Origin: Rubrivivax sp. | GTDB taxonomy: Bacteria > Pseudomonadota > Gammaproteobacteria > Burkholderiales > Burkholderiaceae_C | DNA: 64,000 nucleotides | NCBI GenBank assembly: GCA_022843905.1 | Contig: JALHMT010000025.1 | Coordinates: 1-64,000, forward strand | Direction of reading: 5' to 3' | Part shown: one piece after another, positions 1-64,000 of the stretch | Layout: each line of letters opens with the position of its first letter | Position numbering within the stretch: the first letter of the stretch is position 1 | Made by a program: the position numbers and the translations under genes | The notes under the pieces: generated by a model | Database searches by the model: none | What the model was told of the DNA's origin: nothing | The model's input: only the letters and a program-made list of their open reading frames with translations

Positions 1-64
1 ATGTGGGCGATCCTGTTCGATCGTCCCGACAAGCAGGCCCTCGCGAGGCGCCTCGAACCTTCCG

Positions 65-280
65 CTAACGACGTCCTTTGCGCCGTTGCTCCAGATGAAG
101 ACGGGACACGAGTTCCTCGTCGATCAGGCGCACGACCCGCAGGACATCGCTGCGGACAGGGCCGCGAGTGATTCGCAGCCGCTCCAGGCTCTGAAGGAGT
201 TCTTCCTTCTTCGCCTGAAGCTCTTCAGCGCTGCCCTCGTCGACAAGACGCAGCAGGCTCAGCCACAGGTGCTTGTCCAT
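65..280 (-). CDS. small charged helical protein of unknown function
   Basis: This 71-residue protein is rich in Leu, Glu and Arg and looks almost entirely helical (for example the stretch AEELQAKKEELLQSLERL), so a coiled coil or small DNA- or protein-binding helical bundle is plausible. The ATG at 278-280 is chosen over an upstream in-frame start because a GAGGAG ribosome site lies just before it and because the longer version would overlap the next gene. It lies 7 bases downstream of the 55-residue gene at 288-455, so the two are probably co-transcribed. I do not recognise the family. The length and clean start support a real gene; the function is unknown. Confidence 0.55.
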   Translation of the reverse strand: MDKHLWLSLLRLVDEGSAEELQAKKEELLQSLERLRITRGPVRSDVLRVVRLIDEELVSRLHLEQRRKGRR

Positions 281-287
281 CTGCTCC

Positions 288-455
288 TCACGCAGCCAGC
301 GGCAGCGGTTGGGGCATCGGGACGACCACGTCGGCCGACGGGCGGACGAACGCGGTGCACAGGGCCGGAGGCTTCCGGGCCACCACAACGGGGTGTTGCG
401 GCAGGCCACTACCGCCACAGAGGCGGCACACGGTGTGAGCCGTGGACTTCGACAT
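288..455 (-). CDS. small protein with a CxxC motif
   Basis: This is a predicted 55-residue protein. It begins MSKSTAHTVCRLCGGSG, and the CRLCGGSG segment resembles one knuckle of a zinc finger. The rest is Pro/Val-rich and of low complexity. A strong AGGAG lies about 8 bases before the ATG at 453-455. An in-frame extension to 602 exists but has no comparable ribosome site and runs through an inverted-repeat region. The gene precedes the 71-residue gene by 7 bases, in the same direction. The product is unknown. With only one CxxC pair, metal binding would need a dimer or another ligand. Confidence 0.45.
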   Translation of the reverse strand: MSKSTAHTVCRLCGGSGLPQHPVVVARKPPALCTAFVRPSADVVVPMPQPLPLAA

Positions 456-1241
456 GGTCGTTCTCCTTTGCACAAATGCAAAAGGGGAACGACACGTCCC
501 CCGGATGGAGAAGCAACGTTCCCCATTCGGGTTGAAGGCAACGCGATCGCGCGCCCATGGACAGGCGAAGAGACCCACGCCGAAGCGATGGGTCTTTCGC
601 ACACTTCAGGACTTGCGTCCCAGGGATTCGGGCCAGACACACCGGTGTGCCCAGCCGAGGTCATCCAGCAGGCCGGATGACGAGAGGACTTCGCGGCGCC
701 ACGCGAAGCGATGAAAACGCACGGAGGCAAGAAGCCTGCGGGGCTGGCGCAGCCGACGTCGTGGCCGATATGTCATGTGCACATCGACAAGGAGGCGCGC
801 CGACGGGGATCGACGCCAACCAGCACGGACTGGTTCGGCCGCTTGCGCGTGCCGGGATTCGCCGCTTGCACGGCATGGCCGTCCGAAGACGGTCGATTCA
901 AGTGCGGGTCACGACCGCTAACGCCAGGGTGCAGGGCACCTTGGACTCCAAGTCCAGCCGTTGACGGCTCTCGTTGAAGGCTGTACCAGCGACGATCGCC
1001 AGCAGGAAGCTCTGCAAGTTTGCCACTCGGTTGTGGCCCTGGGTAGGGGTCGCGCGAGGTCTTGAAGCCGGCGCAGGTTCATGTGTCCAGCGTGTGCCTG
1101 ATGACACGGGCCGGAGCGCTCCGACGCTGGATCGACTGTCGCCGATGAGGACCTCGGATGACGTCTCCGGGCTCGTGCTCCCGGCATGGGGCGTGTGGCT
1201 GTGCCCCTTGAACACGAGGAGGTGCCTCGTAGCCTGAGTGC
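456..1241. other. gene-free region with several inverted repeats
   Basis: No convincing gene is seen here; the reading frames have low-complexity products without start signals. The left half holds several symmetric elements: GGGGAACG (484-491) with CGTTCCCC (517-524); AGACCCA (571-577) with TGGGTCT (589-595); the palindrome CACACCGGTGTG (638-649); TCATCC/GGATGA (661-680); CTTCGCG/CGCGAAG (689-708); and ATGTGCACAT (775-784). This density suits promoters and operators for the divergent genes on either side, or a DNA-processing site. The sequence alone does not decide between them. Confidence 0.4.
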
Positions 1242-2444
1242 GTGAACATCATCAGGATCCACTGCAACGACGAAGCCGCCGCGGCGAGCCCGCCGGACCT
1301 CTTCGGCTTGACGGCGGACGTCGAACGGTTCTCGATCGAGGTGCCTGCCGAGGTCGCGAATGTCCTGGCTGCAGGCGCACCGGTGTTCGTGGGCGTGAGC
1401 GGAGGGCGTGACTCGCAGGCGCTGGCCTATCGGGTGTGCGCACACCTCGACGACATCGGACACCAGGGCCGGCGCTTCCTGGTCCATGCGGACCTCGGTC
1501 GCGTGGAGTGGCGGGACAGCCTGCCTGTATGCGAACGGCTGGCGCAGCGCCTCGGCGTGGAACTCATCGTCGTGCGCCGCAACGCGGGCGACATGATGGA
1601 TCGGTGGCTGTCGCGCTGGACCGCCAACGTCGCGCGCTACGCGAACCTCGAGTGCGTGAAGCTGATCTTGCCGTGGAGCACCGCCGCGCAGCGCTTTTGC
1701 ACGGCCGAGCTCAAGAGCCAGGTCATCGCCCGCGAGATGCGCCGCCGCATTCCTGAGGGCGATGTCGTCTCCGCCGTGGGCATCCGGCGCGAGGAGAGCG
1801 CGAAGAGGGCGCGCATGCCGGCCTGGAAGCAGGACGAGCGCACGACGCGCAGACGCGGCGCGGGTCACACCTGGAACCCGATCCTGGGCTGGCGGCGCGG
1901 TGACGTCAACGACTACGTGCGCATCCGGGGCGACGAACTCCATGAGGCCTACCGACTCTATGGCAGCACGAGGGTTTCATGTGCGTTCTGCGTGCTCGGC
2001 TCGGAGCATGACCTTCGGGCGTCGAGCAACTGCGCCGACAACCAGGCGATCTACCGCGAGATGGTGGTGCTGGAAGCCACGAGCACCTTCTCGTTCCAGA
2101 GCCGCCGCTGGCTCGGCGACGTGGCGCCCGACCTGCTCGATGCGGGTCTTCGCGCGCGGCTCGAGGAGGCCAAGGAGCGTGCCCAGCTGCGGATGAGCGC
2201 CGAGGCCAGGCTGCCGGAACACCTGCTCTTCGTGAAGGGCTGGCCCACGGTCCTGCCGACGCCAGGCGAAGCGGCACTGATCGCCAGGGTCCGTCGCGAT
2301 GTCGCGCAGGCGGTCGGCCTGCAGGTGCATCACACCGACCGGGACGCAGTGCTGGTGCGCTACCGCGAACTGATGACGCTGGCCAGGGCGAAGGCGGTGG
2401 CCAACGACTTGCCGCTGCACACCGAAGAAGGATTGCAAACATGA
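1242..2444 (+). CDS. PP-loop ATPase, phosphoadenosine phosphosulfate reductase family
   Basis: The 400-residue protein carries a PP-loop, VSGGRDSQ, at residues 52-59, the AMP-forming pyrophosphatase signature shared by PAPS reductases, DndC and tRNA thiolases. Cysteines at 153, 247, 250 (CAFC) and 264 form a set typical of the Fe-S cluster-binding mobile-element members. This suggests adenylation of a substrate coupled to sulfur or reductive chemistry rather than sulfate assimilation, since no cys genes are nearby. The GTG start at 1242 has only a distant GGAGG, so the true start could be slightly internal. Its TGA overlaps the ATG of the XF1762-like gene (ATGA), so the two are translationally coupled. 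The substrate is unknown; DNA or nucleotide modification is an inference from the DndC-like neighbour. Confidence 0.85.
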   Translation: MNIIRIHCNDEAAAASPPDLFGLTADVERFSIEVPAEVANVLAAGAPVFVGVSGGRDSQALAYRVCAHLDDIGHQGRRFLVHADLGRVEWRDSLPVCERLAQRLGVELIVVRRNAGDMMDRWLSRWTANVARYANLECVKLILPWSTAAQRFCTAELKSQVIAREMRRRIPEGDVVSAVGIRREESAKRARMPAWKQDERTTRRRGAGHTWNPILGWRRGDVNDYVRIRGDELHEAYRLYGSTRVSCAFCVLGSEHDLRASSNCADNQAIYREMVVLEATSTFSFQSRRWLGDVAPDLLDAGLRARLEEAKERAQLRMSAEARLPEHLLFVKGWPTVLPTPGEAALIARVRRDVAQAVGLQVHHTDRDAVLVRYRELMTLARAKAVANDLPLHTEEGLQT

Positions 2445-3301
2445 ACTCGACCACCCTGGCGCCGAGAGCCGGCGCCGTTCCCGAACCGCTGGTGGACATC
2501 GCTTCGATTTCGTCGCGGCTGTTCTGGCTGGTTCGCAACTCGATGTCTGGTGCCGCGGCGGGCCTGCATTTGCCGGCGACGGTGTTCACCCGGTTCAGCG
2601 ACGCCGTGGCCGCACGCGATGCCATCGACGAGACCCCGCCTCTGTCGGACCACCCTCAGGGCCTGTGCCGGCTGCACGACGACGTGATCGTCGACGGTGT
2701 GGGGCCGGGTCGTGTCAACTGGATCCATCCGAGCGGCGATGTGCGCGTCGAGCTCGCGCGGCATCCGGGCAGCGCGGAGTTCTACCCCGTCGCCGCGATC
2801 AGGCGGGCGGTCGCACCCCGGCCGCGCTTCGAGCATGAGGTCGTCCCGGTCGGACTTCGGGAGGCGAACCTGGTGGTGGAGCGGCTGCACCGAAGACTGG
2901 GCAAGGTCCAGGGACACAAGTTCGCCGTCGGCCTGCGCCGTGTCGCCGATCAGGAACTGGATGGTGTGGCCGTGTGCGCGCGGCCGGTGGCACGACACCT
3001 GGACGATGGCCTGACGGCCGAGGTTCGACGGGTGGCTGTCGATCCCTCGGTGACCAACGGCTGCACCAAGCTGCTCGGCGCGATCGCCAAGGCGGCTTCT
3101 GCGATGGGCTATCGGCGCCTCGTGACCTACACGGCGGAAGGCGAAGGCGGGGCCAGTCTCTACGCCGCGGGCTGGGACCCCATCGGACGCAGCGCCGGCG
3201 GCCACTGGGGTTCGGCCGGTCGGCCGCGCAAGGCGGGTCCTGAGGAAGGGCGCAAGGTTGTGTGGGCGAAAGTGCTGCGCGGCGAGGAGCGCGAACGCTG
3301 A
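2441..3301 (+). CDS. XF1762-like GNAT-fold protein
   Basis: Residues from about 135 onward match the XF1762-type proteins of phages and integrative elements. Landmarks include GHKFAVGLRRV, a GVAVCARPVAR segment, the conserved DPSVTNGCTKLLGAI stretch and YRRLVTYTAEGEGGASLYAAGW, which together resemble a degenerate GNAT acetyltransferase core. The first about 130 residues look like a separate domain without a family I recognise, which makes the protein longer than the usual about 160-residue XF1762 protein. It starts on an ATG that overlaps the stop of the preceding PP-loop gene, and it sits between two PP-loop genes, so it probably works with them. Acyl-CoA binding is family knowledge, not seen directly. 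Confidence 0.75.
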   Translation: MNSTTLAPRAGAVPEPLVDIASISSRLFWLVRNSMSGAAAGLHLPATVFTRFSDAVAARDAIDETPPLSDHPQGLCRLHDDVIVDGVGPGRVNWIHPSGDVRVELARHPGSAEFYPVAAIRRAVAPRPRFEHEVVPVGLREANLVVERLHRRLGKVQGHKFAVGLRRVADQELDGVAVCARPVARHLDDGLTAEVRRVAVDPSVTNGCTKLLGAIAKAASAMGYRRLVTYTAEGEGGASLYAAGWDPIGRSAGGHWGSAGRPRKAGPEEGRKVVWAKVLRGEERER

Positions 3302-3370
3302 GCACGGTTCGTCTCGTCGACCTTGAAGGCGACGCCGAGCGCGAGATCCTGGTGGTCACCAGGAGCGCGC

Positions 3371-5041
3371 ATGCAGCAACTCATCGACCTTCGCCACGAG
3401 ACGCCCGAGGCCATCTCATTGCAGGCCATCGGCGCGTTCATGGAAGTCGGCCGGCCGGCGGTCGTGCTCTTCAGCGGTGGCAAGGACTCGTCGGTGCTGC
3501 TCAACCTTGCGCTCACCGCCGCCGTCGAACAGGCCAGGCAGGGCCGCAACCCAATGGTCGTCATCGCCCACAGCGACGTCGGCGTTGAGAACCCAGAGAT
3601 CCAGCGCCTTGTCAGCGGCGAGATCGCCAAGGCGGCCCGGTTCGCCCGCGAGCATGGCGTGACCGCTGTCGTGCGGGTGGCGACCCCGGCCTTCTGGGAC
3701 ACGTTCCCGGTGCGGGTGATCGGCGGCCGCGCGCTTCCGACTTTTCCGGACTCGCGAAGGGACTGCCAGACCGACCTGAAGCGCCTGCCGAACGAGCGGG
3801 AGCTGGCGCTCTTCGAGCGCGAACTGGCGGCCAAGGGCTGGCCCCAGCCGGTGCTCATGACGGGTGTGCGGCGCGACGAGTCGGCCGTCCGTGCAGCGAG
3901 CGTGAAGGGCCGCGGGGAGAAGGCGGTGTCGCTGTGGACGGACAGGGAGGGGCGCCTTCGACTGAGCCCGCTGCTGGAGTGGGCGGTGGACGACGTCTGG
4001 CAGTACCTGGGCCTGGCCAACGCCGGCGTGATCCCGGCGTACAGCCGCTTCGAGGAGACGATGCAGACCTACCAGGCCGCCGGCGGCAGCAGTTGCGTCG
4101 TGGTGGCGGACGCGGAGATGCAGAAGCACTCCAAGCCTTGCTCCAGCCGCTTTGGCTGCTGGGTTTGCACCGCGGTCCGGGAGGACCGGTCGCTGCGCCA
4201 GATGATCGAGACCGACCGGGATCGCTACGGCTACATGGCGCCGCTGGCCGCGCTGCGGGATTTCATCGCCTACACGCAGTACGACTGGTCGCGCAGGCAG
4301 TACGTCGGGCGGAGCATCGTGGACGGGTTCATCGAGGTCGGTGCCGACACGTACTCGCCCGCGATGCTCGCCGAACTGCTTCGGTACGCCTTGAGTGCGC
4401 AGAAGCTGTCGGGTGTGCAGATCATCAGTGCCGCCCAACTGATCGCGATCGACGCCCGCTGGTCGCAGTATGCGATCGCCGAACCGTTCAGCGCGCTGAG
4501 GATCTGGAAGCAAGTCGAAGACGGCGCGCTCTGGACGCCGCCCCCGATCAAGCCCCATCCGAAGACGGCGGTGCCCAAGTTCGGGAAGATCCACGTGGGA
4601 GACTGGAACGACGACGTGACCTCGGCGCTGGAGGTCACCGGCCTGCGCAATCCGGCTTGGGAGGACTTTGCGGAGACCTGCGGCCCCGGCTTGCGCACCC
4701 TCGCGAGCGGAAGGGCGGTCATCGATGTCGAGGGAGACAGCGAGATCGACGAGGAGGGTGCTTGGCTGTTCCTGGACTTCGAGCTTGATCGCATGCTCAA
4801 AGACCGTCGAACGACGGAAGGCTACTGGACGGCCGGCTACGAGACCTACCTGACGTTCGGCCTGGTCCAGCCGGCCAAAGGCCAGTCGGCGCGCGTCGAC
4901 GAAATCCTGCGGCGTTCTCAATGGCGGCAGCGCCACGGCTTGCATGGACAGCCCTCCCTCGAAACCCTGCGCAGCCGTCTGACCGTGCGGTACCCCAGAC
5001 AGGGCGAACTGTTCGAAAAACTCGACGAGGCTCCGGCGTGA
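3371..5041 (+). CDS. DndC-like PP-loop sulfurtransferase
   Basis: The 556-residue product has the PP-loop SGGKDSS at residues 35-41 and cysteines at 132, 257, 263 and 266 (the last two in CWVC). This spacing resembles the four-cysteine [4Fe-4S] site of DndC, the ATP-pyrophosphatase that supplies sulfur in DNA phosphorothioation. The length suits DndC-like proteins. The start at 3371 is preceded by AGGAG; the open frame reaches upstream without a better signal. No dndA, B, D or E partner is visible, so this is not a canonical Dnd system. The pairing with a second PP-loop protein and an XF1762-like protein is characteristic of mobile-element modules of unsettled function. It may modify nucleic acid, or it may be a tRNA- or metabolite-directed thiolase. 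Confidence 0.8.
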   Translation: MQQLIDLRHETPEAISLQAIGAFMEVGRPAVVLFSGGKDSSVLLNLALTAAVEQARQGRNPMVVIAHSDVGVENPEIQRLVSGEIAKAARFAREHGVTAVVRVATPAFWDTFPVRVIGGRALPTFPDSRRDCQTDLKRLPNERELALFERELAAKGWPQPVLMTGVRRDESAVRAASVKGRGEKAVSLWTDREGRLRLSPLLEWAVDDVWQYLGLANAGVIPAYSRFEETMQTYQAAGGSSCVVVADAEMQKHSKPCSSRFGCWVCTAVREDRSLRQMIETDRDRYGYMAPLAALRDFIAYTQYDWSRRQYVGRSIVDGFIEVGADTYSPAMLAELLRYALSAQKLSGVQIISAAQLIAIDARWSQYAIAEPFSALRIWKQVEDGALWTPPPIKPHPKTAVPKFGKIHVGDWNDDVTSALEVTGLRNPAWEDFAETCGPGLRTLASGRAVIDVEGDSEIDEEGAWLFLDFELDRMLKDRRTTEGYWTAGYETYLTFGLVQPAKGQSARVDEILRRSQWRQRHGLHGQPSLETLRSRLTVRYPRQGELFEKLDEAPA

Positions 5042-5202
5042 TGTCGCTCGTCCTCGCGGCCGGCACCCCCTTTGTGGGGCAGTCGAAGGAGCGCCCGCCG
5101 AGGGCGGAAGGCGTTGCGCCGCACAAGCACCGGGCCGACCTCAGCGGAAGCCAGGTGATCACGCTCGCTCCCCATGGCGGGTGCATCCGCAGTGGCGCTT
5201 GA
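5041..5202 (+). CDS. possible small coupled ORF
   Basis: The ATG at 5041 shares a base with the TGA of the DndC-like gene (TGATG), an arrangement that permits translational coupling. The 53 predicted residues show no domain, membrane segment or signal peptide, and are rich in Gly, Pro and Arg. The coupling geometry is the only support, and such overlaps also arise by chance in GC-rich DNA. Confidence 0.25.
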   Translation: MSLVLAAGTPFVGQSKERPPRAEGVAPHKHRADLSGSQVITLAPHGGCIRSGA

Positions 5203-5247
5203 ACGCGGGCCCGGGCCCGGCAGACTGGTCCCGAATGGATCGAACTC

Positions 5248-5547
5248 ATGGTCGAAGACAAGTCGAAGCTAGTGGCCAGGGACGCCTACACCCACGAGAT
5301 CCGGGACGGAAGCGGGGAGTGGATCTGGCTGGGTGACGAACTGAGCATGCAGGTGATCTTCAGGAACTTGACCGGGGAGAACTTCGCGGGCAAGCCGGCG
5401 ACCGCCCATGCGGACTACCTGAGCTGGATGAGGCACTTCACGGCGGCTTCCTGGCCGGGACGAAGTGACCCGCTGGGGCCGGGCAGGACAATCGAACTCG
5501 CGCCCATCAGCGGGACGCCGATCGCCCGGTTCAGATTCGGGTCGTAG
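5248..5547 (+). CDS. small hypothetical protein
   Basis: This is a 99-residue predicted cytoplasmic protein with no family I recognise. It is acidic at the N-terminus and has alternating hydrophobic and charged residues that suggest a small beta-rich fold (GEWIWLGDELSMQVIF, then IELAPISGTPIARFRFG). It ends 18 bases before the uracil-DNA-glycosylase-like gene and lies in the same direction as the PP-loop genes, so it is probably part of that transcript. The ribosome site is weak. Codon use looks normal for the region, which supports translation. Confidence 0.45.
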   Translation: MVEDKSKLVARDAYTHEIRDGSGEWIWLGDELSMQVIFRNLTGENFAGKPATAHADYLSWMRHFTAASWPGRSDPLGPGRTIELAPISGTPIARFRFGS

Positions 5548-5565
5548 ACCAGGAAGGAGGTCACC

Positions 5566-6216
5566 ATGGATGCCGAGGAACTGGCCCGGACGTTGGTCGC
5601 TGCGCTTCCCAAGGGTGTGCCAGGACTCTTCAATCCCTGGGCCGACGTGTGCGGAGACGATCTCGGGTCGAATGGGCCGGAGGCCAAGCAGCGGCGGCTG
5701 CAGCAACATCTGGACTGCGATGCGGAGTTCATCCTCTGCGGCGAAGCGGCGGGCTGGCAGGGCATGCGGCACACGGGGCTGGCCTTCACCAGCGAGCGGC
5801 ACGTGTTGGACGGCGCCGTGCCCCGGCTGGTTGACGCACCGGGACGGTTGACCTCGAGGTCCCGTCCGTTTGCTGAGCCTTCGGCCACGCTGGTTTGGCG
5901 ATCGCTGTACGCGCTGGATATCGCGGAGCGAGTGGTGATGTGGAACGCATTGCCGATGCACCCGCACGACCGAGGCGACCCGCGCTCGAATCGCACGCCG
6001 ACCGACCCAGAGCTCTCCCACGGCCGCACGCCGCTCCAGTTGCTGTTGGCAGCCTTTCCGCGCGCTGCGGTGGTCGCGGTCGGCAAGAAGGCGGCCGAGC
6101 AACTGGTCCGGCTTGGCGTGCCGTCTGCCGCTGCTGTCCGGCATCCGGCCAACGGTGGCGCGCGGGCATTCGCGCAAGGCTTGGAGGCCTGCGTCAAGGC
6201 GCGGCGGAGGCGTTGA
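5566..6216 (+). CDS. uracil-DNA-glycosylase-superfamily protein
   Basis: The 216-residue protein shows the three landmarks of the UDG fold. These are a motif 1 of the form GEAAGWQGMRHTG (residues 59-71), a central WNALPMHPH segment (126-134) and a RHPANGG motif near the C-terminus (192-198) where UDGs carry their DNA-intercalating HP loop. Family members flip out damaged or modified bases and cleave the glycosidic bond, and some only bind. Motif 1 lacks the classical catalytic Asp, as in several divergent UDG families, so activity on uracil is not assured. A very strong AGGAAGGAGG precedes the ATG. Its place after two PP-loop genes suggests a role in a base-modification pathway or in its clean-up. 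Confidence 0.75.
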   Translation: MDAEELARTLVAALPKGVPGLFNPWADVCGDDLGSNGPEAKQRRLQQHLDCDAEFILCGEAAGWQGMRHTGLAFTSERHVLDGAVPRLVDAPGRLTSRSRPFAEPSATLVWRSLYALDIAERVVMWNALPMHPHDRGDPRSNRTPTDPELSHGRTPLQLLLAAFPRAAVVAVGKKAAEQLVRLGVPSAAAVRHPANGGARAFAQGLEACVKARRRR

Positions 6217-6546
6217 GCGTGCCCGACAACCACACGGGGACCGGCTGTGCCGGCGACCGGTATTGGCTGCTCCACGAGCTAGCGAGAGTCCAGGCTGGTC
6301 GACACCGCGAACCAGTTCCATCTGTTCGTGTTTATGGACCGGAGTGTTCGCCTGCCGGTCGGAATCGTTGAGCGGGAGGGGTGGCCGGCTCCGCAGAAGC
6401 ACGCGCGGTCGGTGCGACGCGGCGAGGGCTGCCCGAGCGCGCGCAAGGCGGTTCGTGGCGCGGAGGCGCTGGCGTGAGTAAGGGAAAGGGCGGAGCGAGC
6501 GCTAGACGGCAAATCTTGTGCATCATTTCATTAGTTGCAAAACTTC
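6217..6546. other. intergenic region, no supported gene
   Basis: Short frames exist (one from a GTG just after the glycosylase gene, another ending near 6476), but none has a ribosome site or recognisable product. The last 70 bases become clearly richer in A and T, leading into the promoter of the restriction operon. This may be the remains of a gene, or simply a spacer between two cargo modules. Confidence 0.4.
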
Positions 6547-6576
6547 TTGCCTACTCCTAGCGACACGGCTTAGAAT
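6547..6576 (+). promoter_or_regulatory. promoter of the type I restriction operon
   Basis: TTGCCT (6547-6552) and TAGAAT (6571-6576) are separated by 18 bases in an unusually AT-rich stretch. Transcription would begin about 7 bases after the -10 box, at or next to the ATG at 6583, which has no Shine-Dalgarno sequence. The first message is therefore predicted to be leaderless or nearly so. Confidence 0.5.
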
Positions 6577-6582
6577 CGCAAT

Positions 6583-7185
6583 ATGCCGTTTGATGCATTA
6601 AAAATAGCGCTTGGCGAGTTGGCACTGGTACAGGCTGGGTATCCCTTCCGCACCACCGTGGAAGAGGTGCCCGACGGTGACGTGCACGTCATTCAGATGA
6701 AGGACGTCAGCCCCGAACTTGGGATCGACTGGTCGGCCGTCATCCGCACTCGGCTGGCCGGGCGCAAGCAGCCGGACTGGATCGTTGATGGCGACATCCT
6801 CTTCGCCGCCAAGGGCGCCCGGTTCTATGCGGCCTGTGTCGCCGCTGCCTTGCCCAACGCCGTGTGTGTGCCGGCCTTCTTCCACCTCAGGGTCAGGCGC
6901 GAGGCCGCGCTCGACCCGGAGTTCCTGGCTTGGCAGATCAACCAGATGCCTTGCCAGCGTCAGTTGTTGCAGGCCGCCGAGGGCAGCAGCCTACTCAGCA
7001 TTCGCCGCGCAGTGCTTGAGCAGTTAGTCCTGGCCGTTCCCCCCATCGTCGAGCAGCGCCGCATCGTTGCGCTGGCCGGCCTGGCGGTGCAGGAGCGGCT
7101 AGCGCTGCAGCGCCTCATCCACAACCGCGAACAGCAGCTCCAGGCCATCGCCGAAGACCTTGGCGCACAAGCAAGCTCACATTGA
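6583..7185 (+). CDS. half-size type I restriction specificity (HsdS-like) protein
   Basis: The 200-residue protein resembles one half of an HsdS subunit: a single target-recognition domain (about residues 1-150) followed by one helical arm. The conserved ending of the domain, QLVLAVPPIVEQRRIV (about 148-163), is typical of HsdS, and the C-terminal helix would act as the spacer. Full HsdS proteins have two such units, so this one would need to dimerise or pair with another subunit. It overlaps nothing upstream, starts about 7 bases after the promoter -10 box, and is followed 14 bases later by hsdM. Together with the complete HsdS downstream, it gives the operon two specificity proteins. Confidence 0.7.
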   Translation: MPFDALKIALGELALVQAGYPFRTTVEEVPDGDVHVIQMKDVSPELGIDWSAVIRTRLAGRKQPDWIVDGDILFAAKGARFYAACVAAALPNAVCVPAFFHLRVRREAALDPEFLAWQINQMPCQRQLLQAAEGSSLLSIRRAVLEQLVLAVPPIVEQRRIVALAGLAVQERLALQRLIHNREQQLQAIAEDLGAQASSH

Positions 7186-7199
7186 CCGCAGGACACCGC

Positions 7200-8726
7200 A
7201 TGAACGACCTCGCAACCCCCCAGGCCGCCGTGAGCCAGGACGACATCAACGCCGCTGTCTGGGCCGCCTGCGACACCTTCCGCGGCACCGTAGACCCGAG
7301 CATCTACAAGGACTACGTCCTAACGATGCTGTTCCTGAAGTACGTCTCCGACGTCTGGCAGGACCATTACGACCACTACAAGGCCCAGTACGGCGACCAC
7401 CCCGAGCTGATCGCCGAAATGCTGAAGAACGAGCGCTTCGTGTTGCCGGCCAGCGCCAGCTTCTACGCACTGCATGCGCTACGGCACACGCCCGGCAACG
7501 GAGAGCGCATCGACAAGGCGCTGCACGCCATCGAAGAGGCCAACCTCGGCAAGCTGCGGGACGTGTTCCAGGACATCAGCTTCAACAGCAACAAGCTGGG
7601 CGACGAGCAGCAGAAGAACGACATCCTGCGCCACCTGCTGGAAGACTTTGCCAAGCCCGAGCTCAACCTGCGCGAGAGCCGCGTCGGCCAGCTCGACGTG
7701 ATCGGCAACGCCTACGAGTTTCTGATCAAGAACTTCGCTTCCACCAGCGGCAAGAAGGCGGGCGAGTTCTACACGCCGCCCGAGGTGTCCACGTTGATGG
7801 CTCGCCTGATGGACCCGCAGCCCGGCGACGAGATCTGCGACCCCACCTGCGGCTCGGGCTCGCTGCTGATGAAGTGCGGCCGGCTCATCCGCCAGCGCAC
7901 CGGTGCGCGCAAGTACGCGCTGTACGGGCAGGAAGCCATTGGCAGCACCTGGGCGCTGGCCAAGATGAACATGTTCCTGCACGGCGAGGACAACCACCGC
8001 ATCGAGTGGGGCGACACCATCCGCAACCCCAAGCTGCTGGACGGCGCGGCCAGCCTCAAGCACTTCGACATCGTCGTCGCCAACCCGCCCTTCAGCCTGG
8101 AGAAATGGGGCTTCGAAGGAGCCGAGGCCGACAAGTTCAGCCGCTTCCGCCGCGGCCTGCCGCCCCGCACCAAGGGCGACTACGCCTTCATCCTGCACAT
8201 GGTCGAGACCATGAAGCCCGGCACCGGCCGCATGGCCGTGGTAGTGCCGCATGGCGTGCTGTTCCGGGGTGCCGCCGAGGGGCGCATCCGCCAAAAGCTG
8301 ATCGAGGAGAACCTGCTGGATGTGGTGATCGGCCTGCCCGAGAAGCTGTTCTACGGCACCGGCATCCCGGCCGCGGTGCTGGTGCTGCGCAAGCACAAGG
8401 CCGACGACAAGGTGCTGTTCATCGACGCCAGCCGCGACTTCGAGGCCGGCAAGAACCAAAACGTGCTGCGCGAGGCCGACCTGCAGCGCATCCTGGACAC
8501 CGCCGCCGCCCGCCAGCCCGTGGCGCGCTACGCCCACCTGGCCACGCCGGCCGAGATCGCCGAGAACGACTTCAACCTGAACATCCCCCGCTACGTCGAC
8601 ACCTTCGAGGAAGAGGCCGAGATCGATCTGATGGCCGTGCGGCGCGAGCGAGAGCAGCTGAAGGCCGAGCTGGCGCGGCTGGAGGCGCAGATGGATGCGT
8701 ACCTGAAGGAGCTGGGCTATGAGTGA
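7200..8726 (+). CDS. hsdM: type I restriction-modification DNA methyltransferase subunit M
   Basis: The 508-residue N6-adenine methyltransferase has the SAM-binding motif DPTCGSGSLL (residues 214-223) and the catalytic NPPF motif at 295-298. The N-terminal HsdM helical domain (about 10-170) precedes the methylase core, and a C-terminal coiled coil (about 470-508) fits contact with HsdS. The ATG at 7200 with AGGA upstream is preferred over a TTG six codons earlier. The last bases overlap the RhuM start. HsdM and HsdS modify the recognition site, protecting the element and host while HsdR cuts unmodified DNA. Confidence 0.95.
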   Translation: MNDLATPQAAVSQDDINAAVWAACDTFRGTVDPSIYKDYVLTMLFLKYVSDVWQDHYDHYKAQYGDHPELIAEMLKNERFVLPASASFYALHALRHTPGNGERIDKALHAIEEANLGKLRDVFQDISFNSNKLGDEQQKNDILRHLLEDFAKPELNLRESRVGQLDVIGNAYEFLIKNFASTSGKKAGEFYTPPEVSTLMARLMDPQPGDEICDPTCGSGSLLMKCGRLIRQRTGARKYALYGQEAIGSTWALAKMNMFLHGEDNHRIEWGDTIRNPKLLDGAASLKHFDIVVANPPFSLEKWGFEGAEADKFSRFRRGLPPRTKGDYAFILHMVETMKPGTGRMAVVVPHGVLFRGAAEGRIRQKLIEENLLDVVIGLPEKLFYGTGIPAAVLVLRKHKADDKVLFIDASRDFEAGKNQNVLREADLQRILDTAAARQPVARYAHLATPAEIAENDFNLNIPRYVDTFEEEAEIDLMAVRREREQLKAELARLEAQMDAYLKELGYE

Positions 8727-9789
8727 GCCTTTGCCCCTGATCCAGGCCGACGGTGCCGGCGAGTTCGTCCTGTACACCACCGAAGACGGGCTCACGCGCA
8801 TCGAGATGCGCGCGGAGGGTGGCACGCTATGGCTCAGCCAGGCCGCCATCGCCACCCTGTTCCAGACGACGCCGCAGAACGTCACCCAGCACGTCAAGGC
8901 CATCTACGCCGAGGGCGAGGCCGATGAGCCAGCAACCTGTAAGTCTGGCTTACAGGTTCGCCAGGAAGGCGGGCGGGAGGTCAAGCGCACCGTCCGGCTC
9001 TACAGCCTGGAGGTCATTCTGGCGGTGGGCTACCGCGTGCGCTCGGCCAGAGGCACCCAGTTCCGCCAGTGGGCGACGGCGCACCTCAGTGACTACCTGG
9101 TCAAGGGCTTCGTTCTCGACGATGCGCGCTTCAAGGCGGGCGGCGACAGCGTGTACTTCGACGAGCTCCTGGCGCGCATCCGCGACATTCGCAGCTCGGA
9201 GAAGGTGTTCTGGCGCAAGGTGCTGGATATCTACGCCACCAGCGTCGACTACGACCCGAAGAACGACCTCTCCAAGCAGTTCTTTGCCACGGTGCAGAAC
9301 AAGATGCACTGGGCCGTGCACGGCCACACGGCGGCCGAAGTCATCGTGGCGCGGGCCGACGCCGCCAAGCCCAACATGGGGCTCACCAGTTGGGAAGGCG
9401 CGCGCCCGCGCCGGCAAGACGTGGAGATCGCCAAGAACTACCTCGGTCCGGACGAACTGGACGCGCTGAACCGCATTGTCAACCTGTACCTCGAATTCGC
9501 CGAAGGCCAGGCGCTGCGCCGTCGCCCGATGACGATGGCGCAGTGGATTGGCAAGCTGGACGACTTCCTGCGCATCATGGACCGAGACGTGCTGGGCCAT
9601 GCCGGCAAGGTGAGCCGCGACAAGGCGCTGGCCAAGGCCCATGCCGAGTACGAGCGGTTCCGGCAGGTGCTGGACGAATTGCCAAGCCCGGCAGAGAAGG
9701 ACTTCGAGGCGGCCGCGGATCTCACGCCGCTGCTGGAGGTGGAGAAGCGTGGTCGCAACGCGCGCAAGGGGGGCGGAGATGCTGCCTGA
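8719..9789 (+). CDS. RhuM family protein
   Basis: The 356-residue protein matches the RhuM (virulence RhuM) family. It has an N-terminal segment with LWLSQAAIATLFQTTPQN, in which a winged-helix-like motif precedes a QHV helix. A long helical part contains SARGTQFRQWAT and the family's YDPKNDLSKQFFATVQNK stretch. The biochemical role is unknown; members are often found inside type I restriction loci, as here between hsdM and hsdS. It overlaps hsdM by 8 bases and hsdS by 11, so it is translated as part of the operon, with GGAG before its ATG. It might regulate the enzyme or act as an independent defence protein. Confidence 0.85.
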   Translation: MSEPLPLIQADGAGEFVLYTTEDGLTRIEMRAEGGTLWLSQAAIATLFQTTPQNVTQHVKAIYAEGEADEPATCKSGLQVRQEGGREVKRTVRLYSLEVILAVGYRVRSARGTQFRQWATAHLSDYLVKGFVLDDARFKAGGDSVYFDELLARIRDIRSSEKVFWRKVLDIYATSVDYDPKNDLSKQFFATVQNKMHWAVHGHTAAEVIVARADAAKPNMGLTSWEGARPRRQDVEIAKNYLGPDELDALNRIVNLYLEFAEGQALRRRPMTMAQWIGKLDDFLRIMDRDVLGHAGKVSRDKALAKAHAEYERFRQVLDELPSPAEKDFEAAADLTPLLEVEKRGRNARKGGGDAA

Positions 9790-10987
9790 AGGATGGCGGA
9801 CGGTGAAGATGGTCGACATCTTGGAGAAGGAGGTGCGACCGCTGCAAGTCGAGCCACATGCGCTCTACACAGAAATTGGAATTCGCTCTCACGGGCGCGG
9901 TGTCTTCCACAAAGAGCCAGCCTTAGGGGCTGAGATTGGCGAGAAGCGAGTCTTTCAGGTGGTGGAGAACGCCTTGGTGCTCAACATCGTATTCGCATGG
10001 GAGCAGGCGGTCGCGCTTACTACCCAACGCGACGTCGGGAAGATTGCTTCGCATCGATTCCCTATGTACCGCCCAAGATCGAATGCTTGCGAGCTACGCT
10101 TTGTCTTCCGCTACTTGATGAGTCCACGCGGGAAGGAACTTCTGGATCTCGCGTCGCCAGGAGGGGCTGGACGAAACAGGACACTGGGACAACGGGCATT
10201 CGATTCCATTCCGATCCCCTGTCCGCCAATCGAGGAGCAGTTGCGGATTGCTGACGTACTTCAAGTCTGGGATGAGGCCATCTCTGTTGCGCGCGCGTTG
10301 TCTGCAAAAACGCGGCAAGAAGCGGAACTGATTCGAGAGAAGCTACTTCAAGGCGTAATGAAGTTCAAGGCTGTACCTCTGGCTGACGTTGCTGAAGTTC
10401 GAACTGGTCTCGCCAAGGGGAAGCGACAACTGGGTACCAGGATTGAGGTGCCGTACCTGCGCGTGGCCAACGTCCAGGACGGACGACTTGACCTTACTGA
10501 AGTGAAGACGATTGAGATCTCGCCTGAGCAATTGCCTCGGTATGCCCTCATGCCTGGCGATGTGCTCATGACGGAAGGCGGCGATTTCGACAAGCTCGGC
10601 CGCGGGACGGTGTGGAACGGCGAGATCGAAAACTGTCTTCACCAGAATCATGTATTTGCGGTGCGTCCGAAGCAGGACCAAGCGTGCTCCGGATACTTGG
10701 CTGCGATTGCAGCGAGCGATTACGGTCGCACCTACTTCCTGAGTTGCGCCAAACGCAGCACCAACTTGGCGAGTATCAATTCGACGCAACTAAGGGCGCT
10801 GCCGGTTCCAGTGGTGCCACTCTCTGAGCAAAAGCGCATTGCTGCTGTCATTGATTCGGCGCTGCAAGCGGCGCATGCGAGCGCAAGCCTGGTCGACTTG
10901 CTCAACGCCGAAAAGCTGACCTTGACGGCAGACCTATTGGCGGGCCGACGCCGCTTCCCTCAGGACAGACAAGGGGAGACTTCGTGA
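9779..10987 (+). CDS. hsdS: type I restriction specificity subunit S
   Basis: The 402-residue protein has two recognition units: one at about residues 1-150 ending in IPIPCPPIEEQLRIADVL, and a second at about 200-350 ending in LPVPVVPLSEQKRIAAVI. Helical spacers follow each, at about 155-200 and 350-400, the classical HsdS layout. It determines the DNA sequence bound by the methylase and nuclease. The start at 9779 lies inside the end of rhuM with GGGGCGGAG upstream. Its codon use is visibly less GC-rich than hsdM and hsdR, as is common for recognition domains exchanged by recombination. Confidence 0.9.
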   Translation: MLPEGWRTVKMVDILEKEVRPLQVEPHALYTEIGIRSHGRGVFHKEPALGAEIGEKRVFQVVENALVLNIVFAWEQAVALTTQRDVGKIASHRFPMYRPRSNACELRFVFRYLMSPRGKELLDLASPGGAGRNRTLGQRAFDSIPIPCPPIEEQLRIADVLQVWDEAISVARALSAKTRQEAELIREKLLQGVMKFKAVPLADVAEVRTGLAKGKRQLGTRIEVPYLRVANVQDGRLDLTEVKTIEISPEQLPRYALMPGDVLMTEGGDFDKLGRGTVWNGEIENCLHQNHVFAVRPKQDQACSGYLAAIAASDYGRTYFLSCAKRSTNLASINSTQLRALPVPVVPLSEQKRIAAVIDSALQAAHASASLVDLLNAEKLTLTADLLAGRRRFPQDRQGETS

Positions 10988-13900
10988 GCCAAATTGGCCC
11001 AATTGCGCGAGAACAGTTTGCAGCGCATGTGCCAGCCCTTCATGTTCTGTCCAACCTTGGTTGGAACTTTTTGACCGTAGCGCAGGCCCTTGCGATGCGC
11101 GGCAGCACGCGCGAGGTAATTCTGCGGGCGCGCCTCGTCGAGGTGCTGCAGACCCGCCGATACGAATACAAGGGTCAGTCTTACCAGCTGTCCAGCAGCG
11201 GCATCGAGCAAATCGTGCGCGAGCTGTCGGCGCTTAGCCTGGCCGAAGGCCTGATGCCGGCCAACGAACGGCTGTATGGCAAGCTGGCGCTGGGCATCAC
11301 GGTCACCGAGTTCATGCCCGACGGCAAGAGGCACCAGCCGACGATTCCGGTCATCGACTGGTCCGACCCGGCTGCCAACCGATGGGACGTGACCGAAGAG
11401 ATGGAGGTGCTCTCCGCCCAGGGCACGCACCACCGCACGCCGGACGTGGTGTGCTTCGTCAACGGGCTGCCGCTGGCGGTGATCGAAGCCAAGCGCCCGG
11501 AGTCCACGCACCTCGGCAAGTCGATGGTGACCGAGGGTGTCAGCCAGCACCTGCGCAACCAGCGGCCCGACGAGATTCCGCAGCTCTTCGGCTACGCCCA
11601 GCTGCTGCTGGCCGTGAGCCAGACCGAAGGGCGCTATGGCACTACCGGCACCGCCGCCAAATTCTGGGCTCGCTGGCGGGAGGAAGAGTTCGACGCGGCG
11701 CACCTGGCCGCGGCCAAGAACGCGGCGCTGCCGCCTGCCGTGCGCGTCCGACTCTTCGAGGGCAAGCCGGCGGCTTTGGCCAGCTACTTCGATGCGCTGT
11801 GGGCGCAACCCATGGAGCCCACCGACCAGGACCGCCTGCTGGTCAGTCTGCTCACGCCGGGCCGGCTGCTGGAGTTCCTGCGCAGTTACGTCCTCTTCGA
11901 CCGGAAGGTCGGCAAGATCGTGGCCCGCTACCAGCAGTTCTTCGGCATCCGGGCGCTGCTGGCGCGCATCCAGCAGCTGCGGCCCGACGGTGGACGTGAG
12001 GGTGGCGTGGTGTGGCACACCACGGGCTCGGGCAAGAGCTTCACGATGGTGTTTCTCACCAAGGCGCTGCTGCTGGTGGACGCGCTGGCCGAGTGCCGCG
12101 TGGTGGTGGTGACCGACCGCGTGGATCTGGAAGGCCAACTCTCGCGCAACTTCATCTCGGGCGGTGCCTTCGGCTCGGCCATCGCATCGCAGAAGGATGG
12201 CGAGAAGAGCCGCGCGATGACCGGCCGTGACCTGGCGCGCCGCATCGGCAGCGGCACGGAGCGCATCACCTTCACGCTGGTGCACAAGTTCAACTCGGCT
12301 TCCAAGCTGCTGGAGTGCCGCAACGCCTCGGCCAACCTGATCGTGCTGGTGGATGAAGGCCACCGCAGCCACGGCGGCGAGACGCATGAGCGCATGAAGA
12401 AGGCGCTGCCGCGTGCGGCCTACATCGCCTTCACCGGCACGCCGCTGCTGAAGGACGAGAAGACGTCGAACAAGTTCGGCCCCATCGTGCATGCCTACAC
12501 CATGCAGCGGGCCGTGGAAGACGAAACGGTGGCGCCGCTGCTCTACGAAGAGCGCGTGCCCGAACTGACGATCAACGAAGAGGCCGTCAACCGCTGGTTC
12601 GACAAGATCACCGCGGGCCTGAGCGACGCGCAGCGTGGTGACCTGAAGAAGAAGTTCGCAAAGAAGGGCGCCATCTACGGGGCGGCTGGCCGCATCGAGC
12701 TGATCGCCTGGGACATCGCCACCCACTTCAGTGAGAACATCAAGAAGCTGGACCTGGGCCTGAAGGGGCAGGTGGCCACCGACAGCAAGCTCGACGCCAT
12801 CCGATACAAGCAGGCGCTGGACGACACCGGACTGGTCACCAGCGCCATCGTCATCTCGCCGCCCGACACGCGTGAGGGCAACGCCGAGGTGGATGAGGAG
12901 AAGCTGCCCGAAGTGCAGAAGTGGTGGAAGCAGACTGTGCTGTCCCATGGCCTGGACGCCGAGACCTACGAGAAGCAGGTGGTGGCCGACTTCGGCACCG
13001 ACGACGGCCCTGACCTGCTGATCGTGGTGGACAAGCTGCTCACGGGTTTCGACGAGCCGCGCAACACGGTGCTGTACATCGACAAGCCGCTGAAGGGCCA
13101 CAACCTGATCCAGGCCGTGGCCCGGGTGAACCGGCTGCACGACGACAAGCGCTACGGCGTGCTGGTGGACTACCGCGGCATCCTGAAAGAGCTGGACACG
13201 GCGATCCGCGCCTACCAGGACCTGGAGACCCGCACCCAGGGCGGCTTCGACGTGGCCGACATCGAGGGGCTCTATCGCAACGTCGACACCGAGTACAAAC
13301 GCCTGCCGGGCCTGCACGATCGCATGTGGTCGTTCTTCAAGGGTGTGGCCAACAAGCTGGACCGGGAACAGTTCCGACAGGTGCTGACGCCCAGGTTCGT
13401 GAAAGCACCGGACGGGGAGGAGTACGACGAGCGGCAGAAACTGCGCGACGACTTCTACGCCGCGGTGACGGCCTTCGGCCTGTGCCTGCAGACGGCGCTG
13501 TCGAGCCGGAGCTTCTTCGAGGACAAGAGCTTCTCGGAAGCGCAGATCGCCCGCTACAAGGCCGACCTGCGCTTCTTCACCGAGCTGCGTATGACGGCCC
13601 GCCGAGACGCGATGGAAGTGGTGGACTACAGCGCCTACGAAGAGCAGATCCGCAAGCTGGTCGACAAGCAGGTGATCGGCAAGGAAGTCCGCGACCCCAA
13701 GGGGGTGTACCTCGTGCACCAACTGGGCCGGGCCGAGGACCCGAAGGACTGGTCCGAGGAGAAGACACGAAACGAGACCGACCTGATCCGAACCCGGCTG
13801 CGGAAGACCATCGAGCAGGACCTGGCCGACGACCCCTACGCACAGAAGGTGTTCGGTGAACTGCTGCGCCAGGCGATCGCCGAGGCCGAGGCGATGTTCG

Positions 13901-14283
13901 ACCACCCGCTCAAGCAGTACGCCTTGTTCAAGGACTTCGAGGAGCAGGTGACGTCGCGCCAGCCGCCCGGTACGCCTGACCTGTTGGCGGACAAGCCGCA
14001 CGCCCGGGCCTACTTTGGCGTACTCCGCCTTGTGCTGGGCGATGGCGCCGTGGAGGCGATGGACGACGCGGCCCGCCAGACCCTGGTGGCGCAGGCCCTG
14101 GAGATCGACGACGTCGTGCGAACGGCCGTGGCCGAGAACTCGCTCAGCCCGCAGAGCATCGAGGCGGCCATCCGCAAGGGCTTGCTGCCGCTGCTGTTCG
14201 GCAAGCTCGGGCTGGACCGGGCCAAGGAGGCTGTCGAGCAGATCGTGCAGATCACCCGCCTGGGCCTCGGGAAGGCGCCATGA
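10984..14283 (+). CDS. hsdR: type I restriction endonuclease subunit R
   Basis: This is a 1099-residue translocase-nuclease. The PD-(D/E)XK site is D154 and EAK at 168-170 within an N-terminal HSDR_N domain. The SF2 helicase begins with TGSGKS (347-352) and has a DEGH box (457-460). The C-terminal EcoR124-like region (about 830-1099) is helical. It starts on GTG with a 4-base overlap of hsdS (GTGA) and overlaps the metalloprotease gene by 4 bases. The enzyme pumps DNA and cuts far from the unmodified recognition site. All catalytic residues are present, so the system looks active. Confidence 0.95.
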   Translation: MSQIGPIAREQFAAHVPALHVLSNLGWNFLTVAQALAMRGSTREVILRARLVEVLQTRRYEYKGQSYQLSSSGIEQIVRELSALSLAEGLMPANERLYGKLALGITVTEFMPDGKRHQPTIPVIDWSDPAANRWDVTEEMEVLSAQGTHHRTPDVVCFVNGLPLAVIEAKRPESTHLGKSMVTEGVSQHLRNQRPDEIPQLFGYAQLLLAVSQTEGRYGTTGTAAKFWARWREEEFDAAHLAAAKNAALPPAVRVRLFEGKPAALASYFDALWAQPMEPTDQDRLLVSLLTPGRLLEFLRSYVLFDRKVGKIVARYQQFFGIRALLARIQQLRPDGGREGGVVWHTTGSGKSFTMVFLTKALLLVDALAECRVVVVTDRVDLEGQLSRNFISGGAFGSAIASQKDGEKSRAMTGRDLARRIGSGTERITFTLVHKFNSASKLLECRNASANLIVLVDEGHRSHGGETHERMKKALPRAAYIAFTGTPLLKDEKTSNKFGPIVHAYTMQRAVEDETVAPLLYEERVPELTINEEAVNRWFDKITAGLSDAQRGDLKKKFAKKGAIYGAAGRIELIAWDIATHFSENIKKLDLGLKGQVATDSKLDAIRYKQALDDTGLVTSAIVISPPDTREGNAEVDEEKLPEVQKWWKQTVLSHGLDAETYEKQVVADFGTDDGPDLLIVVDKLLTGFDEPRNTVLYIDKPLKGHNLIQAVARVNRLHDDKRYGVLVDYRGILKELDTAIRAYQDLETRTQGGFDVADIEGLYRNVDTEYKRLPGLHDRMWSFFKGVANKLDREQFRQVLTPRFVKAPDGEEYDERQKLRDDFYAAVTAFGLCLQTALSSRSFFEDKSFSEAQIARYKADLRFFTELRMTARRDAMEVVDYSAYEEQIRKLVDKQVIGKEVRDPKGVYLVHQLGRAEDPKDWSEEKTRNETDLIRTRLRKTIEQDLADDPYAQKVFGELLRQAIAEAEAMFDHPLKQYALFKDFEEQVTSRQPPGTPDLLADKPHARAYFGVLRLVLGDGAVEAMDDAARQTLVAQALEIDDVVRTAVAENSLSPQSIEAAIRKGLLPLLFGKLGLDRAKEAVEQIVQITRLGLGKAP

Positions 14284-15044
14284 CCGGCGCAGCGGTCGAT
14301 CAACTCGCGAAGGCGGGCCGATTCAGCGTTCGCTATGGCGAGGAAGTCATCGCCTACGCACTGCGCTTGCAGCCGCAGCGCCTGCCGTCAAAGGTGGCCA
14401 TTCATGTTGAGGCCAGCGGGCGCGTCCTGGTCGATGCGCCGGTTGGTGCCACGCACGCCGCCGTCGTGCGAGCCGTGAAGAAGCGCGCCGGGTGGATTGC
14501 GCAGCATGTGGCCCAGGCCAAGGCCCGGCTCGAGCACGTTCGCCACCGGGACTACACCAGCGGTGAGACCGTGCACTACCTCGGGCGCCGCTACCGGCTG
14601 CGTGTCACGGTGGATCCCGCGGCAGCGGCGTCCTGCCGGCTCCGCGGCGGCTTTCTGGAGGTCACCGTCCAGCGCCGTGACGCCTCGGATGTGCAATCGG
14701 AGATGTCAGCATGGCTTCGCCATCGGGCCAGCGAAGTGCTGCGCGAACGCCTGGACACCATCGCCGCTGGACTGCGCTGGGTGAAGGGGCAGCCGCCACT
14801 GCGCCTGCAGTGGATGCGTGTGCAGTGGGGCAGCTGCTCACCGCGCGGACGCATCACTCTGCATCCCTCCTTGGTGCAGGCGCCGCGGGACTGCATCGAT
14901 TACGTCGTGCTCCATGAGCTGTGCCACCTGGCCAGCCATGATCACAGCGCCAGGTTCTACCGGCTGCTTGACCGGCACATGCCGGGCTGGCGCAGCGTGA
15001 AGGCACGGTTGGATGGCATGGCGGAAGACCTGCTGCGGCAGTAG
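14280..15044 (+). CDS. YgjP-like (SprT/M48-type) metallopeptidase
   Basis: The 254-residue protein has an N-terminal beta-rich portion and a zincin motif HELCHLASHDHSARF (about residues 209-223), in which HExxH supplies two zinc ligands and the following H or E the third. QWGSCSPRGRITLHPSL just before it is a signature of the YgjP/DUF45 family. Such proteins commonly close type I restriction operons and are thought to be proteases, with no proven substrate. The ATG overlaps the hsdR stop. A plausible role is control of HsdR turnover, which is an inference. Confidence 0.85.
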   Translation: MTGAAVDQLAKAGRFSVRYGEEVIAYALRLQPQRLPSKVAIHVEASGRVLVDAPVGATHAAVVRAVKKRAGWIAQHVAQAKARLEHVRHRDYTSGETVHYLGRRYRLRVTVDPAAAASCRLRGGFLEVTVQRRDASDVQSEMSAWLRHRASEVLRERLDTIAAGLRWVKGQPPLRLQWMRVQWGSCSPRGRITLHPSLVQAPRDCIDYVVLHELCHLASHDHSARFYRLLDRHMPGWRSVKARLDGMAEDLLRQ

Positions 15045-15073
15045 CTGCGTGCGCTCGAGATAGAGGCGAGGGG

Positions 15074-16189
15074 ATGCAGAACGCTAACGAGGACTTCAGC
15101 ATGCTGCTGAAGCTTCCGCCTGACTATCCTTTGGCGGACCTGTATGCGCTGAGCGAGCGTCTGGCTGCCGCCGAGGTGTGTGTGCCGGGGTATGTGCCGC
15201 CACCCGTAGGCCTGTTTCACCCCGATGGGTTCTTCTACGACCAGCACATCGAGCGATCGAAGACGATCCTGATTCCCGATCGAAACGTGGTGTCCCGAAT
15301 GGCACAGCTGGCGCGCGGCCGCCGCGTGGAGGCGGATCAGCAGGTCCGAACGGCTGCCGGCCTCCTCGCGTTTGCGCAGTGCCTCGATATCGAGATCGAC
15401 CCGTCGGTGGCCTTCCACGAGCTTGCGCACACGGCTGGCAACGAGGCCGCGTGGGACGAGCTGGGGTGGTTTCGGTCCGCCGATAACGCCAGGGTTCACG
15501 ATGTGATGGACGTCGCCTTGGGCCGTGGGGATCAACTTCGCGCGCCGGGCCTACCGCACGAGGTTCAGAAGCACGACCTCGCCAAGCCGCTCAGGCGCTG
15601 GAACCGGAACTACATCATCGCGTTGAAGGTGATGGATCTCGAGATGCAGGATCTGAGGCCTATAGACCGGGTGTTGCGCCTGCTGGATTGGATGAGGAAC
15701 GATTTCATGTTCGGCGGGCCTGCGGCCATGCTGGCCAGCGTGTACTTCGCGCCCAACTCGCCACCGAAACGCCGGGTCTTCAAGGACAAGAACTCTTCCG
15801 ATCGCGAGGCAGCGATAGCAGGCGCCCGCAATGCGGCTTGGGATCTGACGCACCTGAGTGAGTTTGTCCGCAAGGTGAACGAGGCCGGGTCCGACGGGCG
15901 GCCCCGGTTCCTGTTTGCCAGCTTCGACCGGCACTTGCGTCTGATGGCCAAGCTGCTGTTCGACTGTGCAACCGAGTTGTCCGCTGCCGACGCGCTTCCA
16001 CAGGCGCTTTCGAGTTGGTGGCCAGAGACGGACGCCAGATGGATTGCGTCAACGATCGATCAACATCTGGAGCGCATCAATGCTCCTGAGTGGCGCGCCA
16101 AGACATCGCCGAGGCCCGACTTCATCAACCGGATGATCGAGCAGGGCGAACAGATCGTCCGCGCGGCGATGGTGAAACCGAAGGGCTAG
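15074..16189 (+). CDS. hypothetical protein with IPDRN and HELAH motifs
   Basis: I do not recognise this 371-residue protein. Two features stand out. One is TILIPDRNVVSRM (residues 64-76), a strand ending in Asp like the start of a PIN-type nuclease. The other is VAFHELAHTAGNEAAWDEL (112-130), which contains HELAH and so matches the HExxH zincin pattern, although the segment may instead be a helix of a PIN-like fold. There is no signal peptide or membrane segment. A GAGGCGAGGGG ribosome site directly precedes the ATG. It starts 29 bases after the metalloprotease gene and ends 84 before the RHH gene, so it may belong to either cluster. Confidence 0.6.
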   Translation: MQNANEDFSMLLKLPPDYPLADLYALSERLAAAEVCVPGYVPPPVGLFHPDGFFYDQHIERSKTILIPDRNVVSRMAQLARGRRVEADQQVRTAAGLLAFAQCLDIEIDPSVAFHELAHTAGNEAAWDELGWFRSADNARVHDVMDVALGRGDQLRAPGLPHEVQKHDLAKPLRRWNRNYIIALKVMDLEMQDLRPIDRVLRLLDWMRNDFMFGGPAAMLASVYFAPNSPPKRRVFKDKNSSDREAAIAGARNAAWDLTHLSEFVRKVNEAGSDGRPRFLFASFDRHLRLMAKLLFDCATELSAADALPQALSSWWPETDARWIASTIDQHLERINAPEWRAKTSPRPDFINRMIEQGEQIVRAAMVKPKG

Positions 16190-16273
16190 GCGCGCGCCGC
16201 CACGGCGCAGCTCTCGCGCACTGCAAACAGCAGTACATTTGAAGGATCCATCCCCACTGAGTTCATCGCCAAC

Positions 16274-16462
16274 ATGAGACGCCCAAAGATCAAGACAGCG
16301 ACGCTCACGCTGCGCCTTGACCCAAGGATCAAGGCCGCGGCCGAGGCGGCTGCAGAGAGGGATCACCGCAGCCTCACGAGCCTGCTGGAAGTGTTGATCG
16401 TCAATCACTGCCGGGCGTTGGGGCTTGGGCCTGAGCATTATTCAAAGGAAGTCCGCCAATGA
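16274..16462 (+). CDS. ribbon-helix-helix-like small protein
   Basis: The 62-residue protein has the layout of an RHH DNA-binding domain: a short strand TATLTLRLD (8-16), a helix KAAAEAAAERDH and a second helix SLTSLLEVLIVNH. Such proteins usually act as dimeric autorepressors or antitoxins. Its stop overlaps the NADAR start (ATGA), making it the first gene of a coupled operon. An operator in the 84-base gap upstream (16190-16273) would be expected, but no clear repeat was identified there. Confidence 0.6.
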   Translation: MRRPKIKTATLTLRLDPRIKAAAEAAAERDHRSLTSLLEVLIVNHCRALGLGPEHYSKEVRQ

Positions 16463-17064
16463 CCAAGACGCCGACGACGGCGCGCAAACGAGCCGTCACG
16501 CAGATTGCTACTGTCGACGAAATTCGGTTCTATCGCGCCAACGAAAAGCCGTATGGCGCATTCAGTAACCTCTACAAATGCCCGGTGGAGTTTGAGGGGA
16601 CAGTGTTCCCGACATCGGAGCACGCCTACCAAGCGGGCAAGGCGCGAAAGCCCGCTGTGCGCCAGTGGATCCTCAGCGCCCCGACGCCTGCGCTGGCCGC
16701 AATGGCCGCGCACGGCCTGTACGTGTGGGACGTGGTTCCTGACTGGGCCCAGACAAAATTTGAGCGCATGCGAGCGGTGCTTCGAGCGAAGTTCGACCAG
16801 CATCCCGCACTGCGCGAGCTGCTGTTGTCTACAGGCACGGCGAGGCTGGTGGAGGCCGGGACCGTGAACAACGCGGTCAATCGGCTATGGGGCGAGGTGG
16901 ACGGCAAGGGTGAGAACATGCTTGGCGTGATGCTGATGGAGCTTCGAACGGCGTACGCCAAAGAGAAGTCCGCCGGCACGCGTGCAGCGAAACGGTCACC
17001 GAAATCCAGCAAGCCTTCGGCAGGCCGAGGGCTCTCTTCCAAGCGAGTAGGCGCGCCCGCATGA
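16459..17064 (+). CDS. NADAR domain protein (YbiA-like glycosidase)
   Basis: The core of this 201-residue protein, about residues 20-170, matches the NADAR/YbiA family. It includes IRFYRANEKPYGAFSNLY, the FPTSEHAYQAGKA motif and a C-terminal MLGVMLMELR helix. NADAR enzymes hydrolyse N-glycosidic bonds of ribose-linked nucleobases; known members act on riboflavin intermediates and on ADP-ribosylated guanine. The first about 18 and last about 35 residues are basic and probably disordered. Overlaps of 4 bases on both sides tie it to the RHH gene and the SIS-HAD gene, so the reaction is probably part of a sugar-nucleotide pathway or a defence trigger run by this operon. Confidence 0.85.
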   Translation: MTKTPTTARKRAVTQIATVDEIRFYRANEKPYGAFSNLYKCPVEFEGTVFPTSEHAYQAGKARKPAVRQWILSAPTPALAAMAAHGLYVWDVVPDWAQTKFERMRAVLRAKFDQHPALRELLLSTGTARLVEAGTVNNAVNRLWGEVDGKGENMLGVMLMELRTAYAKEKSAGTRAAKRSPKSSKPSAGRGLSSKRVGAPA

Positions 17065-19046
17065 CCGTCTCGAACGTGGCTTCAGCGGCCAATCACTATG
17101 AGGGTGAGCTGGCGCAGCTGGGCGACAGCTACGCGGCCGCGTGTGCCGCCGACATCGAGACGTTGAAGCTTGCCATTGCCAGCACTGCCGAGGCGAGCAT
17201 GATCGGAGTCGGCTCGGGAGGCTCGTTTACGGTGGCGTCGTTACTGTGCAGCCTGCACGAGGCGTACACCGGCCGGGTGTCACGCCCGTCGACACCGCTG
17301 GAGATCATCTGCACGCCGGCGCTGGCCGCGTCGAGTCCGGTCTTCCTGGTCTCGGCCGAGGGCAAGAACCCCGACATCGTAGAGGCCCTTGAGCGGTCGC
17401 GGCGCTTCAGCTCGCGCACGGTCCACGTGCTCACCAACCGGCAGGACAGTCCTCTGATGGCGCATGTGCAGGCGCTGCCGGGCGTGAAACCCTATGTGTT
17501 CGAGCTGACGAAGAAGGACGGCTACCTTGCGACCAACAGCCTGCTGCTCGACGCGGTGCTGGTGGCGCGCGCCTATGGCGAACTCAACGGCCGCCGTCAG
17601 CCAATGCCTGCGGAAATCACGGCACTACAGGTCGGTGTGCAGAGCGTGCAAGAGTGGCTGGCCTCTGCACAGCCCTTCATCGCCGAGGCAGTGCGGCGTG
17701 GCGCACTCACCGTCGTCTATTCACCCTTGCTGCGAGCCATCGCCACCGACTTGGAGTCCAAGCTCTCTGAAGGGGCGCTTCTGCACATCCAGCTGGCCGA
17801 TCTTCGTTCGTATGCCCACGGCCGGCACCTGTGGCTCGCACAGCGCCCGCAGGACTGCGCCATCCTTGCGCTGGTCGAGCCATCGCTGGGCAGGCTGTGG
17901 GACGACATGAGAAGCAAGTTCCCTAGCGGCATTCCGACGCTGACGATGCCCTTGGCGGGCGCCGATCCGGTCCACCTGATTGCGGGTCTGGTTGCTCAGA
18001 TGCATTTGGTGGCCGCGATCGGCCGGGAGCTAGGCACCGACCCTGGCCGGCCCGAAGTCCCGACCTACGGACGGGAGATCCACTACGCAAACCTTCGAGA
18101 CGTGATCCCCCTGCCACCGCTGGCGGGGCCTGCCGAGGAACAGTCCAAGTACGAGGTGCTCGGCGCCCACTGGCCCTCGCGGCGAGACCACGGCGCGATG
18201 CGCCGCGCGGCCCGGGCATTCGCGAACACGCTGCGTGCCCAGCGCTTCAAGGCCGTGGTGTTCGACTACGACGGGACGCTATGCAGCTCGCAGAGCAAAG
18301 ACGGTCCGCCGCCGTCCAGCGTGGTGGAGCATCTTGTCCGGCTGGCCCGCGCAGGCATCGTCGTGGGCATTGCCTCAGGTCGGGGCGGCTCGATTCAGAG
18401 CTGCCTGCAAGAGGTCCTGCCGCACGACGTCCTGCCAAAGATCAGGCTGGGCCTGTACAACGGTGGCTGGATCGCCGGGGCGGATGCGCCACCGGCGCCG
18501 CCGGCCCAGACCAGCGAATTCCTCAGCCATGTGACGCGCATCGTGGTGCGCCTGCGTGCCCTCGGCGTGCCCATCCTGGCCCACCGCACTACGCATCCCT
18601 ACCAAGTCAGTGTCCGGTTCCGCGAGGGCCTGTCGACCGATGGGATGTGGTTCGTGATCGCCGACGCGTTGCGCCAGGCTGGCCTCGATCTCTCCACCAT
18701 GGTTCGCAGCAAACACTCGGTCGACATTCTCGCGAAGGGCGTTAGCAAGTCGGCGCTTGTTGCGGACATCATCCAGAAGGACAAGGTCGACCCGTACGAG
18801 ATCCTGACGATGGGCGACCAGGGGGCGTGGCCAGGGAACGATGCCGCGCTGCTGGAGCACCGCTACTCGCTAAGCGTGGACATGCCTTCGCGTCGACTGG
18901 ACCGGGCCTGGAAGCTCGCACCCGCCGAGAAGCGCGATGTCGATGCCACGCTCTGGTACTTGGAGCGCATGGTGCTCGAGGGCGGCGGCGCATTTCGATT
19001 GACCCTGCCGGATGCGCGCGACGAAGGGGAGACCAAAAGTGCGTGA
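17061..19046 (+). CDS. SIS-domain / HAD-phosphatase fusion protein
   Basis: The 661-residue protein joins two enzymes. Residues about 25-330 form a SIS (sugar isomerase) unit with the phosphosugar loop GVGSGGSF (49-56) and SAEGKNPDI (98-106) where SIS proteins bind the phosphate. From about 395 a HAD phosphatase follows: DYDGT (402-406, nucleophile D402 and acid D404), a motif II in IASGRGG, and an acidic motif IV around GDQGAWPGND (585-594). The pair suggests isomerisation or recognition of a sugar phosphate followed by dephosphorylation. It overlaps the NADAR gene by 4 bases and the next gene by 8. I know of no characterised protein with this exact fusion; the substrate is unknown. Confidence 0.8.
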   Translation: MTVSNVASAANHYEGELAQLGDSYAAACAADIETLKLAIASTAEASMIGVGSGGSFTVASLLCSLHEAYTGRVSRPSTPLEIICTPALAASSPVFLVSAEGKNPDIVEALERSRRFSSRTVHVLTNRQDSPLMAHVQALPGVKPYVFELTKKDGYLATNSLLLDAVLVARAYGELNGRRQPMPAEITALQVGVQSVQEWLASAQPFIAEAVRRGALTVVYSPLLRAIATDLESKLSEGALLHIQLADLRSYAHGRHLWLAQRPQDCAILALVEPSLGRLWDDMRSKFPSGIPTLTMPLAGADPVHLIAGLVAQMHLVAAIGRELGTDPGRPEVPTYGREIHYANLRDVIPLPPLAGPAEEQSKYEVLGAHWPSRRDHGAMRRAARAFANTLRAQRFKAVVFDYDGTLCSSQSKDGPPPSSVVEHLVRLARAGIVVGIASGRGGSIQSCLQEVLPHDVLPKIRLGLYNGGWIAGADAPPAPPAQTSEFLSHVTRIVVRLRALGVPILAHRTTHPYQVSVRFREGLSTDGMWFVIADALRQAGLDLSTMVRSKHSVDILAKGVSKSALVADIIQKDKVDPYEILTMGDQGAWPGNDAALLEHRYSLSVDMPSRRLDRAWKLAPAEKRDVDATLWYLERMVLEGGGAFRLTLPDARDEGETKSA

Positions 19047-20145
19047 CCAGAACGCCGCCAAATTGCTGGCCAAGGTGATGGGATGGGAGGACCTCGAGAC
19101 CGTTCCGCTGGTGCTGCCGACCCTGCAACTCCTCGCCGATTTCAAGTACGACCACTACCAGCGCTTCGGCCCGGGGCGCCGCTTCATCGAGAGCCTGGCG
19201 CTGTGGCTTCACCAGTTCGCGCCTGCGGATCGGCAGGCCGCCTTGGATCTAGTCCTGGATCGCCTGGTGTTCATCTCTGACGCTGAGTTCTCGCATCTGG
19301 TACTCACAGCCTACCGCGACTTGATCGTGCAGGAAAGGATGCGACTGGTCTCCGAGGAGTACGAGATCCCCTCGTTCAGGGTTCGGGAGATCGCACGCCA
19401 CCGCCGCTTCGAGCAACTGCGGCTGAACTCCTTGTACCTGGGCCTGAGCGACGGTGCGCGCACCAACGAACTTCGCCGGGCCAGCGACGGCGAAATCGGC
19501 AATGAGCAGATCTGGCAGGCCTACGAACTGGGCGATGAGAAGGCCGAGGACATGCTCGAGGATCTCGGTGCGTCGTTGAAAAGCGCCGGCTTCGCATCGG
19601 AGGACCCGCGCTTCAACCTGATCTGGCTGCTGGATGACTTTTCTGGCAGTGGCAACACATACATCCGCTATGACGGCGCTTCGCGCCGGTTCAAGGGCAA
19701 GCTGCCCAAGATCTACCAGCGGCTTCAACAGCAAGGCATGGTGGACCGGTCGCACTATGAGGTGTTCCTGCTGCTCTACACCGCGACGCGTCAGGCAATC
19801 GACCACATCGAGTACTGGTCGGAGCGGTTCACGACGGACCACGGAGTCAAGCCCTTGCAGCTGCGCGTGCTGTGCCCGATCGAAGCCGAAGTCGCGCTGA
19901 CTCGCAATGCTGGTCCCGAACTGCAGGCCCTGCTATCCAACCCGGCCTACAGCAACAAAGGCGTGGTCGACAAGCACTTCCTCGTCGGTGGGACCGACGA
20001 TCCCAGCCTCGGCTTTGCCGGATGCGCATTGCCTGTGGTGTTGGGCCACAACACGCCGAACAACTCGGTCTTCCTGTTGTGGGGACCGGAGCAGTTCAAG
20101 CCGCACGGACTGTTTCCTCGCGTCAGCCGTCATCGGGAGTTCTGA
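19039..20145 (+). CDS. phosphoribosyltransferase-like protein (PRTase-CE type)
   Basis: The 368-residue protein contains LLDDFSGSGNT at residues 197-207. This resembles the PRPP-binding loop of type I phosphoribosyltransferases (two acidic residues, then a small-residue turn ending in Thr). An all-helical N-terminal half (about 1-180) precedes it, and Rossmann-like strands follow, ending near FLLWGPEQFKPHGLFPR. This layout fits the PRTase-CE group that travels with ORC/CDC6-like ATPases. The GTG at 19039 is chosen because GGGGAG lies about 8 bases upstream; it overlaps the SIS-HAD gene by 8 bases. Catalysis would transfer or release a ribose-phosphate; the base or acceptor is unknown. Confidence 0.7.
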   Translation: MRDQNAAKLLAKVMGWEDLETVPLVLPTLQLLADFKYDHYQRFGPGRRFIESLALWLHQFAPADRQAALDLVLDRLVFISDAEFSHLVLTAYRDLIVQERMRLVSEEYEIPSFRVREIARHRRFEQLRLNSLYLGLSDGARTNELRRASDGEIGNEQIWQAYELGDEKAEDMLEDLGASLKSAGFASEDPRFNLIWLLDDFSGSGNTYIRYDGASRRFKGKLPKIYQRLQQQGMVDRSHYEVFLLLYTATRQAIDHIEYWSERFTTDHGVKPLQLRVLCPIEAEVALTRNAGPELQALLSNPAYSNKGVVDKHFLVGGTDDPSLGFAGCALPVVLGHNTPNNSVFLLWGPEQFKPHGLFPRVSRHREF

Positions 20146-22058
20146 TGGCATACAACGCCAACCCCTTCCTGGAACGTATGTCCGAGCGCACGACTTCGGA
20201 CATGGAGTTCGTCCGGCTGTTCTCGCCGAAGATCCTCGAGAAGCTGGCAGACGACGCCTTCGATGGCGCGGTGCATGTGTTTCGTAGTGCGCCTGGTGCT
20301 GGCAAGACAACGCTACTTCGCGCGTTTACGCCGCCGGCGCTGCGCGCCTTCTGGCACTCTCGAAACCGCCCCGAGCTGTCGGAGTCGTTCCAGAAGCTAC
20401 TCAATCGCGGGCTGCTGACCGAGGGCGAGAGCCCGCAGCTGCTGGGCGTCTACCTCAGCTGCGCGTCCGGGTATGCCGATCTGCCCTCCAGTGAGGGCTT
20501 GCAACAGGAGGGGCTCTTCCGGGCACTCCTGGACTGCCGGATCGTGCTGCGCACGCTGCGCAGCCTGGGCCTGCTGCTGGGCTTCAGCACCCCCGAGCAG
20601 TTGGCTGAGGTGTCGCTTGACCATTCATCACTGCCCAACCTGCAGGGCATCCCTGCGATCGCGAACGCGTTGGAGCTGGCGACCTGGGCCGAGGAACACG
20701 AGCAGCGGGTCTACGCGCAGCTCGACACGTTCATGGGGCCGGTCAACGCCGCGCTGCCGGCGCAGTTTCGATTTGAGGGCGTGCTGTGGCTGCAGTCGAT
20801 CGCGTTCACCTACGAAGGACGGAGCGTTGGCGGGAAGCGTCTCCTGATGGTCGATGACATGCACAAGCTGCGCCGCAAGCAGCGGGCGCTGTTGGTCGAC
20901 GAGCTGACGGTGATGCGCTCCTCGATCCCGATCTGGCTGGCAGAGCGCACGGTCGCGCTGGGAACCGAGCTGCTGTCTCAAGGTGCCCGCGAAGGCCGCG
21001 ACCTGCGCGAATACAACCTCGACCGTCTATGGAGCGATGCCAAGGGGATGAACCAGTTCATCTCCTACGCGCAGAACATCCTCGATCGACGCATGAAGAA
21101 CCAGGATGCAGTGCCGGTGGGGTCGTTCACCCAATGCCTCCGCGACGAACTGGTCAGCAGCGAGGTGCGCAGCCAGGTTGCGCGGGGCATCGAGCGCTTC
21201 CGCAGCGAGGTTGAGCGGCACCAGTCCAAGCAGCGCTATGCCCAGTGGCTCGCGCGGGCGGACCAGTACACGTCCGACCAGAACCTGGAATCGCTGCTGG
21301 AACTCTATGTCACCCGAATCTTGCTGGTACGTGATGAGTCCAAGCGCCAGTTGTCCCTGGACCTAACCCTGACCGAGGAAGAGCTCGAGGACCGCGACAG
21401 CTCGCAGGTCCGCAACGCCGCAGAGCTGTTCATGCACGAAGAGCTTGGGATCCCCTACTACTTCGGCTTCGAGCGACTGTGCGTGATGGCCACGAGCAAT
21501 GTCGAGGAACTGCTCGGGCTCGCGGCTGCGCTCTACGTCGGTCTTCAGGCCAAGCAGGTGCTGCGCAAGTCCGAACCCATCCTGTCGCCGCTAGAACAAG
21601 ACAAGTTGCTGCGCGAGGCTGCCGCTCGCAAACGTGACTTCATTCCCAAGTCGCACACCGAAGGTACCCGAGCCCAGCGCCTGCTGGATTCCATCGGCGC
21701 GTTCTGCTACGACCAGACGTTTGCGCCGAATGCGCCCTACGCGCCCGGGGTGACGGGGGTGAGGCTGTCGCGTGCCGAGTTGGTCAAACTGACCTCGCCA
21801 GGGGCGTTCGGCCCGCCGGGGTTGGTCCTGCAACGCGTGTTGGCAGAGTGTGCCGCCGAGAATCTTCTGGTGCAGCGGGAAAGCCAGGCCACCGGGTCAC
21901 GCGACAGCGGGACCGTCTTCTACCTCAACCGATCGCTTTGCGCCCACTACGGCTTGCCGCTGCAGATGGGGGGATGGCGGGACGTTACCGTCGGCGAGCT
22001 GATGAGATGGATGGAGCGTCGTCTCACGCCCAGCCGCAAGAGCCTGGAGACGAGCTGA
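20145..22058 (+). CDS. ORC/CDC6-like AAA ATPase
   Basis: The 637-residue protein begins with a short helical lead and a Walker A APGAGKTT (residues 49-56). A Walker B LLMVDD (233-238) is followed by a sensor-like segment, and a long helical region with winged-helix-like character fills the C-terminal half (about 430-637), as in ORC/CDC6-type STAND-like ATPases. Such proteins couple ATP binding to DNA or protein recognition and are common regulators in prokaryotic conflict systems. The start codon overlaps the PRTase stop (TGATG), and the stop lies 1 base before the next start. It is the likely sensor or switch of the cluster; that role is inferred. Confidence 0.75.
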   Translation: MAYNANPFLERMSERTTSDMEFVRLFSPKILEKLADDAFDGAVHVFRSAPGAGKTTLLRAFTPPALRAFWHSRNRPELSESFQKLLNRGLLTEGESPQLLGVYLSCASGYADLPSSEGLQQEGLFRALLDCRIVLRTLRSLGLLLGFSTPEQLAEVSLDHSSLPNLQGIPAIANALELATWAEEHEQRVYAQLDTFMGPVNAALPAQFRFEGVLWLQSIAFTYEGRSVGGKRLLMVDDMHKLRRKQRALLVDELTVMRSSIPIWLAERTVALGTELLSQGAREGRDLREYNLDRLWSDAKGMNQFISYAQNILDRRMKNQDAVPVGSFTQCLRDELVSSEVRSQVARGIERFRSEVERHQSKQRYAQWLARADQYTSDQNLESLLELYVTRILLVRDESKRQLSLDLTLTEEELEDRDSSQVRNAAELFMHEELGIPYYFGFERLCVMATSNVEELLGLAAALYVGLQAKQVLRKSEPILSPLEQDKLLREAAARKRDFIPKSHTEGTRAQRLLDSIGAFCYDQTFAPNAPYAPGVTGVRLSRAELVKLTSPGAFGPPGLVLQRVLAECAAENLLVQRESQATGSRDSGTVFYLNRSLCAHYGLPLQMGGWRDVTVGELMRWMERRLTPSRKSLETS

Positions 22059-22059
22059 C

Positions 22060-23232
22060 ATGCTTTGGGATCACTATGTCTTTCGCCGCGGTGACGGTGT
22101 CCATGAGCTGTGGGACGACCTGCTGAAGGATCGGCCGGTCAAGCTGCTGTATATCGCCGGCCGCGGCTTCGACGTGCGTGCCCAGTCGGTCATGCGCGAC
22201 TTCGTGGCGGGACAGCAGGGCGCCGGAAGGCAGACCGTGAGCGCAAAGCTGCTGCTGCTGGGCTTTCACGGCTACGAGTTGGACGCCGATGTCGAGGCGC
22301 TCACGCAGGAGAATGCCGCGGCGCTGGAAGCGATCTTCGCCCCGTTGGGCGAAACGGTCACCGTGACAGTCACGCGGCGCGAGGGCGAGGAAGAGGCAAG
22401 TGCCAGCGATGGCCTGCGCCAGCGGGTGAAGGCCGTTCTCGACGAGATCGCCGGCAAAACGGACATCATCCTGGACGTCAGCTCGCTTCCGCGCGCGACC
22501 TACCTCGCGCTGCTCACGAACATCCTGCACAGGCTCGTGCCAGAAAAGGTGCCAGCGGAGGGCAAGGAGCATCCGCTGTATGCCAGCGGCGTCAACTTCC
22601 AGGTGCTGGTCGCGGAGGATGCCAAGCTGGACGGGCAGATCCGGGCCGAGGACCCGAGCAACGACCTCGTGAACATCCCGGGGTTCTTAGCGACTTGGCA
22701 GCTTGAAAGCGTGCAGGACTGGCCATTGGTGTGGTTTCCCGTCCTCGGCGAAGGGCGGGTGAATCAGTTGCAGAAGATCGGAGGTTCGATTCCGGCGGAG
22801 GCTGAGGTCTGCCCAGTGGTCCCGCATCCATCGAAGGACCCGCGCCGTGCCGATCGGCTGCTGGTCGAGTACCGGGAGCCGCTGTTCGACAGTCGCAAGA
22901 CGCCGACGTCGAACATTCTGTATGCCCAGGAGGCTCAGCCGTTTGAAGCCTACCGGCAGATCCTGGGAGCGATGAAGCGCTACCAGAGCAGCATGTCGAT
23001 CCTCGGCGGCTGCCGGCTGGTGATGTCGCCGCTTGGAAGCAAGCTGATCACGCTCGGCACCGGACTGGCCTGCTTCGAGATGCGGCCGACAGACTTGACC
23101 GCCAAGTACGGCGTGGCGATCCCGCACGCTGAGCCGCGGCGATATATCGCTTCGGTTGAGGCCCTGCGCCAGTCCAAACCCGATGTTTCCGTTCTCTTGC
23201 TGACGGGTGAGGCATATGGCGCGCCGACGTGA
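22060..23232 (+). CDS. Rossmann-like protein of unknown function, last gene of the cluster
   Basis: I do not recognise a named family in these 390 residues. Visible features are a strand and loop LLYIAGRGFDVR (29-40) near the start and a second strand ending LDVSSLPR (138-145), each at the end of a predicted strand as in Rossmannoid folds. A later helix-rich segment contains a GGCRLVMSPLGSKL stretch. No signal peptide or membrane span is seen. It begins 1 base after the AAA gene stop and is the last gene before a convergent minus-strand gene. It could sense a nucleotide-like ligand or be the effector. Confidence 0.65.
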   Translation: MLWDHYVFRRGDGVHELWDDLLKDRPVKLLYIAGRGFDVRAQSVMRDFVAGQQGAGRQTVSAKLLLLGFHGYELDADVEALTQENAAALEAIFAPLGETVTVTVTRREGEEEASASDGLRQRVKAVLDEIAGKTDIILDVSSLPRATYLALLTNILHRLVPEKVPAEGKEHPLYASGVNFQVLVAEDAKLDGQIRAEDPSNDLVNIPGFLATWQLESVQDWPLVWFPVLGEGRVNQLQKIGGSIPAEAEVCPVVPHPSKDPRRADRLLVEYREPLFDSRKTPTSNILYAQEAQPFEAYRQILGAMKRYQSSMSILGGCRLVMSPLGSKLITLGTGLACFEMRPTDLTAKYGVAIPHAEPRRYIASVEALRQSKPDVSVLLLTGEAYGAPT

Positions 23233-23270
23233 GGGGCAAGTAGTCGAGTCGGCGTGACCGTTCGCAGGCC

Positions 23271-23897
23271 TCACGGCCGGATGCGGAAATCGAGTACCCA
23301 GTGGCCGCAGCGCCCACCCACACACTGAGGGCCGACGTGCTGGATCTCCTCCGGACCGGTGGCGCACTCCATAGCACGATGGTCGCCGACGAACCTGATC
23401 GCGTGGGCACGGGCAGCGGCGGCGTTTGCCGAATTCGCAGCCGTACGCTGGCAACCAATCGGAACCGGCTCGCATTGGGCACTCTGGCTGCAGCTCTGCC
23501 AGTCAGGCGGCAGTCGTGCTCGAGCGTCGTCCACGCGCTGGAACCGGCCGAAGTCGGAAGGCAGAACGGCCCTGGCGTCAGCTTTCAGAAGGACCGAGGG
23601 CTGGCTTGTGGCCGGCCCCGCATACAGCCACCGCTGGCCAACGGTGAAGGCAATGGAGCAGGTGGAGGGCGACAGCGCCTCGACGGTCGTTGTCGTTCCG
23701 GGCGATCCTTTGATGGCGTGGTGGACTGAAAAGGTGACGCGCAGTCCCGACACGGATGTGACGGTGCCAATGAAGGCCAGCGGTGCATCGGCGAGACGCT
23801 GCGAGTGAGGGCGCAGGTCCTGTGGCACTGTGCATGCGAAGGTGCAGGGTGCCCAGAACGCGATGAGCAAGGACATGAGCCAGATGTGGGTGCCCAT
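23271..23897 (-). CDS. secreted NTR/TIMP-like domain protein
   Basis: This is a 208-residue exported protein. A signal peptide with a hydrophobic core (about residues 4-20) ends at a mature protein starting CTVPQ, and an N-terminal Cys is a hallmark of TIMP/NTR folds. The following beta-rich part, with FIGTVTSVSGLRVTFSVHH and an IKG turn, fits a netrin-type OB barrel, and more Cys lie towards the C-terminus. The gene is convergent with the preceding operon and is isolated from other genes. Its role on the element is unknown. Alternatives are a lipoprotein or an inhibitor-like envelope protein. Confidence 0.65.
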   Translation of the reverse strand: MGTHIWLMSLLIAFWAPCTFACTVPQDLRPHSQRLADAPLAFIGTVTSVSGLRVTFSVHHAIKGSPGTTTTVEALSPSTCSIAFTVGQRWLYAGPATSQPSVLLKADARAVLPSDFGRFQRVDDARARLPPDWQSCSQSAQCEPVPIGCQRTAANSANAAAARAHAIRFVGDHRAMECATGPEEIQHVGPQCVGGRCGHWVLDFRIRP

Positions 23898-25047
23898 CGG
23901 AACCTCCGTTGAAGTGGCCGAGCATCACTGTTGCAAAGTGGGCGCAGGGCGTCCAATCGAAACACCGGTCGCTGCCCCCTCCAAAAACGTGGGTTGGCAG
24001 AGCTGAGGACGATCAAGCGCGATGCCGCTTCGCGCGTGGGCGCGATGCCGTCCAGTGCGTGCAGGCCTGGGGAGACGGGCCGCGGGCTATCGGCGTAGCA
24101 AGGTACTCGGTCCCCATGAACCGAGATCGCCGTCCAATGCGAACGGGAAGGCTTGCGACGGGTGCTGGGGAGCCTCCGTATTCGGGCCCAGTGCTGTAGC
24201 GCCGACCAGGTGCGCTGCCGGACTCAGCGTCGACATGAATGTGTCTGCAATGCCCCGTGTCGGTTCTGGTTGCTCCTCGATCCTCCATGGATATTGAGCG
24301 AAGTCGGCGCTGGTCGCGAAATTGCCCAATGACGCCGGTGCTGGCTGCGTGGTCCATGACTCCGAGGTCGAATTTGATCCAGTGCCGGCGGTCGCGGGAG
24401 TCACCCCGGACAGTACGAGCGGATGCCACTCTGGTTTGGCTTCACCGATCGCAGCGCTGCCGCAGTCCAGATAGGAAGTCGGTCCCCAGATCGTGCCGGA
24501 CTGGCGCTGCGGCGAAGGGAGGCGCTTCTTCGAAAAGACGGCGGCCTTCAGGCGGGTCGACGTAGGCGGTGGGGGCTGTTGTGCCGGCAGCCGAGTTGGC
24601 TCGCCACTTCCCGTCCGATCTGCGTTTCGGCTTCGCTCGCAGAACTCGATCTCCGTCCGGCACTGAGGAGCATCGTCGGCAGGGGCGCGAGATGAGGGTC
24701 GACGCCCGTCCGACGACGGCTCTTCATGCAGGGGCCGGCCAAGCTCGCGAAGCCTGCGCCGCAGGCGTTCCAGCAGAGAGTTCACCAACCGTCTCCTGAC
24801 CTCGAGGTGGGCATCGGCGGGCCAGCGCATCGTCGCGATGCCGACCCGGTGACTATGCAAGGGCGGCCGACGTTCGTCCAACCGAAACGAACCAACTGGC
24901 CCCCGCCGAAACCAGCCGCCGTCGCCGGGCACCGGATGCAGCGGCTCAGAGTGTCTGGGCGCCCTGGCTCCGCTTGCGTTGGGATCGCGCCCGCCGATCT
25001 TGAAGACGCAGTCTCTCTTCGTATCGTGATCAGGTAGCAACAGCAAC
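23898..25047. other. gene-poor region
   Basis: Long frames are present on the minus strand (for example 24087-25175), but their products are Arg/Pro/Ser-rich with no domain, no ribosome site and no consistent codon bias. I therefore see no supported gene. The 3' end contains the likely promoter of the exonuclease gene starting at 25048. The stretch may be a decayed cargo gene, because several hydrophobic and charged blocks look protein-like without forming one frame. Confidence 0.35.
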
Positions 25048-25944
25048 ATGGAGACCGTGATGAGCAGCGACCTGCACGATGACGACACCGAGGTGGCGGA
25101 GGCCTGCGAAGCGCCGGCCACGCCAGCCCGCGAGGTTCCCGACATCCCCTTCGGTGTGACACGCGGCATGAGCAACGAGGACTACCACGGCGACCGCAGC
25201 GCCGTCTCCTCGACCCAGCTCAAGCGCATGCTGATCAGCCCTGCGCACTTCCTCAGCGGCATCACCGATCCGGAGGAATCCACCGAAGCGCTGCTGTTCG
25301 GCTCGGTGCTGCACGGCCGGCTGCTGGAGCCCGACACCTTCGAGTCGCGGTTCTTCGCGATGCCGAAGGTGAACCGCGCCAGGAAGGAAGGCAAGCAGCG
25401 CTACGCCGAATGCATGGTGCAGGCGGCCGGGCGCACCGTGTATCCCGAGGCCTGGAAGGAGCCCATCGAGCGGATCATCGACAACGCGATGACCCACCGC
25501 AAGGCGCGCGAACTGCTGGCCAAGGGCGAGGCCGAAGTGGCGCTGGTCTGGCTGGACCCCGACACGGGGATCAAGTGCAAGATCAAAATCGACTGGTGGC
25601 ACGACGCCCGCACGCTCGCCGACGTGAAGTCCACCGAGGACGTGACCTTCGAAGGCTTCCGCCGTTCCTGCGCCAGGCTCGGCTACGCGCTGTCCGCGGC
25701 CATGTACTGCGAGGGCGTCTACCAGCTGACCGGCGAGGAACCCGAGTGGGCCTTCATCGCCTGCGAGAAGGGCCGGCCGAACACCGTCGCCGTCTACCGC
25801 GCGATGCGCCCGTTCCTGGAGCGTGGCCGCAGCGACTTCCGGCGGGCATTGCATCGGCTGGCCGAGTGCCGGGCGCGAGGGCACTTTCCGATGCTGCAGG
25901 CCGAGGGCGAGTGGGAGGACATCGACCTGCCGCGCTGGGCGTGA
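25048..25944 (+). CDS. RecE-like exonuclease (DUF3799, PD-(D/E)XK)
   Basis: The 298-residue protein matches the C-terminal nuclease domain of RecE/exonuclease VIII-type proteins. LLFGSVLHGRLLEPDTFE (about residues 90-107) is the N-terminal family signature. IKCKIKIDWW followed by ADVKST supplies the Asp and the (D/E)xK of the PD-(D/E)XK site. Such enzymes resect double-stranded ends to produce 3' tails for annealing proteins. No RecT/Beta annealing gene is next to it in this window, so its partner is unknown. The true start may be the ATG at 25060, since both have weak ribosome sites. Confidence 0.85.
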   Translation: METVMSSDLHDDDTEVAEACEAPATPAREVPDIPFGVTRGMSNEDYHGDRSAVSSTQLKRMLISPAHFLSGITDPEESTEALLFGSVLHGRLLEPDTFESRFFAMPKVNRARKEGKQRYAECMVQAAGRTVYPEAWKEPIERIIDNAMTHRKARELLAKGEAEVALVWLDPDTGIKCKIKIDWWHDARTLADVKSTEDVTFEGFRRSCARLGYALSAAMYCEGVYQLTGEEPEWAFIACEKGRPNTVAVYRAMRPFLERGRSDFRRALHRLAECRARGHFPMLQAEGEWEDIDLPRWA

Positions 25945-26086
25945 CCCGAGGGGCCTGCAATGACCTTTGCAGGCGCCCAGCCGCTGGCGGCCAGCTTCAG
26001 CCTGCTCGGCTGGTGCAACGGGACTGCAGCCCCGCGCCGGAAGAGCCCGCCATCGACTGGGTGCCCGACCAGGGGCACCGACAAAC

Positions 26087-26431
26087 TCAGCTGACGGCGA
26101 AGTCCGCGAGTTGCTTGCCCTCTTCGAGCCGAGCGACCAGCCACCGCGGCTTGTTGCCGCGGCCGGTCCAGGTGTTGTCGCCGTCGCGGTATTTGATCGC
26201 TACGGGCTTGCCCTTCGCGGCCGACTTGCGCGCCGGCGCCTTCTTGGCCGCGGCCCGTCCAGTCGAGGCCTTCTTGGCCTTGCCGAACAACTGGTCGGGC
26301 GTGATGCCGTAGTGCTCGATGGCCGTGCGGATCCGGGCGATGACGCCCTCGACCTCCTTTGCCTTGAGCGCCTCTGCCTCGGCCTGGAGTTTCTGAATCT
26401 GGGCCTGAAGCTGGCCGTACGACTTTGCCAA
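26087..26431 (-). CDS. H-NS-like histone family protein
   Basis: The 114-residue protein has an N-terminal helical dimerisation region with AEAEALKAKEVEGVI. A basic Ala/Lys-rich linker (about 60-80) leads to a C-terminal AT-hook-like motif, YRDGDNTWTGRGNKPRW, the DNA-binding signature of betaproteobacterial H-NS/BpH3 proteins. The TTG at 26429-26431 is chosen because AGGAG lies about 7 bases upstream and the protein then begins AKSYGQL; a longer ATG version would start without a ribosome site. Carrying its own silencer could damp expression of the element. Confidence 0.85.
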   Translation of the reverse strand: MAKSYGQLQAQIQKLQAEAEALKAKEVEGVIARIRTAIEHYGITPDQLFGKAKKASTGRAAAKKAPARKSAAKGKPVAIKYRDGDNTWTGRGNKPRWLVARLEEGKQLADFAVS

Positions 26432-26584
26432 ATCGTTCTCCTGTAACGCCGCAAGTCTACGTTGGCGAAGGCCAGTTTCCATTGTGTGATCGAGAGCCGG
26501 CCAAGGCGCCGCGAGGGAATTGAGCTCGAATGCTTCCGGCTCGCGCTGTGTGGAACATGTCGAACGTTGGACATGGCGGTCCCC

Positions 26585-27730
26585 TCACGCAGTCGGAGGC
26601 GCGACGGCCTCGTCGCCTGCTACCGGCGCGGTGGCGCGCGCATGGGCCTGGCTCTTGCCTAAATACGCATCCGAAATCGCTAGGCGACCGTGACCCAGCT
26701 CAGAAGCGACGGCCAGGCGTGCGGTGGCATCTCCCTCGCCATTGCCGGCACCGCCGCGCACCGGCGACGGCTCGCCGGTCAACTCCTCGTAGCGGTCGTT
26801 GGCGTGTTGGTGCCGCAGGCCGTGCGCGGTGACCCCCAGGGCAGCCTTCGTGATGCCGAAGCGGCGCAGGACGTTGTAGAAGCGGTTGGCGTTCTGCGTC
26901 GCGGTGCGGCCGGGAGCGCCCACGTACTGGCCCGGCGCCACCGACTGCAGGGCGCGTTGCAGCAGGGCCTCCTGCTCGGGCGTCTTCACTGGGATGTCAC
27001 GCGGGCGGCCGCCCTTGGTGCCGTAGCGCACCCGCAGGAACCGCTCGCAGTCCGGGAAGTGCTGCGCGTCACGCGGGTTGGCCTCGTCGCGTGTGATGAG
27101 CGCCATGTGCGGCCGGAAGTGCCGGGCCTCCTTGGCGCGCAGGCCGAAGTGGTAGCAGAGCTCGAGCTGGATGCCGACCCACGGGTCGTAGGCCGTGACC
27201 TCGGCGATCTTGGCCTCGACCTCGACGCTGCGGGCGATCCAACTGCGGTCGAAGTTGGCCGTGCGGTCGCGGTGCACGTAGTGCGAGTCGTCGCCGAAGT
27301 AGGTGGCGACGTCGCGGACCATGCCGGGCCGGCCGATCCAGGCCGCGTAGGTGCGCAGGAAGCTCAGGTAGTTGTGGACCGTGGCTACCGAGAGCTTGCG
27401 CTCGGCCCACAGCCGCGCGACGGCCTGCACCTGGCGGTTCGTGAGGATGCGCGGGTCGGCCTCGCGGAACGTGGTGTTGAAGCGCAGGTCATCCCAGAAC
27501 TTGAAATAGAAGCGCTCGCGGTCGAGCATCGTCTTCTGGGAGACGGTCTTGATGAGCTTGGAGTGCTCCTGGTTGTGGATCACGAGCACGCAATGGAGCA
27601 CGCGCTTCCAGTCGCGCGTGCCCTGCGGCGCCGTGTCGAGGACGTTCTGCGGGTTCCTCGGCGCGCCCGCCGGCGACCGCCGCGCATAGACCAGCTTCTT
27701 CGGCGGCGCCTTCTGTTTCTTCGACGACAT
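26585..27730 (-). CDS. tyrosine recombinase / integrase
   Basis: The 381-residue protein has the catalytic set of tyrosine recombinases: R198 in HFGLRAKEA, K239, H303-xx-R306 in HGLRHQHAN, H347 in LGHGR and the nucleophile Y356. An N-terminal core-binding domain (about 60-170) precedes it. The ATG at 27728-27730 with GGAGCAAGAG upstream is preferred over a long unsupported extension. It resembles the Integrase_1 group common on integrative elements, but it is not located at an element end here, so it may recombine an internal site or an island nested in the element. No matching att repeats were found. Confidence 0.85.
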   Translation of the reverse strand: MSSKKQKAPPKKLVYARRSPAGAPRNPQNVLDTAPQGTRDWKRVLHCVLVIHNQEHSKLIKTVSQKTMLDRERFYFKFWDDLRFNTTFREADPRILTNRQVQAVARLWAERKLSVATVHNYLSFLRTYAAWIGRPGMVRDVATYFGDDSHYVHRDRTANFDRSWIARSVEVEAKIAEVTAYDPWVGIQLELCYHFGLRAKEARHFRPHMALITRDEANPRDAQHFPDCERFLRVRYGTKGGRPRDIPVKTPEQEALLQRALQSVAPGQYVGAPGRTATQNANRFYNVLRRFGITKAALGVTAHGLRHQHANDRYEELTGEPSPVRGGAGNGEGDATARLAVASELGHGRLAISDAYLGKSQAHARATAPVAGDEAVAPPTA

Positions 27731-28868
27731 CTCTTGCTCCGTTGACGGCCGGCGAGCCACTTCAGCCGCGTCAAAGGGTGCGGACGCGAAAGTCCAGCTC
27801 GCACGTGCGTCCAGGGTCGCGCGAGCAGGTCGAAGGTCAAGGGCAGGGCCGCACCGCCGACCCTCGTGCGCGGTGCGTTGTTTCAAGCGTTCGGCCGCGC
27901 GGGGCGGCCAGGCAGGCGTTAAAAAATCTCTGTTCCCCGCAGCTCGCCGCCGTGCTTCCACGGCGGTGAACGACATGACGCCCACACCTCGAGGGATGCG
28001 ACGCGCGCACCTCGGTCCATGCCGAGGCGTTTCTGGGAGTTCGTGGGGTACCGTCTTTCGCCGCTTGAAACGCACTCCTGCCATCGGAGCGCACGGGGCC
28101 ACGCCTGGAATCGGTCGCACCGCCTCAGACGGGCAGTGGTGACCGAGAACCCTCAAGGGGTTGACGACGTTGGCGACGGTGTTGTCGCGAGCAGCACGAC
28201 GGCTGCTCAGCGGATGGCCTCAGCCGCGGCGTTGCCGCCAACGAAGGCCACTCAGGCAGATCCGATTGACGGATCGAGATGGGGAGATAGGGGCACCGCG
28301 ACTGGCGCGGCAGGGCCTCGAAGGGCCAGGGCTTGAAGTGCAGGTCACGACTGCGAACGGCGGGTTCTCGGAGTCCGCAACACCGGCCTGCTTGCATTGA
28401 GAGCTGTGGCAGGCAGCACAGGCTCGGGGAGAAGTTGAACCCATGCGAGGCTCGGTTGTCAACACCGGGAGGGCTTGAACAATGGCGCTGCTCTGGCGGT
28501 GGTTAGTGTGTCGCCGGCCTTGCCGAACGCGGACTCCTCTCGGCCTTGACTTCCTTGCTTCCCCGTCTAGAAGTCGAAGGCCCGAACAAGGGCAAGAGCG
28601 AGAGCCATGGTCCACCACCGAACCACGACGAAAACCGTGGCCAGGCTGCTGCGCCGAACTGCTGTTGCCACCATGTATCTGGGACATCGGCGCCGGGGAA
28701 CTGCCGGCGCCTCACTGGATGTCCGTCACAAGTGCCGCGTCCAAAGCGTGTGGCGTGCTGCGGGCCGCAGAAAGCCGGGGGGCTACGACCCGCCTTTCCG
28801 GGTTGGCTTCGCGTGGACTCTTGGCGATGCTGTCGCCATCGGTCAACGCAATGTGGAGAGCAACGTCC
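27731..28868. other. 1.1-kb region without a supported gene
   Basis: The stretch separates the integrase (minus) from the ParM-like gene (plus). I see no domain-bearing frame. It contains an AT-rich GTTAAAAAATC block near 27919 and an inverted repeat GACTTC/GAAGTC near 28549-28576. It also holds the segment 28331-28366, which resembles 895-930. The end carries the ribosome site for the ParM-like gene. A partition centromere, promoters or a recombination site would fit here, but none is identified. Confidence 0.35.
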
Positions 28869-29912
28869 ATGGAAGCAATCGTGAGAGCCATCGATGTGGG
28901 ATTCGGGAATACCAAGTACGTGCTGGCTGCGCAAGGTGGAAGGGTCGAATGCGCGCACTTCGCCTCGATCGCCTATGACAGTGCGCACGACAACTCGAAC
29001 GATGCTCTTGGCAGTAAGCGCAAGACGGTCTGCGTGCCGGTGGGCGGCATGTGGTACGAGGTGGGGCCCGACGTTGCGCTTGCGGCCGACGGCTTCGTGG
29101 GCCGGAACCATCACGACGACTACATACGCACCCCCGAGTACCGGGCGTTCACGGCTGCGGCCCTTCACTTCATGAAGGTCGACAGGGTCGACCTGCTGGT
29201 GCTCGGACTGCCAGTGGTGGACTACATGCGCCGCAGGGCGGAACTGCAGAAGGCGATGACGGGCAAATTCGAGGTGGGCCGCAATCGTACGGTCGAGGTC
29301 AAACGGGTGTTGGTCGTGGCGCAACCACAAGGGGCCATGTATGCCGTCTTCGGGGATCAGGCGAACGCAAAGCTCCGGCACGGCAGAACCTTGGTCATTG
29401 ACGCCGGCTCGCGCACCTTCGACTGGCTGGTGACGCTGGACAGCAAGGTGGTTGGCAAGATGAGCGACTCGGTCAACCGTGGGGTGCACGACATACTGCT
29501 CAAGATTGCCGCCGCGATCGCGAGCGAGACTGGCAGGGGCTACCTGAACCTGGAGGCGATCGACAGGGCACTGAGGAGCCGCAAGCCCCTGCGCGCCTAC
29601 AAGCGGAGCGTCGACCTCAAGAAGTTCGACAACACGATCGAGAAGATCGCCGACCAGGCCGTCTCGATGCTCCATGGCAAGCTGGGCGCGACAGACGACC
29701 TGGAGCACATCGTGGTGGTGGGTGGCGGGATGCATCTGTACCGCGCATCGATTCGGCGGAAGTTCCCCGAGATCGCCATCAGCGAGGTGGACGAACCCCT
29801 CTATGCGAACGTGAAGGGCTTCCAGCTGATGGGTGAGCAGTACGTGCGTGAGAACCCACAGCTGTTCGCCACGGCGCCGGCCCGCGCCGAGGTGGCCCAG
29901 ATCGGAGCGTAG
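28869..29912 (+). CDS. ParM/StbA-like actin-type ATPase
   Basis: The 347-residue protein has the actin-like ATPase phosphate-1 motif AIDVGFGNTK (about residues 7-16), a central VIDAGSRTFDWLV (phosphate-2) and the late VVVGGGMHLY (adenosine motif), in the order of ParM and StbA. These ATPases form filaments that push apart plasmid copies. The ATG at 28869 is preceded by GGAG with good spacing; an upstream extension is not supported. A small gene follows 6 bases later, as expected for the partner of a ParM system, and a centromere would be expected just upstream. SXT-type elements also use such a locus. Confidence 0.85.
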   Translation: MEAIVRAIDVGFGNTKYVLAAQGGRVECAHFASIAYDSAHDNSNDALGSKRKTVCVPVGGMWYEVGPDVALAADGFVGRNHHDDYIRTPEYRAFTAAALHFMKVDRVDLLVLGLPVVDYMRRRAELQKAMTGKFEVGRNRTVEVKRVLVVAQPQGAMYAVFGDQANAKLRHGRTLVIDAGSRTFDWLVTLDSKVVGKMSDSVNRGVHDILLKIAAAIASETGRGYLNLEAIDRALRSRKPLRAYKRSVDLKKFDNTIEKIADQAVSMLHGKLGATDDLEHIVVVGGGMHLYRASIRRKFPEIAISEVDEPLYANVKGFQLMGEQYVRENPQLFATAPARAEVAQIGA

Positions 29913-29918
29913 CCAGCC

Positions 29919-30248
29919 ATGGAAGCCCAGCCGAAAATCGTGATGCAGGTGACCATCAGTGCGGAAGAGTGCCCCGAGCTCCATCGCGAACTCCTCGGGA
30001 TGACCGCTGCTCGAAGGCGTGCGAAGCGGCTCCTTGCCTTGGCCAGCGTCGGTCTCCTGGTCGAGCAGGGGCGCCTCGTTGGCGCGGCTACTTCCAGCAG
30101 GGGCCACGCAGCGCCGCCCATCTCGATGTCGCTGAGGCCGCTGGGGCAGGGCGCTTCCGCACCGCGGGCGGAGGCCAAGGGGGTCATCGTCGGCCAGAGC
30201 ATTGCCGAGATGACCGATGCGTTCGGGGAAGTGGATGCAAAGGAATGA
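29919..30248 (+). CDS. small partner protein of the ParM-like ATPase
   Basis: The 109-residue protein starts 6 bases after the ParM-like gene with GGAG upstream. Its N-terminal half (VTISAEECPELHRELLGM, then AARRRAKRLLALAS) is helical and basic, as in DNA-binding adaptors of type II partition systems, and its C-terminal half is Gly/Pro-rich. No fold is recognisable. Position rather than sequence suggests it is the centromere-binding adaptor. It overlaps the start of the next gene by 14 bases. Confidence 0.55.
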   Translation: MEAQPKIVMQVTISAEECPELHRELLGMTAARRRAKRLLALASVGLLVEQGRLVGAATSSRGHAAPPISMSLRPLGQGASAPRAEAKGVIVGQSIAEMTDAFGEVDAKE

Positions 30249-30681
30249 TCGAGATCTGGTGAGTGCCAGCGAGCTGGCGCAGCTGGGCTACTGTGAACGC
30301 GTGGCGCACTTCGATTGGCGCTACGGTGCGAGGCGCTCGCCGGAGCAACTCGCGGCGCAGGATCGTGGGAACGCGGCGCACGATCAGTTCTACAAGGACA
30401 GCGTGGCCATCGCGCGAGCAAGCGAGCGGAAGGGCCGGTGCTTCGTCGCGACTCTGGCGCTTGGCGAGTGTGCCGAGACCAGTGCGCTGCGGGCGTTCCG
30501 GGACCTCTACCTGCGACGCACAGCGCCAGGCCGGCGGTTCATCGCGACGTACTACCGCCTCGGGCCCGCGGTGTGTGACCTGCTGAGACGCCATCCGCGG
30601 CTGCTCTCGGCCGTGAGGCTCGGTCTCGTCCTGGCAGGCCGGATGGCGGCACGGGCGGTCGCGCGAAGGCTGGCACGATGA
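30235..30681 (+). CDS. Cas4-like N-terminal segment fused to a CFI-box domain
   Basis: The first about 45 of 148 residues, with SASELAQLGYCERVAHFDWRY, match the N-terminus of Cas4-type nucleases, where a Cys precedes charged residues. From about residue 70 the sequence CFVATLALGE begins a CFI-box domain, with LRAFRDLYLRRTAPGRRF and a YYRLGPAVCDLLRRHP helix, ending in a hydrophobic tail. The nuclease core is not here but in the next, overlapping gene. The ATG at 30235 is chosen for GGGGA upstream. The halves probably associate through their overlapping translation and perhaps Cys ligands. Confidence 0.6.
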   Translation: MQRNDRDLVSASELAQLGYCERVAHFDWRYGARRSPEQLAAQDRGNAAHDQFYKDSVAIARASERKGRCFVATLALGECAETSALRAFRDLYLRRTAPGRRFIATYYRLGPAVCDLLRRHPRLLSAVRLGLVLAGRMAARAVARRLAR

Positions 30682-31226
30682 GCGACGCCGGCGCAGGCGC
30701 GCTGCTCTTGCTGGGGCTGCTGCTCTTCGCAGCGGCATACAGCTGGCTCAGGAGCCAGCGGGATCGGCCGGACGAGGGCTGGTTGCCGCGCGAGATCGCC
30801 GACGGTGAGCTGGCGTTCGCTGAAAGGCGGTTCGAGTCCAAGCGCCTTGGTCTGGTGGCCAGGCTCGACCGCGCGTATCGCCAAGGTGGCGAACTCCACC
30901 TGGTGGAACTGAAGACCCGCGGCTACTACGCGGCGCATGCCTCGGATGCCATCGAGCTCTCGGTGCAACGCCTGGTTCTGCAAGAGGAGACCGGCGAGCG
31001 AGTTTCTTCGGTGGCCTACGTGGCGGTCAAACAGCATGGCCAGGGAGAACCTCGGGCGATCCGCGTGGACCTGTTCGACGAAAACGAGGTCCTGGCGATG
31101 CGCCGCAGGCTGCTAGAGCTGAGGCGCGGCCAGGGCCATGCGCCGTCGCCGGCGGCGCGCCGGAAGGCGTCCGACACCTGCGGGCATCGGGCCGTCTGCC
31201 AAAGCACCTTCGGAGACCGGCAGTAG
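30678..31226 (+). CDS. Cas4-like PD-(D/E)XK nuclease core, membrane-anchored
   Basis: The 182-residue protein starts with a transmembrane helix (about residues 8-24). A PD-(D/E)XK nuclease follows with Asp64 in ARLDRAY, ELK at 77-79 in VELKTR and a Q97-containing helix, the layout of RecB/Cas4 nucleases. Cysteines at 168 and 174 near the end would be two of the Fe-S ligands of Cas4, with the first Cys in the upstream gene (YCE). The ATG overlaps the previous stop, supporting joint folding. A membrane-bound DNA end nuclease on a conjugative element could process incoming DNA; that is inference. Confidence 0.65.
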   Translation: MSDAGAGALLLLGLLLFAAAYSWLRSQRDRPDEGWLPREIADGELAFAERRFESKRLGLVARLDRAYRQGGELHLVELKTRGYYAAHASDAIELSVQRLVLQEETGERVSSVAYVAVKQHGQGEPRAIRVDLFDENEVLAMRRRLLELRRGQGHAPSPAARRKASDTCGHRAVCQSTFGDRQ

Positions 31227-31373
31227 CGGCCAGGCGCTTGGCGGCTGCGCGGCGGCGTGGCGCGGGCAGGTCCTGGATCGCATACACCGTCCATGGCCGG
31301 TCTGGCCCTGAGTGCCAAGGCAGAGGGAAGCGACCACTTGGCTGGCTAGACTTGGCGCACTTTCGAGCCTTCG

Positions 31374-31673
31374 ATGTACATCACTGACCTCACTCACTTC
31401 CTCGATGAGTCCGGCGCGATCGCGCCGATCAAGGGCGCGGCGCGCGCAATGGCCCAGTTCGTCGTCGAGGTCGTTGCTCACGCCACAGACGGATCGGACA
31501 CCGCGCCGGCGGCACCGACGTGCTTCAAGTGCAAGAAGGGTCCGGTCACCGCGGTGCGGGCTGCGGATGATGCCGTTGTCTGGAAGTGCCCGAAGTGTGA
31601 GGCAGAGGGCAGGATCTCGAAGTGGCAGGGAACGCTCTGGGACCTGACCGCACGTCCTCAGTCTTCGGACTGA
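31374..31673 (+). CDS. small zinc-ribbon protein
   Basis: This is a 99-residue protein. The N-terminal half is helical (TDLTHFLDESGAIAP...MAQFVVEVV), and the C-terminal half has CFKCKKGPV...WKCPKC, a four-Cys zinc ribbon, followed by ISKWQGTLWDL. Proteins of this type are widespread beside mobile elements with unknown function. The ribosome site before the ATG is weak (GAGCC). It is convergent with the S49 peptidase gene, 21 bases away. Confidence 0.7.
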   Translation: MYITDLTHFLDESGAIAPIKGAARAMAQFVVEVVAHATDGSDTAPAAPTCFKCKKGPVTAVRAADDAVVWKCPKCEAEGRISKWQGTLWDLTARPQSSD

Positions 31674-31694
31674 CGATCGGACAAGCTGGCGGTC

Positions 31695-32723
31695 CTACTG
31701 GACCGTGGGGCCGCTCAGCGCGAGCCGCCTGACCGCGCCGGCAATGGCGTCCTGCAGAGAGCGCGTCAGGAAGGGTGACGAGTCGGCGCTCGGTCCGTAG
31801 TCGTAGGTCTTCATGCCCCAGTGCGTGGCCACGAAGTCATCAACCGTGGCCACGCCGTCAACCAGGCCCAGTTCCTTGGCCTCGGGGCCCGGCCAGACCT
31901 CACCAGTGCCGAAGTCGACCCCCGACTTCAGGGCCTGGCCCCGGCGGGCCTTCACCTCGGCCAGGAAGAAGCCCCCCATTTGATCGACGAGTTGCTGGGC
32001 CTTCCGATCGACCTCGGGACTGACCGGGGTGAACGGGTTGAGGAACGCCTTGAGCTTGCCGGACGCGTAGACCCGCTGCGCGACGTCGACCTTGGCGATG
32101 GCCTTGTCCAACTGCCACGGGGCCATGATCGCGCCGATCGATCCGACGAACGAGTACTTCGCGGCGATGATCTTGTCCGCGTTCAGCGCGACCATGTAGG
32201 CAGCGCTCGCACCCAGGTTGTTGATCACCGCGACCACTTCCTTCCGATGCTTTGCCTTGAGCCCGTTGATGGCAGTCGAGATGCGCTCGGCCTCGACGGG
32301 CGCTCCGCCCGGGCTGTCGATGTGCAGCACGACGCCCTTCACGTTCGGATTGCCGAAGGCCTTCTCGAGGATCGGGATGATGTTTTCGGCCGAGGCCCGC
32401 TCCGTGGCGCCGATGGGGCCCTCGATGCGGACGACGCCTACGACGTTCCCGAACGGCCCCCAGCGAAAGCCGGTGGAGTTCAGGAAGAACAGGAAGTACA
32501 AGAGACCGAGCAGCACCGGCGCGCCGAAGAACATGGCCTGGAACAGGTTGCGCCAGCGGCGCTCGGCCTTTCGTTCCTTGGCGGCCAGTTCAGCCGAGCG
32601 CTCGAAGGACTGGCGCTGCTCCCGCATCTCTCGGAGCACCTCGAGCACGACCGAAGGGAACGTGGTGAGCTCGCCGTTCCGCGCGGTCGGGACCGTGGGC
32701 TCGGTGGGGGTTGGGGTGGACAT
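31695..32723 (-). CDS. membrane-bound S49 family serine peptidase
   Basis: The 342-residue protein has a cytoplasmic N-terminal coiled region, a transmembrane helix at about residues 64-82 and an S49 (SppA/SohB) protease domain after it. The HIDSPGG turn is at 134-140, Ser173 in LGASAAYM is the nucleophile and Lys223 in ASGKLK is the general base. SppA-type enzymes degrade leftover signal peptides, and phage-type relatives act on other substrates. The gene lies downstream of the traG side of the transfer region and has its own promoter carrying the conserved activator-type motif at 32788-32822. Co-regulation with conjugation suggests a role in pilus or envelope remodelling. Confidence 0.85.
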   Translation of the reverse strand: MSTPTPTEPTVPTARNGELTTFPSVVLEVLREMREQRQSFERSAELAAKERKAERRWRNLFQAMFFGAPVLLGLLYFLFFLNSTGFRWGPFGNVVGVVRIEGPIGATERASAENIIPILEKAFGNPNVKGVVLHIDSPGGAPVEAERISTAINGLKAKHRKEVVAVINNLGASAAYMVALNADKIIAAKYSFVGSIGAIMAPWQLDKAIAKVDVAQRVYASGKLKAFLNPFTPVSPEVDRKAQQLVDQMGGFFLAEVKARRGQALKSGVDFGTGEVWPGPEAKELGLVDGVATVDDFVATHWGMKTYDYGPSADSSPFLTRSLQDAIAGAVRRLALSGPTVQ

Positions 32724-32787
32724 CGCGCTCTCCTTGCCGGACGGCCTGTGCCGAGGACAAGAAGATAGAACGACGAGCCCGAGGCTT

Positions 32788-32822
32788 CCACTCGAAAGGC
32801 GGGTGCTAGTCCCCCCCGAAAG
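32788..32822 (-). promoter_or_regulatory. conserved motif, copy 1 (S49 promoter)
   Basis: On the plus strand this reads CCACTCGAAAGGCGGGTGCT followed by AGTCCCCCCCGAAAG. It shares the CTCGAAA and TCCCCC blocks, with 12 bases between them, with copies 2 (59913-59947) and 3 (55355-55385). In the minus direction, TATCTT (32762-32767) follows 20 bases after the CTTTCGAGTGG end, placing the motif over the -35 region and transcription start near 32755, about 32 bases before the S49 ATG. Confidence 0.7.
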
Positions 32823-32873
32823 TCGCCGGTGAAATTGCGATTTGGAGCAGAGCGCGTCCTGGGCGCACGAGCG

Positions 32874-33488
32874 CTATTTGCAGGAGCCGCCTTGAAGGAT
32901 CGACGACAAGGTCATCTTGTCGCAGTCCTTCTTGGCTTGGGAACCGGAGTCTGTTCTCGAGGGCCCTCGATCGCCCTGCTGTGCTGCAGCGGCCAGTCGA
33001 GTCTTCAGCGATTCCATCGGGTCAGCTCGCTCAAGCGAATTCAGTTTGTCTACGAGTTCTGCGTGCTTGAGGATCGTGCACCGAAGCTCGAACCCAGGAT
33101 ACGTGAGATCTCCAAGTGACAGTGTCACCTCGGTTCTCGATATAGCTGCGACCGCGCACGATGAATTTGCCAATTCCGTGAGGGACCGAATATCGACGTT
33201 GCTTGCCGAGTCCCCCTGGACCATCAACAGTTGCCCGTTCTTGCACTTGCCAGCGACAAACTCACCGGCAAGGCGAAAGTACGCGTCGACCTTGTCCTTG
33301 GTTTGCGCGACGGATGGAACCAGCGTCTTCGATCCCAAGTACAGGTTGGTGTGGTGCGTGAGGTCGCACACCGAGTCATCGGTCGTCTTGTTCGGCCGCA
33401 GGGCGACCGCCAGCGCTTGCTGGGTAGGGATGACGTTGGCAAAGAGCGCCAGCGATCCGCAGAGCAGGAGGGTACGCGTGGGACTCAT
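32874..33488 (-). CDS. exported hypothetical protein
   Basis: The 204-residue protein has a signal peptide with a hydrophobic core (LLLCGSLALFANVI) and an Ala-rich cleavage region near residues 22-27. The mature portion is mixed alpha/beta with several Cys (DLTHHTNLY, SSCAVAAI, GFELRCTIL), probably forming disulfides in the periplasm. The start at 33488 is preferred to one 6 codons upstream because AGGGAG lies before it. No family recognised. It lies between traG and the S49 gene. Confidence 0.65.
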   Translation of the reverse strand: MSPTRTLLLCGSLALFANVIPTQQALAVALRPNKTTDDSVCDLTHHTNLYLGSKTLVPSVAQTKDKVDAYFRLAGEFVAGKCKNGQLLMVQGDSASNVDIRSLTELANSSCAVAAISRTEVTLSLGDLTYPGFELRCTILKHAELVDKLNSLERADPMESLKTRLAAAAQQGDRGPSRTDSGSQAKKDCDKMTLSSILQGGSCK

Positions 33489-33585
33489 AGACGCTCCCTT
33501 GACCACATGCCGAAGCTAGTATATGAAGTCATCTGGTCGACAGGGCGCACGCTGTCGCAGATTGTTTCATCCAGGGCGCGGTGTC

Positions 33586-33870
33586 ATGGCACGGTTCAAG
33601 ATGGCGGCGTGGACGTTTGGCGTAGTCGGAGCGCTGGCTGCGGCTACTGTCAGCGATCGAGGCGCGTTCGTCATCGGCTTTTTCTGGCTGATGTTCGGCG
33701 GCATTGCAGGGCTGCTGGTCTTGCTTGCGCGGCGTGCGGACGTGGTCGTTGAATCGCCAAAGGTCGACGTGCGAAACCCTTTCACGGACCAACTCGGTGT
33801 TCATCGATATCCCGGCGATGTGCTGGATGTTGAGAATCATCCAACACCAGGCGCGCATGGGCGCTATTGA
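33586..33870 (+). CDS. small membrane protein
   Basis: The 94-residue protein has one or two transmembrane segments: FGVVGALAAATVSDRGAFVI (about 9-28) and FWLMFGGIAGLLVLLA (about 30-46). A hydrophilic C-terminal tail of about 45 residues follows. It is the only plus-strand gene between the S49 gene and the transfer genes, and is divergent from the exported protein gene. It may be an entry-exclusion-type or hypothetical membrane protein; the sequence offers no direct proof. Confidence 0.5.
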   Translation: MARFKMAAWTFGVVGALAAATVSDRGAFVIGFFWLMFGGIAGLLVLLARRADVVVESPKVDVRNPFTDQLGVHRYPGDVLDVENHPTPGAHGRY

Positions 33871-33892
33871 GTAGTTGCACGTTGCACCAACC

Positions 33893-36790
33893 TCAATTTC
33901 GCTTCCCGCTCTTAGGGGTCATTCGAGGAATCTCGGGAGTCGCCTGAATTGCTCTCGACCGCTCCGATGCCTCCTGTCGCGCGCGTGCCTCGTTTGCTTC
34001 TCGCAGAGCTGCATCAGGGCCGACATCAAGTAGCTCCCGAGCATTTTCTGCAAGCGTTGCTGCGTCGTCACGTAGTTGGCGAAGATTTCCAAATTGCTGA
34101 GACCTCTTGGTTGAAACTGTGCCGTCGGGGTTGCGGACGATGTCGTTTCGGGCATCAAAGGTGGCAGCGGCAGTCTCGCGTGATTCAGCTTCGGTCCGAC
34201 GCCGTTGCAAATCGCTCTGCACTTGGGCAAGTGCTCCAGATGGCTGTGGTGCGACCAGAGGCGCGCCGCTGAGCCTCTTGCCGACGGCGCGGTCATTGGT
34301 CGCATCGGTGCCGACGACGCGATCGCGCGAGAAGATCGCGTCATCCTTGTTGGTCGACGCGATAGACCTCACGTCGTCGAAGGTCGTTGGCAACGCCGAA
34401 CCGGATGCTGTTCGAGTCGGGGGAAGCGCTCGCGATGCCAACTCACTGGCCATCGCCGCCTGGAGCGCGAGGCTGTCAGAACCGTATTCGCTGGCCAGGC
34501 GTTGGTAGCGTTGGATGAAGTCAGAGTTGGCTGGCAACTGCGCCAAGTCGATGGAAAGCACCTCGCCGGTCTCATGTGCCTTGGACAACCTCTCGGCGAT
34601 CGCGCTCCGCTCAGCGTAGCTCGACTGCGTGGATTCCAAACGACCTACCGCGGTCGACATGCGAGATGCAAGTTCGTCGCCTTCTCGCTGGTCGTTTCCA
34701 AGCGCGCGCACAAGCGACTGATCTCGCGTGGCTCGCTCTGCGAAGGACCTGAACTCACGAAGTTGATCCGCCCCCAGTTCGTTCGCCACCTTCTGCTCGG
34801 TTTCATCCAGCGATCGTGTGTAGCTCTTCCCGGCGGAGCCGGATGCGTTCGCCCTCAGTGGGCTAATGCCAGGCGCACCGACGCCACCTGAGAGCTGGAA
34901 GGCGATGTTCGCGACCTGCTGAGCGCTCAAACCAGTGGTCCGCGCCACAGACTCGGTAATGCTGCGCAGCCTATCCGCAGCCGAGCCAATGTCCGTACTC
35001 GTGCTCACTGCCTGACCATCTCCGCGGGTAGTGGAGCGGAAGCGGCTAGAGCCGCGCGACATCGTGTCCACGAGAACCGAGGAGAGGTCATTCGAGGCGG
35101 AGACAGCTTCACTTCGCGCCGCCTCGGCCGACCTCGATGCCTCTTGAACAGACGACTGTGTGACGCGTGACGACACAACGCGCGATGTAGCGCTCTCATT
35201 GCGCAGGTAGGAGGTGGCCTGTGCGCCACTGGCCGTTGTCGTGACCCAGTTGCCGTCCAGATCCTGCTGGCGACTGACCCATGGGTTTGAGGTTGAGGGG
35301 CTGATGGTGCGCTGATCCATCGAGACGTTGCCCATGCTGGTATTGCCCGTGGCCGCGGCCGCAGATGCATTCCCGGACATCGAGGCTGCCTGAAGGCCCT
35401 GCAGCCCACCCATGACGGCAGAGCCGAAGTTGACCATCCGGTTGGCCAGTGACCAGGCGAGCATCGGGATGCCGATGATCAGGTACGACACGACTGCCTG
35501 CGAGGAGATCGAGTTCGAATAGATGGGAGACGCTGTCTGCAGCGAGAGTGCCTTCACGCCTCCGCCGATCTCGGCCGCCGCAGCCTGATCGATCTGGCCA
35601 TACAGCGTCGCCATGTAGTTGAGGATCGCGAACAGCGGCGGCCAGAGCTGGATCGAGACCAATGCGATCGCATAGCCGGAGAGGATCATGATCGTGGTCC
35701 GCCCGCTCGACACGAACAGCAGAAGCACGACGAGGGGGAAGACTGCGTAGCACATCGCCTCCGCCACGTTGCGCACCACTGGGAGCGCCTGCGACGAGAT
35801 CTTGGCGCCGTTGATCCAGGATGCGTTCTGGGCCGCGACGGATTGCGCGCGGCCGGTGGCCAGCATCATGCAGGCAGGGTCGTTGATGCGCTGGCAGCCC
35901 ATCTCGCCAGCGTCGTTGATCGCGTTAACGATGGCGTTCTGGCGGATCAGATCAGCTGCGGTAGCAGCTGCGCCCGCGATCTGGGATCGGATGTAGGCCT
36001 GGGGAATCTGATTTAGGACGGCCGCCTGCGCGGCCGCTGCGGGGAGGTCGGGGTTCAGCTTCTGCCCGAGGCGCGCCGTCAACGCGTTGACCTGTGCGGG
36101 CAGGCGGCCCGCGATGGATGCGTACGCAGCGTCGCAGGTCGTCGTGGTCACGCCCGCGCCAGCGGTGATCACGGTGAACCTCGCCGGATTGGTGGCAGCC
36201 ATCGCCGCCCACAGGTTGTCCGAAGTCGAGAAGGCGGTAGCGGCGATCGTGCCGTCGGCGATGTCGTAGGCGGTGCAGTTGTTGGCGAAGTTGATGATGT
36301 CGTTCAGGACCCCGGGATCCGGGATGGAAATGCTTCGCGTCTCCTGAATCAGGCGGCTGCCGAACATCAGGCCGTTCTGCTGGTAGGACAGTTCCCCGGG
36401 CAGGGAGGCGGGTCCCGGCAAGGTCTGGAACGCCGTCTCGAAGAGCTCGGTGATCGTGTTGCCGATGGTGCTGGTCAGACCACCGAGTGCCGCCATGCCG
36501 AACGGCACGTTTGCGATGACGCGGTTGGGAGTGCCCCCGGTCTTGTCAACTACTGCCACCGTCACGCGGGGGACGAAGAGCACGCCGTAGATCAGCACTA
36601 CCGACACGAGCCACCGCCATCCGACCAGCTTTTCGGGCTGGAACATGTAGGCCACCATCGCAACGACGAAGCCGCAGAAGGCCACGGCGGCGATGGCACT
36701 CATGTAGGTGCCCGAGGCCATGATCGCAGCGATGGCGTTGAAGATGCCTGCCAGCGCTTCGCTGTTGTGGTACGCGAAGACTTCCCACAT
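33893..36790 (-). CDS. traG: TraG, mating-pair stabilisation / entry exclusion protein
   Basis: The 965-residue inner membrane protein has transmembrane segments at the N-terminus (about 24-85) and in the middle (about 345-415 and 455-475), with the N-terminal domain resembling VirB6 (MSAIAAVAFCGFVVAMVAYMF). A periplasmic C-terminal region of about 480 residues is Ser/Ala-rich. TraG acts in pilus assembly and in recognition between donor and recipient. The ATG has GAGGAA upstream. It is the last gene of the transfer run, 28 bases downstream of traH. The C-terminal half is known to diverge among F-like systems, as it does here. Confidence 0.9.
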   Translation of the reverse strand: MWEVFAYHNSEALAGIFNAIAAIMASGTYMSAIAAVAFCGFVVAMVAYMFQPEKLVGWRWLVSVVLIYGVLFVPRVTVAVVDKTGGTPNRVIANVPFGMAALGGLTSTIGNTITELFETAFQTLPGPASLPGELSYQQNGLMFGSRLIQETRSISIPDPGVLNDIINFANNCTAYDIADGTIAATAFSTSDNLWAAMAATNPARFTVITAGAGVTTTTCDAAYASIAGRLPAQVNALTARLGQKLNPDLPAAAAQAAVLNQIPQAYIRSQIAGAAATAADLIRQNAIVNAINDAGEMGCQRINDPACMMLATGRAQSVAAQNASWINGAKISSQALPVVRNVAEAMCYAVFPLVVLLLFVSSGRTTIMILSGYAIALVSIQLWPPLFAILNYMATLYGQIDQAAAAEIGGGVKALSLQTASPIYSNSISSQAVVSYLIIGIPMLAWSLANRMVNFGSAVMGGLQGLQAASMSGNASAAAATGNTSMGNVSMDQRTISPSTSNPWVSRQQDLDGNWVTTTASGAQATSYLRNESATSRVVSSRVTQSSVQEASRSAEAARSEAVSASNDLSSVLVDTMSRGSSRFRSTTRGDGQAVSTSTDIGSAADRLRSITESVARTTGLSAQQVANIAFQLSGGVGAPGISPLRANASGSAGKSYTRSLDETEQKVANELGADQLREFRSFAERATRDQSLVRALGNDQREGDELASRMSTAVGRLESTQSSYAERSAIAERLSKAHETGEVLSIDLAQLPANSDFIQRYQRLASEYGSDSLALQAAMASELASRALPPTRTASGSALPTTFDDVRSIASTNKDDAIFSRDRVVGTDATNDRAVGKRLSGAPLVAPQPSGALAQVQSDLQRRRTEAESRETAAATFDARNDIVRNPDGTVSTKRSQQFGNLRQLRDDAATLAENARELLDVGPDAALREANEARARQEASERSRAIQATPEIPRMTPKSGKRN

Positions 36791-36818
36791 GACTGTTCCT
36801 CGGTCGCCTGCGCGGGGC

Positions 36819-38255
36819 CTACTTGGTGCTGCGGCTGGAGTAGCCGAGCATGTCCAGTGCGTGCAGCGACATGCTCGAGCGCAGGTTGCGCTCCAGGCGT
36901 TCCATGTCGGTGGCCACGGTTGAGACTGCGGTGACCTTGCGGTACAGGGTGGCCTGCTCTTGCTGGAGCAGGCTCATGAACTTCTGGACATCTTCGCGCT
37001 GCTGAAGAGCAAGGCTGCGTTGCCTCTCGTTCAGCCGATGCTGCTTGGTGAGGGCGGAGATCGCGACGTTCGCGAACTGGTTGAGAAACGTGAACGCGTA
37101 GTCGGCAGCGATGACCTCCCGGTAATTGCCGATCATCATGTCGGCGAGGCCCGAGCCTGGGATGGTGTTGCCGATCGACAGCATGCGCCACACAGGGATG
37201 CTGGTGCTGTTCACGAAGCCGACGGCCGCGGAGTTGTTCGGGATCGCCGTGCGGGTGCGGATGTTGTCCGAGATCAGCTGCATGATGTCGGACACCTTCT
37301 TGGTGAGCGGCTGGTGCACGTAGGTGTTGTCGCGCGTCACCGTGTCGCAGTCGGTGTAGTTGTTGCAGCGGAGCAGTTGGAGGTTGATGTTGCCGCCGGC
37401 GGCGTCGGACTGGCCGTACAGCAGCTGGGCCACGGTCGTGATGCTCGGGCCGATGTACTCAGGATCGCGGTTGGCTGTCTCAGCCGGGAAGATCACCGCA
37501 CCCACGATGCTCATCACGAGTTCGCGGGCGGGATCGTCCAGCGTGTCGATCGACTTGAGGGCACGCCAGGTGAAGTTGCCGACAAAGGGCGCTTGTGCGG
37601 CGATGTTCGCGTCGGCACTTGACCGTGCGGAGCCGAGGATCGAGGGGCTGTCCGACGCGCAGCGGCGCATGGCGGCGTCGATGTCGCTCTCCATGCCCAT
37701 CTGCATCGCCAGCTTTGCGCAGGCACGCTGGGAGTCGTAGCCGACCGCCTCGGCCGCGGAGGACACGAGCGCGGTCGCGGTTTCGCAGGAGTTGATGCGC
37801 GCGTTGTTGATCCAGGTCTCCAGGCCCTTGGCCCACTTGGTCAGCCCGCCGAGCAGCGGCGAGACAGCCTCCAGCGCGAGCTGAAACGCGATTCCGGGCA
37901 GGGCCGAGGTGATGTTCCGCAGCATGTTGCGGAACTCGTTGGCGGAGATGTGCGAGAACGAGCCGCCGAAAAGGTCGATGCCGCCGCAGCCGCCCTTGGC
38001 CGTGGGGAACTGAATGGCGGCGAGCTGGTAGGTCTTGTTGGGCGAGCGCAGGTACAGGTTGCCGCCGGTGTAGGTGTTGAACGTCTGGCCCTTGAACGCA
38101 CCGGGCGCGGTGTAGTTGCCGATGGCGCCCAGGTTGTTGAACATGGTGTTCACCTCGGCGTTGAGATCCCCGGCGTAGCTCAGCGGCGCCGCAAGTGCCA
38201 CGGCGGACGCGACGATGACGGCGACCAGCTTGCGGACAAGGATTCGTGCGGACAT
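36819..38255 (-). CDS. traH: TraH, conjugative pilus assembly protein
   Basis: The 478-residue protein has an N-terminal signal peptide and a conserved TraH body, with a GGCGGIDLFGGSFSHISANEF segment (about 92-112) and Cys-containing helices. TraH is a periplasmic or outer-membrane-associated assembly factor of F-type secretion channels that works with TraF and TraG. A strong GGGAGG lies before the ATG. It starts 10 bases downstream of traF, continuing the traF-traH-traG order of F and SXT. Confidence 0.95.
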   Translation of the reverse strand: MSARILVRKLVAVIVASAVALAAPLSYAGDLNAEVNTMFNNLGAIGNYTAPGAFKGQTFNTYTGGNLYLRSPNKTYQLAAIQFPTAKGGCGGIDLFGGSFSHISANEFRNMLRNITSALPGIAFQLALEAVSPLLGGLTKWAKGLETWINNARINSCETATALVSSAAEAVGYDSQRACAKLAMQMGMESDIDAAMRRCASDSPSILGSARSSADANIAAQAPFVGNFTWRALKSIDTLDDPARELVMSIVGAVIFPAETANRDPEYIGPSITTVAQLLYGQSDAAGGNINLQLLRCNNYTDCDTVTRDNTYVHQPLTKKVSDIMQLISDNIRTRTAIPNNSAAVGFVNSTSIPVWRMLSIGNTIPGSGLADMMIGNYREVIAADYAFTFLNQFANVAISALTKQHRLNERQRSLALQQREDVQKFMSLLQQEQATLYRKVTAVSTVATDMERLERNLRSSMSLHALDMLGYSSRSTK

Positions 38256-38265
38256 GGGCGCCTCC

Positions 38266-39153
38266 CTACTGCAGGTTGACCCGCCGGGTGATGGACGGCG
38301 CGTAGGCGTCGGCGCCCGGGGCGGTGACGGTCGTGATGCGCTCGATGAGCTGCGACTCGGACAGCACGCCGAAGCCGATCGGCACGATCTTTCCGGTGTA
38401 GGGCTCGGCCAGGTAGGTGGCCGGCACCTGGGTGACCTGCAGCGTGCGTGCAATGCCGTTGTCGCGCCGGAACGTGGGGAAACTCGGCAGGCCCTTGCCG
38501 TCCACGCTGATCGGAACGACCTGGATGCCGAAGCGCGCGCTGAAGGCCTCCAGCGTCGGCGAGAAGGCGTGGCAGTACGGGCAGTCCGAGCGGAAGAAGA
38601 AGAACAGGACGTGCGTGCGCGCCAGGTCGGTCAGCGACTGAGCGCGGCTGGTGGCCTGCTCGCGATCGAAGACTTCGATGGCGCGCGAGTTCACCGGCCG
38701 ACCCTGCAGCGTCATGTCCAGGTCCGGCGTCGCCCAGGCCACCCGCTGTGCGACATCCGAGAAGTAGCTGGCCTGGCGCACCACCTGCGCCTCGAGCTGC
38801 ATGTAGCGCCGGACGTTGTCCTCGCTCGGCCGGATGATCGCGATGTTGCGGTACTCCTCCAGGCGCTTCTGCAGCTGTTCGAACTCGATGAGCTCGGGCG
38901 CACGCGTGTCCCGGCGCCTGGCCTCCGGCTTGGGCGCGGCGGGCTTCGCAGGCGCCGGCGGGAGGACCTCGGGTTCCGGCTCCTCGTAGAAGTGCCAGCC
39001 ACGCCGAAAGTCATCCCAGAAGAGGGCCCTGGAGGTGGCTGGAACTTGGGTAGGTGCGACCGCTACCGCGGCGTCGGCCTGGGCGTGTGACAGCGCTGGC
39101 AGGAGGAAGCCAAGAAGGGCTGCAAGCGCGGCGAAGCAACGGGTCGTGGACAC
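38266..39153 (-). CDS. traF: TraF, thiol-disulfide isomerase-like pilus assembly protein
   Basis: The 295-residue protein has a signal peptide (residues 1-24), a Pro/Ala-rich linker and a C-terminal thioredoxin-like domain with CPYC at residues 191-194. In the F system the TraF paralogue has lost the active-site cysteines, but this one has kept them, as in many SXT-type elements. Its substrates are probably the Cys-rich TraH, TraN and TraU. The GTG start at 39153, with GAGGAG upstream, is preferred to a longer unsupported frame. Confidence 0.9.
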   Translation of the reverse strand: MSTTRCFAALAALLGFLLPALSHAQADAAVAVAPTQVPATSRALFWDDFRRGWHFYEEPEPEVLPPAPAKPAAPKPEARRRDTRAPELIEFEQLQKRLEEYRNIAIIRPSEDNVRRYMQLEAQVVRQASYFSDVAQRVAWATPDLDMTLQGRPVNSRAIEVFDREQATSRAQSLTDLARTHVLFFFFRSDCPYCHAFSPTLEAFSARFGIQVVPISVDGKGLPSFPTFRRDNGIARTLQVTQVPATYLAEPYTGKIVPIGFGVLSESQLIERITTVTAPGADAYAPSITRRVNLQ

Positions 39154-39163
39154 GGGCGGCTCC

Positions 39164-39547
39164 TCACGTGAGTGACTTGGGCGGCTGGCCATCGCGGCAG
39201 TAGTTGATGCCGAAGTCGACGGTGTTGCGCCGGGGCGTGGCCTGGCCGGGCAACTGCACACCGTCCTGGGCGAAGGACAGCTTGAGACGGGCGCATCCCG
39301 CCTGGGCGTAGCGCTTGACCGTCGAGACGTCGATCAAGATCGGCCCGGTCGCCTTGAAGTGCTTGGTGATGCTCTCGGCATCTTTGCTGGTGAGGACCCC
39401 CTGCGCGGTCCCCATCGGCGAGTCGAGGGCGGCGATCATCAGCACGCGGACGTCGGTGACCGGCAGGCGGCCGCCGTCGGCCAACTGGGCGGTGGCCACC
39501 GACGCAGCGGCGAAGGCGATGAGCGGTGCAAGGCGGTTGAGCTTCAT
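39164..39547 (-). CDS. exported small protein in the tra operon
   Basis: The 127-residue protein has an N-terminal signal peptide (LAPLIAFAAASVATA). A mature region with VRVLMIAALDSPMGTAQG and TGPILIDVSTVKRY suggests a compact alpha/beta domain; Cys85 and Cys117 could pair. It lies between traN and traF, starting 2 bases after traN with no gap for another promoter. I do not recognise a family. Its position implies a periplasmic accessory of pilus assembly. Confidence 0.7.
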   Translation of the reverse strand: MKLNRLAPLIAFAAASVATAQLADGGRLPVTDVRVLMIAALDSPMGTAQGVLTSKDAESITKHFKATGPILIDVSTVKRYAQAGCARLKLSFAQDGVQLPGQATPRRNTVDFGINYCRDGQPPKSLT

Positions 39548-39549
39548 GA

Positions 39550-41970
39550 TCAGCACTTCCCCTGGCCGAAGTAGCAGCTCGGCACCCGGGCCCCGTTGTT
39601 GGTCTGGATCGCCGAGAGGTTGGGACTCTTCGCGACGAGCGAGGCGTAGAACTCGCTCAGGTCCATGCGGGCGAAGTCGAGCGACTGGAGCTGCGCGATG
39701 CTGAAGCCCGAGCAATCGGGGTTGCGCGCATCGCCCCACCCCTTGCTGATCTGGCCGCGGCCTTGCTCGTTGACGATGCGGGCGAGCATCGAGTTGAAGC
39801 AGCACTTGCCGGTCGTGTGCTCGATGCAGGAGACGCAGGAGCCGAGGATCCGGATGCAGGACGAGCAGTAGCTGCCGATGCTGTGACACAGGCCGGCGCC
39901 CTCCTTGAGGGCAAGGACCGCCTCGTTCTCGTTGCAGGAGGTCAGCGAGAGAACGATGTAGATGATCGCGGCGATCACCAGCGTCCATGGGTCGAATGCG
40001 ACGACGAAGCCCTCGCCGGCGACCGTGCTGGAGGAGTACAGGACGGTGGACCCGGCGGGCAGCGCCGTGCCGTTCACGGCGATCGTCACGCCGTAGCTGG
40101 TGAACGAGCCGCTGAAGCCCGCGCCCGTCAGCAGCGCGCTGAGTCCCTGGTAGACGAACTGCCGGTTCTCGGAGTTCATCAGGATGTCGTAGACGAGGCG
40201 GGAGCCGGCGCCGAAGACGCTCTGGTTCGTCATGCCGCGGCCGGACGCATCGGAGTTGCAGCAGTTGGTGAGGAGGCGGTCGCGGCAGCTGTTGGCTTCG
40301 CCCTTGAACACCTGCATGCGGTCGCTGTCGAGGTAGACACCGGCCTCGCGCCCCGCCTCGAGCATCGACATCGTCCGCGCGAAGTCGGCGTCGTTGGTGT
40401 AGGCCGTGTTGAAGCAGCTGGTTCCCAGGCAGAAGACGTTGGCGGGGCAGTTGGTGGCTTGCGTGACCGTCTCGTTCGGCACAGTGCAGCTGTACTGGTC
40501 CTGGTACGCCTCGCAGACGCCCGTTACCGGGTTGGTGCGGGAACAGGTCGACGACACCGGCGTGCAGCCAGCAGCGATCAGCGGTGTGCACTGATCGGCG
40601 GTGTAGGTGCCGCCGCAGCTCATCGTGCTCTGGTACTGCCAGCAGTCCCGGGTGATGGAGACGCCGTCGATGACCTTGGTGGCGGGGCCGTCGACGCACA
40701 CCGGTGCGCTTGCCACCGAGCACCGGCTATCCCCGGCGAGGCTGGGACATTGGTTGTTCCAGGTGTCGGCGGCCGTGAACGTGGTCGCCGGCCGGGTGTA
40801 CGAGAGCCGCATCTGCGGGATCGGCCCGTACGCCGGGTTCGGCGCCCAGCCCACCACCGCGCGGGTCGAGCTGGCGCGCCAGTACGGAGACGAGAAGGTG
40901 CCGGTGGTGTCGCTCGCCTGGATGTCGCTTGCCGACCCGCTGGGGCTGTAGCAGGTGGTCGTGCTGAGCGGCGAACTGGTGCACTCCATGCCGTCACCGC
41001 CGTACGAGCAGGTGGTGACCAGCAGGTTGTCGCCGCTCTGGGTTCCTGCAGGGCAGGTGGCGTAGACGTCGATGAACGGATGGATGGTCGTGCAGGTCAT
41101 CGAGTCCCAACCACCGGTGCAGGACTCGACGGGGTCGTCGGCGATCATGGCGGTCAGGCTGCAGGTGCTGCCGGTGCACGATTTGTCTGCGACGTAGACG
41201 CCTCGCTCCGAGGGCGTGAAGCTGGGCCAGTTGTAGGTCGTGCCGATCACCGCGACCCGCTGGGGTGTGATGACCGGTGTCGTCATGTCGACATCGAAGA
41301 ACGCCAGCGGCGTGCCCGAGCTGGTGACCCTGAAGTGTTGGCTCGAGTCCGGCCGGTCGGGCAGGCACTGCGCGGCCACGGCGGTCGATCCTGCGCTTGC
41401 CTGCGCGAACCAGTCGCCGGGCGAGCAACTGGTCGACCGGGCGACGGCGACGTTGAGCGAGTTCGAGCAGCTGTAGCTGCCGGCGGTCACGTAGCGGGCG
41501 CAGGCCCGGGTCTCGGTGTGGGTCGCGATGGTGGCATCGGTGGTCGTGCAGCCGCTGTAGTACGAGGCGAGGCTGCCCAGATCGAGCGAGGGGTTGCGGG
41601 CGATGCGCGAAGCGGCTGCGACCGCCGGATCGCTGGGGGAGATCGTGGGGCGGGCGGTGTTCGCCGAGGTGATGGCGGTGCGCAGCGCCTGGCAGCTGGG
41701 GTCGTTGGGCGTCGCCGCGCAGGCGGCGAGCTTCGCGCTGACCTCGGGGCCGAGTGCCGGGCGGCCGGCCAGCGCGGCCTCCGGTGGCGTGGTGGTGTAC
41801 CCGGGGACGACACCCGTCGCCGACGGCTGGTTCACCATGCCCCGGATCGCGGTGTTGGCGGCACGACCCGCGGCCACGCCCTGGTCGTGCGAGGTTTGTG
41901 CGATCGCGGTGGTCTGAACGAGGACCAGGGCCTGGGTCATCACCCAGACGGTCAGGCGCTTGAACATCAC
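39550..41970 (-). CDS. traN: TraN, mating-pair stabilisation outer membrane protein
   Basis: The 806-residue exported protein has a signal peptide and is extraordinarily rich in Cys (dozens), as expected for TraN, the tip protein that contacts the recipient's outer membrane. The C-terminal half holds the most conserved region with the CCFNSMLARIVNEQGRGQIS segment. It starts 3 bases after trbC and its stop is 2 bases before the 127-residue gene. Disulfide formation would depend on the TraF and DsbC-like proteins encoded nearby. A long frame on the opposite strand here is a shadow. Confidence 0.95.
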   Translation of the reverse strand: MMFKRLTVWVMTQALVLVQTTAIAQTSHDQGVAAGRAANTAIRGMVNQPSATGVVPGYTTTPPEAALAGRPALGPEVSAKLAACAATPNDPSCQALRTAITSANTARPTISPSDPAVAAASRIARNPSLDLGSLASYYSGCTTTDATIATHTETRACARYVTAGSYSCSNSLNVAVARSTSCSPGDWFAQASAGSTAVAAQCLPDRPDSSQHFRVTSSGTPLAFFDVDMTTPVITPQRVAVIGTTYNWPSFTPSERGVYVADKSCTGSTCSLTAMIADDPVESCTGGWDSMTCTTIHPFIDVYATCPAGTQSGDNLLVTTCSYGGDGMECTSSPLSTTTCYSPSGSASDIQASDTTGTFSSPYWRASSTRAVVGWAPNPAYGPIPQMRLSYTRPATTFTAADTWNNQCPSLAGDSRCSVASAPVCVDGPATKVIDGVSITRDCWQYQSTMSCGGTYTADQCTPLIAAGCTPVSSTCSRTNPVTGVCEAYQDQYSCTVPNETVTQATNCPANVFCLGTSCFNTAYTNDADFARTMSMLEAGREAGVYLDSDRMQVFKGEANSCRDRLLTNCCNSDASGRGMTNQSVFGAGSRLVYDILMNSENRQFVYQGLSALLTGAGFSGSFTSYGVTIAVNGTALPAGSTVLYSSSTVAGEGFVVAFDPWTLVIAAIIYIVLSLTSCNENEAVLALKEGAGLCHSIGSYCSSCIRILGSCVSCIEHTTGKCCFNSMLARIVNEQGRGQISKGWGDARNPDCSGFSIAQLQSLDFARMDLSEFYASLVAKSPNLSAIQTNNGARVPSCYFGQGKC

Positions 41971-41973
41971 GGC

Positions 41974-42753
41974 TCAGCCCCCTTTCAGCTTCGCGAGAAA
42001 GGCCTGCGCTTCGCGCGAGAACTTCGGCGCCGTCTTCTGGATGAAGCGCAGCGCGTAGTCGATGCTCACGTCGCCGGCGGCCAGCGCGTAGCTGTCCGCC
42101 GCGAAGCAGGTGCCCGCGGCGCAGGGCGTCGGAACGGACCGGTCCTTGATGAGGACGAAGGACGGCGTGGCGGTGATCGTGAAGCGGTCGAACGCCTGCG
42201 GGTCGATCTGGAAGCCGACCTTGCGCTGGCCGATGACCCGCTGCACGCGGGCCACGGTTTTCTGCAGTGAGTCGTCCACGAGACCGCGCAGCAACAGGGT
42301 GGCCCCGCTGCGTGCGGCCTGATCGACCAAGCGCTCCAGGGCCGGGTCGGGCATCGAGAAGCTCACGAAGACCAGCAGCGTCGGGCCCACGGCCATGCCC
42401 GACTTGGCGGGGTCGGGAGCGCCCATGGCATCGAAGCCACCGGCGATCGCGCCGAGGTCGATCTTTCCTTGGGACTGCGGCTGAGGCAGCGCGTCGATGC
42501 GTGGGGCCGCGGGAACCGGCACCCGGGCGAGTTCATCATCGCTGGGCATGCGGTGCTTGCGCCGCGCCGCCTCAATGTCCTTGTCGGTGATCGTGGGCTG
42601 GCTGCGGGTGGCGCGAGCGATGTCGGCCTCGGTCACGGGGCTCTTGCCGGACGGAGCCTGGCCCTGGGCCTGAGCCACGGCGGCAGGCAGCGCGAGCAGC
42701 GCGACCGCGATCGACGCAACGAAGGGGGCCACGAGGCGGTCAGTAGCCCACAC
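41974..42753 (-). CDS. trbC: TrbC, F-type pilus assembly protein
   Basis: The 259-residue protein has a signal peptide (VASIAVALLALPAAVAQAQ). A thioredoxin-fold-like domain from about residue 95 has VGPTLLVFVSFSMPDPAL and FTITATPSFVLI, both characteristic of TrbC of F-type systems, where the CxxC motif is absent. The GTG at 42753 with AGAGGAA upstream is preferred, and it overlaps the end of traU by 14 bases. TrbC helps assemble the pilus, usually together with TraW; separate traW and trbC genes are present here. Confidence 0.9.
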   Translation of the reverse strand: MWATDRLVAPFVASIAVALLALPAAVAQAQGQAPSGKSPVTEADIARATRSQPTITDKDIEAARRKHRMPSDDELARVPVPAAPRIDALPQPQSQGKIDLGAIAGGFDAMGAPDPAKSGMAVGPTLLVFVSFSMPDPALERLVDQAARSGATLLLRGLVDDSLQKTVARVQRVIGQRKVGFQIDPQAFDRFTITATPSFVLIKDRSVPTPCAAGTCFAADSYALAAGDVSIDYALRFIQKTAPKFSREAQAFLAKLKGG

Positions 42754-43756
42754 AGCAGTTCCTCTTGCGGAAGAGCATGAAGGCGAAGTCCTCGCCCAGA
42801 ACCGGGTACTCCTTGCCCGCACCCCAGAGCACGGTCGTGCGGCCGAATGGCTGGCAGCACTTGCCGTCGAGCTTGTCGGTCGACGGAATGGGGTAGGTGA
42901 GGTTGGTCTTGTAGGAGGACTTGTCCATGATCGGCTCGAAGTAGGGGCCGCAGAGCCCGCGCGAGCCGTGCCAGCCCCAGGCGATGAGTTCGCGGTGCAT
43001 CTTGGCGGTGAGGCGCTGGGCCAGCAGCGCAGCCGTACGAACGCCGCCCATGTGGTACTGGACGTGGCCGTCCATGGGGTAGAGGCCACCCTGACAGCCC
43101 GCGCACCAGAAGAGCGTGTTCAGGCCGAAGCCCACGGTGGCTGCGACGCAGTCGGCCGCGCAGGCGGCGATGGCGATCGGATTGGCGAACAGCACCGCGT
43201 CCGGATTGAGGATCAGCGTCAGCTCGTCGTCGTTCCACAGCGGATCGACCTCGGTCAGGTAGGCAAGGTCGAAGCTGCCGCGCTCCAGGCAGGGGAAGTC
43301 GGTCACGACCTCGAGCCAGTAGAGGACCGGGTTGGTGTAGAAGTGCGCTTGGTAGAAGGAGCCTCCATCACCGTCGCCTTCTGGGCGCGTGAACCTCGCG
43401 GCTTCCGGCGCGGCGATGCCGGGGTCCAGGTTGAGGCCGCCGAGTGACGGCAGGCAGAACGGCTTGCGGGTCGCTTCGACGTGGCGCGCCGGCTCCCAGA
43501 ACCCGATCGACAGGCCGATCGTCGGATTCACGCCGCAACTGCAGACCGGATTGCCAGGGTTGTCGCCGTTGTCCTCCTGTCCACCGAAGTTGGCGATCGT
43601 GGCGCTGCCGATGGTGATGGGCAGCAGGCACGACCAGCAGATGTCGGTCAGCGGATTGGGGAACTTGCCCGTGCAGGTCGCCATGCCTGCCGCGGTGGCC
43701 AGCGAGGACGCAGCCAGCAGGCACAGCGCCGCGAAGAGTCGGTGGACGATGTTCAT
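42740..43756 (-). CDS. traU: TraU, mating-pair formation protein
   Basis: The 338-residue exported protein has a signal peptide (about 1-22) followed by the TraU hallmark CTGKFPNPLTDICWSCLLPI (about residues 28-47), and many conserved Cys towards the C-terminus (MDKSSYKTNLTYPIP, RKRNCC). TraU is required for DNA transfer rather than for pilus growth. It starts within the end of traW (ATGA) and its last 14 bases overlap trbC, confirming one operon. Confidence 0.95.
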   Translation of the reverse strand: MNIVHRLFAALCLLAASSLATAAGMATCTGKFPNPLTDICWSCLLPITIGSATIANFGGQEDNGDNPGNPVCSCGVNPTIGLSIGFWEPARHVEATRKPFCLPSLGGLNLDPGIAAPEAARFTRPEGDGDGGSFYQAHFYTNPVLYWLEVVTDFPCLERGSFDLAYLTEVDPLWNDDELTLILNPDAVLFANPIAIAACAADCVAATVGFGLNTLFWCAGCQGGLYPMDGHVQYHMGGVRTAALLAQRLTAKMHRELIAWGWHGSRGLCGPYFEPIMDKSSYKTNLTYPIPSTDKLDGKCCQPFGRTTVLWGAGKEYPVLGEDFAFMLFRKRNCCVGY

Positions 43757-44382
43757 CGCACGGGCACCTCATCGATGCGAAGGCGTTGTCCCTCCTGCGA
43801 GACGATTGCCGGGACCGCCGCGATGCCGAACTTCCGCACGAGGGTTCCGTCCTGGTCGTAGAACACCGGCTTGTTCCAGCGCTTCATCAGGTCCAGGTAG
43901 CTGCCGCCCACGAGGATCGGCTTGACCTTGCCCTGGTAGTGCTCGATGAGCTCCCGCGCCCGTGCCACCTGGCCCGTGTCGCGTGCATCGAAGAACAGCA
44001 GGTGCTTGGAGAGCGAGACGACTTCGAGCGGGTTCTTGCGCGTTCCCGCCGGGAACAGGACTGCACCCGTGCTGTCCACGACGTTGGACTGCAGCGTGAA
44101 GCTCGGATCGAAGTAGAACGTGCGCGCGGCCTGGGCCCGGCGCAGTCCGTCCACCTGCCGCGGGTTGTTGACCGCATAGGCGGCACGATCCCGGGCTTCC
44201 TGCTCGTGGCGCTTCAACTCGCCGCTCGCCTCCTTGGCGCGCAGCCGAGCCATGATCACGTCGAGCAGGTTCTTCTCGGCCACCGGATAGGTCGGCCCGA
44301 TGGTCCCCAGGTTCGTTGCCTGCGCGCCCAGCGCCCAGCAGGTCGCTGCTGCGATGAGCCAGGGAGACAGGCGGGCGCGCAT
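43753..44382 (-). CDS. traW: TraW, pilus assembly protein
   Basis: The 209-residue exported protein has a signal peptide. TNLGTIGPTYPVAEKNLLDVI (about 23-43) and KHLLFFDARDTGQVA (about 126-140) place it in the TraW family, and the C-terminal YDQDGTLVRKFGIAAVPAIV matches too. TraW is a periplasmic partner of TraU and TrbC in pilus assembly. It begins 1 base after the stop of the 109-residue gene and overlaps traU by 4 bases. Confidence 0.95.
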   Translation of the reverse strand: MRARLSPWLIAAATCWALGAQATNLGTIGPTYPVAEKNLLDVIMARLRAKEASGELKRHEQEARDRAAYAVNNPRQVDGLRRAQAARTFYFDPSFTLQSNVVDSTGAVLFPAGTRKNPLEVVSLSKHLLFFDARDTGQVARARELIEHYQGKVKPILVGGSYLDLMKRWNKPVFYDQDGTLVRKFGIAAVPAIVSQEGQRLRIDEVPVR

Positions 44383-44383
44383 G

Positions 44384-44713
44384 TCACTTGCTCGGGCAGG
44401 CGATGGAGGCGCCCAGGCGCTGCAGGGCGGCGGTGTCGCGCTCGTGGGAAGCGCGGACCATGTTCATCAGGACCGGATCACCGTTGCCTTGCGCAAAGGC
44501 GCGGCGCAGCTCGATCGTGCGCAGCGCACGCCCGCAGCGGCTGCGAAATGCCGCCATGTAGGCCTCGGCGCCGTCGCGCGCGGGCGGCGCCACCTGGGCC
44601 AGCAAGGCGAGGTAGGTGTCGAGCGGCACGTCGTCCTGGAGGTCCAGGCGCTCGCCTTGGGCGGCCACCGAGCCAGCAAGGCACAACATCGACAGGATGA
44701 GTGTTCGCTGCAT
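44384..44713 (-). CDS. exported hypothetical protein in the tra operon
   Basis: The 109-residue protein has a signal peptide (LILSMLCLAGSVAAQ) and a helical body with CGRALRTIELRRAF and a C-terminal SIACPSK. Two Cys could form one disulfide. It is placed between the S26 peptidase gene and traW with almost no spacing. No family recognised; its position suggests a periplasmic accessory. Confidence 0.6.
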   Translation of the reverse strand: MQRTLILSMLCLAGSVAAQGERLDLQDDVPLDTYLALLAQVAPPARDGAEAYMAAFRSRCGRALRTIELRRAFAQGNGDPVLMNMVRASHERDTAALQRLGASIACPSK

Positions 44714-44720
44714 GCGGCCC

Positions 44721-45287
44721 TCACAGCAGTGGGATGACGCGCGACTTGACGTCCTGCACGCGCACGAGCCCGCTCAGGCTGTAGCGGGAGTCGAAGCTGT
44801 CCGGGCTGGTCCCCTGCACGTACAGGTGGCCGGCAGGGATGACCGTCGGGTCGATGGGCTCGAGGGGGCGACGGTCAAAGGTGTGGGTCTTGGCCAGGCC
44901 CACCGGCTCGCCGTTGACGAACACCTCGCGTCCCCGCACCGTCACGACATCACCGGCAACGCCCGCGACGCGCTTGAACAGCGCCTGGTGGCGCAACCCG
45001 GGATAGGCTTGCAGGCCAGCTGGCCCCTCGAATGCGTAGACCACCAGGTCACCACGGACGATCGCGCCCGATCGGTAGTCGACGAACGCGACCTTGTAGG
45101 GCAGGCTGGGTGTCCAGTTGAACAGCAGCGGCAGGACCGGGACGTGGTGGGCGAAGAGGCGGATCAGCGCGAGCACCCAGACGCCGGCGACGAGCACGAG
45201 CACCACCCGGTGCCGCCGCAGGTCGTGCAGCATCAGACGGCTGCCATGCAGCAGCCAGGGGCCCAGACCAACACGTTGGCTCGTCAT
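44721..45287 (-). CDS. TraF-like S26 signal peptidase of the conjugation system
   Basis: The 188-residue protein has a membrane segment (about 27-46). A serine protease core follows with Ser61 (WTPSLPYK), Lys105 (LFKRVAGVAGD) and SFDSR near the C-terminus, the order of S26 conjugative peptidases (TrsF/TraF) that process pilin or other precursors. The ATG at 45287 is chosen as the protein then begins immediately before the predicted membrane anchor. It follows trbI by 8 bases. Confidence 0.9.
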   Translation of the reverse strand: MTSQRVGLGPWLLHGSRLMLHDLRRHRVVLVLVAGVWVLALIRLFAHHVPVLPLLFNWTPSLPYKVAFVDYRSGAIVRGDLVVYAFEGPAGLQAYPGLRHQALFKRVAGVAGDVVTVRGREVFVNGEPVGLAKTHTFDRRPLEPIDPTVIPAGHLYVQGTSPDSFDSRYSLSGLVRVQDVKSRVIPLL

Positions 45288-45295
45288 GGCGGCGG

Positions 45296-45655
45296 CTACG
45301 ACTTGGCGCCGACCTTCGCCTTGAGGGCGGCGGTGAGGTCGATGGCGTTGGACCAGCCCCCTGCCACGGCGGACTTGACCACCACCAGGCAGCGGCACTC
45401 GACGGGGATCTCGCGCAGCGCACGGTCGAGGCGATCGCCGAAGGCCTGCGCCTGCGCGAGGGCGCGCTGGCGATCGTCGTCGGTCCTGCTGGCGCTGAGC
45501 AGTGCAGCGAACTCGGACTCCTTGGCGCGGTAGACCTCGGCGATGTCGACGATGCCGATGACCTGAGCCGGCTTCACGACCAGCCGGTCATAGGCGAGCA
45601 GCGCCCCGGCGGTCACGAACACCGAGATCAGCGCATGGGTGGCGACCGAGCTCAT
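45296..45655 (-). CDS. trbI: TrbI, F-type conjugation protein
   Basis: The 119-residue protein has an N-terminal membrane segment (about 5-22) followed by QVIGIVDIAEVYRAKESEF, a characteristic TrbI segment, and a helical C-terminal region. TrbI is a small inner membrane protein that affects pilus outgrowth. The ATG overlaps the traC stop (ATGA). A longer overlapping frame continues upstream but is a shadow of traC. Confidence 0.8.
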   Translation of the reverse strand: MSSVATHALISVFVTAGALLAYDRLVVKPAQVIGIVDIAEVYRAKESEFAALLSASRTDDDRQRALAQAQAFGDRLDRALREIPVECRCLVVVKSAVAGGWSNAIDLTAALKAKVGAKS

Positions 45656-48228
45656 ACCGCATACCCCCGGCGGCGGAGCAGCTCGGTGATGGCGTCGTCG
45701 ATGGACAGACCCTGTCGCAGGAGCGCATCCAGCGGGGCGTTGTCGTCCAGCTTGTTGCTGAAGAGCAGGTGCGAGAAGGGGTCGAGGATGATGCGAGCGA
45801 CACCCTCGCCGATGGGCGAGGTGATGTAGCACTCGGAGAACACGCCCGGCTCCATGCGCAGCGAGTTCAGCAGCCGCTTCTTCGGTTCGTCCATCGAGAA
45901 GCGGCCCGTGCGCGCGAGCAGTTCGATCGACTCGGGCTTCTGGCGCAGCAGGAAGGTCCAGTCCGAGCACTTCAGTGCGGACTCCATCTGTGCCGAGGTG
46001 AAGTAGTCGTCGCCGTTCTGGGTCGCCGTCACGAGGCTGCCACCGTACTTGCGGGCGCGCCGCGCCGCCTCGTCGATCGCCGCGGCCATCACCACGTCGT
46101 TCTCGCTCGAGTCGCCCAGCTGCTGCTTGAGCTCGTCGATGAACCAGACCTTCTTGCGGTTGCGCGTCAGGTACATCTCGCGGGTGATCGCGTGGAACAG
46201 GATGATGTTGACCACCGCCTGCAGGTCGGGCTTGCGCTTGAGCTCCTCGCTCTCGATGACCACGAAGTCGTTGGAGAAGTCGATCGTGTTGCGGCCGCTG
46301 AAGAAGCGCGCGTACTGGCCGCCCTTGGCGTAGGGGTTGAGCATCACGGCCAGGTCGCGCACGCGCTGGTCCTCCTTGATGCCAAGCTCCTCGATCGTCC
46401 CGGGGACGAAGGCGTCGCGCAGGATCGTCATGTCCAGGTCCTGGCCGTACCTGGCCCAGAGCTTGAGCAACATCGCCGAGATCGCCTTCATCTGGACCTC
46501 GTCGAGCTGCTTCATCGAGGCCATCTTGGCGATGGCCGGCAGCAGCATGTCGATGTCCTCGTTGATGTCGGTGACCAGCGGAAACGGGTTCAGCGAGATC
46601 TCGACGTCGGGTCGGAACTCGATGAAGGTGCCCTCCGCCTTGCGGCAGAGCTTCTCGAACGAGCGCCCCAGGTCCTGCATCCAGATCTTGGCGCCGATGG
46701 CCCGGTAGGACCAGGCCAGCTCGTTGAGCAGGACCGATTTGCCCGAGCCCGGCGAGCCGATGACGGCGGCGTTGTAGTTGCCGTCGTTGTCGTAGAGGTC
46801 GAGCGTGAGCAACTGGCCGCGGCGGCCGGCAAACATCAGGGTCGGCGTCTTGCTGCCCCGCCACTCGGCCAGGACCGGTGCGAGGTGGATGGCGTTGGCC
46901 ATCGTTTTGCGGGTGACCCGCTTCATCTTGCGCAGGTCGCCGTGGAAGGCCGGCGACAGCGTCATCGGCAGGCTGGCCAGCAGCGCCTGACGATGCTTGT
47001 AGACGTCGGCGTTGAGTTCGAAGCCGCGCGCGCGCCAGATGGACTTGGCCGTCTCCTGCGTCTGCGCGACCTTGGATGGGTGGCAGAACAGGCCGAGCTG
47101 GTGGTACATGCTCACCAGCGCGCCGCCGGTGTCGATCGCGTCCGCGGCGGCCGACCAGTCGCGCGCTTTCTTGGCGACGTCGGGCATGACCACGGCCATC
47201 TTGCTGCCCGCGTTCTGCGTGGCCCGCACGTGGTTGGCCGTGACCACGGTCTTGGTCGAGTTGGGGTCCAGGATGTAGACGCCCATCGTCAGCAGGAAGG
47301 GCGAGCTGTACTGCAGGGCCGGTTGCATCAGGTCGCCGACCAGGGCACCCATCTGCCACAGGCCGAAGCGCTCGGGGAAGGACTTGATGGAGAAGAAGCG
47401 CACGTCCAGGCCTTCGCCCGCGCCTTCCTTCCACAGGTGAAGGCCGTTGGAGCGCGCATCCTGGATCGTGTCGTGGTCGACGATCTGGTCGCGCAGTTCA
47501 CGCCCGTCGTCGTAGTGCAGGTCGGGCGCGGTGGCCGCGTCGATGCGATCCGGGTTCACGAACAGCGAACACCAGTTGATCAGGTCGGCCGCGTCGCAGA
47601 CGCGATTGGGCAACGACGCCGAGCGCAGCGTGGTCGCCATGCCATCGCGAAGTCCGACGATGCGCTCGCGGTCGGACAGGTTGGCGGGATCGGCTTTGAC
47701 CGAGACGCTGACCATCAGTCGGAAGTCTCGGATCGTGTAGTGGAAGCCCTGGGTCAGGCTGTGGTGTGCGCCGTGGGACAGGTGCGCGTAGCGGCGCCGA
47801 GCCAGCTTGCGGTAGAGGTTGTCGTTGCGCGCCGGCCGGCCGAACGTCTGGGCCTTCTGGATCTGGTCGCGGTCTTCCATGCGTAGGTTGGCGTACCGGC
47901 GCAGTGGTGGGCAGACGTGGGGCGAGGCGAAGAGGTGGAACTGGATGCCCGTGTCGGGTGGGCAGTTCGAGTAGAGCGACACCAGCACGTCGACCATGCG
48001 GTCATCGGCGCCACTCTGCGGCATCACCTCCAGGAGGAAGCCCATGCCGTCCTTGTTGACGAACAGTTGCTCCTCGTCGAGGTAGGAGATGTAGGGCAGC
48101 CAGCTGGCGAACTGGTCGGCGGGCGATTCGTCCTTGTGCCCGAACGAGAACAGGCCAGGGCCGGACTTGTCGCTGGACCCCGCCGGCGACGCGTCGCCGA
48201 ACAGGTTGAGGCGTAGGGACTCGAGCAT
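45652..48228 (-). CDS. traC: TraC, VirB4-type ATPase of pilus assembly
   Basis: The 858-residue cytoplasmic ATPase has the Walker A motif GSPGSGKS (about residues 491-498) and a Walker B-containing VWFIDELKQQ segment, with arginine-rich sensor regions after it. The N-terminal half (about 30-250) is the F-type VirB4 domain. TraC powers pilus biogenesis. It starts 17 bases after traV and overlaps trbI by 4 bases. The length fits F-type TraC (about 800-900). Confidence 0.95.
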   Translation of the reverse strand: MLESLRLNLFGDASPAGSSDKSGPGLFSFGHKDESPADQFASWLPYISYLDEEQLFVNKDGMGFLLEVMPQSGADDRMVDVLVSLYSNCPPDTGIQFHLFASPHVCPPLRRYANLRMEDRDQIQKAQTFGRPARNDNLYRKLARRRYAHLSHGAHHSLTQGFHYTIRDFRLMVSVSVKADPANLSDRERIVGLRDGMATTLRSASLPNRVCDAADLINWCSLFVNPDRIDAATAPDLHYDDGRELRDQIVDHDTIQDARSNGLHLWKEGAGEGLDVRFFSIKSFPERFGLWQMGALVGDLMQPALQYSSPFLLTMGVYILDPNSTKTVVTANHVRATQNAGSKMAVVMPDVAKKARDWSAAADAIDTGGALVSMYHQLGLFCHPSKVAQTQETAKSIWRARGFELNADVYKHRQALLASLPMTLSPAFHGDLRKMKRVTRKTMANAIHLAPVLAEWRGSKTPTLMFAGRRGQLLTLDLYDNDGNYNAAVIGSPGSGKSVLLNELAWSYRAIGAKIWMQDLGRSFEKLCRKAEGTFIEFRPDVEISLNPFPLVTDINEDIDMLLPAIAKMASMKQLDEVQMKAISAMLLKLWARYGQDLDMTILRDAFVPGTIEELGIKEDQRVRDLAVMLNPYAKGGQYARFFSGRNTIDFSNDFVVIESEELKRKPDLQAVVNIILFHAITREMYLTRNRKKVWFIDELKQQLGDSSENDVVMAAAIDEAARRARKYGGSLVTATQNGDDYFTSAQMESALKCSDWTFLLRQKPESIELLARTGRFSMDEPKKRLLNSLRMEPGVFSECYITSPIGEGVARIILDPFSHLLFSNKLDDNAPLDALLRQGLSIDDAITELLRRRGYAV

Positions 48229-48245
48229 GGAGGGGCCCTCTCAGG

Positions 48246-48872
48246 TCATTGGTCGGCGGCGGGCACGCGGTTCTGCAGCGCGCGCAGGGCTTGCGTGAGC
48301 GAGGGCGCGTCTTCGGTCGGCGTGGTGGACGGGCCGTTGGGGCCAGCCGCCGCACCGGCCGACTTGGTGGCGGCCGGCGGCCGCGGCGCGCGGATCGGTA
48401 CGAAGGGTTCGCGCTGCTGGCGCTGCACGTGGTCGACCAGCCAGCGGCCGTTGTCGACCTGGACGTAGACGAGGCTCTCGCCGACGAGATCGCGATCGGC
48501 ATCCTCCCAGGCCTTGATCCAGAGTCGGAGAACACGCGGCGCGGCACGCAGCGGCGCGGCCACGTAGGCGGCGCCTTCGTCGCCCGCGGCCGGGCGCGTG
48601 GAGGCGTTGAGCATCGTCGGCGCGGCACGCGGCGCGCTGCCGGCGGGTGCGGCCTGGGGAGACGTGTCCACGGGAGGCGCGGCGGAGCGGCGCTGCGCCG
48701 GCAGGTTGTTCTGCAGCGCGTTGTAGTAGGTGCCGGACACCGAGTCGCACCGGACGCCCTCGGGGGCCTTGCACGCGTACTTGGACTCGCCGTCCAGGCC
48801 GGTGATCGCGCAGCCCGGGAGCACGGCCGCGAGGACGATCACGCCGCCGACCACGATGAGGAACCTGCTCAT
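48246..48872 (-). CDS. traV: TraV, outer-membrane lipoprotein of the secretion channel
   Basis: The 208-residue lipoprotein has a lipobox Cys at residue 21 (VLPGC), followed by SKYACKAPEGVRCDSVSGTYYNA, the conserved disulfide-bonded TraV signature. The C-terminal part is Pro/Ala-rich. TraV (VirB7-like) anchors TraK to the outer membrane. The ATG overlaps the DsbC-like stop (ATGA), with GGAG upstream. Confidence 0.9.
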   Translation of the reverse strand: MSRFLIVVGGVIVLAAVLPGCAITGLDGESKYACKAPEGVRCDSVSGTYYNALQNNLPAQRRSAAPPVDTSPQAAPAGSAPRAAPTMLNASTRPAAGDEGAAYVAAPLRAAPRVLRLWIKAWEDADRDLVGESLVYVQVDNGRWLVDHVQRQQREPFVPIRAPRPPAATKSAGAAAGPNGPSTTPTEDAPSLTQALRALQNRVPAADQ

Positions 48873-49681
48873 GGCGCCTTCTCCTGGGTGATGGCCTTGG
48901 AGGTCGCGACGGGTGAGCCAGCGGCAGCCGCTGCGGCGATGCGGCGTTCGACCTCGGTCCCGGGGACGTAGCCGGTGGTACGCGTGCCATCGGCGTAGAA
49001 CATCGTGGGCGTGCCGTTGACCCCGAGCTGTCGCGCCAGTTGGAGGTTGCGGTCGAGCGCAGTCGGGCAGTCGGCTTGGCTGTTCAGGCCGCTGGTGTCG
49101 GCGCTCAGCATCACGGCTTGCCAGCTCTTCGCTGGATCGGTGGAGCAGAGGATCGCCTGCGGCAGTTGCCGGCCCTGGAAGGGCAGCAGGAACGTGTAGA
49201 CCGTGACGTCCTGGAGCTTGGCCAGCTCCGGCTCGAGCCGCCGGCAGAACGAGCAGGAGGGGTCGCTGAAGGCGTAGAGCGTGCGCGCGCCGCTGCCGTG
49301 CACGACCTTCAGGGCGTCCTGCAGCGGCAGCTTCGCGATGTCGATCGGCCGGTCGGTGCTGTCGGCCGTATCGACGGCCTGGCGGGCGGCCTGTGCCCGC
49401 GCGAGTTTCGGTCCGGTGATGTCGGTGGCGGTCTTCGCGTCGAGCAGTCGACCCATGATGAAGTACCGAGGGCTCTTGGGCGACACGAAGGCCACGTTCG
49501 GCCCCATCCACACCTCGTAGATCCCGGGGACCTCGCTGGCCGCGACCGACGTGAAGGTGGTCGCCGGGTACGCGCGCTTGAGGGTGGCGAGCAGCCGGGC
49601 TTCGTCGGCCGACGGGCCGGCCACGGCGGACTGCACGGCCAGCGCCAGGATGGCGCCGGCCAGGAGGCGTTCATTCTTCAT
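48869..49681 (-). CDS. DsbC-like thiol-disulfide isomerase
   Basis: The 270-residue protein has a signal peptide, a dimerisation-like N-terminal domain (about 28-110) and a thioredoxin domain with CSFC at 143-146 and the cis-Pro region VNGTPTMFYADGT. It resembles the DsbC of SXT-type transfer regions. It probably isomerises disulfides in TraV, TraN and TraU. It overlaps the 3' end of traB by 11 bases. Confidence 0.9.
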   Translation of the reverse strand: MKNERLLAGAILALAVQSAVAGPSADEARLLATLKRAYPATTFTSVAASEVPGIYEVWMGPNVAFVSPKSPRYFIMGRLLDAKTATDITGPKLARAQAARQAVDTADSTDRPIDIAKLPLQDALKVVHGSGARTLYAFSDPSCSFCRRLEPELAKLQDVTVYTFLLPFQGRQLPQAILCSTDPAKSWQAVMLSADTSGLNSQADCPTALDRNLQLARQLGVNGTPTMFYADGTRTTGYVPGTEVERRIAAAAAAGSPVATSKAITQEKAP

Positions 49682-51071
49682 CGGTGGTCACCTTCAGGTA
49701 GCGCTCGGAGGGGTCCGTGCGGCCAGGCAGCGAGGTGGGGGCGTTGGACGCCGTGCTTGCCTCAGAGCCCTCGATGCGCACGCCCTTGGTCAGGACGACA
49801 TCGATCTCCCGGCCGGCATCGACTTCGATGATCGGAAAGGTCTGTTCGGCCAGCTTGATGTAGTACTGCGCCAACCGGTCCAGGGCCTTGCCGACACCCG
49901 AGCCGATGCCGGCGCGGTAGGCGTCGCCGCCCGAGGCCGTCGCGACCGACCCCAGCGGCGAGGTGCTGTAGGTCGTGTTGGCCTGCGAGAAACCCTGGCC
50001 GATCCCGCTGACCACGCCGGCGAGCAGCGCGTTGGCCAGCATCTGGCCCTGTTTGGTGACCAGGCGGCCGCGCATGCCGACCTTGCCGTCCTCGCCGAAG
50101 ACAGAGCCCTGGATCTTGACTTCCAGCGGATCGCCGTTGGGACGAACGCAGGACAGGAGTTCGGTGCGCAGGTAGGCGCGCTCCGAGCTGATGTCGCCGT
50201 AGCCCGCGGCGATGACGAAGCACTCGCGGTACTCGGCTCTGTAGCGGTTGGGCAGGACCGAGTTGTCCGACAGCCGGATCAGCACCGGGTGCGGATTGCT
50301 CTGGGCCTGTCCGCCGGTGGGAGCGTCCAGGCCGCCGAGAAGTTGGCCCTTGGTGAAGCTGATGGGCAGGAAGCTGTCGAGTGTCTCGCGCTTCTTGCCG
50401 CCGCCCTCGGCCGGGTCGCTGGCGCGCACTGGCGCGGCCAGCGTGACCCGCGTGAGCTGAGGCTGCGCCGGCGCCGCCGCGACGTCGATGCCACTGGGGG
50501 ACGCGCTGTTGGGCAGGCCAGGCGGCATCGCGCCGCGCTGGTAAGCCACGGGCGGCGGCGGCGCGGGCGGCAAGGCGGCCGGTGCGCGAGGCAGCGTCGA
50601 CTCGGGCGGATTGGCAAGGGGCGGATTGACGGGGCCAGCCGCCATCCCGGGCGCAGAAGCCGCGCGTGCCGCATCCAGGGGACGCGACTTGAGCCGCTCC
50701 TCCATCTCCGCGAGACGCCGAAGCAGTTCCTGCTGCTTGTCGTTGAGGTCGCGGTTGACCCTGCGCTGCTCGTCGCGTTCGGCCTTGTAGCTCTCGAGTT
50801 CCTTGCCGGCCTTGCCGATCCAGACCTCGGAGTCCTTCACCTGCGAACCCGGCGCCATCAGATCGACGTTGGTCGGTCGCACGTCGCTCTTGGCCGCAGC
50901 GGCCGCGGCGCGCTGAGCGCTGTCGCCCGAGCCTGCGGAGAACACCGCCCACAGCAGGCCCACCCCGCAACCGGAGATCAGGGCGGCCATCGTCCATTGG
51001 CGCGCCCGCGGCGACATGCGCTCGGCAACGCCCGCCCAGCGCTCGCGAAGGTTGTCGGCGAAGCTGGGCAT
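49671..51071 (-). CDS. traB: TraB, VirB10-like channel protein
   Basis: The 466-residue protein has an N-terminal membrane anchor (about residues 27-46), a coiled-coil and Pro-rich region (about 95-180) and a C-terminal VirB10-like beta-barrel domain (about 230-440). TraB spans from the inner to the outer membrane and links to TraK. A strong AGGGGAG precedes the ATG. It starts 2 bases after the traK stop. Confidence 0.9.
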   Translation of the reverse strand: MPSFADNLRERWAGVAERMSPRARQWTMAALISGCGVGLLWAVFSAGSGDSAQRAAAAAAKSDVRPTNVDLMAPGSQVKDSEVWIGKAGKELESYKAERDEQRRVNRDLNDKQQELLRRLAEMEERLKSRPLDAARAASAPGMAAGPVNPPLANPPESTLPRAPAALPPAPPPPVAYQRGAMPPGLPNSASPSGIDVAAAPAQPQLTRVTLAAPVRASDPAEGGGKKRETLDSFLPISFTKGQLLGGLDAPTGGQAQSNPHPVLIRLSDNSVLPNRYRAEYRECFVIAAGYGDISSERAYLRTELLSCVRPNGDPLEVKIQGSVFGEDGKVGMRGRLVTKQGQMLANALLAGVVSGIGQGFSQANTTYSTSPLGSVATASGGDAYRAGIGSGVGKALDRLAQYYIKLAEQTFPIIEVDAGREIDVVLTKGVRIEGSEASTASNAPTSLPGRTDPSERYLKVTTDEE

Positions 51072-51073
51072 GG

Positions 51074-51904
51074 TCAGCTCCCCTGGCGGATGACGTAGAC
51101 GGACGTGCTCTCACCGGGGCGCAGGTTGTGGTTCTCGATCGAGACGGCCAGCACGCCGCCGCGCTCGCGATCGAACTCCTGCTCGGCGAGGACCATGTCC
51201 TGGGTCGAAACGTTGGTGAGCACGTAGCGCTCGCCGACCAGGCCGCGTCCCTCGTACAGGCGCACCAGGGCGAACTTCGCTTCCTGCCAGAGCTGGATCG
51301 GGCGGTTCACCTCGTCGACCCGGATGTCCGTCGGTGGCCGGTCCGCGGCCATGGCCACCAACATGCCCTTCAAGGCGCGCACGTGCTGCGGCGTGCGGGC
51401 GGAAGCCGTTGTGCCGCCGGGCTCAGCGCGGGACAGTCGGGCTGTCTTGTCGCGGATGACGATCGTGTCGGCCGGCGTGTCGGACCGCCGCAGCAACAGC
51501 GTGTAGGTCGCGTGCTGCGTCGACACGAAGAGGTTGACCGGCTTGCCCGGGCCGCCCACCGGGCGCACGTAGATCTCGCCCTTGTCGACGTCGCACTCGA
51601 GAACGATCTCGCCCGCGGGATTCACCATGCCCGTGGCAGGCGCCGGCGACGCACCGGGTTGCGGCGGCACGGCGGACGTGATCGCGGCGCCGCAGTTGGA
51701 AGAGTAGATGTTGCCGAAGACGTTCGTGATCGGCGCGCCGTCGACGCGGATGCGGGTGGCCTCCTTGATCGACAGGACGGCATCGACGGAGACCCCGTCG
51801 CTGCCCTCGACGACCTGCAGCGCGAGCGCGGGCGACGCGCTAGCGAGCAGGAGCGCCGTTGGGATCAGCAGCGCCGACGCGAACTTGCTGGCCAGCTTGC
51901 GCAT
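51074..51904 (-). CDS. traK: TraK, VirB9-like outer membrane channel protein
   Basis: The 276-residue protein has a signal peptide (about 1-28), then LQVVEGSDGVSVDAVLS, the usual start of TraK, and a beta-rich C-terminal domain. It is the secretin-like component between TraB and TraV. AAGGAG lies before the ATG at 51904. The gene starts inside traE: its start overlaps the last 65 bases of traE, an unusually long overlap for this operon. Confidence 0.9.
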   Translation of the reverse strand: MRKLASKFASALLIPTALLLASASPALALQVVEGSDGVSVDAVLSIKEATRIRVDGAPITNVFGNIYSSNCGAAITSAVPPQPGASPAPATGMVNPAGEIVLECDVDKGEIYVRPVGGPGKPVNLFVSTQHATYTLLLRRSDTPADTIVIRDKTARLSRAEPGGTTASARTPQHVRALKGMLVAMAADRPPTDIRVDEVNRPIQLWQEAKFALVRLYEGRGLVGERYVLTNVSTQDMVLAEQEFDRERGGVLAVSIENHNLRPGESTSVYVIRQGS

Positions 51905-52460
51905 ACGGGATCTCCTTGAACGACTGGATGTGGACGCGCCCGCCGGCGTACTGGAACTGCGCCAGGTACGAACGCGTTTCGGGATCGGTGACGTCGGCGC
52001 CGTTGATCTGACGCCGAAGGCGGCCGGTGACGACCACGGACTGCTTCGCCTCGTCGGCAGCGAGTTGCTGCACCAGGAAGAAGGTCGCGGCGTTGTTGCT
52101 GCGCAGCCGCTCGGCCTCGATGTCCATCTTGGTCTTCATGGCCGCGTGCTGATCCGGCGCGACCCAGTTCAGCAGCACGTTCTTCTTCCAGTCGACTGTC
52201 GTCGGCGTGACGTCCAGGACCAGCCAGGCGACGTAGCTGGCCATCTCCTCGAGGTACTCGCGGCTGGCCTTCTCCTTGGTGACCCAGAAGGTCCGGTCGA
52301 TGTTGGGCGGCACGATGACCGTCCGGTCCGAGCCGACGATGCTGACGATCACCACGAGGCACAGGAGCACGCTGAGCGACAGTGCACCCACGATGGCGCT
52401 GAGGACTCGATTGGCCCGGCGTTGCGCGCGCAGGTCGTTCTGGTGCTGGGCAAAGTCCAT
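51840..52460 (-). CDS. traE: TraE, VirB5-like pilus assembly protein
   Basis: The 206-residue protein has an N-terminal transmembrane helix (about 22-42, LSAIVGALSLSVLLCLVVIV) and a periplasmic domain, as in TraE of F-type systems (WVTKEKASREYLEEM, TPTTVDWKKN). It stabilises pilus assembly. The last 65 bases lie inside traK, implying that translation of traK starts within traE's 3' end. Confidence 0.9.
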   Translation of the reverse strand: MDFAQHQNDLRAQRRANRVLSAIVGALSLSVLLCLVVIVSIVGSDRTVIVPPNIDRTFWVTKEKASREYLEEMASYVAWLVLDVTPTTVDWKKNVLLNWVAPDQHAAMKTKMDIEAERLRSNNAATFFLVQQLAADEAKQSVVVTGRLRRQINGADVTDPETRSYLAQFQYAGGRVHIQSFKEIPYAQAGQQVRVGAADPNGAPAR

Positions 52461-52478
52461 GGCGTGGTCCTGCGGGGT

Positions 52479-52778
52479 TCAGCCGACCATGCGTCGGATG
52501 TGCGACGGCGGGGTCGCGCGCATGGCGGTGGCGGGGTTGGTGGGCAAGGCCCAGTACGCCCAATGCATCGCGAAGGCCGGGTGCTTGTCGGCCTTGGTGC
52601 GAGAGATCCACCGGCTGAGGAAGAAGCCGGCGCCGGCGCAGAGCACGAAGCCCCACTTGGTGCCGGACATCCAGCCGAGGAACAGAAAGAAGACGAAGGG
52701 GAAGGCGACGTCGGCATCCCAGAAGCCGAGCTTCCACTGGTCGTCCAGGCGTCGAGGGATGTAGGTGTCCGACTGCAT
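52479..52778 (-). CDS. traL: TraL, pilus assembly membrane protein
   Basis: The 99-residue protein begins with YIPRRLDDQWKLGFWDADV, the TraL signature, followed by two membrane segments (about residues 24-55). GGAGAAAGGGGAA lies before the ATG. It lies 18 bases from traE and 36 from traA, the order of F and SXT. Confidence 0.9.
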   Translation of the reverse strand: MQSDTYIPRRLDDQWKLGFWDADVAFPFVFFLFLGWMSGTKWGFVLCAGAGFFLSRWISRTKADKHPAFAMHWAYWALPTNPATAMRATPPSHIRRMVG

Positions 52779-52814
52779 GGCGCTTCCCCTTTCTCCGTCG
52801 TGCTGCCGACCGGC

Positions 52815-53162
52815 TCAGATGACCGCACCCAGGATTGCGCCGGCGATGGTCAGCCCGACCGCGCCGAAGATCGCCATGCCCAGGTAGAACAGAACGGGCC
52901 CGAAGTTGCGCAGGGCGGCCAGGCTGATGAAGGCGACCACGAAGCCGACGAAGCCGACGAGCGCCTTGACGCCCGGCGCCAAGGCGGCCAGCTGCGCCAA
53001 CGCGGCCGCGAGCGGACCGGCGATGCCGGTGAAGGCCACCAGGTCCAGCGCATGGCTGGGGGCCACGGACATGAGGCCGGTGATGAAGGTGAGGAACAGG
53101 CCGATGCCCAGCATCACCTTGCGCGAAGGGAGGGCCAGGGTCGGTGCGACGGTTGCATGCAT
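52815..53162 (-). CDS. traA: TraA-like conjugative pilin
   Basis: The 115-residue product has a basic N-terminus, a signal-peptide-like hydrophobic segment with an Ala-x-Ala-like site (SHA/LDL at about 38-43), and a mature part of two hydrophobic helices (about 48-70 and 76-110) joined by a short loop. This is the layout of F-type propilin. The start at 53162 with GGAGA upstream is preferred. The S26 peptidase and TrbC/TraW are the expected processing and assembly partners. Confidence 0.8.
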   Translation of the reverse strand: MHATVAPTLALPSRKVMLGIGLFLTFITGLMSVAPSHALDLVAFTGIAGPLAAALAQLAALAPGVKALVGFVGFVVAFISLAALRNFGPVLFYLGMAIFGAVGLTIAGAILGAVI

Positions 53163-53189
53163 TGCGTTCTCCAAGAGAAGGTGGTGAGT

Positions 53190-53504
53190 TCAGGGAGTCG
53201 GGCGGACGCTGCCGAAGGAGGCAATGGCCCGTTGCACGATTCGCTCGGCGCCGAGCTCTAGTGCCAGCTCGACGCACGCGTCGGCGAGATAGCTGAGGTC
53301 GATGACCGGATCCCTCGTGGATTTCTGGATGCGCCGCAGCTCGGCAAAGCTCTCGCTCCGGACGATGGTTGCCTTCCATCCAGGGCGGGGCTTGCGCCGT
53401 TGCTGCGGGGATGCGGCCGACGAGGCGTCCGCGGCCGGGTCAACGGCTGCGAGCGCAGGGTCGGCGGGAGGGGTGCGCGCGGGTCGTGCGACGGGTCGAT
53501 CCAT
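53190..53504 (-). CDS. small basic protein in the tra operon
   Basis: The 104-residue protein has a Pro/Ala-rich N-terminal half. In its second half, RSESFAELRRIQKSTRD and SYLADACVELALELGAERIV look like a small helical DNA- or protein-binding unit. The ATG overlaps the stop of the OmpA-like gene (ATGA), so it is translated in that operon. I cannot assign a function; a ribbon-helix-helix-like role is possible but not shown. Confidence 0.55.
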   Translation of the reverse strand: MDRPVARPARTPPADPALAAVDPAADASSAASPQQRRKPRPGWKATIVRSESFAELRRIQKSTRDPVIDLSYLADACVELALELGAERIVQRAIASFGSVRPTP

Positions 53505-54223
53505 CACATCACTCCCATGCTCGTGAAGACGACTTCGACCCGGCGGTTTCGGCTGCGGCCGCTCTCGTCGTCGTTGGACGCGACGAAGCAGCATCGCCCC
53601 TTCGCGTCGATGGCAATCACGTTCGGCAGGCCGGGCACGGCGTCGCGGATGAAGTTGCGCACCGCAAGTGCACGCGCCAGCGCGAGCCGCTGGTTGACCT
53701 CGTCGGGACCGACGCTGTCAGTGCGACCGGAGATGACGATGCGGTCGGACTCGCGCGCCAGGCGCAGCGATCGGCGAAGCGTTTGCCGCGACTCCGCCGT
53801 GAGGGCAGCGGACCCGAACGGGAACGTCAGCAGGATGTGCGTGTCCGACGGGTCGGCCCGTGGCGCGCTCGCCGGCGCCGCCGCCGCGCGGGGTGGGGCC
53901 AGCGGCGATGGCTCGGCCGCTGCTGCGGCAGCGACTCCGTGGCTGGACAGGTCCGTGGCCGTGGCAGCAACCGGCAGTGCTGCGGGACCGGGCAGAGTCT
54001 TGGGCGTGAGCGTGGGGCACGCCGGCTCCACGCACGCGGCGAAGTAGGCGTTCTGGCCGAAGCTCAGCTGCACGATGCGAAGCGGCGCAGGTCGCGCCGG
54101 CGCCGTCGCTGCCTGTGCCTGGGCCTCGTGCGCGCGGGGCGGGAAGGAGCACGACGCGGTGGCGGCCACGAGCGCGACGGCGAAGCCGCACGCCACCGCG
54201 ATTCGGGTGAGGCGCAGGTTCAT
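53504..54223 (-). CDS. OmpA/MotB-type peptidoglycan-binding protein
   Basis: The 239-residue protein has a signal peptide with a possible lipid-attachment Cys (about residue 25). An Ala/Pro-rich linker (about 30-130) leads to a C-terminal OmpA domain, in which SGRTDSVGPDEVNQRLALAR matches the peptidoglycan-binding motif. It would tether the secretion apparatus or outer membrane to the cell wall. It overlaps the transglycosylase gene and the 104-residue gene by 4 and 1 bases. Confidence 0.85.
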   Translation of the reverse strand: MNLRLTRIAVACGFAVALVAATASCSFPPRAHEAQAQAATAPARPAPLRIVQLSFGQNAYFAACVEPACPTLTPKTLPGPAALPVAATATDLSSHGVAAAAAAEPSPLAPPRAAAAPASAPRADPSDTHILLTFPFGSAALTAESRQTLRRSLRLARESDRIVISGRTDSVGPDEVNQRLALARALAVRNFIRDAVPGLPNVIAIDAKGRCCFVASNDDESGRSRNRRVEVVFTSMGVM

Positions 54224-54783
54224 GGAGTGACCCTTGCAGAGAGAATGAGCGGCGCCTGGGCGGCCGCCGCGACTGGCGCACCGGCAGATCTCGGTGGGGC
54301 AGGGGGCTGCGCGCGATGACCGGCAACTTGACCCGGCAGGCGCCGGTACACCCGCCAGGCGTACGTCGATCGCGCTGCGCGGCAGGCGTTGTCCTTGAAC
54401 TGGGTGCAGGCGGCGTTGTAGGCGCCGACGGAGTCCCAATTCACGCCCAGGCGCGAGAACTGTTCGGCCAGCAGCCAGGCGCCGACCATGATGTTGGTGC
54501 AGGGCTCGTAGAGGTCCCGCTCGCTGATGCCGAAGCGCGCCAGGGTGGGCAGGTGCGAGCTGTTGATCTGCATGAGCCCGATGTCGTAGCTCTTCGTGCG
54601 CGCCCGGTGCGTGAGATTCACGGCAGCCGGGTTGAGGTCCGACTCGGCCCGGGCCACGGCGTAGAGCAATTGCGGCGCGACGCCGTAGCGCGCCCCGGCG
54701 TCCTCCCAACAGGCATGCCCGACGCCCTGGACGAGGAGGGCCATCAGGCCTACCGTGAGTTCAAGCGTGTGGGAGCGCCGCAT
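54220..54783 (-). CDS. lytic transglycosylase of the conjugation system
   Basis: The 187-residue protein has a signal peptide (about 1-24) and an SLT domain with the catalytic Glu47 (ARAESDLNP) and IGLMQIN (about 68-74), the family's second motif. Such enzymes cut peptidoglycan to admit the secretion channel (VirB1-type). The C-terminal about 40 residues are Pro/Ala-rich. It starts 3 bases before the stop of the preceding gene. Confidence 0.9.
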   Translation of the reverse strand: MRRSHTLELTVGLMALLVQGVGHACWEDAGARYGVAPQLLYAVARAESDLNPAAVNLTHRARTKSYDIGLMQINSSHLPTLARFGISERDLYEPCTNIMVGAWLLAEQFSRLGVNWDSVGAYNAACTQFKDNACRAARSTYAWRVYRRLPGQVAGHRAQPPAPPRSAGAPVAAAAQAPLILSARVTP

Positions 54784-54786
54784 GGT

Positions 54787-55245
54787 TCAGCCCCGCTGAT
54801 CCGCATCTGCCGCGGCGCGGGCCGCACAGTTGAGGCGCGCCTGGGTCAGGACCCGACGAACGGAGTCGTGCTCCGCACGCACAACCGCAACGCAGCCCGT
54901 CGCGATCGCGTCGAGCTCGAACTTGGGATTCGGGTGCGAGTTCCAGGCCGCCCGGTGCTCCCGAAGCAGTTCATCGAACTGGCGGCGCCAGACGTGGCAC
55001 GAGCGGCGCGGGGCCTTGGGATCGCGGGCTCCGAGTTCGGTCCCGAGAAACAGCTGGAGTCGGGCCAGACTTTCGGTGCGGGAAAGGACCAGCTCGATGC
55101 AGGCGGAGAGCAGGTCGGGGAAGCGGAAGGTCGGTGACTGGTTGGCGTGACTCGCGTAGACGCTGTGCAACCAGTCGTGCTCGTGCATCCACACACGCGT
55201 CATCACGATGGCCGGAGGCTGTGCGGCGACGATGGTGTGCGGCAT
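54787..55245 (-). CDS. hypothetical protein at the head of the transfer operon
   Basis: This is a 152-residue protein with no recognised family. It is helical with Cys-containing segments, and its core has VWMHEHDWLHSVYASH and FPDLLSACIELVLSRT. It could be a DNA-binding or membrane-associated protein, but no membrane span is clear. The ATG at 55245 has GAGG 8 bases upstream. Upstream sit the motif copy 3 and the hairpin, so it is the first gene of the unit that leads through the transglycosylase, OmpA and pilin genes to the channel genes. Confidence 0.6.
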   Translation of the reverse strand: MPHTIVAAQPPAIVMTRVWMHEHDWLHSVYASHANQSPTFRFPDLLSACIELVLSRTESLARLQLFLGTELGARDPKAPRRSCHVWRRQFDELLREHRAAWNSHPNPKFELDAIATGCVAVVRAEHDSVRRVLTQARLNCAARAAADADQRG

Positions 55246-55354
55246 CGATGAACCTCGTTGATGAGCGACTTCGGTGTGCATTTGCAGGGCCCTGATGAGG
55301 TCCACGACATGCGAAACCTCTGGTCGACAGCGTAGGAAGCAAATCGATGTCGCT

Positions 55355-55385
55355 CAACTCGAAACGCGGCATCAAGTCCCCCGAC
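55355..55385 (-). promoter_or_regulatory. conserved motif, copy 3
   Basis: On the plus strand it begins CAACTCGAAACGCGGCATC and continues AAGTCCCCCGAC. Relative to copies 1 and 2 the CTCGAAA and TCCCCC blocks are kept with the same 12-base interval. Towards the gene, TACGCT (55329-55334) is a -10-like hexamer 20 bases from the motif's CGAGTTG end. Predicted start of transcription is near 55322, about 77 bases before the ATG at 55245. Confidence 0.65.
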
Positions 55386-55432
55386 TTTTTGACCGTCGAT
55401 TCGGTCTCTCGCCACCCAATGTGCGCAAACGA

Positions 55433-55458
55433 AGCGGCCCGCACGAGGGCGGGCCGCT
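55433..55458 (-). terminator. GC-rich hairpin after the traI-traD unit
   Basis: AGCGGCCCGC (55433-55442) and GCGGGCCGCT (55449-55458) form a perfect 10-base-pair stem. It lies after the stop of the DUF4400 gene on the minus strand and before the next promoter. There is no T-tract directly after it, so an intrinsic terminator is likely weak; attenuation or transcript protection is equally possible. Confidence 0.45.
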
Positions 55459-55481
55459 GTGTTCGGATCGCTGTGCGCGAT

Positions 55482-56105
55482 TCAGCGAATCAGGTGGTAG
55501 TTCGCGATCGCGCGGCTCAACATGAAGAGCATGAGCAGCAGCGCGCCGATTGTGTACAGCGGACTCACGGTGAATGGCAGAAACAGGGCGACGAGCACGA
55601 GCGAGAGCAGGGCGATGCCCGCCGTGGCGCTCGCGGTATAGAGCTCGGCGCTGTGGTCCGCGAACTCGCGGGCCCGAACGCTGCGCACCGCGAACCCGTC
55701 GATGGCGCACACGCCCATGAACACCAGCAGCAGCGGCAACACATGCAGCAGTGTTGCGGCGCGCAGCGTGGCCAGTGTGAAAAGGGCGTCCACGGACTTG
55801 AAGTAGGGCGATGAGAACAGGCGCGTGCTCATCTGTCCGAATTCGGTGGCTATGGCGGTGTTGATTCCGGGGCCTGCTACCTGCACCGTTTCGGGTGGCG
55901 GAGAAGAGACGTTCACGCCATTCGCCTGGAATGACAGCATGCGCTCGAGGATTCGGTCCGCGGCCTCACTGCCCCAGAGCGTCGTGTTGAGTTCATGCTC
56001 GGCCCTGACGGTCTGCATCAGGCGATCCGGCGGCACGGCCGAAGGGATGTAGAGCACCAGTGCGAGCACGCAGCCCAGGGCCGCGATCCAGACGATGCGG
56101 ATCAT
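55482..56105 (-). CDS. DUF4400 family membrane protein
   Basis: The 207-residue protein has an N-terminal transmembrane helix (about 4-22) and further segments near about 115-135 and 162-185, the layout of the DUF4400 proteins that follow traD in SXT-type and PFGI-1-type elements (PFL_4697 family). The ATG overlaps the traD stop (ATGA). Its function in conjugation is unknown; it may support the coupling protein. Confidence 0.8.
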   Translation of the reverse strand: MIRIVWIAALGCVLALVLYIPSAVPPDRLMQTVRAEHELNTTLWGSEAADRILERMLSFQANGVNVSSPPPETVQVAGPGINTAIATEFGQMSTRLFSSPYFKSVDALFTLATLRAATLLHVLPLLLVFMGVCAIDGFAVRSVRAREFADHSAELYTASATAGIALLSLVLVALFLPFTVSPLYTIGALLLMLFMLSRAIANYHLIR

Positions 56106-58012
56106 GGCTGCGCCCCTGTGGTGCGCGCAGCGGCGCGGTCGAAGTCAGGGTTCAGGATCGGGAAGCGGCCTTTGATGAGCCGGCCGCCCGACACCTGGGC
56201 GAAGTACTGCAGGTTTGGCAGCTTGCCCAGCATGTCCGCGGGAATGCGCTCTTCCATCGCGTCGGTGATCTGGACTGAGCGACCGCTGCTCCAGTCACCA
56301 AGGTGCGTGTCGGCGCCGAGGTTGCGGCCCACCCGCATGGTGTGGATGCCTGTCTTGCCGAAGGTCTCGACCACGAAGTCCTGGGTCGGGCGATCCTTCG
56401 TGCGCAGGGCGAAGAGGTTGTTGAGGTTGCCCAGCGCCATGCGGGCAGCATCCTCCGAGCCCAGGCGGTTGGCCAGGTCCGCCAGGGTCTGCATCGCGCA
56501 GATCGAGTGGATGCCGCCTTCGGCACCTTTGTTCAGGATCTCGATCAGGGGCTTGTTGATGACGTTGGAGACCTCGTCGACCACCAGCGTGATGCGGCCC
56601 TGGATGTCCAGGTTGTAGCGCATGCCGGCCCGCGCAGCCATGTCCGCCAGGGCCAGTGCGCCGATCGCGGACGCCACGGACGGATCGGGCAGCGAATCCA
56701 GACACATGTACAGCACATGGCGGCCGCGCTCGATCTTCTCGAAGTTCATGATCGGCCGCGTGTCATCGAGGTCGAAGGGATCCGGGGACAGGCTCTTTCC
56801 GAGATCGCCCGAGGTGAGCATGGACAGGATGGGGAGCAGGCTGGCCGTGATCTTCTGGTAGTGCTCGCGGTTGTGGCGGAACACGCGGATCTGGTCGTCG
56901 ATCACGCGCTCGTGCTGGTTCTGCGGGACCTGCTGCTCGTAGTAGGTGACGTACGCGATCAGCTGTGTGCTGGTGACCTCGGAGGGCCGCCGCAACTGCC
57001 CGCGGCTCGCCTCTTGCAGCAGCTTTCGCATTTCCACCGAGTCGCGCCAGCCTCGCGGCAGGATGCGATCGAAGAAGTGAGTGAGGGAGGCCTCCAGCAC
57101 AGGCTCCACGCCGCCGGCGACGTACTTGATGAGCTTGACCAGGTTGGGCCGGTCCTCCAGGCTGACCAGCCCCTGGACCACGACGTTGACGGCGTCCCAC
57201 CCGAAGGCACTGAAGGTCCCGTCCTTGTCGGCCGGCATGATCGATTGAAGGCGGCTCGCGATCTCGGTGGGCTTCTGCCAGTTGAAGGTGAAGTCGAGGC
57301 GGACGCCGACTTCCGGGAAGGCCGGGTGAAACTCGAGGAAGGTGTCGGGCTGGCGATAGTCCTCGCACGCGCGCTGGACGACGCGCTTGAGCCGGCGGCT
57401 ATTCTTGGGGTCGATGAACACGACGACGTCGCCGCGCTTGATGGCCTGGGTCAGCAGCGTGGCCAGTGCGACGCCCTTGCCGGCCTGTGTGGTGCCCACC
57501 AGCAGGGTGCCGCCTTCGAAGTTCTGCAGCGGTCGGTACAGCGGCTGTTCCTTGGGTTCCACGCCGTGGATGAAGGGCATGCCGATCTCCGCATCGGGCT
57601 GCGGATCGACGGTGTAGCCCAGCAGCGAGAGCAGCGAGGGCGGCAGCGTGTACTCCTTGTAGTCGATCTTGGCCAACTCGTAGAGGCGCTGGGAGTGCAG
57701 CGGCTGCCATTCGAAGCCGAAGCCGAGAAACACCATACCCGGATCGGGCGTGAGCTGGCCGAGGCGTCGTGTGGTGATGACCTGCATCGCCCGTCCGGAC
57801 AGCGAGGCCCGCACCGTCAGGACCCGCGTGGCCTGACGGGCCCGCACGATCATCATCAGCATCGCGAATGCCGAGAGCGTCAGAGCGAACGGTGTGAACA
57901 GCGCCCGTGAGCCAGTGATGTAGACGAAGTACAGAAGGCCGAGCAGCCAGGCCGCGGCAGCCCAGGCCTCGTAGGCGGGCCGCCATGGCATTTCGTAGGG
58001 CCGAACAAGCAT
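56102..58012 (-). CDS. traD: TraD coupling protein (SXT type)
   Basis: The 636-residue ATPase has two N-terminal membrane segments (about 17-33 and 38-55), a Walker A GTTQAGKG (173-180) and Walker B ITLVVDE. It matches SXT_TraD-type coupling proteins. It delivers the relaxosome to the channel by ATP-driven pumping. It starts 9 bases after traI and overlaps the DUF4400 gene by 4 bases. Confidence 0.95.
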   Translation of the reverse strand: MLVRPYEMPWRPAYEAWAAAAWLLGLLYFVYITGSRALFTPFALTLSAFAMLMMIVRARQATRVLTVRASLSGRAMQVITTRRLGQLTPDPGMVFLGFGFEWQPLHSQRLYELAKIDYKEYTLPPSLLSLLGYTVDPQPDAEIGMPFIHGVEPKEQPLYRPLQNFEGGTLLVGTTQAGKGVALATLLTQAIKRGDVVVFIDPKNSRRLKRVVQRACEDYRQPDTFLEFHPAFPEVGVRLDFTFNWQKPTEIASRLQSIMPADKDGTFSAFGWDAVNVVVQGLVSLEDRPNLVKLIKYVAGGVEPVLEASLTHFFDRILPRGWRDSVEMRKLLQEASRGQLRRPSEVTSTQLIAYVTYYEQQVPQNQHERVIDDQIRVFRHNREHYQKITASLLPILSMLTSGDLGKSLSPDPFDLDDTRPIMNFEKIERGRHVLYMCLDSLPDPSVASAIGALALADMAARAGMRYNLDIQGRITLVVDEVSNVINKPLIEILNKGAEGGIHSICAMQTLADLANRLGSEDAARMALGNLNNLFALRTKDRPTQDFVVETFGKTGIHTMRVGRNLGADTHLGDWSSGRSVQITDAMEERIPADMLGKLPNLQYFAQVSGGRLIKGRFPILNPDFDRAAARTTGAQP

Positions 58013-58021
58013 GGCGTCACC

Positions 58022-59857
58022 TCAGGTGGGTGTGTGGAAGTCTGTCGGGTTGAGACCCTCGATGTGAGCTGGCTTCACGATCACGCCCGCCTGCTCCTGG
58101 CCGCCGATGTCGTGCTGGTAGGTCCTGGGCCGGCGGTCCTTGGTGCCGACGAGCATGTCCACGTCGACCAGGGCGCGCAGGGCAACGCTCACGTCGATGC
58201 TGTTGGCCTTGAAGTGCGAGAGCGGCACGAAGACGCCCGAAGCGACGGTGACCGCGATCGCCGTTCTCGCGTCGGCGTTCATCGTCGCGATCGCGTCCTG
58301 CAGCGCCTGGCGGACCTGGGGGACCAGGCGCAGCGGTGCCTTCAGGGCGAACCGCCGCGACGGTGCGACCGACGCGGGTTGTGCCGGGATGGGCTCCGGT
58401 GGGACGTCCGCCTCGCTCGGCGGCGCGGGCGACGGCTCGAAGTCGAGTGCGCCTTGCGCGTCCGGTGGCGGCATGGGTGGTTCAGCCTGCCCGGTGACGT
58501 CCTCAGGCGCCGACCGTGGCGTCGCCGTGGCGGCCCGCGGGCTGACTACCCCTGCCATTGGCGTCGCCAACGCGGGGGTCGTTGGCGGCGGCACAGCCGC
58601 GATGTTGGCGTTTGTGGCGCCCGCGGTGCGGGATGGGGCAGTGGCCGCGCGCGCAATCAAGGGCTGTGCGAGGGCATCGACAGGCCTCGTCTGCCCGGTC
58701 AGGAGGATGTCGGGCGACACCAGGCGGATCGCTTCGATCGTCGCCGAACTCCCGGGGGGCAGGATGCTCCAGCAAGCCTGACCGTCGGGCGGTGCGATGA
58801 GCACCCCGGCAGCGGTGAGGATCTCGACGATCGTCTCCGGCGCCTTGGGGATGCCACGAAGCTCGTCGTCTTCGAGGACCTTGCGGATCTCGGCGGCAGC
58901 GTTGGGCCAGACGATGAAGAGCCCGTCAGCGCCGAGCCAGACGCGCGAGCGCTCGGTGTTGGGCGACCAGGCCGGATGGGCCGCAACGAGGTGGCGCATC
59001 GCATCCAGCAGGTAGCGCTCGATGTGCGCGCCAAGGATCGGCCTGCCGTATCGATGCGCACTGGCCGCAAGGTCGCGGTCGATGACGAGCGCCGCCGCCC
59101 GCTTGACGAGTTCGATCAGGATGCTTTGCTCGTGCAGCAGCGGAATGCCGGTCATCGAGGCGAGCATCTGCGGCACCACGACGTGGTTGGCTTCGGCGAG
59201 ATGCTGCATCGCTTCCGGCGACACGATGTGGGGGAGTGCGAACAGGCCCAGGCCACGGCTATCCGCCGCATTGGCGATCCAGCGCACGAAGAAGCGACGC
59301 GCCTTGCGGCGTTCGAGCCAGACCGTCAGGGGCACCAGGTAGGCGGGCCATTCGTTGCCCTGCTCATCGGTGACCGTGGCATGGCTGAGCGTGCGGTGTA
59401 GTTCGCTGCACAGGCCGGCAAGGAAAGTCGCCTGTCGCCAGCGCGGCTCGAGTTCCTTGCGCACGGTGATGGTGGCCCGGCCGGAGACGATGTGCGCGTC
59501 GGTGCCTTGCAGCGCGTAGAAGGCCACCTCCAGGCCAAGTCGAAAGAGCCCGCCTGCGGAGCAGAAGAAGTTGTCGGCTGTCGCGGGCAGCAGGTTGACG
59601 TAGGAGGCGTAGCGCCGGATGGGCGCGACGATGTCGCGTTCGAAGGTCTCGGCGTCGCATCCGTAGCAGTACTTGAAGCGCTGGAGGAACTCGGCTTCGG
59701 ACGCGATCAACTCATCGACTGTCGAGGCGCCGATGCCGGGGTCCACGGAGGGATGCCCCGCGCTTGCGAGCGGCGCGGCGAGACCGCCGGGTTCGGTCCG
59801 CGGTGAGGGGTCGCCGCGAAGCCGCTGGCGGCTTTGAAAGAGATCGAGCAGGCCCAT
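58022..59857 (-). CDS. traI: TraI_2-type relaxase-like protein with altered metal motifs
   Basis: The 611-residue protein matches the TraI_2 (MOBH-type) family. The N-terminal domain holds SAGGLFRLGLE (100-110) and LCSELHRTLSH (149-159), and a separate C-terminal TraI_2_C domain holds MNADARTAIAVTVASG and VPLSHFKANSIDVS. The family's metal-binding His (HHxxxxGG...H and HD) are not in the expected positions: Phe and Leu replace the histidines before and after GGLF, and SE replaces HD. The ATG at 59857 is preferred because the predicted -10 box of copy 2 (59886-59891) would place transcription near 59879, downstream of the ATG at 59890. Confidence 0.85.
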   Translation of the reverse strand: MGLLDLFQSRQRLRGDPSPRTEPGGLAAPLASAGHPSVDPGIGASTVDELIASEAEFLQRFKYCYGCDAETFERDIVAPIRRYASYVNLLPATADNFFCSAGGLFRLGLEVAFYALQGTDAHIVSGRATITVRKELEPRWRQATFLAGLCSELHRTLSHATVTDEQGNEWPAYLVPLTVWLERRKARRFFVRWIANAADSRGLGLFALPHIVSPEAMQHLAEANHVVVPQMLASMTGIPLLHEQSILIELVKRAAALVIDRDLAASAHRYGRPILGAHIERYLLDAMRHLVAAHPAWSPNTERSRVWLGADGLFIVWPNAAAEIRKVLEDDELRGIPKAPETIVEILTAAGVLIAPPDGQACWSILPPGSSATIEAIRLVSPDILLTGQTRPVDALAQPLIARAATAPSRTAGATNANIAAVPPPTTPALATPMAGVVSPRAATATPRSAPEDVTGQAEPPMPPPDAQGALDFEPSPAPPSEADVPPEPIPAQPASVAPSRRFALKAPLRLVPQVRQALQDAIATMNADARTAIAVTVASGVFVPLSHFKANSIDVSVALRALVDVDMLVGTKDRRPRTYQHDIGGQEQAGVIVKPAHIEGLNPTDFHTPT

Positions 59858-59912
59858 GGTCCACGCCACGTCATGTGTTGCGGCGATCATCCGGCCGGAG
59901 GTGCGGGCGCTT

Positions 59913-59947
59913 CAACTCGAAAGGCCGGTCGTACTCCCCCCGGAAAC
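59913..59947 (-). promoter_or_regulatory. conserved motif, copy 2 (traI promoter)
   Basis: The plus-strand sequence begins CAACTCGAAAGGCCGGTCGT and continues ACTCCCCCCGGAAAC. It is the best match to copies 1 and 3. On the minus strand, GATGAT (59886-59891) follows 21 bases after the CTTTCGAGTTG end, a -10-like site with transcription near 59879 and a leader of about 22 bases to the ATG at 59857. Confidence 0.65.
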
Positions 59948-59987
59948 ACGCCGTCGGTCGGCTCCTCGCGCGGATCGGGTCCTCAGG

Positions 59988-61115
59988 TCACGCGGCCATC
60001 GCAGGCAGCAGGGTCCGGTGTCGCCGGATGAGCATGCAGAAGGGACAGCCGATCGGGTGCGGCTCGGCCTTGCTCACCAGGTAGTGCGAGCCACAGGATG
60101 CGCATTGCAGTAGTTCGAGCTGTTGCTCCGACACGCCCCAGACGGCGTCGAGCAGCGCGGCGACTTCGAAGCAGCGGTCGAAGGTCACGGGCTTCGGATA
60201 GTCACGGCAGGCGCGGCGTGTGGTCTCGAAGGCCGAGCACATGGCTTCGGTGGGCGTGACGTCCAATCGAACGAGCCGCCTGAAGTGGAACGCGAAGACC
60301 GCGTATTGCACACGGTGGGTGACTTCGGTCTTCGCGGACCAGGAGGCCAGCGGCATAGGTCGCGTGATGTAGGCGCTCGTGACGGTGCGCCGCCCACGCG
60401 GAGCGCGGAACAGTCGCGCGCGCGGCTCTTCGGCCAGGACCGCGCAGATCCTGTCGCCAGCGCCCAACTGGTGCAGCCGGTCCAGCAGGCGAACATGTGC
60501 GATGTCCAGGTCCAGTTGCCATGGCGGGTCCTGCCTGGGCCGGTGCGGCTTCGATGGAGCAACTGCCAGCCCAGGCGGGGGCGGCCTGCGGACACGAGCG
60601 CGAGCCCCCGACTTCAGCCGCCAGTCGGTTCGACAGACCGGGCAACTGTCGCGCTGGGGCATCCCATGGGGTGCGAGGTAGGGGCTGCGGCAGTTCAGGC
60701 ACTCGACGAACGAGAGCCCGCATTTCGTCGCCGCCCAGATGCCGTCGAGCCTGGAGATCAGGAAGAAGGCCTGGTCGAACCCAAGAATGGACTCGGGCTG
60801 CGTGGCGCGGTGGTGCCGGAACGCGGCAATCAGCGCGTCCGCCGGCAGGAAGCCTTCACTGGTCAGCCGGCGGTAATGGGTCGCGAGGAAACAGGCCTCG
60901 GCCTGCAGGCGCCTGGTGGTCTTGAAGAAGAAGTCCTCCGAATACTGCGGTCGGCCGATCGGCGCCGGATATCGCTCGCAATAGACGGCTCGTTCGATGT
61001 ACCCCGGCGTGAGACCGGTGAGGTGGGCGATGGTGCGCAGGCGCGCGCCCAGCATCACGCACTGGCGCGCCGTCTCCAGCGCACGCAGGCTGTACGACGA
61101 AAACGGGCTGCCCAC
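59988..61115 (-). CDS. tandem FlhC-like transcription activator
   Basis: The 375-residue protein contains two FlhC-like units. In the first, Cys 139, 142, 158 and 161 form the zinc site after helices with GARLRTIAHLTGLTPGYI. In the second, Cys 338, 341, 357 and 360 do the same. A basic Pro-rich linker (about 165-200) separates them. The E. coli FlhC zinc cysteines (137, 140, 157, 160) are at nearly identical positions to those of the first half. FlhC-type SetC proteins act with FlhD-type partners as master activators of conjugation in SXT. The two halves are divergent, so this looks like an old duplication. It follows the FlhD-like gene by 20 bases. Confidence 0.8.
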   Translation of the reverse strand: MGSPFSSYSLRALETARQCVMLGARLRTIAHLTGLTPGYIERAVYCERYPAPIGRPQYSEDFFFKTTRRLQAEACFLATHYRRLTSEGFLPADALIAAFRHHRATQPESILGFDQAFFLISRLDGIWAATKCGLSFVECLNCRSPYLAPHGMPQRDSCPVCRTDWRLKSGARARVRRPPPPGLAVAPSKPHRPRQDPPWQLDLDIAHVRLLDRLHQLGAGDRICAVLAEEPRARLFRAPRGRRTVTSAYITRPMPLASWSAKTEVTHRVQYAVFAFHFRRLVRLDVTPTEAMCSAFETTRRACRDYPKPVTFDRCFEVAALLDAVWGVSEQQLELLQCASCGSHYLVSKAEPHPIGCPFCMLIRRHRTLLPAMAA

Positions 61116-61135
61116 GCGTCACCGCTGTGACGCAC

Positions 61136-61447
61136 TCAGGCGTCGGCGACTCGCGTGGCCCGCGCGGTGGCTGAACGGGCCGAGGCGATGGCCGGGGCGA
61201 TCGCAGGGGGGAGCGCGAGCAGCGAGGAGAGGTCGCTTCGAGGCAGGAAGAGGGCCTGGTCGCCGATGCCGCAGACGAAGCTGAGCAACTCGTCCGGCGC
61301 GCGGCTCACGATGGCGGCGAAGTCTTGTCGCGCGAGCCCGAAGCTGCAGACGGCGTCGCCCATGTCGCGCATTGCGGCATCGCGCATCAACAGAAGAAGG
61401 TTCAGGTTCGCTCGCTGAACCTGCGAGAGCGAAGTTGCATGGTCCAT
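61136..61447 (-). CDS. FlhD-like activator partner
   Basis: The 103-residue protein has an FlhD-type layout: helix LSQVQRANLNLLLLMRDAAMR, then MGDAVCSFGLARQDFAAIVSR and LLSFVCGIGDQALFLP, ending in a hydrophobic Ala-rich tail. FlhD is about 116 residues. It lies directly upstream of the tandem FlhC-like gene and is the probable partner, as with SetD and SetC. The promoter is at 61544-61573. Confidence 0.75.
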   Translation of the reverse strand: MDHATSLSQVQRANLNLLLLMRDAAMRDMGDAVCSFGLARQDFAAIVSRAPDELLSFVCGIGDQALFLPRSDLSSLLALPPAIAPAIASARSATARATRVADA

Positions 61448-61543
61448 GGTTACGTCCCGGTCTGCCTTGTGGCTGGTCGACGCGGGACGGCAAGCGGACC
61501 CGGCGTCAAGTCGAGGCGGCGGTGCCGCGGCGACTTGAGCGAA

Positions 61544-61587
61544 AGATTACCGATTATTGGCGCGTGGTGTCAACGCATATTAGCGTT
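61544..61587 (-). promoter_or_regulatory. promoter of the flhD-like gene with overlapping inverted repeat
   Basis: On the minus strand TTGACA (61568-61573) and TAATCT (61544-61549) are separated by 18 bases, a near-consensus sigma-70 promoter. AACGC (61572-61576) and GCGTT (61583-61587), 6 bases apart, overlap the -35 box, a typical position for a repressor. The surrounding 61448-61774 region is the only gene-free stretch between the FlhD-like and BetR-like genes. Confidence 0.6.
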
Positions 61588-61774
61588 ACATGTACTTTCT
61601 GAACAGACTAGACGGCACTGGAAGTAAATTAGTTAGTGCGTATTGCGTCAGTATCATTTTGTGAGTGCGCGCAGTTCGCCAAACGGATCGTCCTTCAGTG
61701 GTGGGCCGGGAATCGCCGCAAGCCGGTGCGGGCCGCTTGTTCCCAGCGTCTGACGAATGCCAGTTGCAGCGCCC

Positions 61775-62617
61775 TCAGGCGGCCGGCGCTTCGGGGGTGA
61801 ACCCCACCTGCAGGGCATTGAAGATCGTCAGCGGCCGTGTGGGCTTCTCGTAGAGCAAGGCACGGTAGGAGGCGCCGACCATGGCGAGTTCCTCCTCGCT
61901 GGCAATGCCCGTCGCAATCTGCCCGGTGAGGATGACCACCGGCCCCGACGGAACGCGGGCGCGAATCTTCGAGAGCAGGTCCTTGGCGGTGGTGTCACCC
62001 AGCAGCCAGTCCACGACGAAGCCCTCGAAGGGCTCGGACTCCATCGCGGCCAGCAAATCGCCGGCGCAGTTGAACGGCTGCGCGTCCATCCCCTTGGCAC
62101 CGAGGAAGTCGACGATCGACTGGGCCGAGTCGCTGTCGTCATCGAGAACGGCGACCCGCCTGGGCGGCGAGCGCTCGAACAGCAGTCGTGCGAGTTCGTA
62201 GCTGGGGCTGTCGGCGACCTCGGACGCCGACGCGACGGTCCATTGATCGGTGGTCTCGTCGTGCATCGCGACCATCGGCCCGATGCGTCCTGCAAGGGGC
62301 TCGCCGACGGGCCAGATCGTACACGGCAGGGCGGCGCCGGCGAAGGGCAGCGTGGCCGGGATGCCGGGTACATCGGCCAGGGCCGCCATGATCGGGATCA
62401 GCGGTTCGTGGAAGTGACCGGCGAGTTTCCTGATCTCCTCGATGGACCAGGGGGCCTCGCCCAGCATGCGCCGGCGCACCTGCGTGTACGACATGCCAAG
62501 AGCGGCTTCGAGAGCGCGAAACCGCTGGCGCTCGGGCACTCCGTGCCGGTCCAACATCGTCTCGATGAAGGCAGCGAGGGCTCGGTGCCGATCTTCTTCT
62601 GGGTGTTCGGCTGCCAT
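61775..62617 (-). CDS. BetR-type regulator with receiver domain
   Basis: This is a 280-residue protein. An N-terminal helix-turn-helix unit (about residues 10-70) with VPERQRFRALEAALGMSYTQ resembles the BetR domain. The C-terminal receiver domain (about 150-270) has AVLDDDSD, VVDWLL with the phospho-acceptor Asp, VILTG and a YEKPT Lys, the usual phospho-relay residues. No histidine kinase is encoded nearby, so a host kinase or a phosphate donor would be needed. Its place upstream of the flhD-like promoter makes it a candidate controller of that promoter. The ATG at 62617 has only a weak ribosome site. Confidence 0.7.
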   Translation of the reverse strand: MAAEHPEEDRHRALAAFIETMLDRHGVPERQRFRALEAALGMSYTQVRRRMLGEAPWSIEEIRKLAGHFHEPLIPIMAALADVPGIPATLPFAGAALPCTIWPVGEPLAGRIGPMVAMHDETTDQWTVASASEVADSPSYELARLLFERSPPRRVAVLDDDSDSAQSIVDFLGAKGMDAQPFNCAGDLLAAMESEPFEGFVVDWLLGDTTAKDLLSKIRARVPSGPVVILTGQIATGIASEEELAMVGASYRALLYEKPTRPLTIFNALQVGFTPEAPAA

Positions 62618-62897
62618 ACCTAGCCCAACAGGATGAGCGGAAAACTTGCGTGCGGAGTCATCATTCATCGCCGCCAAGTGCAAACGAAGGCCAAACAAAT
62701 TGGCATTCGCCGATCCTTGTTCTTGTCCCTCCCCGCAACCGTCGGATGCTACTGGATTTCGCGGGGGTCGTCGCCTATGGCGAGCACGGGACACGGAGCG
62801 ATGCTGTGGGTGGTCGGCATGCCGACGAACCTACCCCGAACTCGGAAGCTTATGTCCCTGCGCGCGGTTGTGCACGGGGGAAAGTCGCAAGCAGGCG
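62618..62897. other. intergenic region upstream of the BetR-like gene
   Basis: No gene is supported. It contains the perfect 14-base palindrome GTCGGCATGCCGAC (62813-62826). Transcription of the BetR-type gene and of any unit to its right must be initiated or terminated here; no clear promoter is seen. Confidence 0.35.
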
Positions 62898-62930
62898 AAA
62901 AAAAGGGCGCCGCGGTTGCGGCGCCCCTTC
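62898..62930 (-). terminator. intrinsic terminator of the DUF932 gene
   Basis: On the minus strand, GGGCGCCGC and GCGGCGCCC (62905-62926) form a perfect 9-base-pair GC stem with a 4-base loop. A T7 run follows (plus-strand A7 at 62898-62904). This is a textbook Rho-independent terminator, 37 bases past the stop of the DUF932 gene. Confidence 0.9.
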
Positions 62931-62966
62931 AGGGTGATGACGACCGCGCGGGTCGTTCGATTCAGC

Positions 62967-64000
62967 TCAGGCGGCTTCGGCCAGTTCGCTCCACTCCTTC
63001 GCGCCTTGCTCGAGCATGCGGCCGCCGATGGCCTCCAACTCGGTCGAGCGGTCGTACAGGTCGAGTTCCTGCGCGTAGCCGGTGACGGCATTGACCAGGC
63101 CGAAGCCGGTCAGGTCGCCGTCCTTGATGAGGGCGCGCAGCACCCCGACCTTCTCGTGCTCCTGCAGCAGGTACTTCACCGCCAGGCGCTCGACGCTCTT
63201 GACCGGGTCGCCCACCAGCTTGATGCCCATCGTCTTGCGCATGCGCTCGGCGATCAGCGAGAAGGTGGCCTGCGACACCGCCGCTTGCACGGTGTCGCGG
63301 ACCTTGAGGAAGAACGCGGCGTCGTCGGCGGCGAGCGTGTCGTCCTTGAAGATGGTGACCTCGTCGGGCGAGGTCTCGCTCATGCGCCCGATGTGGGTCT
63401 TGCGCATGGACTGGTCGGCCGCGATGAGGCCATTGCGGCACAGCAGCCGGAAGATCAGCGGGCTCACCGAGAGCGAGCCCTGGCCGGTTTCGGAGTTGCT
63501 GATCACCACGCCAGCATGCACGACGTCACCCGGCGCCAGTTCGAACTGGACGCGGGAGGTCACGACCTTCAGGTACATGCGGCTGTCGGTGACCTCGCAG
63601 GATTCGACGCGGGCGCCGGGCAGTTCACGCAGCATCGGGTAGACGTGCGCCAGCAGGTCATAGTTGTCCAGCCGGCGGTAGCGGTCCGACAGGAAGGCCC
63701 GCGCGTTGCCGTCGAGCGTGCGCACCATGCGCTGCTCGGGCTGCGCGTGAAGCCACGTGTCGATGTTGCGATCCAGCAAAGCGGGCTGGTCGGTGCGCAT
63801 GCGCTCGAAGTAGGCGAACGGGATCTTCAGGCGGTCGGCGAGCTGCCGGCGGCAGTTCTCGGTCGTCCTGAAGGTGCGCACGCCGTCGTGCGTTTCGATG
63901 TTGAGGACCGAGGTGCCGTTCTCGCTGGTGATGTGGTGCAACAGCGGGGTCGGAACGATCATGTCCTGCTTCGTCGCGAGCTGCCGCTCGAGTTCGGTGG
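62967..64000 (-). CDS. DUF932 family protein (partial)
   Basis: At least 344 codons of a DUF932 protein are present, and the frame is open at the right edge, so the N-terminus lies outside. The visible part has the usual features: a helical lead, RMVRTLDGNARAFLSDRYRRLDNYDL, GVVISNSETGQGSLSV and LIFRLLCRNGLI. DUF932 proteins are common on phages and integrative elements; function unknown. It is terminated by the hairpin at 62898-62930. Confidence 0.9.
   Translation of the reverse strand, partial: TELERQLATKQDMIVPTPLLHHITSENGTSVLNIETHDGVRTFRTTENCRRQLADRLKIPFAYFERMRTDQPALLDRNIDTWLHAQPEQRMVRTLDGNARAFLSDRYRRLDNYDLLAHVYPMLRELPGARVESCEVTDSRMYLKVVTSRVQFELAPGDVVHAGVVISNSETGQGSLSVSPLIFRLLCRNGLIAADQSMRKTHIGRMSETSPDEVTIFKDDTLAADDAAFFLKVRDTVQAAVSQATFSLIAERMRKTMGIKLVGDPVKSVERLAVKYLLQEHEKVGVLRALIKDGDLTGFGLVNAVTGYAQELDLYDRSTELEAIGGRMLEQGAKEWSELAEAA

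Follow-up and report, generated by a model that had tools for sequence, protein, structure and literature searches.

Six genes at positions 16274-23232 of a 64,000-nucleotide stretch of DNA from Rubrivivax sp. (hereafter the window) form a recurrent, sharply bounded cassette, whose products display CARF and PRTase folds and conserved catalytic motifs. We tentatively interpret it, as a possibility short of a probability, as a horizontally moving and probably defensive conflict cassette, in which an effector, an ORC-CDC6-like ATPase and a CARF6 protein are combined with a dedicated sugar-phosphate module.

Anatomy, recurrence and mobility

All six open frames that a preliminary description had placed in one run were found (Table 1). 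The gene run is compact as described, but the statement that five of six successive pairs touch needs correction: there are only five junctions, four of them overlaps of 4, 4, 35 (or 8) and 1 nt, while at the last a single nucleotide separates the ATPase and CARF genes. The accompanying domain assignments hold in large part, with NADAR, HAD, PRTase-CE and ORC recovered by Pfam and SIS by profile comparison; the RHH assignment is weak (best Pfam match DUF6364, E 0.0063, with 17.4 bits where the cut-off is 27.3; TacA1, 0.017), and the last product, called a Rossmann protein, is instead named CARF6 by PADLOC. A promoter and terminator scan gave counts near those of shuffled sequences (2 against a mean of 0.8; 6 against 3.9).

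Table 1. Features of the cassette, in positions of the window
Feature	Position	Strand	Basis and remarks
RHH-like small putative regulator	16274..16462	+	Cassette gene 1; ORF, weak Pfam matches
NADAR N-glycosidase	16459..17064	+	ORF; PF08719, TIGR02464, YbiA profile match
SIS-HAD fusion	17061..19046	+	ORF; HAD by family models, SIS by profile
PRTase-CE	19012..20145	+	PF24390; alternative start ATG 19039
ORC-CDC6-like AAA ATPase	20145..22058, ATG start	+	PF24389
CARF protein (CARF6)	22060..23232	+	PADLOC CARF6
DNA homology with Xenophilus sp. L007	16262..23234	+	blastn, 86%

The six genes occur in the same order in all eight related genome loci found, which is more than chance would give; the RHH-like gene is kept in each of them (tblastn), and one locus, L002, is nearly the window's own element (97.9%). 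The unit of transfer coincides with the six genes and has sharp edges, as seen in the DNA shared with Xenophilus (Table 1) and with L004 (16218-23232; blastn). No repeat pair was seen at both cassette ends among the families listed (20 of 38 direct, 25 of 30 inverted). A wider survey recovered 29 loci, in 28 of which the core of SIS-HAD, PRTase-CE, ORC-CDC6-like ATPase and CARF6 is complete; in the remaining one the contig stops at the PRTase gene. All 29 carry additions to this core, namely NADAR (22 loci), a PfkB sugar kinase (17) or both (10). Seven loci lack NADAR within the stretch examined, so a role as cis antitoxin cannot be obligatory for it. On two plasmids two core sets adjoin one SIS-HAD/PfkB module, the second set in L044 being visible as ORC/CARF at the locus edge. 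The loci sit on contigs and plasmids of proteobacteria, on a single actinobacterial plasmid and on four IMG/VR contigs, and one of them (L009) belongs to a cultured environmental bacterium, Arenimonas oryziterrae; thus the recurrence on unrelated elements that the preliminary description had anticipated, as against co-occurrence within a single lineage, is borne out.

For these comparisons L048, whose genes are split over several frames, was excluded from the 24-locus reference list and the alignments, and L002, nearly identical to the window, from the alignments and the distance table. The L044 PRTase and the L047 SIS-HAD, each split in two frames, were likewise left out of the alignments; the distance table uses the longer L047 piece, joins no split pieces and omits the second core copies of L041 and L044. 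ORC matches under the cut-off (L022-L038 and others outside the list, for the most part short hits to ATPase motifs) were excluded, except for genome G190 (L034/L063), in which a profile built for this analysis revealed a full cassette.

Relatives lie in 12 plasmid records, five of them predicted conjugative; the S. meliloti copy is close to repB/repC, the Sulfitobacter copy sits amid conjugation genes, and no phage record has the ORC ATPase. Together with the ORC/CDC6 likeness, which suggests replication-linked DNA binding, this favors a cassette that serves the maintenance of plasmids or ICEs, or competition between them, acting by addiction or plasmid interference and sensing replicating DNA rather than conferring anti-phage immunity. 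We consider this unlikely: copies also occur deep in long contigs (L007, within 1.16 Mb) and on IMG/VR contigs, and, conflict systems being often plasmid-borne, plasmid carriage cannot separate such a function from a conflict role. E. coli genomes gave no match. A search of viral contigs with the ORC profile, with 600 pattern stretches, brought up no relative; this was a method miss, because the four contigs found via other genes carry the ATPase.

The window's own surroundings include a type I restriction system, on which the argument for a defence island is based. To gauge the context more generally, 83 proteins (gene calls of 100 aa or more, at most six on either side) flanking ten loci (L003, L004, L005, L007, L008, L009, L055, L056, L058 and L063) were compared by PADLOC at E 1e-10 with 83 control proteins from 17 regions, drawn from 145 gene calls; one control region (L104) adjoins the cassette of genome G026, which blunts the control. 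The 25 of 46 flank families listed include MkoA (2 members), MkoC, PD-Lambda-4_B, PDC-S28, an RtcR-type protein, DndC and Dsr2, and the 25 of 64 control families listed include a type III methyltransferase, PDC-M48B, PD-T4-6 and mad6. The flank listing thus holds more kinds of defence gene than the control listing, which, as families rather than members are listed, is not a countable excess.

The PRTase-CE, ORC ATPase and CARF6 core

PRTase-CE (PF24390, E 3e-14, 53.9 bits against a cut-off of 27) has the type I phosphoribosyltransferase fold with a PRPP loop, LLDDFSGSGNT, and is related to PADLOC PRTase_III-A (E 2.7e-15). The ATPase (PF24389, E 8.4e-24, 84.7 bits against 27) displays a Walker A motif, APGAGKTT (K54), and a Walker B motif, LLMVDD (D237); across 23 members P50, G51, G53 and D237 are invariant, and K54 and T55 nearly so. 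The last protein has no Pfam match and is recognized as CARF6 by PADLOC (E 6.5e-125), as are all 25 members of its family. The CARF fold is present with no recognized fused effector domain, and CARF-like motifs in both halves (DVSSLPR; SPLGSK), largely conserved, accompany what are probably two CARF domains. CARF and PRTase profiles gave no useful match when compared with PDB chain sequences.

The related effector is a likeness to type III-A retrons, and PRTases have been named probable retron effectors, one adjoining DprA in an antiphage system (PMC9122126). A retron identity is nonetheless rejected, since its own contig (C25) has no reverse transcriptase match, the two RVT_1 matches lying on contigs C35 and C36. 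The window gave no Rfam match at gathering thresholds, some retron RNAs being absent from Rfam. BREX, with its BrxC/BrxD ATPases, carries PglZ and a methyltransferase, whereas the six cassette genes include neither.

A closer relationship is to the predicted ORC-CDC6-like/CE-effector systems (PF24389, PF24390, PF24391), in which the ATPase likewise lies between a CE effector and CARF6; the cassette has all three of their features, namely a PF24389 ATPase, an adjoining CE effector and an adjoining CARF6. Fourteen genomes exceed the PF24389 cut-off, four of them being cassette genomes (G000, G026, G187, G384); the neighbors in four of the other ten (L051-L054) were scanned with Pfam and PADLOC. 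Each of these four loci has an effector, ORC and CARF6 (the effectors being PRTase-CE, HD-CE twice and a metallophosphatase), and by profile none has SIS-HAD, NADAR or PfkB, which indicates that these latter proteins are an add-on to the core. The cassette differs from these triads by its fused SIS-HAD plus NADAR and/or PfkB, and from L051 also by a longer PRTase-CE (377 aa versus 294). Database families thus already cover the PRTase-CE/ORC/CARF6 core as a predicted conflict system, one whose effectors are interchangeable. The suggestion of a possible new conflict operon is therefore to be narrowed: the core was in databases as a prediction, and what is added to it is the SIS-HAD/NADAR/PfkB module.

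The evolutionary distances of PRTase, ORC and CARF correlate strongly (rho 0.85-0.90, a level reached in 0 of 999 permutations), as members of a single complex should. Correlations are lower for SIS-HAD (0.46-0.60) and weak for NADAR (0.24-0.38), with 52 of 999 permutations as high for the NADAR-ORC pair. Between subtypes NADAR is much better conserved (mean 63%) than the other proteins (27-37%); this conservation and the weak co-variation with ORC suggest that NADAR may be exchanged independently.

CARF domains are ligand sensors, and this CARF6, unlike Can1 (6sce) and further type III CRISPR effectors with CARF domains, has no recognized nuclease domain. This raises the possibility that PRTase-CE, SIS-HAD and PfkB build a phosphoribosyl or sugar-nucleotide messenger that CARF reads and NADAR and HAD destroy, with the ORC ATPase as switch or effector. 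The conserved CARF motifs are in line with such a module, as is the dearth of known synthases: none of the six proteins matches a cyclic-oligonucleotide synthase, the Csm1/Cas10 model exceeds its cut-off in none of six host genomes (one match, in G190, lies below it), and SMODS does so in one of the six, the genome of the window, though on a different contig. That search, however, used one Cas10-type and one CBASS-type model. We hold this alternative to be doubtful, as CARF6 and ORC also accompany HD-CE, a metallophosphatase or a short PRTase-CE with no sugar module by profile, from which the CARF6 ligand is probably independent of that module; it would also leave the cassette without a dedicated toxin.

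The NADAR, SIS-HAD and PfkB module

The NADAR domain (PF08719, E 2e-25, 90.3 bits against a cut-off of 35.1) is nearest to YbiA by profile (2b3w, E 1.4e-30, versus 3.2e-12 for 8bau). E54, K61 and E132, invariant across the 18 aligned members, were matched to catalytic residues by hand via the YbiA alignment, and E132 by this matching is probably the YbiA glutamate, at which a NADAR of DarT1-NADAR pairs would have the BC4488-type aspartate. A YbiA-type NADAR has been described as the antitoxin that counters YarT, an ART toxin; in E. coli, ybiA forms an operon with ybiB, whose product is predicted to bind DNA and to act as a phosphoribosyltransferase (PMC11125620). In contrast to these pairs, the ribosyl-transferring partner in the cassette is a PRTase; no ART match was found among the six proteins (Pfam, PADLOC), and an ART toxin-antitoxin identity is rejected. 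PRTases make N-ribosyl bonds and NADARs break them, and ribose or sugar-phosphate chemistry, earlier proposed as the link between the genes, is indeed the common thread of the predicted NADAR, SIS-HAD and PRTase functions.

The HAD part of SIS-HAD (Hydrolase_3, E 2.1e-8) is of type HAD-IIB and spans residues about 395-610. In the window protein Pfam gives nothing significant for the SIS half, and among the 22 members of the family a single one matches SIS (E 0.00094). A profile of the family nevertheless recovers SIS structures (8eol and 3hba, E 7.6e-6; 2aml, 3.5e-5) over roughly residues 28-254, which we infer to be a tandem SIS resembling NagB-II (8eol), with a KLKE...HG-like pair. Invariant in the 22 members are HAD D402, D404, K563, D586, N593 and D594, and SIS S98, E237 and H253. 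The PfkB relatives match fructokinase and ribose-1-phosphate kinase models, and one of seven a fructoselysine 6-kinase model, all far under cut-off; the window itself has no PfkB match. A pathway like that of ADP-heptose (SIS, PfkB and HAD) was set aside, since the HAD is of type IIB and no nucleotidyltransferase was recognized.

These enzymes might instead constitute a metabolic or damage-repair operon, in which NADAR, SIS-HAD and PfkB clear away ribosylamines together with Amadori (ketosamine) phosphates under regulation by the PRTase and ATPase. The window NADAR passes the NCBI riboflavin-intermediate N-glycosidase model TIGR02464 (82.8 bits against 73.7) and falls far under the cut-off of the NCBI NADAR anti-phage model (62.3 against 240), which favors a metabolic substrate; NADARs have been reported to cleave riboflavin intermediates (PMC11543638). 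The resemblance of PfkB to sugar kinases and of the SIS half to NagB-II points the same way. FrlB, a SIS deglycase, and FrlD, a PfkB kinase of fructosamine catabolism, belong to fold classes that PfkB-subtype cassettes pair side by side. The cassette SIS is fused to HAD, however, an ORC/CARF core lies alongside in the loci examined, and the six genes include no transporter, whereas the frlBONMD operon has an importer (PMC12632257). The genes are moreover rare and patchy, with full-length PRTase in 5/398 genomes and full-length SIS-HAD in 6/398, the latter always next to core genes, and the core triad also occurs without sugar enzymes. Such a metabolic or repair role is hence very unlikely.

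Proposed working and significance

Returning to the conflict cassette that we tentatively prefer, we infer the gating, the substrate, the direction of the chemistry and the defensive role as follows. PRTase-CE, as the effector, would be held and then released by the ORC-type ATPase, which may be bound to DNA, and by the CARF protein as ligand sensor. On activation the PRTase would move 5-phosphoribose from PRPP onto an amine-bearing target, for example a nucleobase, free or within nucleic acid, or would deplete PRPP. NADAR, hydrolysing N-ribosyl bonds, would be the eraser or antitoxin, and SIS-HAD, with PfkB in the other subtype, may isomerise, deglycate or dephosphorylate the leftover sugar phosphate. 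NADAR-domain proteins and a PRTase are among the components of defence systems predicted in a 2026 survey (PMC13092281).

It is conceivable, if decidedly unlikely, that the cassette is the first phosphoribose "write-read-erase" immune circuit. PRTase-CE would then write an N-phosphoribosyl mark or messenger, CARF6 would read a ligand other than a cyclic oligonucleotide, NADAR would erase the mark and SIS-HAD/PfkB process its Amadori or free sugar-phosphate form, with the ORC/CDC6-type ATPase gating the whole by reporting invading DNA.

This compact, exactly bounded gene set makes testable both the role of PRTase effectors in retrons and related systems and the nature of the CARF ligand where no cyclic-oligoadenylate synthase is evident. 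It also suggests a reason for the presence of a sugar isomerase-phosphatase, a sugar kinase and an N-glycosidase next to an immune-type ATPase, and hints at a ribose-based branch of bacterial immunity.

Gene content and conserved residues of the cassette

An ORF check of the window placed the six forward-strand frames where the preliminary description had put them; of their five junctions, four are overlaps (4, 4, 1 and either 35 or 8 nt) and one is a gap of a single nucleotide. The NADAR, HAD, PRTase-CE and ORC-CDC6-like assignments made there each scored above the Pfam cut-off, and the first gene, which had been called RHH, can be called RHH-like on weak Pfam matches only. The SIS call required a profile of the SIS-HAD family alignment, which matches SIS structures (8eol and 3hba, E 7.6e-6 each; 2aml, 3.5e-5). 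In the resulting alignment, the KLKE...HG pair of NagB-II, which we take to be the catalytic E/H of GlmS-type SIS enzymes, faces the region of an E237 ("KLSE") and the H253 of an "AHG" motif, both residues being invariant in the family. In the respective family alignments NADAR E54, K61 and E132, HAD D402, D404, K563, D586 and D594, the Walker residues and D237 of the ATPase, and the conserved residues of the PRTase are invariant or nearly so, and on this ground the four enzymes look catalytically competent. By spacing and a YbiA alignment, NADAR E54 and K61 appear to correspond to E43 and K50 of PMC11543638, and E132, tentatively, to E125.

Recurrence, transfer and surroundings

One scan of genome contigs recovered eight loci, all with the six genes in the same order, from Burkholderiales, Rhodocyclales and Chromatiaceae MAGs and from Rhabdochromatium, Xenophilus and Arenimonas. 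Only L002, practically the same element as the window (97.9% across an alignment of 12,952 columns), shares the immediately upstream restriction gene, the YgjP gene and the 371-aa gene among these eight, and it alone has the restriction R gene among the genome loci compared. The DNA matches with the Xenophilus locus L007, the Rhodocyclales locus L004 and L003 span window positions 16262-23234, 16218-23232 and 16364-23227, edges close to those of the cassette; judged from these alignments, the transferred unit is thus the gene set itself. L004 also matches the surrounding element (pieces within 1293-6433, plus 24999-25771) but has no DNA match to the window's restriction system, so the cargo around the cassette was evidently exchanged.

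Features flanking the cassette, and effectors at other ORC-CDC6-like loci
Feature	Location	Remark
Two PAPS-reductase/DndC-like genes	window 1242-5041	left end; common to Rhodocyclales L004
DndC-like gene	window 3371-5041	one of the two genes above; DndC E 1.2e-39
Type I restriction-modification genes (S, M, PDC-S05, S, R)	window 6583-14283	directly upstream of cassette
371-aa gene	window 15074-16189	between restriction genes and cassette; no match in Pfam, NCBIfam or PADLOC
DUF3799/RecE-like gene and Integrase_1 recombinase (- strand)	window 25048-27730	right of cassette
Short PRTase-CE effector	L051	beside ORC and CARF6
HD-CE effector	L052, L054	beside ORC and CARF6
Metallophosphatase effector	L053	beside ORC and CARF6

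Against a defence role, a clear defence neighbourhood, made up of the type I restriction genes with PDC-S05 and the DndC-like gene, was found at the window alone; 83 flanking proteins from other loci, set against 83 control proteins, gave no countable excess of defence genes, and the ATPase had no match in the phage records searched. By tblastn, relatives of the ATPase occur in 12 plasmid records, five of them predicted conjugative and one actinobacterial, and the cassette may serve a plasmid or ICE. Within the window, the minus strand at 33-60 kb resembles conjugation genes, its sole match being a weak TraC at 46576-46986.

Core genes and sugar module

In one sample of 398 genomes of Pseudomonadota, the phylum to which the near-identical L002 assigns the window, full-length SIS-HAD was found in six and full-length PRTase of the cassette family in five; three more have short matches to the PRTase C-terminal motif only. 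The SIS-HAD adjoins the PRTase in all five, and the sixth lies between CARF and PfkB on a 4,051-base contig. The window's genome has just two NADAR matches, that of the cassette and that of a contig-truncated second copy (contig C138, 7194-8550), in which NADAR is followed by the start of SIS-HAD. In two genomes, at L096 (6500-9169) and L097 (1642-4046), a PRTase-CE-profile protein (E 2.1e-18 and 4.3e-12) precedes a gene of some 400 aa that looks alike in both, possibly a separate two-gene pair.

The cassette also lies in four genomes besides the window's own and on four IMG/VR contigs, giving 29 loci with the window, L002-L009 and the 12 plasmids. A complete four-gene core occurs in 28 of these, counting L044, L047 and L048, in which some genes lie in more than one frame; in the 29th the contig stops at the PRTase gene. 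NADAR is nearby in 22, PfkB in 17, both in 10, and every locus has at least one. Two subtypes can be told apart. Twelve loci are of the window type, with NADAR first on the same strand and without PfkB. The other 17 carry PfkB, every NCBIfam match of which is far below cut-off, with NADAR on the opposite strand (8), on the same strand (2) or absent from the fetched stretch (7). The Rhizobium plasmid copy L048, with PRTase, CARF and SIS-HAD split over several frames, is decayed or mis-sequenced. A nucleoside 2-deoxyribosyltransferase gene (1241-2116) lies upstream of the Sphingomonas cassette L043. Other IMG/VR contigs (L075, L077-L081) carry NADARs 59-66% identical to that of the cassette with no other large cassette gene seen, L075 having an RHH-profile match besides.

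In pairwise identity, PRTase, ORC and CARF co-vary strongly (rho 0.85-0.90) and SIS-HAD less so (0.46-0.60), with 0/999 permutations as high in either case. NADAR co-varies weakly (0.24-0.38; against ORC, 52/999 permutations as high), and mean identity between the subtypes is 63% for NADAR and 27-37% for the others. This pattern suggests that PRTase, ORC and CARF form one physical machine served by a metabolic module, and that NADAR is strongly constrained or more freely exchanged. In agreement with this reading, plasmids L041 and L044 have two core sets around one SIS-HAD/PfkB/NADAR module, the second set of L044 being visible as ORC/CARF at the locus edge.

Ten non-cassette genomes had ORC-CDC6-like matches above the Pfam cut-off; in all four of the loci scanned from these, effector, ORC and CARF6 are consecutive (CARF6 E 2.1e-79 to 3.3e-220). 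The SIS-HAD, NADAR and PfkB profiles had no match in the fetched stretches of these loci, L054 lying near a contig end. By this comparison Pfam and PADLOC already cover the core, a predicted conflict triad whose effector can be exchanged, while the long-PRTase subtype carries the sugar module in addition.

A possible mode of action

The main rival reading is that the cassette itself produces a messenger read by CARF. In its favour, the Csm1 model scored above cut-off in none of six host genomes and SMODS in one, so that a cyclic-oligonucleotide source is not evident from these two models. The substrate of NADAR could also be metabolic, since the window's protein scores above the cut-off of the riboflavin-intermediate N-glycosidase model but below that of the NADAR anti-phage model.

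PRTases form N-glycosidic bonds to phosphoribose, and NADARs cleave N-ribosyl bonds. PMC11125620 presents a YbiA-type NADAR as the antitoxin of the ART toxin YarT and places ybiA and ybiB in one E. coli operon, YbiB being predicted to have DNA-binding and phosphoribosyltransferase functions. PRTases figure as probable retron effectors, one working with DprA, in PMC9122126, and their usage in retrons recurs in PMC12548924. On this chemistry and these precedents we favour the proposal that the PRTase of the cassette would be a gated phosphoribosylating effector, which a dedicated eraser and sugar clean-up would accompany.
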